This document shows positions 1 through 46,033 of a stretch of DNA of 46,033 bases, piece by piece. How positions within the stretch are numbered: the stretch's first letter is position 1; the number at the start of each line of letters is the position of its first letter. The notes below the pieces were generated by a model. It was not told where the DNA came from. It was given only the letters and a program-made list of their open reading frames with translations, and did no database searches. The position numbers and the translations under genes were made by a program. Source of the stretch: Pseudomonadota bacterium (GTDB lineage Bacteria; Desulfobacterota; Syntrophorhabdia; Syntrophorhabdales; Syntrophorhabdaceae); NCBI GenBank assembly GCA_026388315.1, contig JAPLKA010000082.1, positions 1 to 46,033 of the forward strand, read 5' to 3'.

Positions 1-1355
1 ATCTACAAAGAGGTTGAAGATAAATACGGTCAAAATGGCAATGTCTCCGTTCCTCCTCCTGTTATTTTAAAACTCATATTTCTTTTTTTCTTTTACAACA
101 TCCGTTCAGAACGGGAACTCATGGAAACCATCCCTGAACGAATAGACTGGTTATGGTTTCTGGGCTACAATCTCGACTCCGGTATTCCTGATCACAGTGT
201 CTTATCCAAGGCACGGAAGAGATGGGGAAAAGGAATCTTCCAACATTTCTTTGAACGTATAGTGGTTCAGTGTGTCAACGCAGGACTCGTCGATGGAACA
301 AAGATATTCATGGATGCAAGCCTTATCGATGCCAACGCATCGAACAACTCTGTAGTTGATACCCATTCTTTAAAACGGTATCTCGATACGGGCTATCAGG
401 AATTGGAAAATAGACTGGATGATACTCTGGGTCCCCCTATAGTGATGTCAACAGGAGATATGCTTCAACCACCGATCCCGATGCATCCATCGTACGTCAC
501 GGGAAAGGAAAACCGAAGCTCCAATACAAGACCCACCGGGCAGTAGATCCGGAACATGAGATTATCACCGCTGTAGAAGTCACACCGGGTGCAGTGAATG
601 AAGGCCACAAGATGGCTCATCTCATTGAGAGCCATGAAGCCAATACGGGCAGTAAGATAACCGCCGTTGTTGCCGACAGCCTTTACGGGACAAAGGAAAA
701 CCTCATTACCTGTCATGACGAAGGGATAAAGGCTCACATGCCGGTGGTAAAACTTCTGAACGACAATACCGGTTCCCGGGAGGGCATATTCCCGGAAGAC
801 CGGTTTGCCTACGATAAGGAGACGGACACGTACACCTGTCCTGCCGGGAAAACCCTCAAGAAAAGAACACTCCATGAAAACAAGCAGAACATCGAATACG
901 CCGCATCAAAGAAAGATTGTGCTGTCTGTGCTGCACGGTCCGATTGTACCAAAAGCAGAGGACCACGAACTGTGCAACGGCATGTCCGTCAGGAAGAACT
1001 TGACCTAATGCTCACGATAGCCCGGAGCCACCAGGCCAGAAGCGACCTCAAAACCCGCAAGCACCTCATGGAACGTTCCTATGCAAGGAGCACACGGTTC
1101 GGATTCGATAGAGCACGGTGGAGAGGCGTATGGAAGGTTGCTATTCAGGAATACCTTATTGCGGCTATCCAAAACATCCAGGTATTGATCCGGTATGCAA
1201 AGCAACCAACAAAGGGGGCGCTTACCCTTCCATTGCTCACCGCAATTAAAACAGATATCTGCCAACCAATTGAGCTTTTTATAATAACATTTGGTTTGTA
1301 TATCCTGAGAATGAGAGAACGTAGCAAAAACCATTATCTCCTGCCAACGTTATGA
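1..1355 (+). pseudogene. IS1182-like transposase, 5' cut by window edge and frameshifted
   Basis: The reading frame is open from base 1, so the true start lies upstream of the window. The first part (to about 435) has the N-terminal region of IS1182/IS5-type DDE transposases (PPPVILKLIFL, DHSVLSKARKRWG, DGTKIFMDASLIDANAS). The second part is in another frame and carries the catalytic-core hallmarks TDPDASIV, VDPEHEIITAVEVTPG and ADSLYGTKEN, then a Cys-rich segment CPAGKTL...CAVCAARSDCT and the usual C-terminal RFGFDRARWRGVWKV. The -1 frame is open from at least 441 onward, so the two parts join around 430-440, at a run of five C residues. One lost base, or -1 slippage there, would connect them. 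Family assignment is by motif memory. The right-hand inverted repeat was not identified. Bases 1356-1454 hold no gene. Confidence 0.8.
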
Positions 1356-1454
1356 CGACGAGGAGACCTTCATTGTGACACCCGATAAAACATACTGTTT
1401 GGGCAACAGGCCGTTTATCCTTGACTTTGGAGGGCGGAAGGCAAAACTGGCTCC

Positions 1455-4037
1455 TTATTTTTTGAATGTCACGTTTCCCTTTGCATCTACATCCACTTTG
1501 ACTTTGTCGCCCTCTTTGACGTCACCTTTTAATATCATCATTGCAAGGGCATCCTGGAGTTTCTTCTGGATGAGTCGCTTTAATGGTCTTGCTCCGTAGA
1601 CAGGGTCATATCCTTCCCTGGCTATCATATTTTTCAACTTGTCAGTGAATATGAGCTCAATTCCTTTCTCTTCAACCCTCTTAACCAGGTATGCAAGCTG
1701 GAGGTCGGCGATATGTTTTATGTTTTCAATGGAAAGCGACCTGAAAATAATGATTTCATCGATTCTGTTGAGAAATTCCGGTTTGAAATGGGCCTTTACA
1801 CCCTCCATTACCCGTCGTTTCAACTCATCATAGTCTTTTCCGGCAAGTTCAGTTATCCACTGGCTTCCGATGTTGGATGTCATGATGATGACAGTATTTT
1901 TAAAGTCCACTGTCCTTCCCTGGCCATCCGTAAGCCTTCCATCATCAAGAACCTGCAAAAGGACATTGAATACTTCGGGGTGGGCCTTTTCCACCTCATC
2001 CATCAGGATTATAGAATAGGGTTTTCTCCGCACTGCTTCTGTGAGATAACCACCTTCTTCATAACCTACATATCCGGGAGGAGCGCCTATAAGTCTTGAT
2101 ACAGAGTGTTTTTCCATGAATTCGCTCATGTCAATTCTCACGATTGCCTGTTCATTATCAAAGAGGAATTCAGCAAGTGCTTTTGCAAGTTCGGTCTTGC
2201 CGACCCCTGTGGGTCCTAAAAACAGGAATGAACCGAGCGGCCTGTTTGGATCCTGGAGTCCTGCCCGTGCTCTCCTTATTGTGCTTGATACGGCCTCAAT
2301 GGCTTCGTCCTGGCCTACAACCCTTTTATGAATCCTCTCCTCCATGCTGACAAGTTTTTCCATTTCCCCTTCAAGCATCCTTGAGACCGGTATGCCGGTC
2401 CATTTTGAAACTACCTTTGCTATATCCTCTTCATCAACTTCTTCATTGAGCATCTTAATGTTTTTCTGTAGTTCTAAGAGTTCGTTGTTTTTTTCTTTCT
2501 GTTCCTGTTCGAGAGCGGAAATGGTGCCATACCTTATTTCTGCAACCTTCCCGAAATTGCCTGCCCGTTCTGCCTCTTCCGCCTCAGTCCTTGCCCTGTC
2601 AATTTTTTCTTTAATTTCACCTATACTCATAATCAGAGCTTTTTCTTTTTCCCAGTGCTTCCTCTTTTCATTTACCTCTACCCTCATTTCTTCCAGATCT
2701 TGTTCGAGCCTTACTTTTCTTTCTTTTGAGGCCGTGTCTTTTTCCTTTTTCAATGCTTCTATCTCAATCTGAACCTGAATTATTTTTCTGTCAATCTCAT
2801 CGATCTCGGTTGGTACGCTGTCAATTTCCATCCTTAACTTTGAAGCAGCTTCGTCGATTAAATCTATTGCCTTGTCCGGCAAAAACCTGTCTGTAATGTA
2901 GCGGTGTGATAGGGTAGCCGCAGCGATGAGCGCCGAGTCTTTTATCCTCACCCCGTGATGAAGTTCATACTTTTCTTTTAGTCCCCTTAAAATCGCTATC
3001 GTTTCCTCAACCGATGGTTCACCTACCTTCACGGGTTGAAACCTTCTCTCAAGGGCGGCATCTTTTTCAATATATTTTCTGTATTCATCAAGCGTTGTTG
3101 CGCCTATGCAGCGGAGTTCACCTCTTGCCAGAGCCGGTTTTAGCATGTTTGATGCATCGATTGCCCCCTGCGCATTCCCAGCGCCGACAATCGTGTGAAG
3201 TTCATCTATGAAAAGAATTATAGAACCGGATGCCTCGTCAATCTCTTTCAATACTGCCTTCAACCTGTCCTCAAATTCACCCCTGAATTTTGCTCCTGCA
3301 AGCATGGCCCCGAGGTCAAGGGCAAGAACTTTCTTATTTTTCAACGTTTCAGGGATGTCGCCGCTTATAATCCTCTGGGCCAACCCCTCAACGATTGCTG
3401 TTTTCCCGACGCCTGGCTCACCGATAATAACGGGATTGTTTTTTGTTCTCCGTGAAAGCACCTGCATGACCCGCCTTACTTCCTCATCCCTCCCTATAAC
3501 AGGGTCGAGTTTGCCCTTCCGGGCCTCTTCGGTAAGGTCCCTGCAGTATCTTTGTAATGCCTGATACTTCTCCTCCGGGGCTTGATCGGTTACCCTCTGT
3601 GAACCGCGCATATCCTTTAAGACGGTGTATATTTTATCCTTTGTGACACCATAATCTTTTAATATCCGTGAAGCAGGGCTTTCGTTTACATCGGTAATGC
3701 CTATAAGGAGATGCTCTGTACTTACATATTCGTCCTTTAGTCTTTCTGCTTCGTTAAATGCTATGTCAATTGCTTGTTTAAGGTGAGGGGATATATAGAC
3801 CTGTGCGGCGCCTTCTATCTGAGGCAGCTTCTTGAATTCCCTCTCCAGGTCGTTCATTATGTAATTAGTGTTCGCCCCCAGCTTATCAAGGATAGGTTTT
3901 ACTATTCCCTCTTTCTGAGACACAAGGCCGTAAAGAAGGTGTTCATTTTCTATCATTTGATTTCTGTTCGCTTCGGCCCGTTTCTGGGCATCAGCTATGG
4001 CCTCCTGGGCCTTTATCGTTAATTTATCCCAGTTCAT
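1455..4037 (-). CDS. clpB: ATP-dependent disaggregase ClpB
   Basis: This Hsp100 disaggregase is 860 residues, the normal ClpB length. In order it has the double Clp_N repeat (about 1-150), NBD1 with Walker A GEPGVGKT and Walker [10 protein letters not shown], a long charged middle-domain coiled coil (about 410-525, the feature separating ClpB from ClpA/ClpC), and NBD2 with Walker A GPTGVGKT, Walker [12 protein letters not shown] and the sensor region [10 protein letters not shown]. It extracts proteins from cytoplasmic aggregates together with DnaK, known for the family. The start is supported by GGGGTG just upstream of ATG. It is transcribed alone, divergently from the binding lipoprotein, with a sigma-70-like promoter about 130 bp upstream. 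No CIRCE or obvious heat-shock element was recognised. The product is cytoplasmic. Confidence 0.97.
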
Positions 4038-4166
4038 ATTTCACCCCATAATTAAATTAGCGTATAGCGTATAGCAAGAATATACCGGTTTTCCCTCTAC
4101 GCCTGTCCTCGCGTAGCGGGGGCTCCACGCTCTATACTCTCCACTATCAGCTAATCGTTGTTATTT

Positions 4167-4194
4167 ATTATAATCATTATTTTCGCAAAATCAA
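4167..4194 (-). promoter_or_regulatory. Sigma-70-type promoter for clpB
   Basis: On the minus strand there is TTGATT (4194-4189), a 16-bp spacer and a perfect TATAAT (4172-4167). It lies about 130 bp upstream of the clpB start. The leader between contains short repeated words (gcgtatagcgtatagc) and the inverted words ctacgc / gcgtag. Confidence 0.55.
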
Positions 4195-4219
4195 TTACCG
4201 GCAACTCATTATTATCGCT

Positions 4220-4248
4220 TGATATTATTTGCAGGATTGGCTATAAAG
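4220..4248 (+). promoter_or_regulatory. Sigma-70-type promoter for binding lipoprotein gene
   Basis: TTGATA (4220-4225), a 17-bp spacer and TATAAA (4243-4248) sit 46 bp before the ATG at 4294. The element is divergent from the clpB promoter in the same intergenic region. Confidence 0.6.
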
Positions 4249-4293
4249 TAGATATTTGTATGTATTTGTAAGCTAAAAGGGGGAAATAATCAG

Positions 4294-5076
4294 ATGGGTA
4301 AAATCAGTAAAACCATATGGACCGTCGTTTTATGTTTGACGTGTATATTTTTGATTTCTACCTGCTCATCAAACAGCGATAATTCTTTGGACAGGGTAAA
4401 TAAGGCCGGTTACATGGGTTTCGGCATGAGTAGCGGCTATCCACCGTTCTGTTTTTATAATAATAGAACTGAATTGGTTGGATATGATGTCGATGTGGCA
4501 AATGAAATCGCAAAAAGGCTGGGCGTGCAACCGAAACTAATCGACACTGAGTGGAAAGACATCATCAACAATTTGAATGCAGGGGTATATGATGGTATTG
4601 TCAGTAGCATGTCTGTCACCGATGAACGGATGGTGTTGGTAAACTTCTCTATACCTTATTACTATAGTAAATCTGTTCTTGTGGTTAGTAAGGATGCGCC
4701 ATATAAGTCTCATGCAGATATGAAAGGAAAAATCATTGGTGTTGAGGCAGGGACGATGTTTGAAAGTGATGCCAAAAGAATGGGAGAAGTCAATATCCGT
4801 ACCTTTAATACCAGTGATCAGGCCCTTTTGGCGCTTCACAATAAGCTTATAGATGGTGTAATTACGGACGAAATAGTAGCCAATTATGTTGCCGGCACAA
4901 AGAAATTCAACTTAGAACCATTGAGTGAGCCTCTCCGCAGGGATAAAATTGCTGTGGCCCTCCGCAAAGGAGATAATGCCTTACTTAAAAAGGTGAATGA
5001 AATCCTGAAGGCTATGCAGGAAGACGGTACCCTGAGAAACCTGTCTGCAAAAATAATTAAAAACAAGTATAAGTGA
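4294..5076 (+). CDS. Amino-acid-type ABC transporter substrate-binding lipoprotein (orphan)
   Basis: This is a 260-residue solute-binding protein of family 3 (HisJ/GlnH type). A Lys-containing N-terminus and hydrophobic core lead to Cys24 in LISTC, an imperfect lipobox (Thr at -1), so a lipid anchor is likely but not certain. Family motifs include GYDVDVANEIAKRLG, the SSMSVTDERM segment after the first lobe, LVVSKDAPY, and GVITDEIVANYVA with the C-terminal DGTLRNLSAKI. It would bind a polar amino acid or similar ligand outside the inner membrane. No permease or ATPase gene is adjacent, so it either serves a transporter encoded elsewhere or acts as a sensing protein. A GGGGG stretch precedes the start. 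Substrate cannot be told from sequence. Confidence 0.88.
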   Translation: MGKISKTIWTVVLCLTCIFLISTCSSNSDNSLDRVNKAGYMGFGMSSGYPPFCFYNNRTELVGYDVDVANEIAKRLGVQPKLIDTEWKDIINNLNAGVYDGIVSSMSVTDERMVLVNFSIPYYYSKSVLVVSKDAPYKSHADMKGKIIGVEAGTMFESDAKRMGEVNIRTFNTSDQALLALHNKLIDGVITDEIVANYVAGTKKFNLEPLSEPLRRDKIAVALRKGDNALLKKVNEILKAMQEDGTLRNLSAKIIKNKYK

Positions 5077-5136
5077 TTCCTTGCTTCTGTCCCCGCAGTT
5101 TTTGACAACATTCCTCTGGTGTGCTATGTATTAGCC

Positions 5137-5325
5137 ATGAAAGTCGAATGTGACGGTAAGACGCTCGAATATGACAAACCCATGGCAATCTATAGGCTGA
5201 TGGAACATCTTTCGCTGAACAGGGAGACCCATCTTGCCATGGTTAACAACCGGCTTGTTACGGAAGATTACAGGGCAGGCAAAGATGATGCGGTAAAATT
5301 CATAAAGGTGGTATCGGGCGGTTGA
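5137..5325 (+). CDS. MoaD/ThiS-fold sulfur carrier protein, TtuB-like
   Basis: This 62-residue beta-grasp sulfur carrier ends in VVSGG, the Gly-Gly tail that is adenylated and thiocarboxylated in ThiS, MoaD and TtuB. The fold begins directly at MKVECDGK, so ATG 5137 is preferred. An in-frame ATG at 5119 would add six residues (MCYVLA), and neither start has a convincing Shine-Dalgarno. Its stop codon overlaps the TTG start of the TtuA-like gene (TTGA), so the two are translationally coupled. The natural inference is that it delivers sulfur to that enzyme, as TtuB does for TtuA in Thermus. A role in thiamine or molybdopterin synthesis is possible, but no thi or moa genes are nearby. Confidence 0.8.
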   Translation: MKVECDGKTLEYDKPMAIYRLMEHLSLNRETHLAMVNNRLVTEDYRAGKDDAVKFIKVVSGG

Positions 5326-6284
5326 AGTGCAGGGTATGCGGCGAACCGGCAAGTATCAGCTTGAAGGCGTATAGTACCGCACTTTGTGCACCTGATTTTA
5401 TCTCTTTTTTAGAAAACAGAACCCTTACTACCATTAAAAAATATCACCTCATTGAAGAAGGCGAAAAACCAATTGTAGCCGTATCGGGTGGAAAAGACAG
5501 TCTTTCCATCTGGTCTATGCTGAACAAACTCGGTTATCCTGCCGATGGTATTTATATCCATCTCGGAATAGGGGATTATTCGGATATTTCGCTTTCCAGG
5601 ATAATAAAAATGGCCGATTTACTGAAAAGAAAGGTCTATACCTTCAATCTCCGCAACATCCTCGGGAAGGGCATCGATGAACTTGCAAAGGCCATGAGGA
5701 GGGTGCCATGCTCCGCCTGCGGCATGATAAAACGTTATGTCATGAACAGGATATGTATGGACAAAGGCTATACAACGCTCATTACAGGTCATAATATTGA
5801 TGATGAAGCCTCTGCGCTCTTCGGAAATATGCTTTACTGGAAAGAAGAATATCTTGGAAAAAAGAACCTGGTGCTGGAAGGCAGGGAAGGGCACCTATCC
5901 AAAAAGGTGAAGCCCTTCTTTTTGTGTTCTGAGAGAGAGATTGCCGCCTATGCCATTTTGAACAATATAGACTATATCCATGACGAATGCCCTTTTTCTG
6001 TTGGCGCCAAGACATTGATATATAAAGGAATATTGAACAAACTTGAAGAATCTTCACCAGGAACAAAGATACAGTTCATAAAAGGATACTTAAAAACTTT
6101 TGCCGCCCATAAAAACGAAGACAGTAAAAGTGCTGAGAATTTTTGTTCAAAATGCGGGTATCCAACATATGGCGATATATGTAATTTCTGTAAGGTTATT
6201 GAACGGTTAAATATTGAAGGCCATATTCATTTCGATGAATACAACGCTTCCAGCCTTGACAGCAGTGAACAGTTAGTGACATAA
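5322..6284 (+). CDS. TtuA-like tRNA 2-thiouridine synthetase (TtcA/TtuA PP-loop family)
   Basis: This 320-residue ATP-pyrophosphatase would replace the 2-oxygen of a tRNA uridine with sulfur. An N-terminal zinc knuckle has Cys3, Cys6 and Cys22, with Asp25 where Thermus TtuA has, as I recall it, a His. The PP-loop is SGGKDS at 55-60. The [4Fe-4S]-type cysteines are at Cys130, Cys133 and about Cys223 (HDECP), the same layout as TtuA. TGHNIDDEA and VKPFFLCSEREIAAYA are family motifs. A C-terminal zinc ribbon CSKCGYPTYGDICNFC closes the protein. Start codon TTG overlaps the upstream stop and gives MKCRVCG, which matches the family N-terminus. TtuA makes s2T54/s2U54 in thermophiles. Which uridine is modified here is unknown. 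Confidence 0.87.
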   Translation: MKCRVCGEPASISLKAYSTALCAPDFISFLENRTLTTIKKYHLIEEGEKPIVAVSGGKDSLSIWSMLNKLGYPADGIYIHLGIGDYSDISLSRIIKMADLLKRKVYTFNLRNILGKGIDELAKAMRRVPCSACGMIKRYVMNRICMDKGYTTLITGHNIDDEASALFGNMLYWKEEYLGKKNLVLEGREGHLSKKVKPFFLCSEREIAAYAILNNIDYIHDECPFSVGAKTLIYKGILNKLEESSPGTKIQFIKGYLKTFAAHKNEDSKSAENFCSKCGYPTYGDICNFCKVIERLNIEGHIHFDEYNASSLDSSEQLVT

Positions 6285-6291
6285 TTCTCCT

Positions 6292-7665
6292 ATGGGCATG
6301 ATAGACGGTTTCACAAACCTCATATTCAACGTTTATGAAGCATTTACTGTAGCTCTCTTCATAAAACACAGGGAAAATTTAAGGTGTCTTTCATATGTCT
6401 CATTCGCAAACAGTTTTGATAAAAATAGAAGTATTCCTATTGACGGGTCCCTGCCGGGGTGGGTTATGAAACACAATGAGCCGCTCATTATCCCTAATTT
6501 TGATAAGGATGAAGGCACACTCGGCTATTATGGGAATTCTGAAGGGATTAAATCTTTCATGGGGTTTCCCATGGAGGACGAAGGCGTTATAATCGTTGAC
6601 AGCAAGAAAAAATGGGTTTTTACGGATAAAGAAAAGAAGATCCTCAGCTCTTTTGTCACCGCCATTCATGAAGAGATTGAGAATGAAAAACGTTTTTTCG
6701 ATATGGAGGAGAAGCTCGATGAGCTTAATACGGAAAGAAGAATCTTAAACCTCTTCAACGAGCTCAATCAGTCAAAGATATCTGCAAATGAAGTATTTAA
6801 AGAATGTATCAATTTTTCCCATGCTGATTTTTGTTTTGTTGGTATTGAAAAGAACGGGAGAATGTTTGTTCATGATGTTTTTGGAGTCGATAGCAACGAA
6901 TATATCAAAAGAGAATGTCCGGCGGGGAGCAGCATAGCCTCTGTGGTTATGGAAGGAGAGAGAGAGCTTTTACTGCCCCACAGCAGCAGATTTCTCAGGG
7001 AAAAACCTTTATTTTTTCCCGGAGAAATGGTGAGGGCAAAACAATTCTTTGGCTTTCCTTTGATTACCGACGACATGACCTTCGGTATGGTTGGTTTTGT
7101 TTCCTTATCGGACAATAACTTGAAAGAACAGTCCATAGGTTTTTTAAGAAATATCTCCACCCTTCTGTCATTATATTACTCATCATTGTGGATGAGGGAA
7201 AACCTGGAAAAGTTAAAGGATTTTGAGCCGGTAACCGATGCGCTTCAGTTCCCGGTTTTTCTTGAAATTTCAGATAAAATAATAAAAAAGTCTGAGAAAT
7301 TTTCACTGTTATCAATAAAACTTTCCGGTATAAAGGCTTGTAACAAACACATGGGCCTTGATTTTACAAATAAGCTCCTTAAAAAAGTATTTCATATTAT
7401 AAGGAATTGTGCGGGTACCCGTGCCTATATTGCACGAAAAAGGGGAGGGCACTTCTCCGTTTTGCTTAAGGACAGCGATGTAACGGAAATAAACAGTATC
7501 CTGAGGGTTTTACATTACAGTATTGCCAAGGGTCTCGCAGAAGAAAAAGTGGATAATATAATGAATGACGCAGAGATTGGAATATCCAGTTTTCCGGAGG
7601 ATAGTACAGACATCTGGGGACTTTTAGATAAGGCGGGTCATAAGAAAATTAATTTTCAAAAATAA
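6292..7665 (+). CDS. Tandem GAF-like sensor protein with degenerate GGDEF domain
   Basis: This 457-residue soluble protein seems to hold two GAF-type sensory modules (about 10-130 and 155-300, the first with PIDGSLPGWVMKHNEPLIIPN, the second with CPAGSSIASVV), joined by a charged helix near 130-150. The C-terminal 140 residues follow the diguanylate-cyclase fold (FSLLSIKLSGIKACN, then RKRGGHFSVLL, then AEIGISSFPEDSTD). The signature GGDEF reads GGHFS at residues 385-389, so the metal- and substrate-binding acidic residues are gone and catalysis is not expected. It could bind c-di-GMP or GTP, or serve as a protein-interaction module. It sits 7 bp after ttuA and 19 bp before mreB, so co-expression is likely. 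ATG 6298 is an alternative start. Confidence 0.72.
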   Translation: MGMIDGFTNLIFNVYEAFTVALFIKHRENLRCLSYVSFANSFDKNRSIPIDGSLPGWVMKHNEPLIIPNFDKDEGTLGYYGNSEGIKSFMGFPMEDEGVIIVDSKKKWVFTDKEKKILSSFVTAIHEEIENEKRFFDMEEKLDELNTERRILNLFNELNQSKISANEVFKECINFSHADFCFVGIEKNGRMFVHDVFGVDSNEYIKRECPAGSSIASVVMEGERELLLPHSSRFLREKPLFFPGEMVRAKQFFGFPLITDDMTFGMVGFVSLSDNNLKEQSIGFLRNISTLLSLYYSSLWMRENLEKLKDFEPVTDALQFPVFLEISDKIIKKSEKFSLLSIKLSGIKACNKHMGLDFTNKLLKKVFHIIRNCAGTRAYIARKRGGHFSVLLKDSDVTEINSILRVLHYSIAKGLAEEKVDNIMNDAEIGISSFPEDSTDIWGLLDKAGHKKINFQK

Positions 7666-7684
7666 ATAAAAAAAAGGAGGGGAC

Positions 7685-8716
7685 ATGGATTTTTTCAGTA
7701 AATTGTTTGGATTTTTCTCCACCCATCTTGCTATGGATCTTGGTACTGCAAACACGCTCATATACATGAAAGGGGAGGGTATTATACTCAATGAGCCATC
7801 GGTGGTAGCAATCGACAATAATAACGGGAAGGTTATAGCGGTAGGAAAGGAGGCGAAGGAATATATTGGAAGGACGCCCCCGAATATCAGTGCTATCAGA
7901 CCCCTTAAGGACGGAGTTATTGCCGATTTTGATGTTACAAAGGCCATGATAAAATATTTTCTCACCGTTGTGAGGAGGGACAGGAAGATTTCAAAGCCTA
8001 AAATGGTGGTAGGCGTGCCGTCAGGGATTACACAGGTTGAAAAGAAGGCGGTTGTGGATGCCTGTTTCCAGGTTGGTATCAGAGACGTGTTCCTTATCGA
8101 AGAACCCATGGCCGCAGCCATTGGCTCAGATCTGCCCATAGAGCTGCCGAAGGGGAATATGGTTATTGATATCGGCGGCGGTACAACAGAGGTAGCCATA
8201 ATCAGCCTTTCAGCTACCGCTTACAGCGAATCCTTGCGGGTTGCGGGAGATGAGCTTGATGAATCAATTGTCAGATACCTTCAGAAAAAGCATCAGGTCG
8301 CAATCGGGTATAGTGCTTCAGAAAGGATAAAGATAGAAGCCGCCTCTGTATACCCAACGGATTTTCAGGGAGGCCCGATCAGCATTGTAGGCAAGGATAT
8401 GATTACCGGCATACCGAAAAACCTGAAGATAGCGAGAGAGGAAGTGAGAGAGGCTATTGAAGAGCCTGTATTGGCAATCATTGACGCCATCAGAAGGGCT
8501 CTCGAAAAGTTACCTCCCGAGTTTGTCTCCGATTTGGACGAAACCGGTATGATATTAACAGGCGGCGGTGCCCTGCTAAAAGGCCTTGGTCAGCGGATTG
8601 AGGCGGAGACAGGTGTCAGGGTGCGCGTTATTGATGATCCGCTCTTTTCTGTTGTCTTAGGTGCAGGCAGAGCCCTTGAAGATATGGGAAGGTATAAGAA
8701 GGTATTTATTAATTAA
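7685..8716 (+). CDS. mreB: Rod shape-determining protein MreB
   Basis: This bacterial actin homologue is 343 residues, the standard length. Phosphate-1 loop MDLGTANTLIYMKGEG, IAVGKEAKEYIGRTPPNI, the phosphate-2 motif MVIDIGGGTTEVAIISL and the adenosine motif MILTGGGALLKGL are all present. An N-terminal hydrophobic/amphipathic stretch (MDFFSKLFGFFSTHLA) fits membrane association. It guides the cell-wall elongation machinery at the inner membrane. A strong AGGAGG stands at the right distance from the ATG. mreC, mreD and mrdA do not follow. Instead the gene ends and a repeat-rich spacer separates it from the convergent helicase gene. Confidence 0.97.
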   Translation: MDFFSKLFGFFSTHLAMDLGTANTLIYMKGEGIILNEPSVVAIDNNNGKVIAVGKEAKEYIGRTPPNISAIRPLKDGVIADFDVTKAMIKYFLTVVRRDRKISKPKMVVGVPSGITQVEKKAVVDACFQVGIRDVFLIEEPMAAAIGSDLPIELPKGNMVIDIGGGTTEVAIISLSATAYSESLRVAGDELDESIVRYLQKKHQVAIGYSASERIKIEAASVYPTDFQGGPISIVGKDMITGIPKNLKIAREEVREAIEEPVLAIIDAIRRALEKLPPEFVSDLDETGMILTGGGALLKGLGQRIEAETGVRVRVIDDPLFSVVLGAGRALEDMGRYKKVFIN

Positions 8717-8862
8717 AGGGGTCGAGTGATTTAAAAACACATGACCCCTTGAACCTGTTTTCAGCTATTAGCTATCAGTACGCAGGCTAAAGCCTGTGGC
8801 TACCTGACACCTGCTATCAACTATCAGGAAGTTCCTGACCCTTGAACCCTCGACCCCTGCTT
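8716..8862. repeat. Repeat-rich spacer between mreB and helicase gene
   Basis: AAGGGGTC (8716-8723) pairs with GACCCCTT (8743-8750) as an inverted repeat with a 19-base loop and could end mreB transcription, although the U-run is poor. The same word returns inverted as CTCGACCCCT at 8849-8858. In between are ctatcag words, the palindromic aggctaaagcct motif (near 8783) and a near repeat of gacc(c)cttgaacc. No gene is seen. Confidence 0.55.
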
Positions 8863-10845
8863 TTAATAGTCCGACACCTGCCACTCATCATAGGTGTTGC
8901 CGTTCAGTTCTGAAATAAACCGCGACGGTTTCATAATGATATGGCCTATCTGCCTGTCGTAGATGAGGAGTGGGTAACAGAGATACAATTCATCCATTGC
9001 CCTCGTTGTGGCAACATAGAACAACCTTCGTTCCTCTTCGATATTTCCTTCATCCACGGCCTTTGGGTTAGGGAACCGCCCTTCGGCGCACCATACTATA
9101 AAGACCGCCTTCCATTCCAGTCCTTTTGCCTGATGGACAGTGCTCAGAATGACTTTCTCGTCTTCTCTGCCTGCGGCTACAATCTCTTCACCGCTTACAC
9201 CGCTCATCAAGGAGAGCTCACTCAGGAAAGATTCCAGATCATTGTATTTTGAGGAAAAATCTATTAACTGGCCAATATCTTCGAGTCTTGAATCGTAATT
9301 AGGGTAGTTGCTTTTCAGATACTCCGCATACCCATGTTTTAATACAGCGGAAATCATATCCGATAGTGCGTCGGCTTCGTGTAGTCCCTGGAGTTCTTTA
9401 AATAATCGTGACCATATTTCAACATTTTCTTTCAGGACATTTTTAAATTTATCCCCGATCCTTTTTGAGACGAATTCATCAACAGGATTTCCGGTGGATT
9501 TTATATATTCATATATGTAGTCAGCCGTTCTCTTTCCTACACGAGGAAATATCTTCAGCATTCTCTTCCATGAGACTTCATCGTTTGCATTAACCATAAC
9601 CCTCAAGAACGAAACAACATCCTTGATATGGGCCTGTTCAAAAAAACGGAGCCCGCTCCTTATTTCAAACGGTATATCTCTCCTGGTAAACTCCATCTGA
9701 AGTTCCATGGAATGATAGTGTGCCCTGTACAGGACTGCGATATCATTAAGCGGGACGCCTTCGTCTCTAAGTTCCAGAACCCTCTGTGCCACAAATTCTG
9801 CCTGTTGCATCACGTCCCGCAGATTTGTAACAACGGGTATTAATCCACTTTTCCGTATGCTTCGCAGCTCTTTCGAGAATTGTTTTTGATTTATGGATAT
9901 GGTGTTATTAGCCAGTTTCAGGATTTCAGGGGTACTTCTGTAATTGGTTTCAAGTTTAAAAACCTTTGCTTCCTCATATTTTTTCGGGAATTCGAGAATG
10001 TTTTCAAAATTTGCACCGCGAAAGGAATAAATACTCTGGGCATCATCCCCCACCACCATGACATTTCTGTTGATAAGTCCCATAAAATCAACAATTTCTG
10101 CCTGGATTTTATTGGTATCCTGATATTCGTCCACGAGGATATGGGGGAAGGCGATTGCGTAAAACTTCCTCAACTCCTCGTTTTCAAGTAACATTTTGTG
10201 CCAGTAAAAGAGAAGGTCATCGAAATCCATTGAGTTCGTTATTTTCTTTTTTTCTATGTACTTCTTGTGAATCATGGAAATTTCATCGATGAGATCTAAA
10301 AAATAAGGGAACCTTTCCTTTATTCCTTCTTCGACATTTTTCATTGTATTAATGGAATAGCTAAATATCTCTTTGAGCACCGTGCCCTTTGGAAACCTCC
10401 GCTCTTTTTTGTCTATTTTGGATGCTTTTACGGCGAGCTCTATGAGGTCTTTTGCATCCTCATTGTCGAGGATCGTGAAGTTCCTGGTAAAGCCGAAAAG
10501 GTCGCTGTGACGCCGCAAGATCATATTACCTATGTGGTGAAATGTTCCGCCATAGATGTAGCGGGTATCTGTTTTAACGAGATGTTCAACCCTGTGGAGC
10601 ATCTCACGGGCTGCTTTATTTGTAAATGTGAGAAGCAGAATATTGTTAGGCGATATACCCATTTCAAGGAGTCTGGCTACCCTGTATGTAACGACCCTCG
10701 TTTTTCCGCTCCCGGCGCCTGCTATAACAAGGATGGGGCCGTTACCGCTCAAAACTACATTTAATTGTTCCTTGTTGAGTTCTTTTTCATATTCAATAAG
10801 GGGGGTTTTCGGGGATGTATCCCTGTGAAGCGTGTACCGTTTCAT
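8863..10845 (-). CDS. UvrD/PcrA/Rep-type superfamily 1A DNA helicase
   Basis: This 660-residue 3'-to-5' DNA helicase has motif I AGAGSGKTRVVTYRV, motif Ia LLLTFTNKAA, motif II VDEYQDTN, motif III VVGDDAQSIYSFRGA, motif IV TNYRSTPEIL, motif V STVHQAKGLEWKAVF and motif VI RRLFYVATTRAMDEL. It lacks the C-terminal nuclease of AddA/RecB and is near the size of PcrA/UvrD. Candidate roles are mismatch or excision repair and clearing of replication blocks. UvrD, PcrA and Rep cannot be separated by eye. It is transcribed alone. The start MKRYTLHR has no Shine-Dalgarno and lies only eight bases downstream of a -10 hexamer. The next Met is beyond the Walker motif, so this start is needed. Confidence 0.93.
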   Translation of the reverse strand: MKRYTLHRDTSPKTPLIEYEKELNKEQLNVVLSGNGPILVIAGAGSGKTRVVTYRVARLLEMGISPNNILLLTFTNKAAREMLHRVEHLVKTDTRYIYGGTFHHIGNMILRRHSDLFGFTRNFTILDNEDAKDLIELAVKASKIDKKERRFPKGTVLKEIFSYSINTMKNVEEGIKERFPYFLDLIDEISMIHKKYIEKKKITNSMDFDDLLFYWHKMLLENEELRKFYAIAFPHILVDEYQDTNKIQAEIVDFMGLINRNVMVVGDDAQSIYSFRGANFENILEFPKKYEEAKVFKLETNYRSTPEILKLANNTISINQKQFSKELRSIRKSGLIPVVTNLRDVMQQAEFVAQRVLELRDEGVPLNDIAVLYRAHYHSMELQMEFTRRDIPFEIRSGLRFFEQAHIKDVVSFLRVMVNANDEVSWKRMLKIFPRVGKRTADYIYEYIKSTGNPVDEFVSKRIGDKFKNVLKENVEIWSRLFKELQGLHEADALSDMISAVLKHGYAEYLKSNYPNYDSRLEDIGQLIDFSSKYNDLESFLSELSLMSGVSGEEIVAAGREDEKVILSTVHQAKGLEWKAVFIVWCAEGRFPNPKAVDEGNIEEERRLFYVATTRAMDELYLCYPLLIYDRQIGHIIMKPSRFISELNGNTYDEWQVSDY

Positions 10846-10853
10846 CGGGCTAA

Positions 10854-10882
10854 ATTATGCGTTATGTCATACTCCATGTCAA
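10854..10882 (-). promoter_or_regulatory. Sigma-70-type promoter for the UvrD-like gene, probably leaderless
   Basis: On the minus strand there is a perfect TTGACA (10882-10877), a 17-bp spacer and CATAAT (10859-10854, 5 of 6 to consensus). Eight bases then separate the -10 from the ATG at 10845, so transcription would begin at or within a base or two of the start codon. Confidence 0.65.
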
Positions 10883-11034
10883 GAAAGGATTGGATAAAAC
10901 CCAATTGTGACATGTTTATATCTTAGAATTTATCTTTAACACCTGTTTTGAGCATGCAGTTTTGTTTTATGACATGTCGGGAGGATTAAATCATGCGAAG
11001 TAACGTCCTTGTTGACTTTCCGACGATTTTGGCG

Positions 11035-11057
11035 ATTGCTCTAACTGTTAGAGCAAT
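11035..11057. promoter_or_regulatory. Perfect 23-bp dyad (candidate operator)
   Basis: ATTGCTCTAAC and GTTAGAGCAAT form an exact inverted repeat of 11-bp arms around one central base. No T-run follows, so it does not look like a terminator. It lies about 350 bp upstream of the sigma-54 promoter. The rest of 10883-11392 shows no gene. Confidence 0.45.
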
Positions 11058-11187
11058 TTCATCCGGCAGGTCTTCGGGTCTCCGGTTATAGTTTCTGCCT
11101 GTATCGTGCCCGGTCAGTTTCATGGAATTTTTTTTGCCGCCCGCCCTCCCATCCAGCCATTATATCCTTCGCTACTGTAAAAAATAC

Positions 11188-11210
11188 TGCTATACAATTA
11201 TTGAATAGCA
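11188..11210. promoter_or_regulatory. Near-perfect 23-bp dyad (candidate operator)
   Basis: TGCTATACAAT and ATTGAATAGCA are inverted arms with a single mismatch around one central T, about 195 bp upstream of the sigma-54 -24/-12 element. It has the same arm length and centre as the dyad at 11035 but a different sequence. Confidence 0.35.
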
Positions 11211-11242
11211 AACAAGTGAACAATATCAATCTGTTACGGGTA

Positions 11243-11270
11243 ACTGATAAGTGTATAGAATCTTATCAGT
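11243..11270. promoter_or_regulatory. Inverted repeat, candidate upstream activator site for sigma-54 promoter
   Basis: ACTGATAAG (11243-11251) and CTTATCAGT (11262-11270) are perfect 9-bp inverted arms with a 10-bp spacer. Another half-site-like copy, agtgataagt, occurs at 11308-11317. The position, about 125-150 bp upstream of the sigma-54 promoter, is typical for enhancer sites of NtrC-type activators. Binding by the activator at 20821-22182 is inference. Confidence 0.45.
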
Positions 11271-11392
11271 AAGTCAAAGCCTTGTCTATCCTTGATCTAC
11301 GGGCTTGAGTGATAAGTTTCTTTATAGCCGCGTAACCATATCCGATACCCCTCAAATCCCTATCTCACTGAAATTACAAGGAAGTTGGTCAG

Positions 11393-11408
11393 TGGCATCC
11401 TTATTGCT
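11393..11408 (+). promoter_or_regulatory. Sigma-54 (RpoN) promoter of the redox operon
   Basis: TGGCATCCTTATTGCT matches the -24/-12 consensus with invariant GG (11394-11395), ten bases, then GC (11406-11407). It is 51 bp before the ATG at 11459 with a good AAAGGAG ribosome site between. A GAFTGA-bearing activator gene lies at the end of the same cluster. Confidence 0.75.
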
Positions 11409-11458
11409 CTATATTGTAATATGAATTACAACAAATACTAACAAAAGGAGCCACAATC

Positions 11459-12481
11459 ATGTATGCAAGAGCAACGGAAAAGAAAGTGTTACTCATTGAC
11501 GATGAGCCATCTTTGAGAAGAAGTGTTTCGATGGGTCTCATGCAGCAGGGTTATCAGACAGAACCTTGCGAGAACGGCATGAAGGCACTCCAGGCCCTGG
11601 AAATGTTCAAGAGAAAGAAAATCCCTCTGGACTATGCAATTGTGGACATAAAACTGCCCGATATCGACGGCTTGAAGCTCCTGAAGGTGATCAAATTCAA
11701 TTATCCGAATCTCCCGGTTATTGTGATTACCGGGTACGGCAGTGAAGCAACCCGTGAGGAAGCCACGACCCAGCATGCAGATGCCTACCTGGAGAAGCCG
11801 TTCAGCATGGATGACCTCGCCGGGGTCCTCTCCGGGATCAACATGGCGGGCGAGGAAAGCGCCGCCCCTGAGAGTACACCAACCGAATCCACCGCACTGG
11901 CCCAGTCTGTGAGCGCCTACGCCCTTCTGTCCCTCGACAGTTCCGCCAACCTGCTCAAGGTGTACAGGAAACTTTATTTTCAGGAAAATGTTCTGTACTG
12001 TGATGCCATCAGGGGTGACTTTGACATCGTCCTGCTCCTCCAGGCCCCCACGTTTGATAAGATCCAGGATGTACTGGAAAAAGAAGTAAAGAATATTGAA
12101 GGCGTGGCGGATGTGACGCTTCTCAATGTGGACTCACCGCTGTTTGGAGAAAACGTGGTAAACATTATGAGTTCTGTGGACAAAGCCCTTGGCAGGGACA
12201 AAGAGGAAGGCGAAGTCTATACGAGTCAGCCCGTGAGAATCAGGGCATCTTCCTACGTGATGCTTGAGATTGAGAAGGAAAAACTTGAAGCCATCTATCC
12301 GGTCCTCTACTTCAATGACCAGGTTGTATATTGTGACTACGTGAGAGGCAAATATGACATTGTCCTCCTCATGAAAGGCACAAGCTTCAGCGAAATCGAC
12401 AACACCATAAAGAATAAATTCAAGCCCCTCGACGGCGTCCTGAGAATCAAGGAATGGCCGATCATCACCATGTTTGAGTAA
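11459..12481 (+). CDS. Response regulator with two Lrp/AsnC-effector-like domains, no DNA-binding domain
   Basis: This 340-residue protein begins with a receiver domain (about 8-130) that keeps the acidic pair Asp14/Asp15, phospho-acceptor Asp63 in AIVDIKLPD, a Thr in VITGYG and the Lys of LEKPFS. An Ala/Ser/Pro/Thr linker follows, then two repeats of about 85 residues (about 155-240 and 258-340). Each has the pattern of the Lrp/AsnC ligand-binding alpha-beta barrel: SAYALLSLD...VLYCDAIRGDFDIVLLL and SSYVMLEIE...VVYCDYVRGKYDIVLLM. No helix-turn-helix or output enzyme is visible. It is the first gene after the sigma-54 promoter and 52 bp upstream of the NuoE-like gene, so it may sense or tune the redox complex by binding protein or ligand. 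That role is inference. Confidence 0.75.
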   Translation: MYARATEKKVLLIDDEPSLRRSVSMGLMQQGYQTEPCENGMKALQALEMFKRKKIPLDYAIVDIKLPDIDGLKLLKVIKFNYPNLPVIVITGYGSEATREEATTQHADAYLEKPFSMDDLAGVLSGINMAGEESAAPESTPTESTALAQSVSAYALLSLDSSANLLKVYRKLYFQENVLYCDAIRGDFDIVLLLQAPTFDKIQDVLEKEVKNIEGVADVTLLNVDSPLFGENVVNIMSSVDKALGRDKEEGEVYTSQPVRIRASSYVMLEIEKEKLEAIYPVLYFNDQVVYCDYVRGKYDIVLLMKGTSFSEIDNTIKNKFKPLDGVLRIKEWPIITMFE

Positions 12482-12533
12482 AACCGTGCAGTCCATGTAT
12501 GGTGAACGACATCGATAATCAGGGAGAATAGAT

Positions 12534-13040
12534 ATGCTACAGAAGGAAGAGATTAGAAAAGAAAATACGGGCAGCCAGTTTTACGACTTCAAGATGGAGT
12601 TGTGGAAGTACCAGGGCGAAAAGGGAGCGCTTATACCGCTCCTTCAGTCCGCCCAGGAGGCGTACGGTTATATACCGGAGTCGGCCATTGACCATATCAG
12701 CGAGGTGGTGGAGATTCCGGGGGCCGAGATCTATGGGGTTATCACCTTTTACTCCCAGTTCCGCCTGAAACCTATGGGTAAGAACATCATCAAGATGTGT
12801 GACGGGACTGCCTGTCACGTGAACGCCTCTAACGGCATCTTGAGGGCCCTGGAAGATGAGCTTCAGATCGGAAATGATGAGACCACTGAGGATGGTCTCT
12901 TCACCCTGCAGAAGGTTGCCTGTCTCGGGTGCTGTTCCCTTTCCCCGGTTATTATGATAAACGACGATACCTTTGGACGGCTTACGCCCAAGAAGGTTAA
13001 GGAACTGCTCAAGGAGTTCAGAGCGAACGGAAATGCGTAG
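12534..13040 (+). CDS. NuoE-like NADH dehydrogenase 24-kDa [2Fe-2S] subunit
   Basis: This 168-residue thioredoxin-like ferredoxin subunit is of the type found in complex I, [FeFe]-hydrogenases and NAD-linked formate dehydrogenases. It has ALIPLLQSAQEAYGYIPESAI, IYGVITFYSQFRLKPMGK, and the cluster ligands CDGTACHV (C-x4-C) and CLGCCSLSPV (C-x3-C). The length is close to the family norm. It passes electrons between the NuoF flavin site and other centres in a soluble complex. It lies in the operon driven from the sigma-54 promoter and is followed 62 bp later by the NuoF-like gene. The rest of complex I is absent here, so this is a stand-alone diaphorase module. Confidence 0.93.
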   Translation: MLQKEEIRKENTGSQFYDFKMELWKYQGEKGALIPLLQSAQEAYGYIPESAIDHISEVVEIPGAEIYGVITFYSQFRLKPMGKNIIKMCDGTACHVNASNGILRALEDELQIGNDETTEDGLFTLQKVACLGCCSLSPVIMINDDTFGRLTPKKVKELLKEFRANGNA

Positions 13041-13102
13041 TCACCGTGGTTTTGTGTCAGGGAGATGTTTGGGACCTTCGAAAAAAGATGAGGAGAATGA
13101 GG

Positions 13103-14869
13103 ATGAAAACAATTAAAGTCGGGCTTGGTACCTGCGGGGTATCCGCCGGCGGCGAAAAGACCTACGAAGCCATAAAGCATGAGATTGAGAAAGAGAATAT
13201 CCAGGTGGTGTTGAAGGAAACCGGATGCAACGGCATGTGCTACCGTGAACCCTTGGTGGAAGTGATTGATGAGGAGAACCATTCGTTCCTGTACGGAGAT
13301 GTTACCCCTGAAAAGGCAACGAGGATCATGACCGACCATGTACTCAAGAACATGCCTGTGAAGGAATGGATTGTTCAAAACTCCGGTCCCTCTCAGGACG
13401 ATGCCTTTTTTCAGAAACAGCGGCGCATCGTATTGAGAAACTGTGGCATTATTGACCCGAATTCAATTGACGAATATATTGCTGCCGGAGGTTATAAGGC
13501 CATCCGAACAGTGATAAAAAAATATACGCCTGAGCAGGTCATTGATATCATGACCAGATCAGGCCTGAGAGGTCGGGGCGGTGGAGGATTTCTTACGGGT
13601 GTGAAGTGGAAATTCTGCCGCCAGGCGGAAGGGACATTGAAATACATTATCTGCAATGCTGACGAGGGAGACCCGGGTGCTTTCATGGACCGGTCCACCC
13701 TGGAGAGCGATCCCCACGCTGTGCTTGAGGGCATGATGGTCGGCGCCTATGCCATCGGCGCCGAGGAAGGATACATTTATGTGCGCGCAGAATATCCAAA
13801 GGCGGTTGCCCGGTTGAAACACTCGATCAGGGAGGCGCTGGCACGAGGGTTCCTCGGCAAGAACATCTTTGGCTCTTCTGTTAATTTTTCCATAAAGATC
13901 AAGGAAGGCGCCGGGGCCTTTGTGTGCGGAGAGGAAACGGCCCTTATTGCGTCCATCGAAGGCAAACGGGGTATGCCCCGGTTTAGACCTCCTTTCCCTG
14001 CCAACAAGGGATTATGGGATAGGCCTACCAATATTAACAACGTGGAAACCTTCGCCAATATTCCCTGGATCATCATGAACGGGGCTGAGGCCTTCGCTTC
14101 CATGGGCACGGAAAACAGCAAAGGCACCAAGGTATTTGCCCTGGCGGGAAAGATTAAGCGGGGCGGACTCGCAGAAGTACCCATGGGCATTACCATAAAT
14201 GAGATTGTGTACGACATAGGGGGCGGCATCAAGGGAGGAAAGAAGTTTAAGGCTGTACAGATGGGCGGACCATCGGGCGGATGTATCCCTGCCTCCATGG
14301 GTGACCTCCAGATCGACTACCAGCAGATCAACAAGACGGGCGCCATCATGGGCTCCGGCGGTCTTGTGGTTTTGGATGAGACCACCTGCATGGTGGAAAT
14401 GGCCAAGTTCTTCCTTTCCTTTACCCAGGAAGAATCATGCGGTAAATGCACCTTCTGCAGAATAGGCACCAAGCGGATGCTCGAGATCCTCGAGAGGATC
14501 ACCGATGGAAACGGCCGCGAAGGCGACGTGGAACTCCTCCAGCATCTCGCGTATCAGATACGGAATAATACTATTTGCGGGCTTGGGCAGACAGCTCCCA
14601 ACCCTGTGCTCACTACGCTCAAGTACTTCCCTGAGGAGTATGAGGCCCATATCCGGGATAAGAAATGTCCTGCCCATAGTTGTGCGCCTCTGCTTACCTA
14701 TTCCATACAGGCCGATGCGTGCAAGGGGTGTACCCTTTGTGCCAAGGCGTGTCCGGTGGAAGCAATAAGCGGCGAGAAGAAAAAGGTTCATGAGATTAAT
14801 GTGGCGATCTGCATAAAGTGCGGCAAGTGCTTCGAGACCTGCAAGTTCAGCGCAGTGCTAAAAAACTAA
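13103..14869 (+). CDS. NuoF-like NAD(H)-binding FMN/iron-sulfur subunit with C-terminal ferredoxin domain
   Basis: The protein is 588 residues from the preferred ATG 13103, which has GAGGAG seven bases upstream (ATG 13088 and GTG 13046 are alternatives). It starts with a thioredoxin-like domain (GLGTCGVSAGG, TGCNGMC). The diaphorase core has GLRGRGGGGFLTG for NADH binding, ICNADEGDPGAFMDR for FMN, an SLBB-type stretch and the [4Fe-4S] motif ESCGKCTFC. The C-terminus adds two [4Fe-4S] motifs (CKGCTLCAKACP, CIKCGKCFETC). This is the HydB/HoxF-like architecture of bifurcating hydrogenases and soluble formate dehydrogenases, longer than complex I NuoF. The expected role is NAD(H) oxidoreduction with split to iron-sulfur carriers. 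The partner is the fusion gene 14 bp downstream. Confidence 0.93.
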   Translation: MKTIKVGLGTCGVSAGGEKTYEAIKHEIEKENIQVVLKETGCNGMCYREPLVEVIDEENHSFLYGDVTPEKATRIMTDHVLKNMPVKEWIVQNSGPSQDDAFFQKQRRIVLRNCGIIDPNSIDEYIAAGGYKAIRTVIKKYTPEQVIDIMTRSGLRGRGGGGFLTGVKWKFCRQAEGTLKYIICNADEGDPGAFMDRSTLESDPHAVLEGMMVGAYAIGAEEGYIYVRAEYPKAVARLKHSIREALARGFLGKNIFGSSVNFSIKIKEGAGAFVCGEETALIASIEGKRGMPRFRPPFPANKGLWDRPTNINNVETFANIPWIIMNGAEAFASMGTENSKGTKVFALAGKIKRGGLAEVPMGITINEIVYDIGGGIKGGKKFKAVQMGGPSGGCIPASMGDLQIDYQQINKTGAIMGSGGLVVLDETTCMVEMAKFFLSFTQEESCGKCTFCRIGTKRMLEILERITDGNGREGDVELLQHLAYQIRNNTICGLGQTAPNPVLTTLKYFPEEYEAHIRDKKCPAHSCAPLLTYSIQADACKGCTLCAKACPVEAISGEKKKVHEINVAICIKCGKCFETCKFSAVLKN

Positions 14870-14883
14870 ATGGAGAATCAAGT

Positions 14884-17800
14884 ATGGCGGATACAGTGAA
14901 ACTTACAATAAATGGAAAAGCATATACGGCGAGTCCAGGACAGATGATTCTTGAAGTGGTCCGGGCCAACAATATTGACGATATTCCGACCCTTTGCTAT
15001 GACCCCCGTCTCCCGCCTTATGGCTCGTGCTATCTGTGCGTGGTTGAACAGGAAGGGCTCGAGAAGCTGATTCCATCCTGTTCGAGCCCTGTGGCCGACG
15101 GGATGGTGATCCATACAAACAATGACAGGATCAGGGAATCGCGCAAGACGGCTCTCGAGCTCCTCCTTTCAAACCATTACGCCGACTGTCTTGGGCCTTG
15201 CACCCAGACATGCCCGGCCGGGGTTGACGTACAGGGCTACATCGCCCTTGTGGCCATGGGAAGGAACAGAGAGGCAGTGAAGCTGATAAAAGAGAAGAAC
15301 CCGTTGCCCCTGGTCTGCGGCAGAGTCTGTGTGAGGGAGTGCGAAACCGCGTGTCGGAGAAATTCCGTCGATGACCGGGTGGGCATCGATTATCTGAAGC
15401 GGTATGCCACTGATATCGACATCGACGATCCCTGGATGCCCGAGGTTGCCCCATGGAACGGAAAGAAGGCGGCAGTGGTGGGCGGTGGTCCCGCCGGTCT
15501 TACCTGTGCCTATTATCTTGCGGTCAAGGGTTATAAGGTCATCATTTTTGAGAAATCACCCCATCTGGGCGGCATGCTTCGTTACGGCATACCGGAATAC
15601 CGCCTGCCCAAGGCGCTGCTCGACCGGGAGATCCAGTGCATACTCGACCTCGGTGTTGAGGCAAAGAGGAATACGGTGTTGGGAGAGGATTTCACCATAA
15701 AGTCCCTCAAGGATGAGGGGTTTGATGCGATATTCCTTTCCATCGGAGCCCAGAAGGCCAAGACTATGGGACTTGCGGGCGAAGAAGCGACGCCGGGCGT
15801 CATCGGTGGTGCCGACTATCTCCGGGCCATGCAGGATGAGAGTCCTCCCAAGGTATACGGGAGAGTAGTTGTGGTTGGCGGTGGCAATACTGCCATCGAT
15901 GCGGCGAGGACAGCCCTGAGGACCGGTGCGGATAAAGTGACGCTTCTCTATCGGCGGACCAAGAAAGAGATGCCTGCTCACGAGATGGAGATAGATGCTG
16001 CCCTTGAAGAGGGAGCGGAACTCGTATCCCTGTCTGCTCCCGAAGGAATCGTGACAAAGGGCGGCCGGCTCAGCGCTCTCACCTGTATCCGCATGGAGCT
16101 TGGCGAACCGGACGCAAGCGGCCGGAGAAGTCCTGTGCCCGTAAAGGGCTCTGAATACGAGCTCACATGTGACTTCGCGATTTCCGCTATCGGTCAGAAT
16201 ATCGATCTTGGGCAGATTAATGCGGACGGACAGCTCAAGACAACACGTTGGGATGGTACGGTGGTGAAAGAGGGTACCTTTGAAACCTCCATACCGGGTG
16301 TTTTTGCAGGCGGTGACGGCATGACAGGCCCGGCAGTGGCCATCGATGCCATCGCTCACGGACGGTTCGCTGCCCTGTGTATGGATCAGTACATGCAGAC
16401 CGGGAAGATGATCCCTGTGGCCAGGGGTTTTGTGAGCAGGAAGGATAGCTTCGGCAGTATTCCCGAGATTGAGTTCGCCCAGTACAAAAAACTGGAAAAA
16501 GAGAAGATGGACGAACTGCCGGTGCTCCAGAGAATCAAGAACCAGGACGAGGTGGAAACCGGGTTTACTCGGCTCCAGGCCGAAAACGAGGCAGCACGCT
16601 GTCTTGAATGTGGCTGCTCGGACTATTTCGATTGTGACCTGAGGAAGCATGCGTCGGATTTTGGTGTTGAACTGAGCCACTTCCTGGGTGATGTAAGACG
16701 GTTTAAGGTAGATGCGGCACATCCCTTTATAAACCTTGATCCGAACAAATGTATCTCCTGCGGCCGGTGTGTGCGCACCTGTTCCGAGATCCTCAAGATT
16801 TCGGCCCTGGGCTTTGTGAACAGGGGCTTTAAGTCAGTGGTAAAACCTTCCATGGAAAAGAAGCTGCTCCAGACCAACTGCATTTCCTGCGGGAACTGTA
16901 TTGCCGCCTGTCCGACCGGTGCCATCACTGAGAAACTGTCCTTCCGTAAACCCGGTCCATGGGATTCGGAGAAGGTTCCTTCGGTTTGTTCCTTCTGCTC
17001 CGTAGGATGCAACCTGAGCTACAGGGTTTTTCACGACCACTGCTTCACCGTGGAGAATGTAAACGGAAATTCCCACAACAAAGGGTTCCTCTGTGCAAAG
17101 GGGCGGTTCGGCTACCGGTATATGCTTGAGAAAGACCGGCTTATGAAGCCCATGATTAAGAAGAGGGGCAGACACTATGATGCGTCATGGGAAGAAGCCT
17201 TTGATTACGCCTCAGAGAGACTGAGCAATATCGTGAAGACCCACGGTCCCGACTCGGTGGCTGTGTTCGGGTCACCCCGGATGACGAATGAGGAGCTTTA
17301 CCTGCTCCAGAAGTTTGCGAGAACGGGACTCAAAACCAATAACATTGGAAGTTTCAGTAATCTCATCAACGGGGCGGAGCAGGACTGTCTTGACGACATG
17401 TTCGGTATTACCACATCCACGGCGACCATGGATGATCTCGCTGCCGCCGACGTGATCCTGATCATTAATGCAGACCTTTCTGAAGACAACCTTATTGCGG
17501 AACTGAAGATAAAGGCCGCACAGAAGAACGGTGCCCGCCTCATCACCGTACACTCTGCCGAGATGGAGCTTAACAAATTTGCAGATTTGTGGATAGATTC
17601 GAAGCGCGGCACGAACACGGGACTCATCAATTTCCTTTCCAAGGCAGTCCTGGATCGGGGGCTATCAGACAAGGGCTTTATTGATAAGAGGACGGAAGGG
17701 TATGAAGAGTTCAAGGCCTCGATCTCGGGTTTCAACATGAATGCCATCTCGGAAGTCACCGGGGTGAATAATAGCAAACTCCAACAGTTTTGTGATCTCA

Positions 17801-18645
17801 TTGCAAGGCCGAAACTGAACCTCGTGGTAGTCTACAGCATCGATTCTCTGTGGGAAAAGTCGAAGGATGACCTGAAGGCCATAGGAAACCTGATGATGTT
17901 GACGGGTCGGATTGGAAAAACGGGGAATGGTATCGTAGTGCTCAGGGATTTCGCGAACTCTCAAGGTCTCCTCGACATGGGTGTGGACCCTGGTTATCTT
18001 CCGGGGTACGTGAGCCACCGTGACAAAGAACAGATTGCCGCCCTCGGCAAGAAGTGGGGTACGGACCTGGCAGCCATTTTCAAACCCGTGGATCTCAAGG
18101 AAGCCATGGAGAAGGAGAAGATCAAGGCAGCCATCGTTTTCGGCGAGGACCCTTTTTACGTCACATCGAACTTCAAGCTAACAGGAGGGATTGAGTTTCT
18201 CCTTGTTATTGACTCTTTAATGACGACCACAGCTATGGAGGCGGATGTGGTTCTTCCGGCCTCTGTACCGGTTGAAACAGAGGGCTCTTACACTGCCTGT
18301 GACCGGAGAGTTCAGAGGATGGCCAGGGTTTTTGAGCCCCTGACAGGCATGGAGAACTGGCAGATAATCAAGAAGCTTGCCGAAAAACTGGGTACCAAAA
18401 TGAGTTTCGCTGCGGTGAGCGGCATCGCCAAAGAGATTGAGAAGGTAGTCCCTTTCTACAAGGGCGTAGCCCCCGGTTCTTTCTGGGGCAAGGGATTTCT
18501 CGGGAAGGCTTTCATGACCCCAGGCGGAAAAGGGCGATTCAGCACGGTCTCCATGGATGCGTCACCTTGTAACATGGAGAAGAAACCATTTCTGTCCAGT
18601 GAAAACTATTTCAACGTAAAGATCAGAGCAAAGCTGACTAAATAG
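14884..18645 (+). CDS. [2Fe-2S] / NfnB-GltD flavoprotein / [4Fe-4S] / degenerate molybdopterin-oxidoreductase fusion
   Basis: This 1253-residue multidomain subunit starts at ATG 14884 (MADTVKLTING). Domains in order: NuoG/HydA-type [2Fe-2S] with Cys38, 49, 52 and 66; a GltD/NfnB-type module with N-terminal cluster cysteines 102-110 and 145-157, an FAD loop VGGGPAGLTC near 200, a second nucleotide loop VVGGGNTAIDAA and the FAGGDGMTGP motif; two [4Fe-4S] motifs from Cys623 and Cys666; then an FdhF-like region with CSFCSVGC from Cys702. In that last region the MTNEELYLLQKFAR block is clear, but the position of catalytic Sec/Cys in formate dehydrogenase is Ile828 (SNLINGAEQ), the following His is Asn, and the C-terminal cofactor-binding domain is missing. 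Formate oxidation is therefore unlikely. NAD(P)H-linked electron confurcation is a reasonable inference. Confidence 0.9.
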   Translation: MADTVKLTINGKAYTASPGQMILEVVRANNIDDIPTLCYDPRLPPYGSCYLCVVEQEGLEKLIPSCSSPVADGMVIHTNNDRIRESRKTALELLLSNHYADCLGPCTQTCPAGVDVQGYIALVAMGRNREAVKLIKEKNPLPLVCGRVCVRECETACRRNSVDDRVGIDYLKRYATDIDIDDPWMPEVAPWNGKKAAVVGGGPAGLTCAYYLAVKGYKVIIFEKSPHLGGMLRYGIPEYRLPKALLDREIQCILDLGVEAKRNTVLGEDFTIKSLKDEGFDAIFLSIGAQKAKTMGLAGEEATPGVIGGADYLRAMQDESPPKVYGRVVVVGGGNTAIDAARTALRTGADKVTLLYRRTKKEMPAHEMEIDAALEEGAELVSLSAPEGIVTKGGRLSALTCIRMELGEPDASGRRSPVPVKGSEYELTCDFAISAIGQNIDLGQINADGQLKTTRWDGTVVKEGTFETSIPGVFAGGDGMTGPAVAIDAIAHGRFAALCMDQYMQTGKMIPVARGFVSRKDSFGSIPEIEFAQYKKLEKEKMDELPVLQRIKNQDEVETGFTRLQAENEAARCLECGCSDYFDCDLRKHASDFGVELSHFLGDVRRFKVDAAHPFINLDPNKCISCGRCVRTCSEILKISALGFVNRGFKSVVKPSMEKKLLQTNCISCGNCIAACPTGAITEKLSFRKPGPWDSEKVPSVCSFCSVGCNLSYRVFHDHCFTVENVNGNSHNKGFLCAKGRFGYRYMLEKDRLMKPMIKKRGRHYDASWEEAFDYASERLSNIVKTHGPDSVAVFGSPRMTNEELYLLQKFARTGLKTNNIGSFSNLINGAEQDCLDDMFGITTSTATMDDLAAADVILIINADLSEDNLIAELKIKAAQKNGARLITVHSAEMELNKFADLWIDSKRGTNTGLINFLSKAVLDRGLSDKGFIDKRTEGYEEFKASISGFNMNAISEVTGVNNSKLQQFCDLIARPKLNLVVVYSIDSLWEKSKDDLKAIGNLMMLTGRIGKTGNGIVVLRDFANSQGLLDMGVDPGYLPGYVSHRDKEQIAALGKKWGTDLAAIFKPVDLKEAMEKEKIKAAIVFGEDPFYVTSNFKLTGGIEFLLVIDSLMTTTAMEADVVLPASVPVETEGSYTACDRRVQRMARVFEPLTGMENWQIIKKLAEKLGTKMSFAAVSGIAKEIEKVVPFYKGVAPGSFWGKGFLGKAFMTPGGKGRFSTVSMDASPCNMEKKPFLSSENYFNVKIRAKLTK

Positions 18646-18660
18646 AAGGGGATGAAGTTC

Positions 18661-18712
18661 AGAGAAGGACAGGCGATCTTCCCATGAGTCCGCCTGTCCT
18701 TCTCTTTATTTA
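18661..18712 (+). terminator. Rho-independent terminator of the redox operon
   Basis: AGAGAAGGACAGGCG (18661-18675) and CGCCTGTCCTTCTCT (18691-18705) are perfect 15-bp inverted arms with a 15-base loop, followed by a T-rich run. It lies 15 bp after the stop of the fusion gene and isolates the operon from the kinase gene. Confidence 0.9.
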
Positions 18713-18732
18713 TATGGTATAGTAAGAACGCT

Positions 18733-18756
18733 AAAATGTTCATGAAAATGTTCATG
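18733..18756 (+). repeat. Tandem 12-bp direct repeat upstream of kinase gene
   Basis: AAAATGTTCATG occurs twice back to back (18733-18744, 18745-18756). It is 20 bp upstream of the kinase ATG and just before the AGGGAGGG ribosome site, so it is within the leader or promoter. It is a candidate regulator site. Confidence 0.5.
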
Positions 18757-18775
18757 ACTAAGGGAGGGTAAAGGG

Positions 18776-20821
18776 ATGGGGCAGATCCGGGATGAACGGA
18801 GCATTGAAAAGGACTTGAAGAAACGGCTTCAGGAACTGGATTGTCTCTATAAAACAGGATTTGAGATAGAGTCGGATAATGATCTTGTGGAAATTTTGAG
18901 GAACATCACCACACATCTGGTTGCAGGCCTCAAGGTTCCGGAAAGCGCAGCATCGTCCATATGGTTTGACGGGGTTGAGCATTCCTCCAGGCCGCCAAAT
19001 CGTGCACATATTGTGGAGTCCTTCAGCTCGGACATTGTGGTAGAAGGTCGAAAGCGTGGTGCTGTTGAGGTGTATTACAATAAGAAAGAACAGTTTCTTG
19101 AAGAAGAAAAAACACTGATAACCGAGATTGGGCGCAGACTGTCAAAGGCCATAGAGAGACGGGAACTCCATTCAAAGGTTCATTATAGCCTTCGTCACCT
19201 CGAGGAATTTATGGATGAGAAGACCGGGGAACTCGAAAAGTCCAAGAACCGTTACAAGAACTTCTTCACGGATGCGCCTATGCCCATGCTCATCTCCCGT
19301 CCTAACGGGGATATAACCAAAGCAAATCGAGCATTCTACAGGCTTTTCGACTATCCCGAGGACGGTTCCGTGCATCTCAGCTTTGTGCGGGACAAGCTCT
19401 ACGAAAAGCCTGAGGTTCGCTCGGTGATCTTCGATACTCTGCACAAGGAGGGAAAGCTTGAAGATTTCGAAGTGACCCTTCTGGACAGGAACGGCAACCC
19501 GATTCCTGTCATTGCATCGTATATCTGGATTGATGTTGATGGAGAGTTGTGCGTCGAATCTGTGTATAAGGATTTGCGCATAAGGAAACAGCTTGAAAAG
19601 AAGCTCATAGAACAGAACGAAAACCTGGAAAGAAACGTCCGGGAGCGGACATTGGACCTGGAAAAACAGAAGGATCTCCTTATTAAAAAGAACCAGGAAC
19701 TGATGACCCTGACAGAGAAGCTGCGGGAGAGCAAAACCAGGCTCCAGGTCCTTTTTAAGACTATCACCGACACTGTAACGGTAATCGACGGGGACTTTAA
19801 CATCCTTATGTCCAACCAAAAGGCCATCGGAAACAGGGGGAAATGCTATAAAAAGGTCTTCGGCCAGGAGCACTCCTGCGAAGACTGCCTGGTCAGGCGA
19901 GTGCTTGAAGAGAAAACCTCCGTCACTTTTGAGAAGGTAATCGGTGGTGAATACTATCTTCTTCAGGCCTATCCCATCTTTAATTCCAGTGGCGAGGTGA
20001 CGGGAGCCCTCGAGATTTCGCGGATCATCACAAAAGAGAAAAACATGGAGAGGCAACTCCTTCAGGCAGATAAGCTTGCTTCCCTGGGGCAACTTGTATC
20101 GGGTATAGCCCACGAGATTAATAACCCCAATACCTTCATCCGGGGAAACCTGCATATCATCCAGGAAGCCATGAATGATATCTTCCCTTTCCTTGACCAG
20201 GCCTATAAATCCAATCCTGATCTGAAGATCGCCCGTCTCAACTATGATATCTTCAGGCAGAATGTCCCGATCCTCATTGATGATATGGCTCAGGGGGCAA
20301 ACCGTATCAAAGGCATCGTGGATGGGTTACGAAAATTTGCGAAGCGTGATGAGGGACTCCTCAATGAGAATGTAGAGCTCAATGCTATTACTGAAAGCTG
20401 CCTGCGCCTGGTAGACAACCAGATACGGAGAACCGCGGACGTGAAAGTAGAACTCGAGCCGAACGTTCCAACCATAACAGGGAACACTCAGAAGCTGCAG
20501 CAGGTGATTGTGAACATTCTGATCAATGCCTCTCAGGCCATCGAGAAATCAAAAGGAACAATCATCGTTACCTCGGAGTTTAATGATGGGGAGGTTGTTC
20601 TTCGGGTGCGAGACGACGGCAAAGGCATGGACGAGAAGACATTGAAACAGATGTTTGATCCTTTCTTTACCACCAAGAGACACCAGGGCGGAACGGGCCT
20701 CGGCCTTTCCATCGCTTACGGCATCATCAAAGAGCATAAGGGGAGAATAGATGTGGAGAGCAAGGTTGGGGTGGGGACTTCCTTCTGCATCTGCCTTCCC
20801 AGAAGCCCGGCGGAGGCTTGA
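18776..20821 (+). CDS. Soluble multi-PAS sensor histidine kinase
   Basis: This 681-residue kinase has no membrane segments, so it senses a cytoplasmic signal. It has a GAF-like N-terminal region (about 15-120), PAS (about 165-270, NFFTDAPMPMLISRPNGDI), a coiled coil (about 270-325, rich in Glu/Lys/Leu) and a second PAS (about 325-425). The second PAS has a cysteine set (KCYKKVFGQEHSCEDC), which could bind metal or act as a redox switch. Then come HisKA with His446 in SGIAHEINNP and HATPase_c with N-box NILINASQAI, G1 DDGKGMDE, F-box DPFFTTK and G2 GGTGLGLSIAYGI. Its stop overlaps the ATG of the NtrC-type regulator (TGATG), so they form a two-component pair. The signal is probably redox or metabolic, judged only from the neighbouring operon. 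Confidence 0.92.
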   Translation: MGQIRDERSIEKDLKKRLQELDCLYKTGFEIESDNDLVEILRNITTHLVAGLKVPESAASSIWFDGVEHSSRPPNRAHIVESFSSDIVVEGRKRGAVEVYYNKKEQFLEEEKTLITEIGRRLSKAIERRELHSKVHYSLRHLEEFMDEKTGELEKSKNRYKNFFTDAPMPMLISRPNGDITKANRAFYRLFDYPEDGSVHLSFVRDKLYEKPEVRSVIFDTLHKEGKLEDFEVTLLDRNGNPIPVIASYIWIDVDGELCVESVYKDLRIRKQLEKKLIEQNENLERNVRERTLDLEKQKDLLIKKNQELMTLTEKLRESKTRLQVLFKTITDTVTVIDGDFNILMSNQKAIGNRGKCYKKVFGQEHSCEDCLVRRVLEEKTSVTFEKVIGGEYYLLQAYPIFNSSGEVTGALEISRIITKEKNMERQLLQADKLASLGQLVSGIAHEINNPNTFIRGNLHIIQEAMNDIFPFLDQAYKSNPDLKIARLNYDIFRQNVPILIDDMAQGANRIKGIVDGLRKFAKRDEGLLNENVELNAITESCLRLVDNQIRRTADVKVELEPNVPTITGNTQKLQQVIVNILINASQAIEKSKGTIIVTSEFNDGEVVLRVRDDGKGMDEKTLKQMFDPFFTTKRHQGGTGLGLSIAYGIIKEHKGRIDVESKVGVGTSFCICLPRSPAEA

Positions 20822-22182
20822 TGAACAGAATTTTGGTTATCGACGACGATCAGGCGGTGCTCAATTACTTGAATATCTTCCTGCTTCAGGCCGGGACCTT
20901 CGACGTGACAACCCTGAGCAATAGCACCAAGGCCTTCGATGTACTAAAGAGTAACCGCTACGATCTCCTCCTTCTCGATATGGATATGCCCGAGGTAACG
21001 GGTCTCGACATCCTCAAGAAGATTCAGGAGAACAGTATAGACGTGAAGACAGTGGTCCTGACGGGCATCGAGGACATTGAGCTCGCCGTGTCTGCTATGA
21101 AATTCGGTGCCATTGAGTACCTCATTAAACCCGTTGACAATGAGCGTCTCCTGGACCTTATCAATACAACACTGGAGAATCGGAATAACCAGAAAATGAT
21201 CGACCGGGAAATCCCTATCTCGCCGGGTCTGAAATTCGGGGATGCCTTTAAAAATATTGTCACCCAGCATGATAAGATGAATACCATCTTCTCATCTGTT
21301 GAAAAGATGGCCCAGACGGACAGTAGTATCCTTATCTGGGGCGAGAGTGGCACGGGCAAGGAATTGATCGCCAGAGCCATCCACAAGATCAGTAAACGCC
21401 ATATGGAAAGCTTCGTGGCCGTAAACGCGGGTGCCTTTGCCAACGAACTCTTCTCCTCTGAGTTCTTCGGCCATAACCAGGGCGCTTTTACGGGCGCTAC
21501 GACCCTCAAACGGGGGTTGATCGAAGAGGCTGACAAAGGAACTCTCTTCCTGGACGAGATCGGTGAACTTGCCCTCCCGATCCAGGTCAAGCTTCTCAGG
21601 GTGTTACAGGAAGGAGAGTTCTTCCGCTTGGGTTCTACCAAGCACCAGAAGGTTGACGCGAGAATACTTGCTGCCACCAACAAGAATCTCCATGAGGAGA
21701 TCAAGAAAGGAAACTTCAGGAAAGACCTTTTCTACCGTCTGAACATGAACTCCGTCTACCTGCCACCCTTGCGGGAGAGGAAAGGAGACATCCCTCTTCT
21801 CGCTTACCATTTTCTGAAGCGATTCTGCGTGGTCAATGAGAAAAAAATAGACAAGATATCGGATGCTGCGATGAAGCCCCTGACGCATCACGATTATCCC
21901 GGTAACGTCCGGGAACTCATGAATGTTATAAACAGCGCTGTGATTATCGAGTCTACAAATGAGATCAGAAAGAAGTCTCTCCCCAACTATTTTTTGGAAA
22001 GTGCTACGAACCTCGATGAAGGTTTTACCAATTTAACACTCAAATCCATGGCCGATGTAGAGAAGGATCACATCAGAAAAATACTTGGCTATACCGATGG
22101 AAACAAGAGCAAGGCCGCCCAAGTCCTTGGTATCTCAAGGATAACCCTCCTGTCGAAAGTGAAGAAATACAAGCTGGAATAA
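20821..22182 (+). CDS. NtrC-family sigma-54-dependent response regulator
   Basis: This 453-residue regulator has a receiver domain with Asp8-Asp10 and phospho-acceptor Asp53 (LLLLDMDMPE) and a Lys in LIKPVDNERL. The AAA+ domain has Walker A GESGTGKE, the sigma-54 contact loop GAFTGA, Walker B GTLFLDEIGEL, RVLQEGEFFRLG and the YPGNVRELMN box. The C-terminus is a Fis-type helix-turn-helix (GNKSKAAQVLGISRITLLSKVKKY). It opens sigma-54 promoters when phosphorylated. ATG 20821 overlaps the kinase stop. TTG 20818 would add one residue. The only sigma-54 promoter I see in the window is upstream of the response regulator and NuoEF operon, making that operon its likely target. Confidence 0.95.
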   Translation: MNRILVIDDDQAVLNYLNIFLLQAGTFDVTTLSNSTKAFDVLKSNRYDLLLLDMDMPEVTGLDILKKIQENSIDVKTVVLTGIEDIELAVSAMKFGAIEYLIKPVDNERLLDLINTTLENRNNQKMIDREIPISPGLKFGDAFKNIVTQHDKMNTIFSSVEKMAQTDSSILIWGESGTGKELIARAIHKISKRHMESFVAVNAGAFANELFSSEFFGHNQGAFTGATTLKRGLIEEADKGTLFLDEIGELALPIQVKLLRVLQEGEFFRLGSTKHQKVDARILAATNKNLHEEIKKGNFRKDLFYRLNMNSVYLPPLRERKGDIPLLAYHFLKRFCVVNEKKIDKISDAAMKPLTHHDYPGNVRELMNVINSAVIIESTNEIRKKSLPNYFLESATNLDEGFTNLTLKSMADVEKDHIRKILGYTDGNKSKAAQVLGISRITLLSKVKKYKLE

Positions 22183-22191
22183 TTGTCGAGA

Positions 22192-22497
22192 TTATTTTTT
22201 TACTTTCATTGGTTTTTCGCAGCATACAAGGTCACACACCTTTGTGCAACCGCATGCTGTATCAACTGCGACAACCAACCCGCATACCTTACAACTGTAT
22301 TTTGTTCCTTTTTTCATAGCTGACTTAGCCGCCGCGGGTGCTGCTTTCTTGGCCGGCTTAACTGCTGCTTTCTTGGCCGGCTTAACTGCTGCTTTTACGG
22401 CTACTTTTTTTGCTGCAACTTCTTTTGGCTTTACGGCTGTTTTTTTAGCAGCCTTTGGTTTCGTTTCAGCTTTCTTTGGAGTTGTTTTTGTGGCCAT
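22192..22497 (-). CDS. Lys/Ala/Pro-rich histone H1-like protein with desulforedoxin-like C-terminus
   Basis: This 101-residue, strongly basic protein has two parts. Residues 1-60 are almost only Lys, Ala, Pro, Val and Thr with repeated AVKPAKKA units, resembling bacterial H1-like tails that bind DNA or RNA. Residues 67-101 read YSCKVCGLVV, then CGC and C, then LVCCEKPMKV. This closely follows desulforedoxin (YxCxxCGxxV ... LVCCGExM), in which four Cys hold iron in an FeS4 site. Extra cysteines lie between the pairs. Possible roles are a DNA-bound redox or metal sensor, or a protein targeted by its basic tail. Function is not known to me. It has its own promoter and converges with the NtrC-type gene, 9 bp apart. 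Confidence 0.75.
   Translation of the reverse strand: MATKTTPKKAETKPKAAKKTAVKPKEVAAKKVAVKAAVKPAKKAAVKPAKKAAPAAAKSAMKKGTKYSCKVCGLVVAVDTACGCTKVCDLVCCEKPMKVKK
22341..22388 (-). repeat. Exact 24-bp tandem duplication in the H1-like tail
   Basis: Two identical 24-bp units (22341-22364 and 22365-22388) encode the repeated AVKPAKKA segment. The unit length is a multiple of three, so copy changes alter only tail length. Confidence 0.8.
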
Positions 22498-22538
22498 TAC
22501 AATTTCCCCTTTTCGTTGTTTTTTAGGTGCTTCTTTTT

Positions 22539-22566
22539 ATTGTATACAAATAAATTATTCTGTCAA
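22539..22566 (-). promoter_or_regulatory. Strong sigma-70-type promoter of the H1/desulforedoxin-like gene
   Basis: On the minus strand there is a perfect TTGACA (22566-22561), a 16-bp spacer and TACAAT (22544-22539, 5 of 6). An AAGGGG ribosome site stands ahead of the ATG at 22497. The near-consensus elements suggest an abundant product. Confidence 0.65.
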
Positions 22567-22590
22567 GAAAAGTTTTAAAAATTACGCATT

Positions 22591-25386
22591 TTAAATGTGG
22601 CAGATACTGTTAAACGAGCATGCAGCGCATGCCTCATCATCGAAAGGCTTAAAGGGCTTCGATATGTCCATCATATCCCTTAAGACTGTTTTAAAGCCTT
22701 CCATATATTGTTCAATTACAGTTGCTCTGTTAGCGTCCCAGCTGCCCTTGAAAAGCATTTCTTCTTCGTTTGTCTTGAGCAAAATCAATATTGCTTTGAT
22801 GCTGTTTAATGGAACTGAAAACGCTTTATGGAACAGATACACATATATCGGCAATTGGAGAGAGTTTACCTTTTTATGAATGTCATCAATTGACGTAAAA
22901 TCGGTCTTTTCAATGATGTTCCGCGGGTATTGCTTTGAGCCTCCTGTCTTATAGTCTATGATTGTATATTCGCCATTGTCAGGATAAAAATCAATCCTGT
23001 CTATCCTTCCCCTGAAACTGACCGGAGTGCCGTCAGCGTCAATGACATTATTAATTGGCGCTTCGAGATGCTGGATTATAAATGGTCTTCCGGCATCCCT
23101 GATATTTTTTCGCAGAAAGGATTCCAGTTTATAGGCAGTAAGCCTTTTAAAAAGATAATAATCGCCGGTGACCACTTTATCCTTAAAGCGTTCTTCTATT
23201 ACGGTGTACATTTTGTCCAGGATATCCTTAAATGCTATGCCGGTCATATCTCTATTTTTAAACATCTCAAATGTATCGTGGAGGATGCGATGTATAATAG
23301 TGCCCCTGTCTAATGCATCAATGTCGTCGGATATCCCCTTTTTTTGTTCAAAATTGAGAATGTGCTTGTAATAGAATAGCACCGGGCAGAGGATAAAGTC
23401 GTCAACAGACGAAGGAGAGTATGTTTTGTTTTTAAGTCGCCCGATGATGCTGCCCGTCTTTTTAAACTCAGGCAGGATCTCTCTGGATTTCAGGTTGATT
23501 TTACATTGTGATCGCTCAACAGGTATTGCATTGAGGGTTTTTGTACGCTTTTCTTCTTCCCAGAGGATTTGTTCGATATACCTGCTTCTCTGTTTGTTTT
23601 CTGAGTCTATGTATAACAAATGAATGTCTTTCGCTGAGTTTATTAAACGATAAAAGTGGTATCTGTATATTTCTTCGTTATATTCAGGAGTAGGTATACC
23701 GAGTATTTCATAGACGCCGAGCGGTACAAGGGGGTCGATCCTTTTTGGCTGAGGCATGACCCCTTCATTGACATCGGGCATAATCACCGTATCAAAGAAT
23801 AGGTTTCTCGTTTCAAGCATCCCGATAATTTCGAGTTCTTCTATGGGTCGTGTATCAAACGGCAGGTCGATTGTTTTGAGCCAATTGATGGTAAAATCAT
23901 ACAATGCCTTTTTGTTCTCTTTGGTGTCAAAAGAAAATATCTCCCTGCAAAACCTTGCCTGTTTCAGGTTCTCCAGGAACTTGAATGCTGTTTTAAATAT
24001 TTCCCCGGATAGAATGTAAGAACGTATGGGCGTGCGGTTGAGGATATACTCAAGCACTTCTTCAACCCTTTCAACGATTTCGTATAAATTCTTGACATCC
24101 TCAAGGTTTCTGAAAAAAATCCTGTGGATTTCGTTGAGGGATTTATTAGTTGCGAGTTCACACTCTGTCTCGATTTCTTCCAGTGTTGCAAAAGGTTTTC
24201 CAGATACGCCTGTTTCAAAGGTTTCGCCTTTCAGGGATTTTTCTATATGTAAAAAAATCCCCCTTATATCAGCATCCAGATTGAGGTTTTTTACAAAGGG
24301 GTTGAGAATGACATGGAGATAATCTTTTGTAGAATAGAATGTCTCTTTTCGTCTCGTCATCTGTGCATTGATTATGTTTTCAATCAAATCAAAGACAGAT
24401 GTTCTCGCAAAGGGGTATCCCAGGGAGATATTGTATTTTTTGTCCGACCGGTCAACGGCGAAAGTCAATAATGGAAAAAGTGACTCTGACAGAGGAAGTA
24501 CAACAGCAACCTTTTTCGATGTTACATCATGCAATATGTTGTGTATTTTCAATACTTCAGAATGGGTATCGAAGGCCGAATAGATTTTTACATGTTCCGG
24601 CTTTGAAACGGCACAGTCGATATTTTCGATTTCAGCACTAAAATGGGGAATCAATTTTTTCAGGATTTGCCACTCGTCGATATTGCCTTCAAAGATAATC
24701 TCCCCCTTGTCTTTCAACCAGACATTCCTGACAATCTCCCTTTCTGTGCCTGATAATGCAAACAAACCGGCAAAATATATCACCTCAAATTCATCAAGAG
24801 GCGCCTCACTGATTGCTTCAAGGGCGCTGAGATGTTTGTATCCATGTGTAAAACAGAAGTTTTTCCTTAATGCCTCATGGAATCTGTTTCTTATAATGCC
24901 AATGTTCATGAGGAGTTCGTTAACACTCTCCGGTACGTCATACCCTATTTTTGCATTGCCTTCCAAGGCATGTAACCTGCTGTTGGAGACGTTTTCAATG
25001 TCAAGCTGGTTGATAAAATCAAGGATATGCCTGCCCCAGTAGAAAAATTCACCGAAGCCTTTCTGTGCAAAGGAATGCTCATGAAAAATCTTCAACGATT
25101 GGACAACCTGATACAGTAGCCATACGGCATCGGCATATTCCATGTCAGTAAAATCGTAAAATTTCTTTCGTGTGATATAGTCGATGAATTCAGCAACAGA
25201 ATAACAGCGTGGAGGGTAAAAAGGCTGAGTCTGACCTTCGGCAAAGGCTTTTTTAAGATAAAGGGAGGGTCTTTTTCCAGAAAAGACTATTGCTGTTTTT
25301 GACAGGGGCTTCCCGTTGCGGATAATAAATTTTTTTAGTTCCCCGATAAAATCAGCGCCAAATGGTATTGAATATATCTTTCTCAT
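22591..25386 (-). CDS. AddB-like ATP-dependent nuclease subunit (PD-(D/E)XK family)
   Basis: This 931-residue partner of the AddA-like helicase-nuclease has an N-terminal region resembling an inactivated helicase fold (IVFSGKRPSLYL). The C-terminal RecB-type nuclease domain has GTIIHRILHD, a DRIDFY segment and IIDYKTGG carrying the Asp and Lys of the active site. Cysteines FILCPVLFYYKH and the terminal CAACSFNSIC are spaced like the [4Fe-4S] staple of AddB. It overlaps addA by 4 bp (ATGA), so the two are coupled and should form one heterodimer that resects DNA ends for RecA. It is shorter than Bacillus AddB (about 1160 residues), as many proteobacterial versions are. Sequence conservation is low outside the motifs. 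Confidence 0.85.
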   Translation of the reverse strand: MRKIYSIPFGADFIGELKKFIIRNGKPLSKTAIVFSGKRPSLYLKKAFAEGQTQPFYPPRCYSVAEFIDYITRKKFYDFTDMEYADAVWLLYQVVQSLKIFHEHSFAQKGFGEFFYWGRHILDFINQLDIENVSNSRLHALEGNAKIGYDVPESVNELLMNIGIIRNRFHEALRKNFCFTHGYKHLSALEAISEAPLDEFEVIYFAGLFALSGTEREIVRNVWLKDKGEIIFEGNIDEWQILKKLIPHFSAEIENIDCAVSKPEHVKIYSAFDTHSEVLKIHNILHDVTSKKVAVVLPLSESLFPLLTFAVDRSDKKYNISLGYPFARTSVFDLIENIINAQMTRRKETFYSTKDYLHVILNPFVKNLNLDADIRGIFLHIEKSLKGETFETGVSGKPFATLEEIETECELATNKSLNEIHRIFFRNLEDVKNLYEIVERVEEVLEYILNRTPIRSYILSGEIFKTAFKFLENLKQARFCREIFSFDTKENKKALYDFTINWLKTIDLPFDTRPIEELEIIGMLETRNLFFDTVIMPDVNEGVMPQPKRIDPLVPLGVYEILGIPTPEYNEEIYRYHFYRLINSAKDIHLLYIDSENKQRSRYIEQILWEEEKRTKTLNAIPVERSQCKINLKSREILPEFKKTGSIIGRLKNKTYSPSSVDDFILCPVLFYYKHILNFEQKKGISDDIDALDRGTIIHRILHDTFEMFKNRDMTGIAFKDILDKMYTVIEERFKDKVVTGDYYLFKRLTAYKLESFLRKNIRDAGRPFIIQHLEAPINNVIDADGTPVSFRGRIDRIDFYPDNGEYTIIDYKTGGSKQYPRNIIEKTDFTSIDDIHKKVNSLQLPIYVYLFHKAFSVPLNSIKAILILLKTNEEEMLFKGSWDANRATVIEQYMEGFKTVLRDMMDISKPFKPFDDEACAACSFNSICHI

Positions 25387-28300
25387 ACGACCTTCACTTC
25401 ACCGGTGTCTAAATACAGTACATATCTGTTTACAGTTTTATCGGGATACATTTTTTGCATAAGATCCCCATAGTGCATTATCTGCTCAATATGTTCCTGT
25501 AAATGTGTCTCGCCTGTCTTAAAGTCGATCACATCAATATGGTCATCCGCCATAAGGATTCTGTCAACCTTATAGGTATCGCCACGTGGATCAATTATTT
25601 CCTGCTCTGAATAAATAACACTGTTTTCTTCGGGCTGAAAGAATCGCTTAAATTGCGGGGTTGTGAAGATCCGGTAGATCATGTCTGTAACCATAGATTT
25701 GTGGCTATGAAAACCATATCGTGCAATTCCTGTAACGATGCACCTGTTGAGAAAGATGTCATAATCTTCTGGTAATTTTGATATGAGAGACAGGATGTAA
25801 TGAATCACATCACCCTTTTTCTTTGCAAACAGGTTTTCAGGTGAAATCCCTCCGGGTTCTTCAACCTTTGCTTTGATATATCCCATCCATCCAATATCCT
25901 CACCCAGACCTTCAAAAAGCTGTCCCTTGTCCCTTGTCCCTTGTCCCTCGTCTCCTTTTCTTTCTGCTCTCCGTTCTCTGTCTTCTGCTGTTTTTCGCCC
26001 TATCTCCACCACGTTCCCATGAATATATCCTCTCAGCCCATCCAGACCAAAAAAATAGTCAATCAGATGGTTTTTCTGTCGGTTCGAATCGGTCAAGAAG
26101 ACATAAAGTTCTTGTTCTGCACGTGTGCAGGCAACATATATGTTATTAAGTTCGTCAAGGATGTACTCTGCCCCCCTTTCATTATAAATTTCCTTCAGTT
26201 TCCGGGAATACTCAGTAAAATCTTTCTTGATGTACAAGAGTTTCATCTCATTATCTTTTTTTACAAAATACCTTGTTTTATCTCTGCTGTCTGAGGAGCC
26301 GTATGTGTTTAATTTCAAGAAAGGCAGGATTACAACAGGGAACTGAAGCCCTTTTGCCTTATGAATCGTCATTACCTTGACTGCGTTGTTTCCATCATTT
26401 GTTTTTAATGAGAAAGATTCTTCACTTTCCGAGTCATTCTTCCAGAATTCTAAAAAGCACGTAAGGTTGTTCTGCTGCAAACCTTCCTGTTCTTTTATTA
26501 ATTCGCAGACATGGAGAAAATAAGCGTTGTCCTCGGGAAAATTGTTCAAAATTCCCCATTTTTTTAAAAAGAGCACGACAAAATCATAAAGTGGCAGGTA
26601 GCCGGAATTCCTGAAAAAATAGTCGAAATAATCATTCCAGATCCGGGGAAAATCTCTTTGAAACGCAAGGTAAAGGTGTTCAGACGGTTTGTTTATGCGC
26701 CCATGCGTAATAAGGCTTATGAGTTCATCTTTATGTAAACCTGTCTTTTTCTGAAAAATGTTTCCCAATAAAAAGCCCGTAATTGAGAGGTCATCATCGG
26801 GTGAATTGATGAACGTTAAAAAGTTTATCATCTCCTGTATAAGTGGATTATTCTTAACATTCACCGTGAGGTCGGATTCAACACTGATGTCCATTTCAAG
26901 AAGTGTCTTAACGATGAATCGTGCCTCCTCCTTTCTCCTCACAAGTATGGCAATCTCCGTATATTCAAAGGTGTTCCTCTCTCTCAGTTCCTCGATTAGT
27001 GCTTTAAATCTGGCCTTGATCAGTTCGTTTTTTTCATCTTTCAAAAACGTTTCTTTTGCATCACCGTTCATGTCTTCCTGAATGATCCTTTCCACGCGAA
27101 CGTAACCTTTGCGGGCATGGCTGTCTATGAATTTTTGTGCCGATTCCATATAGGTTGAAGTAACCCTGTATGTTATATCTCCGGGGTTGTTTTCTTTGAG
27201 GTATTTGATGACAGCCCCTAAGTTATCAGGATCAAAAATAGTATTATTAAAAGATACAACATATTCCCCGCTTCTGTAGTTCCTGTCGAGCTTCAATTCA
27301 TAAACAGGATAGGACTGGTATTGGGATGAGATTTCATCGACAAGCTCAGCTTTTCCGCCACGCCACCGGTAGATTGCCTGCTTTTTATCGCCAACGAGAA
27401 AGAGCGTACCGCCCTTGCTTAACGCCTCTTCTGCCAGTATCTCAATATTATTCCATTGCAGATGGTTCGTATCCTGAAATTCATCAATAAGAAAATGTGA
27501 ATACCGCTCAGCAAGGGCATAGTAAATTTCAGGTATGAAATGTTCATCTTTGATGATTTTCTGCAATAAGGTATTCAATTGTTCGATGAGAATGAGTCGT
27601 TTGTGGTAGGTAATCTCTATCTGGAGCATTTGCTTGAAGAGTTCATAAATTTCTATATATGAGGCATATCTGGATTCTGAAAGGATCTCTATAAAGGATG
27701 AAAGTCCATTTTTTATGTCTCTCCATAATTTTTCACATTCCTCGGGGGCAGAGGCACTTTTTTTATTCAGAGATTCCTGGACAGTATCTCTTTTAAAATA
27801 GGCACTGATTTTAGACACATATTTATTAGAAACGGAAAATTGCTCGAGGGCCTTTAAAAAACCTGCGTTAGGTTTCATTTCAGACGTTGTGGAGAGGTAT
27901 GCCTTTAATTTTGAAATATCCTTTTCTATCCCTGCTTGTATATCCTCCAGTGAAGCAGTATTCGTTGCGTATGCAAAACCGATATTTTCCTTTGTTTCTT
28001 CATTCCAGAGGCTCGAGATGGTCTCGCGTAGAAAATTCTTCGGGATCCAGTTGACGTTTTCCCCTTCCAGTTCAATGTAATTTTTGAGGAACCTGTCGAA
28101 TTTTCCCCTTATGCTGTCATTCTCGAGGATTTTTTGAAGGCATTCCTGAAGTACGAAGTCTGTATAAGTCCCGGACTCGGTGGAGATATCAAAATCCGGC
28201 GACAGGTTTAATTTAAAGGCAGAGGCCTTCAGGGTAAGATTTACAAAGCTATCGATGGTACTGACATTAAAGTCATAGTAATTTTCAAGTAAATCCTCGA

Positions 28301-28625
28301 AATTTCTCTCAATAGCTTCTCTGATTAAGGGTTCAGGAGTTCGAGTCCCCGACTCCAGACTTTCCATTATTTCATCTATGGGTTTGCGCTGTGTACCTTC
28401 AAAGGGTATATCAAGGATTATCTTTTTCATCCAGTCTATGATCCGTGAGCGCATCTCTGCCGCAGCCTTATTCGTGAAGGTGATGGCAACGATATTGGAA
28501 ATGTGGGTCTTTATGGGTGACGGGGTAATCTTGTCGAGCAGTAGAAGCTGAAGGTATTTGAGCGCAAGGTTATATGTCTTCCCTGCGCCGGCAGAGGATT
28601 TGACTATCAGGATATGGGGTAACAT
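25383..28625 (-). CDS. AddA-like helicase-nuclease (UvrD/RecB family)
   Basis: This SF1 helicase has motif I KSSAGAGKTYNLALK, ITFTNKAAAEMRSR, motif II IDEFQDTNHLQW, VGDKKQAIYRWRGG, LDRNYRSGEYVV, TIHKAKGLQFPVVIL and NNIYVACTRAEQELYVF. A C-terminal nuclease motif DVIDFKTGET follows GDVIHYILSL. With the AddB-like partner it would process double-strand ends. I chose ATG 28625 (MLPHILIVK, 1080 residues). GTG 28643 would add six residues, and neither has a clear ribosome site. Between the helicase and nuclease domains is a hydrophilic insert (KTAEDRERRAERKGDEGQG...) encoded by a 7-bp tandem repeat. It looks like invading repeat DNA, not conserved protein. Confidence 0.9.
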   Translation of the reverse strand: MLPHILIVKSSAGAGKTYNLALKYLQLLLLDKITPSPIKTHISNIVAITFTNKAAAEMRSRIIDWMKKIILDIPFEGTQRKPIDEIMESLESGTRTPEPLIREAIERNFEDLLENYYDFNVSTIDSFVNLTLKASAFKLNLSPDFDISTESGTYTDFVLQECLQKILENDSIRGKFDRFLKNYIELEGENVNWIPKNFLRETISSLWNEETKENIGFAYATNTASLEDIQAGIEKDISKLKAYLSTTSEMKPNAGFLKALEQFSVSNKYVSKISAYFKRDTVQESLNKKSASAPEECEKLWRDIKNGLSSFIEILSESRYASYIEIYELFKQMLQIEITYHKRLILIEQLNTLLQKIIKDEHFIPEIYYALAERYSHFLIDEFQDTNHLQWNNIEILAEEALSKGGTLFLVGDKKQAIYRWRGGKAELVDEISSQYQSYPVYELKLDRNYRSGEYVVSFNNTIFDPDNLGAVIKYLKENNPGDITYRVTSTYMESAQKFIDSHARKGYVRVERIIQEDMNGDAKETFLKDEKNELIKARFKALIEELRERNTFEYTEIAILVRRKEEARFIVKTLLEMDISVESDLTVNVKNNPLIQEMINFLTFINSPDDDLSITGFLLGNIFQKKTGLHKDELISLITHGRINKPSEHLYLAFQRDFPRIWNDYFDYFFRNSGYLPLYDFVVLFLKKWGILNNFPEDNAYFLHVCELIKEQEGLQQNNLTCFLEFWKNDSESEESFSLKTNDGNNAVKVMTIHKAKGLQFPVVILPFLKLNTYGSSDSRDKTRYFVKKDNEMKLLYIKKDFTEYSRKLKEIYNERGAEYILDELNNIYVACTRAEQELYVFLTDSNRQKNHLIDYFFGLDGLRGYIHGNVVEIGRKTAEDRERRAERKGDEGQGTRDKGQLFEGLGEDIGWMGYIKAKVEEPGGISPENLFAKKKGDVIHYILSLISKLPEDYDIFLNRCIVTGIARYGFHSHKSMVTDMIYRIFTTPQFKRFFQPEENSVIYSEQEIIDPRGDTYKVDRILMADDHIDVIDFKTGETHLQEHIEQIMHYGDLMQKMYPDKTVNRYVLYLDTGEVKVV
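25921..25948 (-). repeat. (AGGGACA)x4 heptanucleotide tandem repeat inside addA
   Basis: Four exact 7-bp units (TGTCCCT on the plus strand) run from 25921 to 25948, followed by a degenerate unit and a pyrimidine-rich plus strand to about 25990. Seven is not a multiple of three, so gain or loss of one unit shifts the addA frame before the nuclease domain. Confidence 0.85.
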
Positions 28626-28750
28626 CCAATCGTTTTTAATCACTTAAGTATATTTCTTTATTAAAGTAAACTATAGTTTCATAAATAACGAATATTTTTA
28701 CAAGTAATATTTATAGATTACCCGGTATTTGTGATTTTGTATTACCAAAC

Positions 28751-28777
28751 AAAAACCCCCGCTTTATGGGCGGGGGT
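28751..28777 (-). terminator. Rho-independent terminator of the Tim44-like gene
   Basis: On the minus strand ACCCCCGC (28777-28770), a seven-base loop and GCGGGGGT (28762-28755) form a GC-only stem followed by TTTTTG. It lies 26 bp after the stop at 28803 and separates that gene from addA. The rest of 28644-28750 is AT-rich with no gene seen. Confidence 0.85.
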
Positions 28778-28802
28778 ATAGTAACTTCAGGCTTCTGTTG
28801 CA

Positions 28803-29810
28803 TTAATAGTCTGCTTCCTGTGTGATGCCCGCAAGTATCCAGTTTCTATCACCGATTTTTCGTGTGAAAGTCCAGTATTCAAGGAATTTTACCGGGTCGG
28901 TTGAGTTGCCTGAAATAAGCTGGTTATTTGTATCATCTACGGTGTAGTCAAGGATATTTGCAAGGAATTTCACCGTTATATATTCTTCACCCTGATCCTG
29001 GACGGCGTCGACAATCTCAACCTGCCGCATGGCAATATTCTCAAGGCGGTTGATTTGTTTATTAGCTATATAATTATTAATATCGGTCTGAAAGGTGTTC
29101 AGCATCTGGGGTGTCAGAAGATTCCGGATGCTGCTCAGATCGCGCTTTGTCCAGCCGCTCTGGATTTTGAAGAAATTATCTTCTGCCAGTTCTTTAAACT
29201 TGTTGTCGTCAAAGGAAGGATCCATTTCCGTTATGTGGCGGAGGCCTTGAGAGACAGGGTCCCCTTGCTGTGGAGCCGGTTCGTATGCCGATTCCGGTGC
29301 AGGCTCGCTGTAAGTGTATGAAGGTGAATAGCCTGCTCCTGCTGCGCTCATTTGCATCTCCTCAGCCTTCCGTGCGCGATATTTTTTATAGATAAAATAG
29401 GCTATCCCTGCAATGACGAGCAGGATGATTATATCGCCAAAGCCAAAACCGCCTCCACCACCCCATCCACCGCCACCACCGGCATTACCGTGACCGCCGA
29501 ATAGCATACTTCCAATCATCCCTCCCATGAGTCCACCACCAATTCCATAGAGGAGACTTCTCCCGAATGATGGTTGTGGTTGTTGAATAGGAGGAGGGGC
29601 TTGTGTTGTTGGCTGCTGAGTACGTTGCTGTGTGCTGCTTGGGGGTTGGGTTGGTGTTGTCCTCTGGTAGGTCCTGCTGCCGCTGCCAGATGTTCTTCCG
29701 CCGCCTGCACGCGCGAAGGCGATTGACTCCATTCCTACGAAGAGAAGAAAAAGGAAAACAACCGATATTACAAGCAAATTAAATTTATTTATTGAAACCT
29801 TTTTTAACAT
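28803..29810 (-). CDS. Tim44-like domain membrane protein
   Basis: This 335-residue protein starts at ATG 29810, chosen because AGGAGG stands seven bases upstream (an in-frame start at 29864 lacks this). A signal or anchor segment (LLVISVVFLFLLFVGMESIAFARA) is followed by a Gly/Ser/Thr/Pro/Gln-rich stretch, a second hydrophobic region with glycine zipper (LLYGIGGGLMGGMIGSMLFGG), a Gly/Trp run and a third helix (DIIILLVIAGIAYFIYKKYRARK). The C-terminal 140 residues (ITEMDPSFDDNKFKELAEDNFFKIQSGWTKRDL...) match the Tim44-like/NTF2-fold domain of bacterial inner-membrane proteins. Function in bacteria is poorly defined. It is transcribed divergently from purA and ends at a strong terminator. Confidence 0.85.
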   Translation of the reverse strand: MLKKVSINKFNLLVISVVFLFLLFVGMESIAFARAGGGRTSGSGSRTYQRTTPTQPPSSTQQRTQQPTTQAPPPIQQPQPSFGRSLLYGIGGGLMGGMIGSMLFGGHGNAGGGGGWGGGGGFGFGDIIILLVIAGIAYFIYKKYRARKAEEMQMSAAGAGYSPSYTYSEPAPESAYEPAPQQGDPVSQGLRHITEMDPSFDDNKFKELAEDNFFKIQSGWTKRDLSSIRNLLTPQMLNTFQTDINNYIANKQINRLENIAMRQVEIVDAVQDQGEEYITVKFLANILDYTVDDTNNQLISGNSTDPVKFLEYWTFTRKIGDRNWILAGITQEADY

Positions 29811-29847
29811 CCTGTTTCCTCCTGAATTATTTTCTGAATAACTATAG

Positions 29848-31278
<1,431 letters not shown>

Positions 31279-31311
31279 ACGATGCACGATTCACTATAGC
31301 CATCAATTATA

Positions 31312-31341
31312 TTGACTTTACACATTTTTTGAGTTTAGATT
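31312..31341 (+). promoter_or_regulatory. Possible promoter of the rpsU-rpoD operon
   Basis: TTGACT (31312-31317), an 18-bp spacer and TAGATT (31336-31341) lie 44 bp before the rpsU start, followed by a strong GGAGGGAGGG ribosome site. The match to consensus is moderate. Confidence 0.4.
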
Positions 31342-31385
31342 AGTGACTTTAAATTTATCCTATGGACGGAGGGAGGGAATGATGA

Positions 31386-31595
31386 ATGCCAGCAGTTATT
31401 GTAAGAGAAGGAGAGTCCTTCGAAAGTGCCCTTAAAAGGTTTAAAAAACAATGCGAAAAGACAGGTATACTTTCTGAGATAAAGAAAAGAGAGCATTACG
31501 AAAAGCCAAGCGTCAAGAAGAAGAAAAAAATGCTTGCTGCTAAAAAGAGAGCATTAAAAAAACTGAAAAGGGTAATGGACAAGGGACTTTACTAA
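31386..31595 (+). CDS. rpsU: Ribosomal protein bS21
   Basis: This 69-residue small-subunit protein has the family opening [37 protein letters not shown] and a very basic Lys/Arg tail. bS21 sits near the 3' end of 16S rRNA and helps initiation. It is the head gene of a macromolecular-synthesis operon, and the next gene follows two bases after its stop. A strong Shine-Dalgarno precedes the ATG. Confidence 0.97.
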
Positions 31596-31597
31596 TA

Positions 31598-32047
31598 ATG
31601 GAATACAGATCCAGAATAGAAGAAGGTCTCAAGGTTTCTTTAAAACAAAGGGACAGCATAAGAGTGTCCATTTTACGGATGCTCTTAGCTGCCATCAAAA
31701 ATAAAGAGGTTGAAAAGCTTCGGGCTTTATCTGAAGACGAGTTTTACGCTATTATCAAAACGTCGATAAAGCAACACATCGAATCTATCGAGAGCTTCAA
31801 AAAAGGAAACAGAACAGACCTTGCTCAGAAAGAGGAAAAGGAACTCGAAATCTTGAAGGAGTTTTTGCCTGCCCCTTTATCTGAGGAAGAACTTTTAAAA
31901 GAAATAGAAGAGGCAATAAAGTTACTGGAAGCAAAGAGCCAGAAGGATATGGGGAAAGTTATTAAATTCCTTATGGAAAAATATCCCGGGAGGACAGACG
32001 GAAAGGTGTTAAGCGGAACGGTGCTTAAAAGACTATCTTCTCAATAG
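31598..32047 (+). CDS. GatB/YqeY-domain protein
   Basis: This 149-residue protein has the YqeY features SRIEEGLKVSLKQRDSIRVSILRMLLAAIKNKEVEK, ELEILKEFLPAPLSEEEL and the tail FLMEKYPGRTDGKVLSGTVLKRL. YqeY resembles the tail domain of GatB and may act with tRNA-dependent amidotransferases. Its exact role is not settled. The gene follows rpsU by two bases, and rpsU-yqeY pairs are common in bacteria, supporting the call. Its stop lies 17 bp before mutS2. Confidence 0.92.
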   Translation: MEYRSRIEEGLKVSLKQRDSIRVSILRMLLAAIKNKEVEKLRALSEDEFYAIIKTSIKQHIESIESFKKGNRTDLAQKEEKELEILKEFLPAPLSEEELLKEIEEAIKLLEAKSQKDMGKVIKFLMEKYPGRTDGKVLSGTVLKRLSSQ

Positions 32048-32064
32048 ATAGTCGCAAGCCCTCT

Positions 32065-34359
32065 ATGGTTGATAAAACCTTATCATACCTCGATTATACA
32101 AAGCTACTCGAACTATTCAAAAATTTCTCTTCAATACAGTATGTTCATGAATTGATTTCTAGCCTTTGTCCCCTCGACAACAAAAGCGAGATGCTGGAAA
32201 GACAGGATAAAATTGAAGCCCTTCTTGAGGTATTGAGATGGGACGGGAATATTCCATTTTTGAATATCCCTGCTGCCATAAAAGACATTTTAAAACGGCT
32301 TCATATAAAAGATTCACTTCTTGAAGCCGGAGAATTTGTGGCAATTTCCAGTTTCCTCAGTGCTTGTGATGATATATCAAGATTTCTCAAAAAAGCTTAC
32401 ATGAAAAAACTTTTCATTGAACAGGCAATTCAAACAATAAAGCCTCTTCACCCTCTCCTTTCAAAAATATCGAAAACCATAAACAGTGAAGGTTTCATCG
32501 AAGATACTGCCTCTTATGAGCTATCCAGAATCAGATCCGACCTTTATGTTTATAAAGAAAGAATAAGGAAACAGCTCGAGAAGATGATGGAGAGAGAATC
32601 AATAACCCCTATTCTTCAGGATGTCTATATAGCTATGCGAAACGGGAGATACGTAATACCTCTGAAGCCTAATTTTAATCAGTTCATTCAAGGGATTGTT
32701 CACGACTATTCACACTCCTTGAAAACTTCTTTTGTTGAGCCCGTTGAATGCGTAGAACTGAATAACAATGTAAATATCCTTGAGAAAGAGGAAAAGGAAG
32801 AAGAAACAAGAATTCTGAAGGAATTGACTGAATATATCAGAAAATCTGTTAGCGACCTTGAAGCAAATCTCGAGGTTCTTTGTGAGTTGGATTTTTATCA
32901 GAGCCTCAGCCTCTTCAGCAAGAAGTTTGAATGCGTAAGGCCGGAAATATCTATTGATGAATCAATAGATATAAGGGATGCGAGAAATCCTTTTATTACC
33001 ATGTCCAAAAAAGATCAGACAATTCCTGTAGATATACATATGGATAAAGAAAAGAATGCAATGATCATAAGTGGTCCGAATGCAGGCGGTAAAACAGCGG
33101 CACTGAAGACGGTAGGACTCTTGTCTCTCATGGCGCAAACCGGTTTATTCATCCCTGCATCCGGAAGGCCAAGACTTCCGGTCTTTTCCAAAATATTAGC
33201 AATTATCGGTGACGAACAGGACATCTCCATGGAGCTCTCAAGTTTTACCGCACATATGATGACGATTAAGGATATGTATAACAAAACAAAAGGTGGAGAA
33301 CTTATCCTTATTGATGAAATTGGTGGCAATACAGAGCCGCAGGAGGCATCTGCATTATCAATGGGCATTATTGATACCTTTGTTGAGAAAGGCTGCAAAG
33401 TAATTGTCACTACCCACTTAAACCTTTTAAAGGCTTATGGATATACGAAACCCTTTGCTATAAATGCTTCTACTGCTTTTGATCCTGAAAGCATGAAACC
33501 CCTTTATAAGCTTTCTTATGGCATAGCAGGATACAGCAATGCCATCAATGTTGCTAGGAACATCGATATTCCAGGCGAGATTATCGAGAGAAGTTACGGA
33601 TATATGGGGACGCAGGAACTTATGCTCAACGATCTTATAAGTGCGTTGGAAAGCGGAAAACAAAAAGTCGATGAGGAGAGAAAGGAGCTAAGCAGACTCC
33701 GGGAAGAATTTAAACGGAGGCTCTCTTTACTTAAACAGAAAAAGGATGAATATATAAAAAAAGTGGATGAAAGATGCAATAATAGACTGCTGGAACTGGA
33801 GATAGAATTAGAAGAAGTAAAGAAAGAGATTGCAAAAAAAGAAAAAGCGTCTATAAAGATAAGTAGGGAAAGATTGAGTGGTTTAAGGGATAAATATTTT
33901 AAAGAAGAAATTAAAAAACAGGATGATATTAAAATCGGTGATTATGTCAAAATAAGGACACTCGGAAGCAGTGGATATGTGGCAGATATTGATGAGGAGA
34001 GGGACATCTGCGAAATTGTAACAGGTAATGTGAGAACAAAGATTAATAGGGTTTTTGTAAGTAAGGCAATTAAAGAGCCCAAACAGGTTATTAATAATAT
34101 AATAGAGTTAAATGTTGAGCGTATCAATGAGCCAGAATTGAATCTCATAGGCATGCGGGTAGAAGAAGCAATTGTGAGGCTTGATAAATTCATTGATACA
34201 GCCATTATTCAAGGTGTACCAAGGGCGAGAATTCTTCATGGAATCGGTACAGGCCGGTTGATGAAGGCGGTAAAAGAACACCTTTCTGATGCAAAATATG
34301 TCCGGCAGGTTAAAGGGGATGAGAAAAATATGGGCGTAACAATAGTAGAGTTTTTATGA
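32065..34359 (+). CDS. mutS2: Endonuclease MutS2
   Basis: This 764-residue MutS2 has the clamp and lever helices (about 1-300), an ABC-type ATPase with Walker A SGPNAGGKTAALKTVG, Walker B ELILIDEIGGNTEPQEASAL and TTHLNLLKAYGY, a long Glu/Lys coiled coil (about 515-620), and a C-terminal Smr nuclease domain (LNLIGMRVEEAIVRLD, HGIGTGRLMKAVKEHL). It lacks the mismatch-recognition domain of MutS1. Known roles of the family are recombination control and ribosome-collision rescue. It is placed between yqeY and dnaG and overlaps dnaG by 4 bp, which ties it to the replication/transcription operon. Confidence 0.94.
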   Translation: MVDKTLSYLDYTKLLELFKNFSSIQYVHELISSLCPLDNKSEMLERQDKIEALLEVLRWDGNIPFLNIPAAIKDILKRLHIKDSLLEAGEFVAISSFLSACDDISRFLKKAYMKKLFIEQAIQTIKPLHPLLSKISKTINSEGFIEDTASYELSRIRSDLYVYKERIRKQLEKMMERESITPILQDVYIAMRNGRYVIPLKPNFNQFIQGIVHDYSHSLKTSFVEPVECVELNNNVNILEKEEKEEETRILKELTEYIRKSVSDLEANLEVLCELDFYQSLSLFSKKFECVRPEISIDESIDIRDARNPFITMSKKDQTIPVDIHMDKEKNAMIISGPNAGGKTAALKTVGLLSLMAQTGLFIPASGRPRLPVFSKILAIIGDEQDISMELSSFTAHMMTIKDMYNKTKGGELILIDEIGGNTEPQEASALSMGIIDTFVEKGCKVIVTTHLNLLKAYGYTKPFAINASTAFDPESMKPLYKLSYGIAGYSNAINVARNIDIPGEIIERSYGYMGTQELMLNDLISALESGKQKVDEERKELSRLREEFKRRLSLLKQKKDEYIKKVDERCNNRLLELEIELEEVKKEIAKKEKASIKISRERLSGLRDKYFKEEIKKQDDIKIGDYVKIRTLGSSGYVADIDEERDICEIVTGNVRTKINRVFVSKAIKEPKQVINNIIELNVERINEPELNLIGMRVEEAIVRLDKFIDTAIIQGVPRARILHGIGTGRLMKAVKEHLSDAKYVRQVKGDEKNMGVTIVEFL

Positions 34360-36065
34360 TGAATACGTTAGATGAGCTACTCGGAAAAATAAATATCTTA
34401 GATATTGTTTCCCAGTACGTTCAATTAAGAAAGACGGGAAGAAATTTTGTTGGATTATGCCCGTTTCACAAAGAAAAGACGCCTTCATTTACTGTAAGTA
34501 TTGAAAAACAGATATATTATTGTTTTGGATGTAACGAAGGCGGGAATGCAATCAATTTTTTAATGAAGTATGATAATTTAACCTTCCAGGAGGCCATTGA
34601 AAACCTTGCGCGTCAATATGGTGTTAAGATTAAAAGAGAGAGCTCAAAGAGGGCCAGTTCTTTTGATGCGCTGGCAAAATTAGCCGATTACTACCATAAC
34701 AATTTAAAGGCCTCTAAGTTTGCCCTTCAGTATCTCCTTGCCAGGGGAATCGATATAAAGATAGTTGAGGAATTTAAGCTGGGCTACAGCGAAAAATCGA
34801 GACAGAATATCAGTGTTTTTCTTAGAAATTCAGGGGTCCCCAATGATATTTTCATGAGTACCGGTATCGTGAGGGTGAAAGAGGGTGAAGCATACGACAT
34901 ATTCAGGGGCAGGGTGGTCATCCCTATTTTAGATGTGAATAAGAAAGTTATTGGTTTCGGAGGGAGAACAATCGAAAAGGATGGATTCCCCAAATATATA
35001 AATTCACCTGAATCGCCCGTGTTTTCGAAAGGTGTATCCTTATTTGGCATTGACAAAACACGGAAAAACATCTCAGAAAAGAATGAGGTTTTTATTGTTG
35101 AAGGATATTTTGATCTCATAGCCCTGTATATGAATGGCGTTAAAAACGTTGTCTCAACCCTTGGCACTTCCGTCACAGAGGGGCAGTTGTCTAAGCTCAG
35201 AAATTACACTGACAACATTACGTTAATGCTTGACGGCGATGAAGCGGGCATAAAGAGCGCTCTCCGGTTGATCGGACTCTTTTCTGAAATGGACATTAAT
35301 GGGGCTATGGTTGTTTTACCTGACGGCCACGATCCTGACAGTTTTTTAAAAGCAAAAGGAGTTAATGGAATAAATGATGTAATAAAAGAAAAAAAGCCCA
35401 TACTGGATTTTTACTTTGATTATTGTATGAATAAGTGGGGAATGGAAACAATTGAGAATAAACAGGTATTCATTAAATCGGTCATGCCCCACATACAAAC
35501 TATAAGAGATGGTGTTAAAAAGAGACTTTACATTAAGCGTTTATCTGAATTAACAAACGTTGAAGAAAATTATTTTTGGGACAATATGAAAACAAATAAC
35601 ATTCCGGGTCAACCTGTAACCCGGAATAATTCATCAAATCAAATAGGGAGGAAGGTTGTAGGTGCTTTAATGAGTTGTCCCGGTATGTTTTCAATATTAA
35701 AAGAGAAGGAGGTGATGCATTATATTTCAGACATCAATATCAGGGAGATATTGCTTAAAATGTATGATTTTTTTGAAGACAAAGGGAGCCTTGAACTGAA
35801 CTGTTTCGTTAATGTCCTTGATAAGGATGAGTTGAAGGATTTGGCCATCAATGGGGTTTTTGATGTGGCAGAATGTACAGAAGATGAATTGAAAATAATT
35901 TTACAGGATTATCTTAAGTATGTAGAAAAAAACTTTATAAAGGAAGAAGCAAAAAAGATTACAGAGAGTTTATCCGAGGCAGAAAAAAGGGGAGATGAGA
36001 AAGCAATTATTGAACTTCTTGAGAAAAAGAGGCAAATGCTGGTTTTTATGAAAACTAACCCATAA
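34356..36065 (+). CDS. dnaG: DNA primase DnaG
   Basis: This 569-residue primase makes RNA primers at the replication fork. It has a CHC2 zinc finger (CPFHKEKTPSFTVS...YYCFGC), the primase core with GRVVIPILDVNKKVIGFGGRT and SPVFSKGVSLFGI, and a Toprim centre VEGYFDLIAL and MLDGDEAGIKSA that binds Mg. The C-terminal part (about 440-569) is the weakly conserved helicase-interaction region. ATG 34356 overlaps the mutS2 stop (ATGA). A second ATG follows at once at 34359. The stop lies 12 bp before rpoD. Confidence 0.96.
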   Translation: MMNTLDELLGKINILDIVSQYVQLRKTGRNFVGLCPFHKEKTPSFTVSIEKQIYYCFGCNEGGNAINFLMKYDNLTFQEAIENLARQYGVKIKRESSKRASSFDALAKLADYYHNNLKASKFALQYLLARGIDIKIVEEFKLGYSEKSRQNISVFLRNSGVPNDIFMSTGIVRVKEGEAYDIFRGRVVIPILDVNKKVIGFGGRTIEKDGFPKYINSPESPVFSKGVSLFGIDKTRKNISEKNEVFIVEGYFDLIALYMNGVKNVVSTLGTSVTEGQLSKLRNYTDNITLMLDGDEAGIKSALRLIGLFSEMDINGAMVVLPDGHDPDSFLKAKGVNGINDVIKEKKPILDFYFDYCMNKWGMETIENKQVFIKSVMPHIQTIRDGVKKRLYIKRLSELTNVEENYFWDNMKTNNIPGQPVTRNNSSNQIGRKVVGALMSCPGMFSILKEKEVMHYISDINIREILLKMYDFFEDKGSLELNCFVNVLDKDELKDLAINGVFDVAECTEDELKIILQDYLKYVEKNFIKEEAKKITESLSEAEKRGDEKAIIELLEKKRQMLVFMKTNP

Positions 36066-36077
36066 AGCGAGGTAAAG

Positions 36078-37628
36078 ATGCCCGATAAAGTTAAGAGTTT
36101 TTTTTCTATTGATGAAAACTCAGACAACAAGGAACTTTATCTTTTTATTAAAACAAGCGGTAAATCGGAAAGCATTTTTGAAGATATTGAGTTATTTGAT
36201 ATTGAAGGTGGAACTGAAATTGGATTGCCTGATCCAGAAAAACTTGAAGAGGTCCTCGAACAAGAATTTGAAGGTTTTTATGATGACGAGCTAACAAATC
36301 CTATAAGACACTATATACGGGAAATGGGTGCTATGTCTTTACTCACGAGGGAGGGAGAGAAAGAAATTGCCATAAAAATGGAAGAGGCAAAAGAGGAGAT
36401 TAAACAGATTATTCTATCTTTTCCTGGAACAGTTAGGGAGTTACTACATGTTCTCTCTTCTTTAAAAACATCAAGGACAAATATAAAGGATATAACTTTT
36501 GAAGTTGATGATGAAGAAGAGATAGAGATTGAACTGGAATTTCAGAAGGAAAGGGTGGTAACCCTTTTAGAACGTTTGAGAGATATTCACTTACAATATA
36601 AAACGAGCAACAATGGTGGTGTCAAAGAAGAATATTTAAAAAACATCAAATTGATTATTTCTGAAATTAACCTGAGCAATAAACTGATCGATAGGATAGT
36701 CTGGAAGATGAAAAGATATGTTGAAAGGATCTGTAAAATAGAAAGCGATTTGGAACAGTGCCGGAACCATAAGAATGAAGGTGTGGATAAAGAATTGGCT
36801 ACAATTTTCAGGAGGCTGCACAGGATTGAGCAGGAAGTGGGGATTCCCACTGAGGAGCTTAAATATTGTTTGTGCAGAGTTGAGGATGCCGAAAGAAGAT
36901 GGGTTTATGCCAAGAATGAACTGATTAAGGCGAATCTCAGGCTGGTGGTCAGTATCGCAAAGAGATATATAAACAGGGGACTCTCCCTCCTTGATCTTGT
37001 TCAGGAAGGCAACATTGGGTTAATGAAAGCAGTGGACAGGTTCGAATACAGGAGAGGCTACAAGTTCAGCACATATGCTACATGGTGGATAAGGCAGTCA
37101 ATTACAAGGGCAATTGCTGACCAGGCGAGAACAATACGGATACCCGTTCATATGATTGAGACTATTAACAAGATAATTAAAGTTTCCAAAGAACTTGTTC
37201 AAGATTTAGGAAGAGAACCATTTCCCGATGAGATAGCCGAAAGGGTTGGTTTTCCCGTTGAAAAAGTGAGAAAGGTGTTGAGAATTACACGCGAACCAAT
37301 TTCACTTGAAGCGCCCATAAATGATGACGAAGATACACACCTTGCTGATTTTATAGAAGATAAACATTCCAATACGCCACAGGATACGGCAATTTATGAT
37401 GACCTTTACGAACAACTGAATAAAGTCCTTGCCACACTCACACCGAGGGAGGAAAAGGTTGTGCGGATGAGGTTTGGATTAGGTGAAAAATACGATCACA
37501 CTCTAGAGGAGGTTGGACAGTTTTTTGATGTAACAAGAGAGAGGGTGAGGCAGATAGAAGCGAAGGCTCTGAAAAAACTGAAACATCCTGTAAGGGCAAA
37601 ACGATTGAGGTGTTTTGTAGAAGCATAA
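36078..37628 (+). CDS. rpoD: Primary sigma factor RpoD (sigma-70)
   Basis: This 516-residue group 1 sigma factor has region 1.2 near [26 protein letters not shown], an acidic non-conserved region, region 2 [55 protein letters not shown] (2.1-2.4, promoter melting and -10 recognition), region 3 [15 protein letters not shown] and region 4 [16 protein letters not shown] with helix-turn-helix [18 protein letters not shown] (-35 recognition). It ends the rpsU-yqeY-mutS2-dnaG-rpoD operon. No terminator was recognised in the 142 bp that follow. Confidence 0.96.
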
Positions 37629-37697
37629 AAATAGTTTATTATCACCAACCTTTTTTATTCTTATAAATTTGATGACAATCAGCGGTGGAATTTTTGC

Positions 37698-37727
37698 TTG
37701 ACAAAGATTGCATTTTTTAAATATTGT
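37698..37727 (+). promoter_or_regulatory. Promoter of the acyl-CoA dehydrogenase/FixABCX operon
   Basis: A perfect TTGACA (37698-37703), an 18-bp spacer and TATTGT (37722-37727) lie 43 bp before the ATG at 37771. The palindrome TTGTATACAA (37724-37733) overlaps the -10 and could be an operator. A strong AAAGGAGG ribosome site follows. Confidence 0.5.
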
Positions 37728-37770
37728 ATACAAAATTTTGATTTAACTTTTCCCCCAAAGGAGGCCAGTT

Positions 37771-38919
37771 ATGGATTTCAAATTGACAGAGGAACAAGAG
37801 TTTTTTAAAAAAACGATAGCAGATACTATTGACAGAATAGTTGTTCCAAAGTCACAAGAAATAGACGAAAAGGATGAATTTCCATGGGAAGTCTGGAAAG
37901 AGTTTACATCTCTTGGTTATCTCGGACTCCGTTACCCGGAGGAGATAGGTGGAATGAATGCCGATAAGATAATGAGTATGGTTTTTTATGAAGAGATTGC
38001 AAGGGGGTCGGTCGGTTTTGCCCAGAGTGTAATTATGAATATCCTCATGGGGACATATTTTGTTTACAGGTTTGGCAGCGATGCAATCAAGGAGAGATGT
38101 CTTTATCCTGCGATGAGAGGGGAAAAGATTTCTACTATGTGTTTTACTGAAGACCAGTCTGGTTCTGACCTCGGAGCAACAAGGACTACCGCGGTTAAAG
38201 ATGGGGATGGCTGGAGGATCAATGGAACGAAGATGTGGATAACGAACGGGCCAATATGCAATTTTTGTACTGTCCTTGCCACTACAGATGCATCTAAAGG
38301 TTTAAAGGGTCTCAATTTCTTTTTAGTGGAAAAAGGAACACCAGGATTTTCAAGTGGCCAGATTATTCATAAACTTGGATGTAGGGGCACGGTTACCGGT
38401 GAGCTTGTGTTTGATAACGTATGGGTTCCAAATGAAAATTTGTTAGGTGAAGAACTTGGAAAAGGTGTATATTATGTGGGCGATATACTCGATGAAGTGA
38501 GGCTTATGACTGGAGCAATGGCGCTTGGTATTGCGAAAGGTGCTTATGCTGAGGCGCTTGAGTTTTCAAAAAAGAGAGTTGCCTTTGGTCAGCCCATAGG
38601 AAATTATCAGTTAATAAGAGAAAAATTTGCAGAGATGGATACACTCATGAATGCAGCGAGACTTATGATAAACTATGGAGCCTGGCTATTGGAAAATAGT
38701 ATGGATTGTAGAATAATAGCCGCGGAAGCAAAAATGTATGCTACCGAGGTATGCCTTAAGGTGGTTGATGAGCTGACAAGAATTTATGGTGCCAATGCCT
38801 TTGCATATGAGTATACCCCTCAAAGGTATTTCAGGGATGCACGTTTTCTCCTTTACGGAGGAGGAACACATGAAGTGTTAAAGGATTTTATTGGCAGGAC
38901 GATAATCGGAAAATTGTAA
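37771..38919 (+). CDS. Acyl-CoA dehydrogenase family flavoenzyme
   Basis: This 382-residue enzyme would introduce a double bond into an acyl-CoA and pass electrons to the ETF encoded next. It has LGLRYPEEIGG, the FAD-binding CFTEDQSGSDLGATRTTA, WITNGPICNFC, KRVAFGQPIGNYQLI and TRIYGANAFAYEYTPQRYFRDARF. The usual catalytic Glu motif near the C-terminus (Y/G-E-G-T) reads GGGT in LLYGGGTHEV, so the base must lie elsewhere or the chemistry differs. Some acyl-CoA dehydrogenase subfamilies do place it elsewhere. It leads the operon, 84 bp before etfB. The substrate is unknown. The FixABCX partner suggests a low-potential or energetically difficult oxidation. Confidence 0.9.
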   Translation: MDFKLTEEQEFFKKTIADTIDRIVVPKSQEIDEKDEFPWEVWKEFTSLGYLGLRYPEEIGGMNADKIMSMVFYEEIARGSVGFAQSVIMNILMGTYFVYRFGSDAIKERCLYPAMRGEKISTMCFTEDQSGSDLGATRTTAVKDGDGWRINGTKMWITNGPICNFCTVLATTDASKGLKGLNFFLVEKGTPGFSSGQIIHKLGCRGTVTGELVFDNVWVPNENLLGEELGKGVYYVGDILDEVRLMTGAMALGIAKGAYAEALEFSKKRVAFGQPIGNYQLIREKFAEMDTLMNAARLMINYGAWLLENSMDCRIIAAEAKMYATEVCLKVVDELTRIYGANAFAYEYTPQRYFRDARFLLYGGGTHEVLKDFIGRTIIGKL

Positions 38920-39003
38920 TTATGAATTTCGGATTATACATTGCGGAATTAAACCCAGAAATATGAAATTAAAAATTGAAATTGATAACAGGAGGCTGGT
39001 TAA

Positions 39004-39798
39004 GTGAACATTTTGGTTTGTATTAAACAGGTTGCTGATACTGAGGCACGAATATTACTTAAAAGTGACAAAAAATCCTTAGAGATTGAAAACAAGTATA
39101 ACATGAATTTTTTTGACGAATTTGCTGTTGAGGAAGCAATACGGATCAAAAGCAAAATCAAAGACAGCCAGATCACAGTATGTACATATGGTACAAAAAA
39201 AGCTGTTGAGGCGTTGCGTACAGCAATAGCAATGGGGGCAGACAGAGCTTTCTTGTTGGATAACACAGGTTTGGACAGTGACGACCCGCTAATAATATCA
39301 AAAATACTTGCAAATTTTGCAAAGCAGGAAGGATTCGATTTGATATTCTGTGGCAGGCAGGCAATCGACGATGAAAACGCAAATATCGGTGCCATGATAG
39401 CTGAATTGTTAGGCATACCTCACGTGAGTGCTATCTTGAAATTTGATATCATTGATGAGAAAAAGGTGAGAGTCGAAAGTGAAATAGAAGGTGGCAAAGA
39501 AACATTAGAAGTTCAGTTGCCGGCTCTATTCACCACTCAAAAGGGAATTAATGAGCCAAGGGTGCCGTTAATTACAGGCGTTATGAAGGCCATGAAGGCC
39601 AGCATAACTGTTGTAGATCCAAGCACTTTTGAGGGATTATCCAAAGAGTTGATAGACATGACTGCTTCAAAAATATCGGTATTAACATACGAGACACCTA
39701 AGGGAAGACCTGCAGTCAAAATTGTTGATGGTGAGACCCCTGGAGAGAAAGTAAAATCTCTTATAAAGATTTTAAAAGAAGAAGCAAAAGCATTATAG
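39004..39798 (+). CDS. etfB: Electron transfer flavoprotein beta subunit (FixA/EtfB)
   Basis: This 264-residue ETF beta subunit starts at GTG 39004 behind AACAGGAGG. Family motifs are NILVCIKQVADTEARI, NFFDEFAVEEAIRIK, AIAMGADRAFLLD, LIFCGRQAIDDENANIGAMIAELLGIPHV and VQLPALFTTQKGINEPRVP. It binds the alpha subunit and, in the bifurcating FixAB type, a second FAD near the NADH site. The fixC and fixX genes downstream favour the FixAB class over simple housekeeping ETF. The gap to etfA is 15 bp. Confidence 0.94.
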   Translation: MNILVCIKQVADTEARILLKSDKKSLEIENKYNMNFFDEFAVEEAIRIKSKIKDSQITVCTYGTKKAVEALRTAIAMGADRAFLLDNTGLDSDDPLIISKILANFAKQEGFDLIFCGRQAIDDENANIGAMIAELLGIPHVSAILKFDIIDEKKVRVESEIEGGKETLEVQLPALFTTQKGINEPRVPLITGVMKAMKASITVVDPSTFEGLSKELIDMTASKISVLTYETPKGRPAVKIVDGETPGEKVKSLIKILKEEAKAL

Positions 39799-39813
39799 AG
39801 AGGAGACTAAAAC

Positions 39814-40794
39814 ATGTTCAAAGATATATTTGTATTTATAGAATGCAAAGAAGGGTCCATAAGGAAAGTATCGTTTGAATTACTGTCTAAAGCAAAGGAG
39901 ATATCAGAAAAATCATTATCGACTGTGTATGCAGTGATTATTGGTAATGACATAGTAGCGGCTGCAAATCAACTGAAAGAATTTGCAGATAAGGTTATAG
40001 TTGTTAATAATGAGAAATTAAAAAATTACAGATGGGATATTTTTACACACGTTATGGAGCAGTTAATAAAAAAGTATAAACCTTACGCTGTATTTGGTGC
40101 ATCGACTATTACAGGCAAAGATATTTTCCCGAGGTTAGCTGCAAAATTTAATGGAGCTATTGTATCTGATGCGGTCGGTGCTGTTTTTGACGGAGAAAGC
40201 ATAAAGATCAAAAAACCACTCTTCGGTGGAAAAATTATCTCATGGATCGTATGTAAAGATGACTCAACTTTTTTTGTAACTTTCAGGCCAAACTCATTCC
40301 CTGTCGAAAAGAGATCGTTAAATGGAGAATTGATTGACGAGACGGTAGATGTAGTTGGCGATCCACGAATCAGTTTGATTAGCACAGACAAATCAGGATC
40401 AAAAAAGGTAGATTTGCAGGAAGCAGATTTTATAATCTGCGGTGGCCGTGGTATGAAGGGACCTGAAAATTTTCAGATGCTTGAAGAAATAGCTGGGGTT
40501 ATGGAAGGAAGGGTTGGTGCGTCCCGTGCAGTTGTGGATAGTAAGTGGAGAGACTACAATGATCAGATTGGCAAAAGTGGCAAGACCGTATCTCCAAAAC
40601 TATATATAGGTTGTGGTGTTTCAGGCGCACTCCATCATACAATGGGCATGGATACAGCAAAAGTAATTGTTGCAATAAACAAAGACCCAAATGCCCTTAT
40701 ATTCCAGTATGCTGATTATGGGATAGTAGATGATATTTTTACTATACTGCCAGTATTAAAAGAAGAGCTAATAAAAATAAAACAAGAGGTTTAG
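39814..40794 (+). CDS. etfA: Electron transfer flavoprotein alpha subunit (FixB/EtfA)
   Basis: This 326-residue ETF alpha subunit has a variable N-terminal domain (PYAVFGASTITGKDIFPRLAAKF, GAIVSDAVG) and a strongly conserved C-terminal FAD domain: IICGGRGMKGPENFQMLEEIA, VGASRAVVDSKW, YIGCGVSGALHHTMGM and VIVAINKDPNALIFQYADYGIVDD. No extra N-terminal ferredoxin domain is present. It carries electrons from the acyl-CoA dehydrogenase toward FixC. It ends 12 bp before fixC. Confidence 0.95.
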   Translation: MFKDIFVFIECKEGSIRKVSFELLSKAKEISEKSLSTVYAVIIGNDIVAAANQLKEFADKVIVVNNEKLKNYRWDIFTHVMEQLIKKYKPYAVFGASTITGKDIFPRLAAKFNGAIVSDAVGAVFDGESIKIKKPLFGGKIISWIVCKDDSTFFVTFRPNSFPVEKRSLNGELIDETVDVVGDPRISLISTDKSGSKKVDLQEADFIICGGRGMKGPENFQMLEEIAGVMEGRVGASRAVVDSKWRDYNDQIGKSGKTVSPKLYIGCGVSGALHHTMGMDTAKVIVAINKDPNALIFQYADYGIVDDIFTILPVLKEELIKIKQEV

Positions 40795-40806
40795 AAGAGG
40801 CTTGGC

Positions 40807-42096
40807 ATGGATAAAATTGATGCTGTAATTGTGGGAGGGGGGCTCTCAGGATTATCCTGTGCATATAAACTTGCTGAAAAAGACATGCAAGTTATAGTTG
40901 TGGAAAGAGGTGATTTCCCGGGCAGTAAAAATGTAACAGGTGGAAGACTTTATCTCGAACCGATAAAATCAATCGTTGGAGACATGCTTGATGGTGCCCC
41001 TTTCGAGAGAAAAGTAGTAAGGGAAAGATGGAGTCTATTGGGTGACGACAATTCAATTAGTATTGATTTCACTGGTGAAAGATTTAAACAGACAAATCAC
41101 AGCTATACCATTTTAAGAGCATACTTTGACAGGTGGCTATCTGAAAAGCTGATTGAAAAAGGTGTTTATGTAATACCTAAATACAGAGTCGATGACCTTT
41201 TATGGGAAGGAGATACTATAGTTGGAGTAAGAGCCGGTGAAGAAGAGATATATGCAAATGTAGTTATAGCATCTGATGGTGTTCTTTCTTTTATGGCCGA
41301 AAAGGCTGGACTTAAACAGAAGATGAAACCGAAGAATTATGCTGTTGGTATCAAAGAAGTCATTGAGCTATCAGAAGAAAAAATCAATGACCGATTCAAT
41401 GTTGATATCAACGAAGGTTGTGCTCATCTTTTTATTGGTGATGTTACAAAGGGCATGTTCGGTGGAGGTTTTTTATATACAAATAAAGAAACAGTATCTC
41501 TTGGTATAGTTGTCGGGATTAAAGCGTTTATAGAAAAGACGCCAACTATTGAGGCTCATGCCTTGATGGATGATTTTAAGGATAGATATGAAGTAGGTAG
41601 GCTGATTGACGGTGGAAGTCTTGTTGAATATTCTGCGCATATAATACCTGAAGCTGGTTATAATGGTATATCTAAACTTTACGGGAATGGTATTATAGTT
41701 ACAGGCGATGCTGCAGGTTTTGCATTAAACATGGGGGTAACGGTAAGAGGAATGGAGTTTGCGATTGCATCTGGAATTATCGCGGCTGAGTCAGTAATAA
41801 AGGCAAAAGAAGCCGAAGACTATTCAGAGAAAACACTTGCCTATTATGAAAGTAAATTGCGCGAGACTTTCGTCTTAAAGGATCTTTATACATGCAAGGA
41901 TATACCGGCATTTCTTGACAATGATTCTTTTTTTTCTTTCTACCCGAAATCTTTTCCCGATCTGGTTGAGAAGATTATGTGGTTTGGCGAAGAGCCAAAA
42001 GGAAGAATTGGAAAATCTTTGTGGGGTGAGATGAAGGCATCCGGTTTATTAAGCTTTAAAAGATTAAAAGAACTTTACACATTAAAAAACTTATAG
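40807..42096 (+). CDS. fixC: FixC-type ETF:quinone oxidoreductase flavoprotein
   Basis: This 429-residue FAD protein of the GG-reductase/ETF-QO group has the dinucleotide loop VIVGGGLSGLSCAYKLAEK, VERGDFPGSKNVTGGRLY, VVIASDGVLSFMAEKAGL, VTGDAAGFALNMGVTVRGME and the C-terminal FAFLDNDSFF-like segment before FixX. With FixX it replaces the iron-sulfur part of mitochondrial ETF-QO, which is one polypeptide. In FixABCX of nitrogen fixers this protein links quinone to electron bifurcation. Here no nif genes are seen and the acyl-CoA dehydrogenase in the operon points to acyl-CoA oxidation. It may be a peripheral inner-membrane protein. Confidence 0.93.
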   Translation: MDKIDAVIVGGGLSGLSCAYKLAEKDMQVIVVERGDFPGSKNVTGGRLYLEPIKSIVGDMLDGAPFERKVVRERWSLLGDDNSISIDFTGERFKQTNHSYTILRAYFDRWLSEKLIEKGVYVIPKYRVDDLLWEGDTIVGVRAGEEEIYANVVIASDGVLSFMAEKAGLKQKMKPKNYAVGIKEVIELSEEKINDRFNVDINEGCAHLFIGDVTKGMFGGGFLYTNKETVSLGIVVGIKAFIEKTPTIEAHALMDDFKDRYEVGRLIDGGSLVEYSAHIIPEAGYNGISKLYGNGIIVTGDAAGFALNMGVTVRGMEFAIASGIIAAESVIKAKEAEDYSEKTLAYYESKLRETFVLKDLYTCKDIPAFLDNDSFFSFYPKSFPDLVEKIMWFGEEPKGRIGKSLWGEMKASGLLSFKRLKELYTLKNL

Positions 42097-42103
42097 GTGT
42101 AAT

Positions 42104-42382
42104 ATGAGAGTTGATGAAAAGCTTACCATTGATGCATTTAAGACAGACAGGGAAAGCCATATAAAAATAAATCATGATATCTGTAGAGATAAGTGTAAAA
42201 TTAAATATTGTCTTTTTATCTGCCCCGGCCATCTTTATACTTTAAATGAAGAAAACAATGAGGTTGTTGTTGAATTTGCAGGGTGCCTCGAATGCGGAAC
42301 ATGCAAGATTGCTTGTATCGAAGGCGCTATAGAATGGATTTATCCAAGAGGAGATTACGGGGTTCAATATAGATACGGATAA
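42104..42382 (+). CDS. fixX: FixX-type ferredoxin-like protein
   Basis: This 92-residue iron-sulfur protein has CRDKCKIKYCLFICP in its first half and CLECGTCKIACIEGAIEW in the second, then the typical end YPRGDYGVQYRYG. The layout fits FixX, which supports FixC in passing electrons to or from quinone. It starts seven bases after fixC and ends the operon. The 145 bp after it (42383-42527) hold no gene and are AT-rich. Confidence 0.93.
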   Translation: MRVDEKLTIDAFKTDRESHIKINHDICRDKCKIKYCLFICPGHLYTLNEENNEVVVEFAGCLECGTCKIACIEGAIEWIYPRGDYGVQYRYG

Positions 42383-42601
42383 AGTTAATTGCATAAAAAT
42401 GTTTTCTCATTTTAACTTTAAAAAAAACTGCATTGTTTATAAATCAGAATAAATATAAATTACTTCGATTAGATATATAGCTGAACTGACATTAAACGAT
42501 AATAATTGTTATGTAAACAAAGAAAGGTGGTACGGATAAGTGAGGTGGTCAAGTTCTTTCATACAATACCCAACAGGTTTTAAGTGGTTCGCCGCTCCGG
42601 T

Positions 42602-43606
42602 TCATACTGCATCCTTCATCTTCGGCAGCGTACTCCAATAAACCTCATCCGGGGTCCTGTCGTCAAGACCCTGATGCCGCCTCCATACATTTTTTTGATT
42701 AAAAAACTTCTTAAGCTCCTTTTTCGCATCAGTGATTGATTCATACGCCTTGATGTACATTTCTTCATATTTGACTGTCTTCCAGAGACGTTCAATAAAT
42801 ATGTTGTCTCTCCAGCGACCCTGTCCGTCCATGCTGATCCCGATGTTGAGCCTGTAGGAAAAGTCCCCAAGTAATTTCTTGGGTGGGATGTAAAAATGGA
42901 TGACTTCACAGAATGCTCTACAATCGACGATTTCATACTTGGGAAGGACAAATGACTCACAAAAAAATAGTCTTTAATCGTTTCGGGGCGCTGTTAGGGG
43001 TTTTTCTACAGGCTCGTTGTGGTCAATGAGAATCTTTGTAAACTCCAGAGATGTAAACTGACTCCCCTGGTCGGTATTGAATATGTAGGGTGTTCCGTAT
43101 TTCTGTATCGCTTCCTCAAGGGCTTCTATGCAGAATGACACGTCTAATGTGTTTGACAACCTCCAGGACAAGACTTTTCTGCTTGCCCAGTCCATAATGG
43201 CTATGAGATAGCAAAAGCCTTTTGCCATGGGGATGTATGTGATATCCGAGCACCACACGGCATTAACCTCCGTGATGTCGAGTCCACGGAGGAGGTAGGG
43301 ATAGATCTTATGCTCGGGATGGGATTTAGAGAGACGAGGCTTTTTGTAAAGTGCCTCTATGCCCATCTTTCGCATGAGGGTTCTTACGTGGGTTCTTCCT
43401 GTCTTATGGCCTTTATTCCAGAGCTCATTCCTCATGCTCCGTGAACCAAGGTAGAGGTGGTCGAGATGAAGCTTGTCGATGAGACGCATGAGTTCTCTGT
43501 CCTTGTCGCTTACCGGATGAGGTGTGTAATAGACACCACCTGACCGGGAGAGTTGTAATATATGGCACTGCTTTGTTATAGACAATGGATGGTCCTTGTT
43601 GATCAT
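42602..43606 (-). pseudogene. IS3-family transposase OrfB, interrupted by a small inverted-repeat element
   Basis: This is an rve-type integrase domain with the first two acidic residues in NAVWCSDITYIPMAKG and FNTDQGSQFTSLEF, and the final Glu region RWRDNIFIERLWKTVKYEEMY. Translation from 43606 reads ILIDHN, then runs into foreign sequence and a stop near 42974. If bases 42848-43015 and one copy of GTT are removed, it reads DHN-IGISMDGQGRWRDN without a break. The insertion plus duplication is 171 bp, so the frame is kept and only internal stops break the gene. Its ATG overlaps the orfA stop (ATGA). Confidence 0.88.
42848..43015. mobile_element. 168-bp MITE-like element with 15-bp-class terminal inverted repeats
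   Basis: The ends are GAGCCTGTAGGAAAA (42848-42862) and TTTTTCTACAGGCTC (43001-43015), inverted with one mismatch, and both continue into CCCC/GGGG words. GTT flanks both sides (42845-42847 and 43016-43018) as a 3-bp target duplication. It has no coding capacity, so it would need a transposase supplied from elsewhere. It sits precisely inside IS3 orfB. Confidence 0.8.
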
Positions 43607-43905
43607 TTCATTGCGCCCGGTTCGGCTATGCGCCCGAGCGCGACTGATAAAAAATTGTTTTCCATCGTAAGCTGCCCGATCTTGGCATGAAGTTCCTTTA
43701 CGTACGGTGCTTTCTCTGAGTTTTTTCCTTTGTCGAAGACTTCTGGTGCCTTCTCAAGAAGAAGTTTCTTCCACTCCGCGATCTGGTTGGGATGCACCCG
43801 AAACCGTTCTGCCAGCTCCACTAATGTCCGCTCTCCTTTAATTGCCTCCAGTGCTACTTTTGCCTTAAATGCTGCTCCATGATTCCTTCTTGGTCTTTTT
43901 GCCAT
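43603..43905 (-). CDS. IS3-family transposase OrfA
   Basis: This 100-residue helix-turn-helix protein starts at ATG 43905, which has AAAGGAG upstream (an earlier in-frame start at 43950 lacks one). The motif [51 protein letters not shown] and the leucine-zipper-like tail [20 protein letters not shown] are typical. It binds the IS ends. Normally it is fused to OrfB by a -1 shift. Here the frames overlap by ATGA, so re-initiation is also possible. OrfB is broken, so the element is probably immobile on its own. Confidence 0.9.
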
Positions 43906-43984
43906 TTTGCTGCTCCTTTCTATTGTTTTAGTATAGAGCAGCTTAACCACCTATGTCACTGTCCAGTTTTGTGAGACTGTTTTT

Positions 43985-44039
43985 GTTTATGGATATTGCC
44001 ACACTCCCCGTAACTGAGGTTGTGGGAATAAATATATAA
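43985..44039 (+). pseudogene. 3' remnant of a second copy of the MerR-cyclase gene
   Basis: The last 17 codons (FMDIATLPVTEVVGINI and stop) are identical to the end of the intact gene at 44419-45993. The upstream part is absent and the IS3 element lies immediately before it. It is the visible stump of a duplicated gene. Confidence 0.85.
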
Positions 44040-44079
44040 ATAGCACCAAATACAGAAGCAATTTTAAAAATAGAGTATA
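43985..44079 (+). repeat. 95-bp direct repeat, copy 1
   Basis: It is identical at all 95 positions to 45939-46033, from gtttatggat to tagagtata. It covers a gene 3' end plus 40 bp downstream. Copy 2 runs off the window end, so the true length may be greater. Confidence 0.95.
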
Positions 44080-44083
44080 GATT

Positions 44084-44123
44084 TATTAATTATATATTAA
44101 CAATATTAATTATATATTAACAA
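44084..44123 (+). repeat. 20-bp tandem duplication in the spacer
   Basis: TATTAATTATATATTAACAA occurs twice with no gap (44084-44103, 44104-44123). The spacer 44040-44418 is AT-rich and holds no gene other than the regulatory words listed separately. Confidence 0.85.
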
Positions 44124-44261
44124 AACAAATATTATTTTTTGCAGGTAAATATCTTAATGTGTGTGACGGGGCATTTCAACTCGATATATCAATCATTTAT
44201 TAATCATAATTACAATCTATTTTAAACAATTTCTATTAGCTAAACAATTGTATCATTAGAT

Positions 44262-44403
44262 ACTGTCTAAGTATAAAGGGTTAACTGTCTATTTGTACAA
44301 TATACTGTATAAGCAAACATAAAAAAATGTACATAATTGTAATTTTTTACTTGACAAATTATTCAATCTGTATAAATATAGATAGTAGGATAATAACTGT
44401 CTA
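44262..44403 (+). promoter_or_regulatory. Three ACTGTCTA direct repeats around the cyclase-fusion promoter
   Basis: ACTGTCTA occurs at 44262-44269, 44284-44291 and 44396-44403, the last just 15 bp before the ATG. A near copy, ACTGTATA, occurs near 44304. Two lie upstream and one downstream of the TTGACA box, a plausible arrangement for autoregulation by the MerR-type domain. Confidence 0.4.
44351..44379 (+). promoter_or_regulatory. Possible sigma-70-type promoter of the MerR-cyclase gene
   Basis: A perfect TTGACA lies at 44351-44356. The -10 is ambiguous: AT-rich words (tataaatata) stand 14-20 bp downstream. An unusual spacer would fit MerR-type control, but no clear dyad centred on the spacer is visible. 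Confidence 0.35.
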
Positions 44404-44418
44404 AACAAAGGAGTCTTT

Positions 44419-45993
44419 ATGAAAATATTAGACGAAAAGTATCAGGACTGGGTAAGCAGTAAAGAAATTATAGATTCGTGTGGGATTTCAAGGGCAACCC
44501 TTAATAACTATATTAAATTAGGTATTATTCAGAAACCAGTTGTACTCAAACCACGAGAAGGGATGGAAGGCACAAAGAAGATAGGCTATTTTCCCCCAAC
44601 AGCAATAGATCGTATAGCTATGGTTAAGCAGTTAAAACAACAGGGGAACTCGGTTTTTTCCATAGTGAAGAAGTTGAAAGAGAAAAAAGTACAAAAAGTA
44701 ACAGCAACAACAGCAACAACAGCAACAACAACAGCAGCAACAGCGGCAGCAGTTTTAGAGCTGGATAGTAAAAGGTTGGACAACAAGGTATACGCAGATA
44801 CAGATCAGAAGGTTACTATAAGCATAGATGATATACAAACCCCTGCATATCTTATTAACCACAAATTTGAAATAGAGTGGATTAATAAGGCGGCGGAAGA
44901 ACATGTCTTTAACAAAGATGTTAAAGACATAAGAAATGCTGAATCAAGAAATATATTTAAACTGTTCTTTAACTGGGAATTTAATAGTGGAATTCAAAAT
45001 TGGCAAAGTATAATTGATTTTCACATGTCATTTGTAAAGTCAAATAACCCTCGTGACTATATTTCAAAGATATATACAGATGTTACAAATAATGAAATAA
45101 ATCTATTAGAAAATGCATATGACAGAGTTTTACCGTTACCAAAAGAGCTAATCAGAGAGAGTTTTATGACTATAATAAAAAATGACGGTTCAAGCGAATC
45201 GTACCGTATATATACTTCGTTTTTCAGAGAAGGTTTATTGTTTGTTTATGTTCCTGCAAACAGTTATATCGAAGAGATTACACAATTTCTATCAGGCCGT
45301 GAAAATGTAATTAAAGATCTGCTTCAGAAGAGATTACCGACTATGGTATCGTTTTGTGTTTTGTTTGCTGACTTGCAGGATTCTGTCCGTATATGCGCAG
45401 AGTTACCTCCAGAAGAATACTTTGAGTTGATTAATCAATTGTGGAAGACCATGGAAGGATCTTTCAAGAAGTATTACGGTATATATGGAAAACATGCCGG
45501 CGATGGTATTGTATACTATTTTTTAAAGGAGCAAAATTCTAACTATCTTATTAATTCAATATACTGTGCAATGGACATAAAGGAAAAAATGGAAAGAATT
45601 TCGGCCGAATGGAAAGCCAGAAAAAAATGGTATAATGAGCTTTATTTAAATATAGGCATCAATGAAGGCATGGAATACTTCAGCACAGTAAACGCTTCAA
45701 CAAGTATGGAGTTCATGGCATTAGGGGATACCATTAATTATACCGGAAGACTTTCAGACCTTGCCAGATATGGTTCGATACTGACCACGAAAAACCTCAT
45801 TAATACTTTACAAGACGAAGATCGTAAAAAACTGCGTTTCGGCATAAGGAGAAAGATGGAAGATAGGGAAGTTTTTATAGAAAATGTATTTTCCCGTGTA
45901 ACCGATATTATGCATAACGATGATATGAGGCGCGGTAAGTTTATGGATATTGCCACACTCCCCGTAACTGAGGTTGTGGGAATAAATATATAA
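44419..45993 (+). CDS. MerR-type DNA-binding / PAS-like / class III nucleotide cyclase fusion
   Basis: This 524-residue protein has three parts. Residues 10-92 form a MerR-type winged helix (WVSSKEIIDSCGISRATLNNYIKLGII ... YFPPTAIDRIAMVKQLKQQG). A low-complexity Thr/Ala linker (about 94-112) follows. Residues 130-290 look like a PAS-type sensor (TPAYLINHKFEIEWINKAAEEHV ... GLLFVYVP). Residues 305-500 are a class III adenylyl/guanylyl cyclase domain with metal-binding Asp318 (LFADLQDS) and Asp362 (KHAGDG), Lys358, Asn440 and Arg444 (GDTINYTGR). The second substrate-specifying position is Met433, so the nucleotide is unsure. AAAGGAG precedes the ATG. I do not recall a named family with this order. 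No neighbours suggest a pathway. Confidence 0.78.
   Translation: MKILDEKYQDWVSSKEIIDSCGISRATLNNYIKLGIIQKPVVLKPREGMEGTKKIGYFPPTAIDRIAMVKQLKQQGNSVFSIVKKLKEKKVQKVTATTATTATTTAATAAAVLELDSKRLDNKVYADTDQKVTISIDDIQTPAYLINHKFEIEWINKAAEEHVFNKDVKDIRNAESRNIFKLFFNWEFNSGIQNWQSIIDFHMSFVKSNNPRDYISKIYTDVTNNEINLLENAYDRVLPLPKELIRESFMTIIKNDGSSESYRIYTSFFREGLLFVYVPANSYIEEITQFLSGRENVIKDLLQKRLPTMVSFCVLFADLQDSVRICAELPPEEYFELINQLWKTMEGSFKKYYGIYGKHAGDGIVYYFLKEQNSNYLINSIYCAMDIKEKMERISAEWKARKKWYNELYLNIGINEGMEYFSTVNASTSMEFMALGDTINYTGRLSDLARYGSILTTKNLINTLQDEDRKKLRFGIRRKMEDREVFIENVFSRVTDIMHNDDMRRGKFMDIATLPVTEVVGINI
44701..44752 (+). repeat. ACA/GCA trinucleotide repeat in the cyclase-fusion linker
   Basis: Units of acagcaaca repeat through 44701-44752 and encode the Thr/Ala linker. 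The codon-length unit means that slippage changes linker length but not frame. Confidence 0.85.
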
Positions 45994-46033
45994 ATAGCAC
46001 CAAATACAGAAGCAATTTTAAAAATAGAGTATA
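45939..46033 (+). repeat. 95-bp direct repeat, copy 2 (to window end)
   Basis: It is identical to 43985-44079. It contains the end of the intact cyclase-fusion gene and continues to the last base of the window. Confidence 0.95.

Follow-up and report, generated by a model that had tools for sequence, protein, structure and literature searches.

The electron-bifurcating transhydrogenase Stn of Sporomusa ovata (StnABC; PDB 8oh5; Kremp 2020, Kumar 2023) couples NADPH, NAD+ and ferredoxin, and the enzyme has been purified and its structure solved (PMC7483475, PMC10482914). StnABC has also been produced in E. coli under anaerobic conditions. Its large chain, StnC, ends in an inactive FdhF domain and exhibits no formate activity (PMC7483475), and assembly of the enzyme is lost when this domain is deleted or when its cluster cysteines are changed (PMC7483475, PMC10482914). 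The NfnABC enzyme of Caldicellulosiruptor saccharolyticus (9bov) likewise has a formate dehydrogenase (FDH)-like C terminus without catalytic residues, and NADPH:NAD+/ferredoxin bifurcation has been measured for Nfn-Bfu of Thermococcus sibiricus (9n5u; Schut 2022). NfnAB enzymes share an NfnB-like FAD module and the same overall reaction with this group, but they consist of two subunits, bifurcate at the NfnB FAD and have neither NuoE nor NuoF. A dead molybdopterin fold is also retained as a scaffold in NuoG of complex I, which differs in lacking an NfnB module and in being part of a membrane complex.

A predicted Stn-type gene cluster in Syntrophorhabdales

The window analyzed here is a 46,033-nucleotide contig (JAPLKA010000082.1) of a bacterium placed in the Syntrophorhabdales. 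Its genes at 12534 to 18645 very probably encode a flavin-based electron-bifurcating transhydrogenase of the Stn type (also called Nfn-Bfu or Type 1 Bfu), as judged by sequence comparison. The genes and the parts of the large chain are as follows, with residues of the fusion chain numbered from the Met codon at 14884.

12534..13040, + strand: StnA/BfuC, NuoE-like thioredoxin-fold [2Fe-2S] subunit, 168 aa (PF01257, 2.5e-53; best PDB matches 9bov_C, 9n5u_C and 8oh5_A)
13103..14869, + strand: StnB/BfuB, NuoF-like subunit for FMN and NAD(H), 588 aa, with a thioredoxin-like domain at the N terminus and a 2x[4Fe-4S] domain at the C terminus (PDB matches and ligands)
14884..18645, + strand: StnC/BfuA, 1253-aa fusion chain (Pfam; best PDB matches 9bov_A, 3e-266, and 8oh5_C, 3e-233)
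14890..15123, + strand: N-terminal NuoG-type [2Fe-2S] domain, residues 3-80 (PF13510; Cys38, 49, 52 and 66 align with StnC ligands)
15193..16563, + strand: NfnB/GltD-like module that has two [4Fe-4S] clusters and sites for FAD and NADP(H), residues 104-560 (PF14691, PF07992)
16600..16953, + strand: NuoG-type [4Fe-4S] cluster region, residues 573-690 (PF22117; conserved Cys573/576/578/584, 623/626/629/633 and 666/669/672/676)
16954..18642, + strand: catalytically dead FDH domain, residues 691-1253, corresponding to FdhF domains I to III without domain IV (Pfam, AlphaFold2, Foldseek)
17365..17370, + strand: Ile828-Asn829 at the Sec-His (metal ligand/catalytic) position (alignments)

All three subunits have members of the Stn (Nfn-Bfu) triad from S. 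ovata (8oh5), Caldicellulosiruptor (9bov) and Thermococcus (9n5u) as their best PDB matches. The Caldicellulosiruptor enzyme is the best match for the large and small chains, and BfuB and BfuC of T. sibiricus are equally close. For the NuoF-like subunit, the scores for 9n5u_B, 8oh5_B and 9bov_B (853-856 bits) exceed that of the next match, HydB of NiFe-Bfu (746). Its cysteine ligands and the B2 histidine (EAHIRDKKC) are conserved in full-length alignments to 8oh5_B and 9n5u_B, and it displays the hallmarks defined for BfuB subunits of Bfu enzymes (PMC9304861), namely an N-terminal thioredoxin-like domain, an FMN site, B1-B4 ligands including the B2 histidine and a C-terminal ferredoxin domain. 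This reading frame opens at GTG 13046, but translation most likely starts at ATG 13103, because the latter has a ribosome-binding site and yields a protein equal in length to its relatives (588 aa). The fusion frame extends from ATG 14884 to the stop ending at 18645, with GTG 14818 as an alternative start. An artefact of chance or frameshift was ruled out: about a dozen related genomes carry the frame uninterrupted, with 65-93% identity and a dN/dS of about 0.1.

Pfam identified Fer2_4, Fer4_20 plus Pyr_redox_2, Nqo3-type ferredoxin, Molybdop_Fe4S4 and Molybdopterin (E 4e-41) domains in the fusion chain. The initial annotation had joined [2Fe-2S], NfnB/GltD and FDH-like parts in a single chain, and this arrangement stands; its count of two [4Fe-4S] clusters does not, as alignment to StnC reveals ligands for six such clusters in addition to one [2Fe-2S] cluster. 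The chain has the features of an Stn large subunit: an NfnB-like FAD/NADPH module, seven Fe-S clusters, a conserved lysine ligand and an inactive FdhF-like C terminus. Within the NfnB-like module, Lys172 and Arg240 correspond to StnC K170 and R239, and both are conserved. Over the aligned stretch, which extends to residue 866, the cysteines that bind Fe-S clusters in S. ovata StnC are conserved; the sole candidate ligand that is changed is C114, which is replaced by Val116 and lies at a position noted as variable in the published S. ovata Stn work. The two chains also differ in length (1253 versus 1172 aa).

In the fusion-chain tree, StnC and 9bov fall together with the window clade, while the selenocysteine (Sec)-containing fusions described below lie apart; the NuoF tree is congruent. 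Membership in the NfnAB family was rejected, because the partners of the fusion chain are NuoE and NuoF rather than a DHODB-type NfnA.

Proposed reaction and electron path

A three-subunit soluble bifurcating or confurcating transhydrogenase built on a dead molybdopterin scaffold had been proposed for this locus from the DNA alone, and the Stn triad matches and conserved cofactor ligands support that idea. What the proposal overlooked is that this architecture is already known from a published enzyme type, including the inactive FdhF domain of S. ovata StnC, that the bifurcating flavin would be the FMN bound by the NuoE/NuoF-like pair and not the FAD of the NfnB-like module, and that relatives of this fusion with an intact Sec exist.

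From the characterized homologs, we infer both the reaction and its direction. NADPH would reduce the FAD of the NfnB-like module (or NADP+ would oxidize it), and electrons would travel along the Fe-S clusters of the large chain, by way of its NuoG-type region, until they reach the FMN bound by the NuoF-like subunit. Acting with the NuoF B2 and NuoE [2Fe-2S] clusters, this FMN would then split the electrons between NAD+, which would react at the FMN, and ferredoxin, whose predicted site is formed by the two C-terminal [4Fe-4S] clusters of the NuoF-like subunit; operation in reverse would merge them. The predicted overall reaction is 2 NADP+ + NADH + reduced ferredoxin <-> 2 NADPH + NAD+ + oxidized ferredoxin.

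The nucleotide specificity of the NfnB-like module in the window is a prediction, and a sulfur/oxygen oxidoreductase activity has been ascribed to the related Nso enzyme of Thermococcus litoralis (cited in PMC7483475). If the module used another donor or acceptor, such as NADH or the polysulfide claimed for Nso, the complex would not be a transhydrogenase. We consider this very unlikely, given that the module is nearest to StnC and NfnB, which bind NADP(H), and that Kremp et al. suggest that Nso is possibly an NADH-dependent ferredoxin:NADP+ oxidoreductase (PMC7483475). A separate point that counts against the transhydrogenase reading is that the same genome carries an NfnA/NfnB-like pair elsewhere as well as a fused NfnAB. 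In the survey of acetogens by Kremp et al. (PMC7483475), Stn and Nfn hardly ever occur together, which puts the physiological need for Stn in this organism in doubt.

The FDH-like domain has lost its catalytic residues

Alignments with FdhF and with Sec-containing relatives place Ile828 and Asn829 opposite Sec140 and His141 of FdhF, in agreement with the substitutions called in the initial annotation. The window sequence at this site is TNNIGSFSNLINGAEQ, whereas the Sec relatives have TNN(I/V)DxCAR(L/V)UHxxT and a free Rhodobacter FDH has TNNTDTCARVCHSPT. Had the metal ligand been Cys or Sec, the loss of catalysis would have been contradicted, but neither residue occurs there in the fusion chain or its clade, where [ILM]-Asn is conserved at the Sec-His position. 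The C-terminal cofactor domain that had been reported missing (Molydop_binding, PF01568) is indeed absent from the fusion chain by Pfam, whereas all three relatives tested, two with Sec and one with Cys, possess it. With Sec/Cys replaced by Ile, the catalytic His by Asn, and the fourth cofactor domain gone, the FDH-like domain is predicted to have no working metal site.

Other features of the domain have been preserved. It keeps the [4Fe-4S] ligands Cys702, 705, 709 and 737, as well as Lys739 and Arg1021, the arginine of the LRGQNN motif, whereas the LRGQNN cofactor loop itself has become LRDFAN. Purifying selection acts on the dead domain, whose dN/dS is 0.125 compared with 0.097 for the NfnB module. 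AlphaFold2 modeling, which covered the FDH domain alone and not the whole chain or complex, gave a mean pLDDT of 90.2 and a pTM of 0.92. Foldseek matched the model to E. coli FDH-H with a TM score of 0.88, and 553 residues superpose at 2.6 Å on residues 1-604 of 1aa6, which suggests that the FDH-like fold is intact over domains I to III.

The preserved fold, cluster ligands, Lys739 and Arg1021 could be taken to mean that the complex has remained a formate dehydrogenase (Fdh-Bfu), with Ile and Asn serving in place of Sec and His or with a metal ligand supplied from elsewhere. We regard this as extremely improbable and reject an active enzyme with another ligand on the basis of the alignment, the missing domain IV and the precedent of S. 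ovata StnC, the homolog that does not oxidize formate (PMC7483475).

By analogy to StnC, the FDH-like domain would act as a structural and oligomerization scaffold that bears side-branch [4Fe-4S] clusters. It retains more FDH sequence than its counterparts, including the former Sec-site loop that is shortened in StnC and deleted in the Caldicellulosiruptor protein, whose FDH region is also shorter; T. sibiricus Nfn-Bfu also has a shorter large chain, in which the FDH domain is partial and one NuoG-type cluster has been lost. Positions that are invariant in Sec enzymes are kept at 52% in the window domain versus 40% in Firmicutes Stn, and this lesser decay makes a retained ligand-binding role conceivable. 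The bifurcating core could then be as proposed while the dead domain has a new role in small-molecule binding or partner docking. Such a role would fit the constraint on the domain and the clade-wide conservation of residues 828 and 829, and published Stn work states that what the two side-branch clusters do is not understood. Nevertheless, a tetramer scaffold would also be constrained, and regulators are the only partner genes conserved alongside the cluster, so we judge a new role quite unlikely and prefer the scaffold.

Sec-intact relatives suggest an origin for the dead domain

A search for relatives in 250 genomes of the phylum revealed that the same N-terminal half is fused elsewhere to intact Sec formate dehydrogenases (L019-L025, L027, L029-L034, L036, L039 and L040). 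These chains are 33-42% identical to the window chain over about 1200 residues and share its N-terminal 690 residues and domain order. They differ from it in possessing Sec-His (CARxUH) and, in the two tested, Molydop_binding, and no NuoF was found near their genes; in the window-type relatives checked, NuoF adjoins the fusion chain. One tested Sec-fusion locus sits among acetyl-CoA-synthase genes. The Sec fusions are presumably active, NADP-linked formate dehydrogenases. The papers searched, which can offer no proof of absence, describe HdrA-NfnB (PMC9012536) and HdrL (PMC2702500) fusions but no Sec-NfnB-FDH fusion.

The Sec fusions may resemble the ancestor that gave rise to Stn on loss of Sec and gain of NuoEF. 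We tentatively propose, as a possibility near even, that Stn derives from a single-chain NADP-linked Sec-FDH that lost its metal ligand and cofactor domain, gained NuoE and NuoF and kept the dead domain as a scaffold, with the Syntrophorhabdales proteins representing a less decayed intermediate. The FDH domain might instead have died independently in Desulfobacterota and in Firmicutes Stn, with the window chain descending straight from Sec fusions of its own phylum. An AU test does not reject a grouping of the Sec fusions with the window-type clade to the exclusion of Firmicutes (p 0.09), and a separate Sec-less group (L026, L035 and L038) lies on the Sec side of the tree, which indicates that Sec was lost more than once. 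However, an unconstrained tree of the fusion chain and the trees of the dead domain and of NuoF all join the window type with Stn, and the NuoEF core is common only to these two, which leaves independent death somewhat unlikely. This alternative concerns origin and is compatible with a transhydrogenase function.

Regulation and gene neighborhood

The surroundings of the cluster, with sigma-54 and two-component elements, also set it apart from S. ovata stn.

11393..11408, + strand: sigma-54-type -24/-12 site TGGCATCCTTATTGCT, just upstream of the gene at 11459 (motif match)
11459..12481, + strand: response regulator carrying an AsnC-type ligand-binding domain; the conserved cluster begins with this gene (Pfam Response_reg and AsnC_trans_reg)
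18661..18705, + strand: terminator-like hairpin followed by a T-rich stretch, 3' of the fusion gene (-30.8 kcal/mol, z -4.6; none of 200 shuffled sequences folds as stably)
18776..20821, + strand: PAS-domain histidine kinase adjoining the cluster (Pfam HATPase_c, PAS)
20818..22182, + strand: NtrC-type response regulator with sigma-54 activation domain (Pfam Sigma54_activat 2.3e-66, Response_reg, HTH_8)

The sigma-54-type site is the single match on both strands of the window, where 0.35 would be expected by chance, and in L042, L127, L045 and L046 comparable sites occur at this response-regulator gene or immediately upstream of it. The site is a putative promoter. A Response_reg/AsnC-type gene is also found upstream in L123, and a gene of the same size occupies the same place in L127, L045 and L046. 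The gene order of the cluster is shared with L127 and L045, and the order of cluster and kinase with L126, L127, L042 and L045.

Implications

Three aspects of these findings are new: a Syntrophorhabdales branch of Stn, represented by about a dozen genomes, whose pseudo-FDH has decayed less; surroundings of the Stn cluster that include a conserved sigma-54-type site and two-component genes; and Sec-intact formate dehydrogenases that share the Stn-type N-terminal half. The Sec fusions point to an uncharacterized kind of fused, presumably NADP-linked, Sec-FDH in Wood-Ljungdahl loci, and as single-chain relatives they offer a testable origin for the dead FDH domain and the two side-branch clusters of Stn. 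The Stn class of transhydrogenase would be extended to the syntrophic order Syntrophorhabdales (judged by named relatives), with its own sigma-54-type regulation, and its role there would be to balance the electron carriers of the cell, NADH, NADPH and ferredoxin.

Sequence relationships of the three-gene cluster

The 1253-amino-acid fusion chain is encoded by the third of three adjacent genes:

12534-13040, + strand, NuoE-like protein (first gene)
13103-14869, + strand, NuoF-like protein (second gene)
14884-18645, + strand, 1253-amino-acid fusion chain (third gene)

Although the NuoF-like open reading frame opens with GTG at 13046, a ribosome-binding site accompanies ATG 13103, and translation from there yields 588 amino acids, as in relatives. 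Pfam places in the fusion chain, in order, a [2Fe-2S] domain, an NfnB/GltD Fe-S and FAD-NAD(P)H module, a NuoG-type ferredoxin region, and molybdopterin Fe4S4 and core domains, and detects no Molydop_binding domain at its C terminus. Both this order and the loss of the C-terminal cofactor domain had been proposed in the initial annotation and are hereby confirmed.

By using a PDB sequence search, we found that the three subunits have their top matches in common, namely 9bov (C. saccharolyticus NfnABC), 8oh5 (S. ovata StnABC), and 9n5u (T. sibiricus Nfn-Bfu). The NuoF-like subunit scores 853-856 bits against these structures versus 746 bits for the next match, NiFe-Bfu HydB, and carries the Bfu-specific B2 His/Cys set and a C-terminal ferredoxin domain. 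Within the aligned stretch, the cluster cysteines of StnC are conserved in the fusion chain, the lysine ligand K170 (Lys172 in the window) and R239 (Arg240) are kept, and Val occupies the position of StnC C114, which has been described as variable (PMC10482914). The family match of all three subunits, the conserved ligands, and the Bfu hallmarks place the triad, by every sequence criterion tested, in the Stn/Nfn-Bfu family.

As Kremp et al. (2020, PMC7483475) showed, the Stn enzyme of S. ovata lacks formate activity and couples NADPH, NAD+, and ferredoxin. Its bifurcation site is the StnAB FMN, the FdhF domain of StnC is termed inactive, and assembly is destroyed by deleting that domain or altering its cluster cysteines (Kumar et al. 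2023, PMC10482914). Thus, the mechanism first suggested for the window, a confurcating transhydrogenase with a dead molybdopterin fold as scaffold, was right and had already been published for relatives in these two studies.

Fold, former catalytic site, and upkeep of the dead domain

Residues 691-1253 are predicted to adopt a formate-dehydrogenase fold. The AlphaFold2 model of this region (mean pLDDT 90.2, pTM 0.92) matches E. coli FDH-H with a TM score of 0.88, superposing 553 residues at 2.6 Å and spanning FDH-H residues 1-604 of 715, so that most of FDH-H domain IV lies outside the aligned stretch. The model also superposes on 9bov (494 residues at 2.3 Å) and 8oh5 (484 residues at 2.2 Å).

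Alignment places Ile828-Asn829 (counted from Met at 14884) at the Sec-His position of FdhF (Sec140-His141 in E. coli) and at the Cys-His position of Rhodobacter formate dehydrogenase, in agreement with the earlier reading that Ile had replaced Sec/Cys and Asn the next His. Whereas Arg1021, Lys739, and the four [4Fe-4S] cysteines remain in place, the metal ligand and this His are lost, and the LRGQNN cofactor loop reads LRDFAN. The window's own clade has Ile/Leu/Met-Asn at the Sec-His position. In 17 relatives from the same phylum, the same fusion carries an in-frame TGA within the canonical (C/S/P)AR(L/V)UH context, and in one relative (L028) it has Cys-His.

The dead domain is preserved. In a comparison of the window with a 93% identical relative (L042), dN/dS is 0.125 for the formate-dehydrogenase domain, 0.097 for the NfnB module, and 0.095 for the NuoG region. 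As a yardstick of decay, we used the 138 domain positions that are invariant in the Sec fusions, of which 52% survive in the window clade, 40% in Firmicutes Stn, and at least 32% in 9bov (a lower bound, because the printed 9bov sequence is partial); in the NfnB and NuoG regions, the same groups retain 79-88%. By this comparison, the window form is a pseudo-enzyme that has decayed less than those of known structure.

Regulation and genomic setting

A sigma-54-type site (TGGC-N7-TTGC) at 11393, the only one in the window (0.35 expected by chance), lies just upstream of a response regulator gene with an AsnC domain (11459), and in four related loci (L042, L127, L045, and L046) similar sites are found either at this gene or a short distance before it. 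Beyond the fusion gene come a strong terminator-like hairpin and then genes for a PAS histidine kinase and an NtrC-type sigma-54 activator; relatives keep this gene order. We infer from these features that the operon may be under sigma-54 control.

Elsewhere in the window are a PD-(D/E)XK nuclease adjoining a UvrD-type helicase (22591-28643, - strand), which looks like an AddAB-type recombination pair; consecutive genes for an acyl-CoA dehydrogenase, two ETF subunits, and an FAD protein with an ETF-QO-like domain (37771-42096, + strand), which resemble a FixABCX/ETF electron-transfer cluster; and two open reading frames (121-1355, + strand) with transposase fragments (DUF772 and DDE domains), probably from a broken insertion element at the end of the contig.

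The organism's draft genome (131 contigs) also carries an NfnA/NfnB-like pair and a fused NfnAB. Because near exclusion of Stn and Nfn has been reported in acetogens (PMC7483475), the presence of Stn together with Nfn-like genes in one genome is unusual. The pair and, directly 5' of it, a second Bfu-like set lie on contig 110 (L128:1721-8742); the set comprises NuoE, NuoF (626 amino acids), and a NuoG-like protein (768 amino acids) with an eroded molybdopterin domain. The same contig encodes the fused NfnAB (768 amino acids, L128:13109-15415) and a histidine kinase (HisKA, HATPase_c; L128:9045-11174) that carries a fused [FeFe]-hydrogenase-like domain and is a putative redox or H2 sensor. On contig 95, a NuoF-NfnB fusion of about 1019 amino acids (L130:2905-5964) is flanked by NuoE-like and HydA-like [FeFe]-hydrogenase genes, and a second NuoE-NuoF-HydA set adjoins this locus. 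Other genomes of the phylum have 1022-1027-amino-acid matches to this NfnB region, and these may represent the same fusion.

Relatives and origin

Of 46 genomes in the window's order, 21 gave matches at E 1e-150 or better. Window-type chains with 65-93% identity occur in about a dozen; the named close relatives are Syntrophorhabdus sp. PtaU1.Bin058, UBA2221, ADurb.Bin026, and a metagenome-assembled genome labelled Syntrophus sp. Several other genomes of the order join the same N-terminal half to a different C-terminal part, which in the one tested is an [FeFe]-hydrogenase domain. Such fusions in the same family (L125:5275-8718, also L101-L107) combine the [2Fe-2S]-NfnB-NuoG half with another C-terminal domain (an H-cluster domain in the one tested) and have no NuoF in the vicinity; here the terminal catalytic domain is exchanged as a module.

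Neither NuoF nor NuoE relatives were seen in the stretches flanking the genes for the Sec and Cys fusions (L108-L121). At L118, the one Sec-fusion locus analysed with Pfam, the neighbours are acetyl-CoA synthase CdhC, CdhD, a pterin-binding protein, and an MTHFR-CdhD fusion, and several other fusion loci have like-sized genes in the same order, as judged by size only.

In quick-search trees, the window clade groups with Firmicutes Stn in all three cases (N-terminal 690 residues, formate-dehydrogenase domain, and NuoF), and in the first two trees these groups stand together apart from the Sec fusions. The alternative, that losses occurred separately, did not reach rejection in an AU test (p 0.09). 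A second Sec-less group of fusion chains (L026, L035, and L038), with no NuoF seen in the flanks examined, is placed on the Sec side; here the active site of formate dehydrogenase was apparently lost a second time and independently, so Sec loss probably happened more than once. It is plausible that Stn arose from a single-chain Sec-containing formate dehydrogenase.
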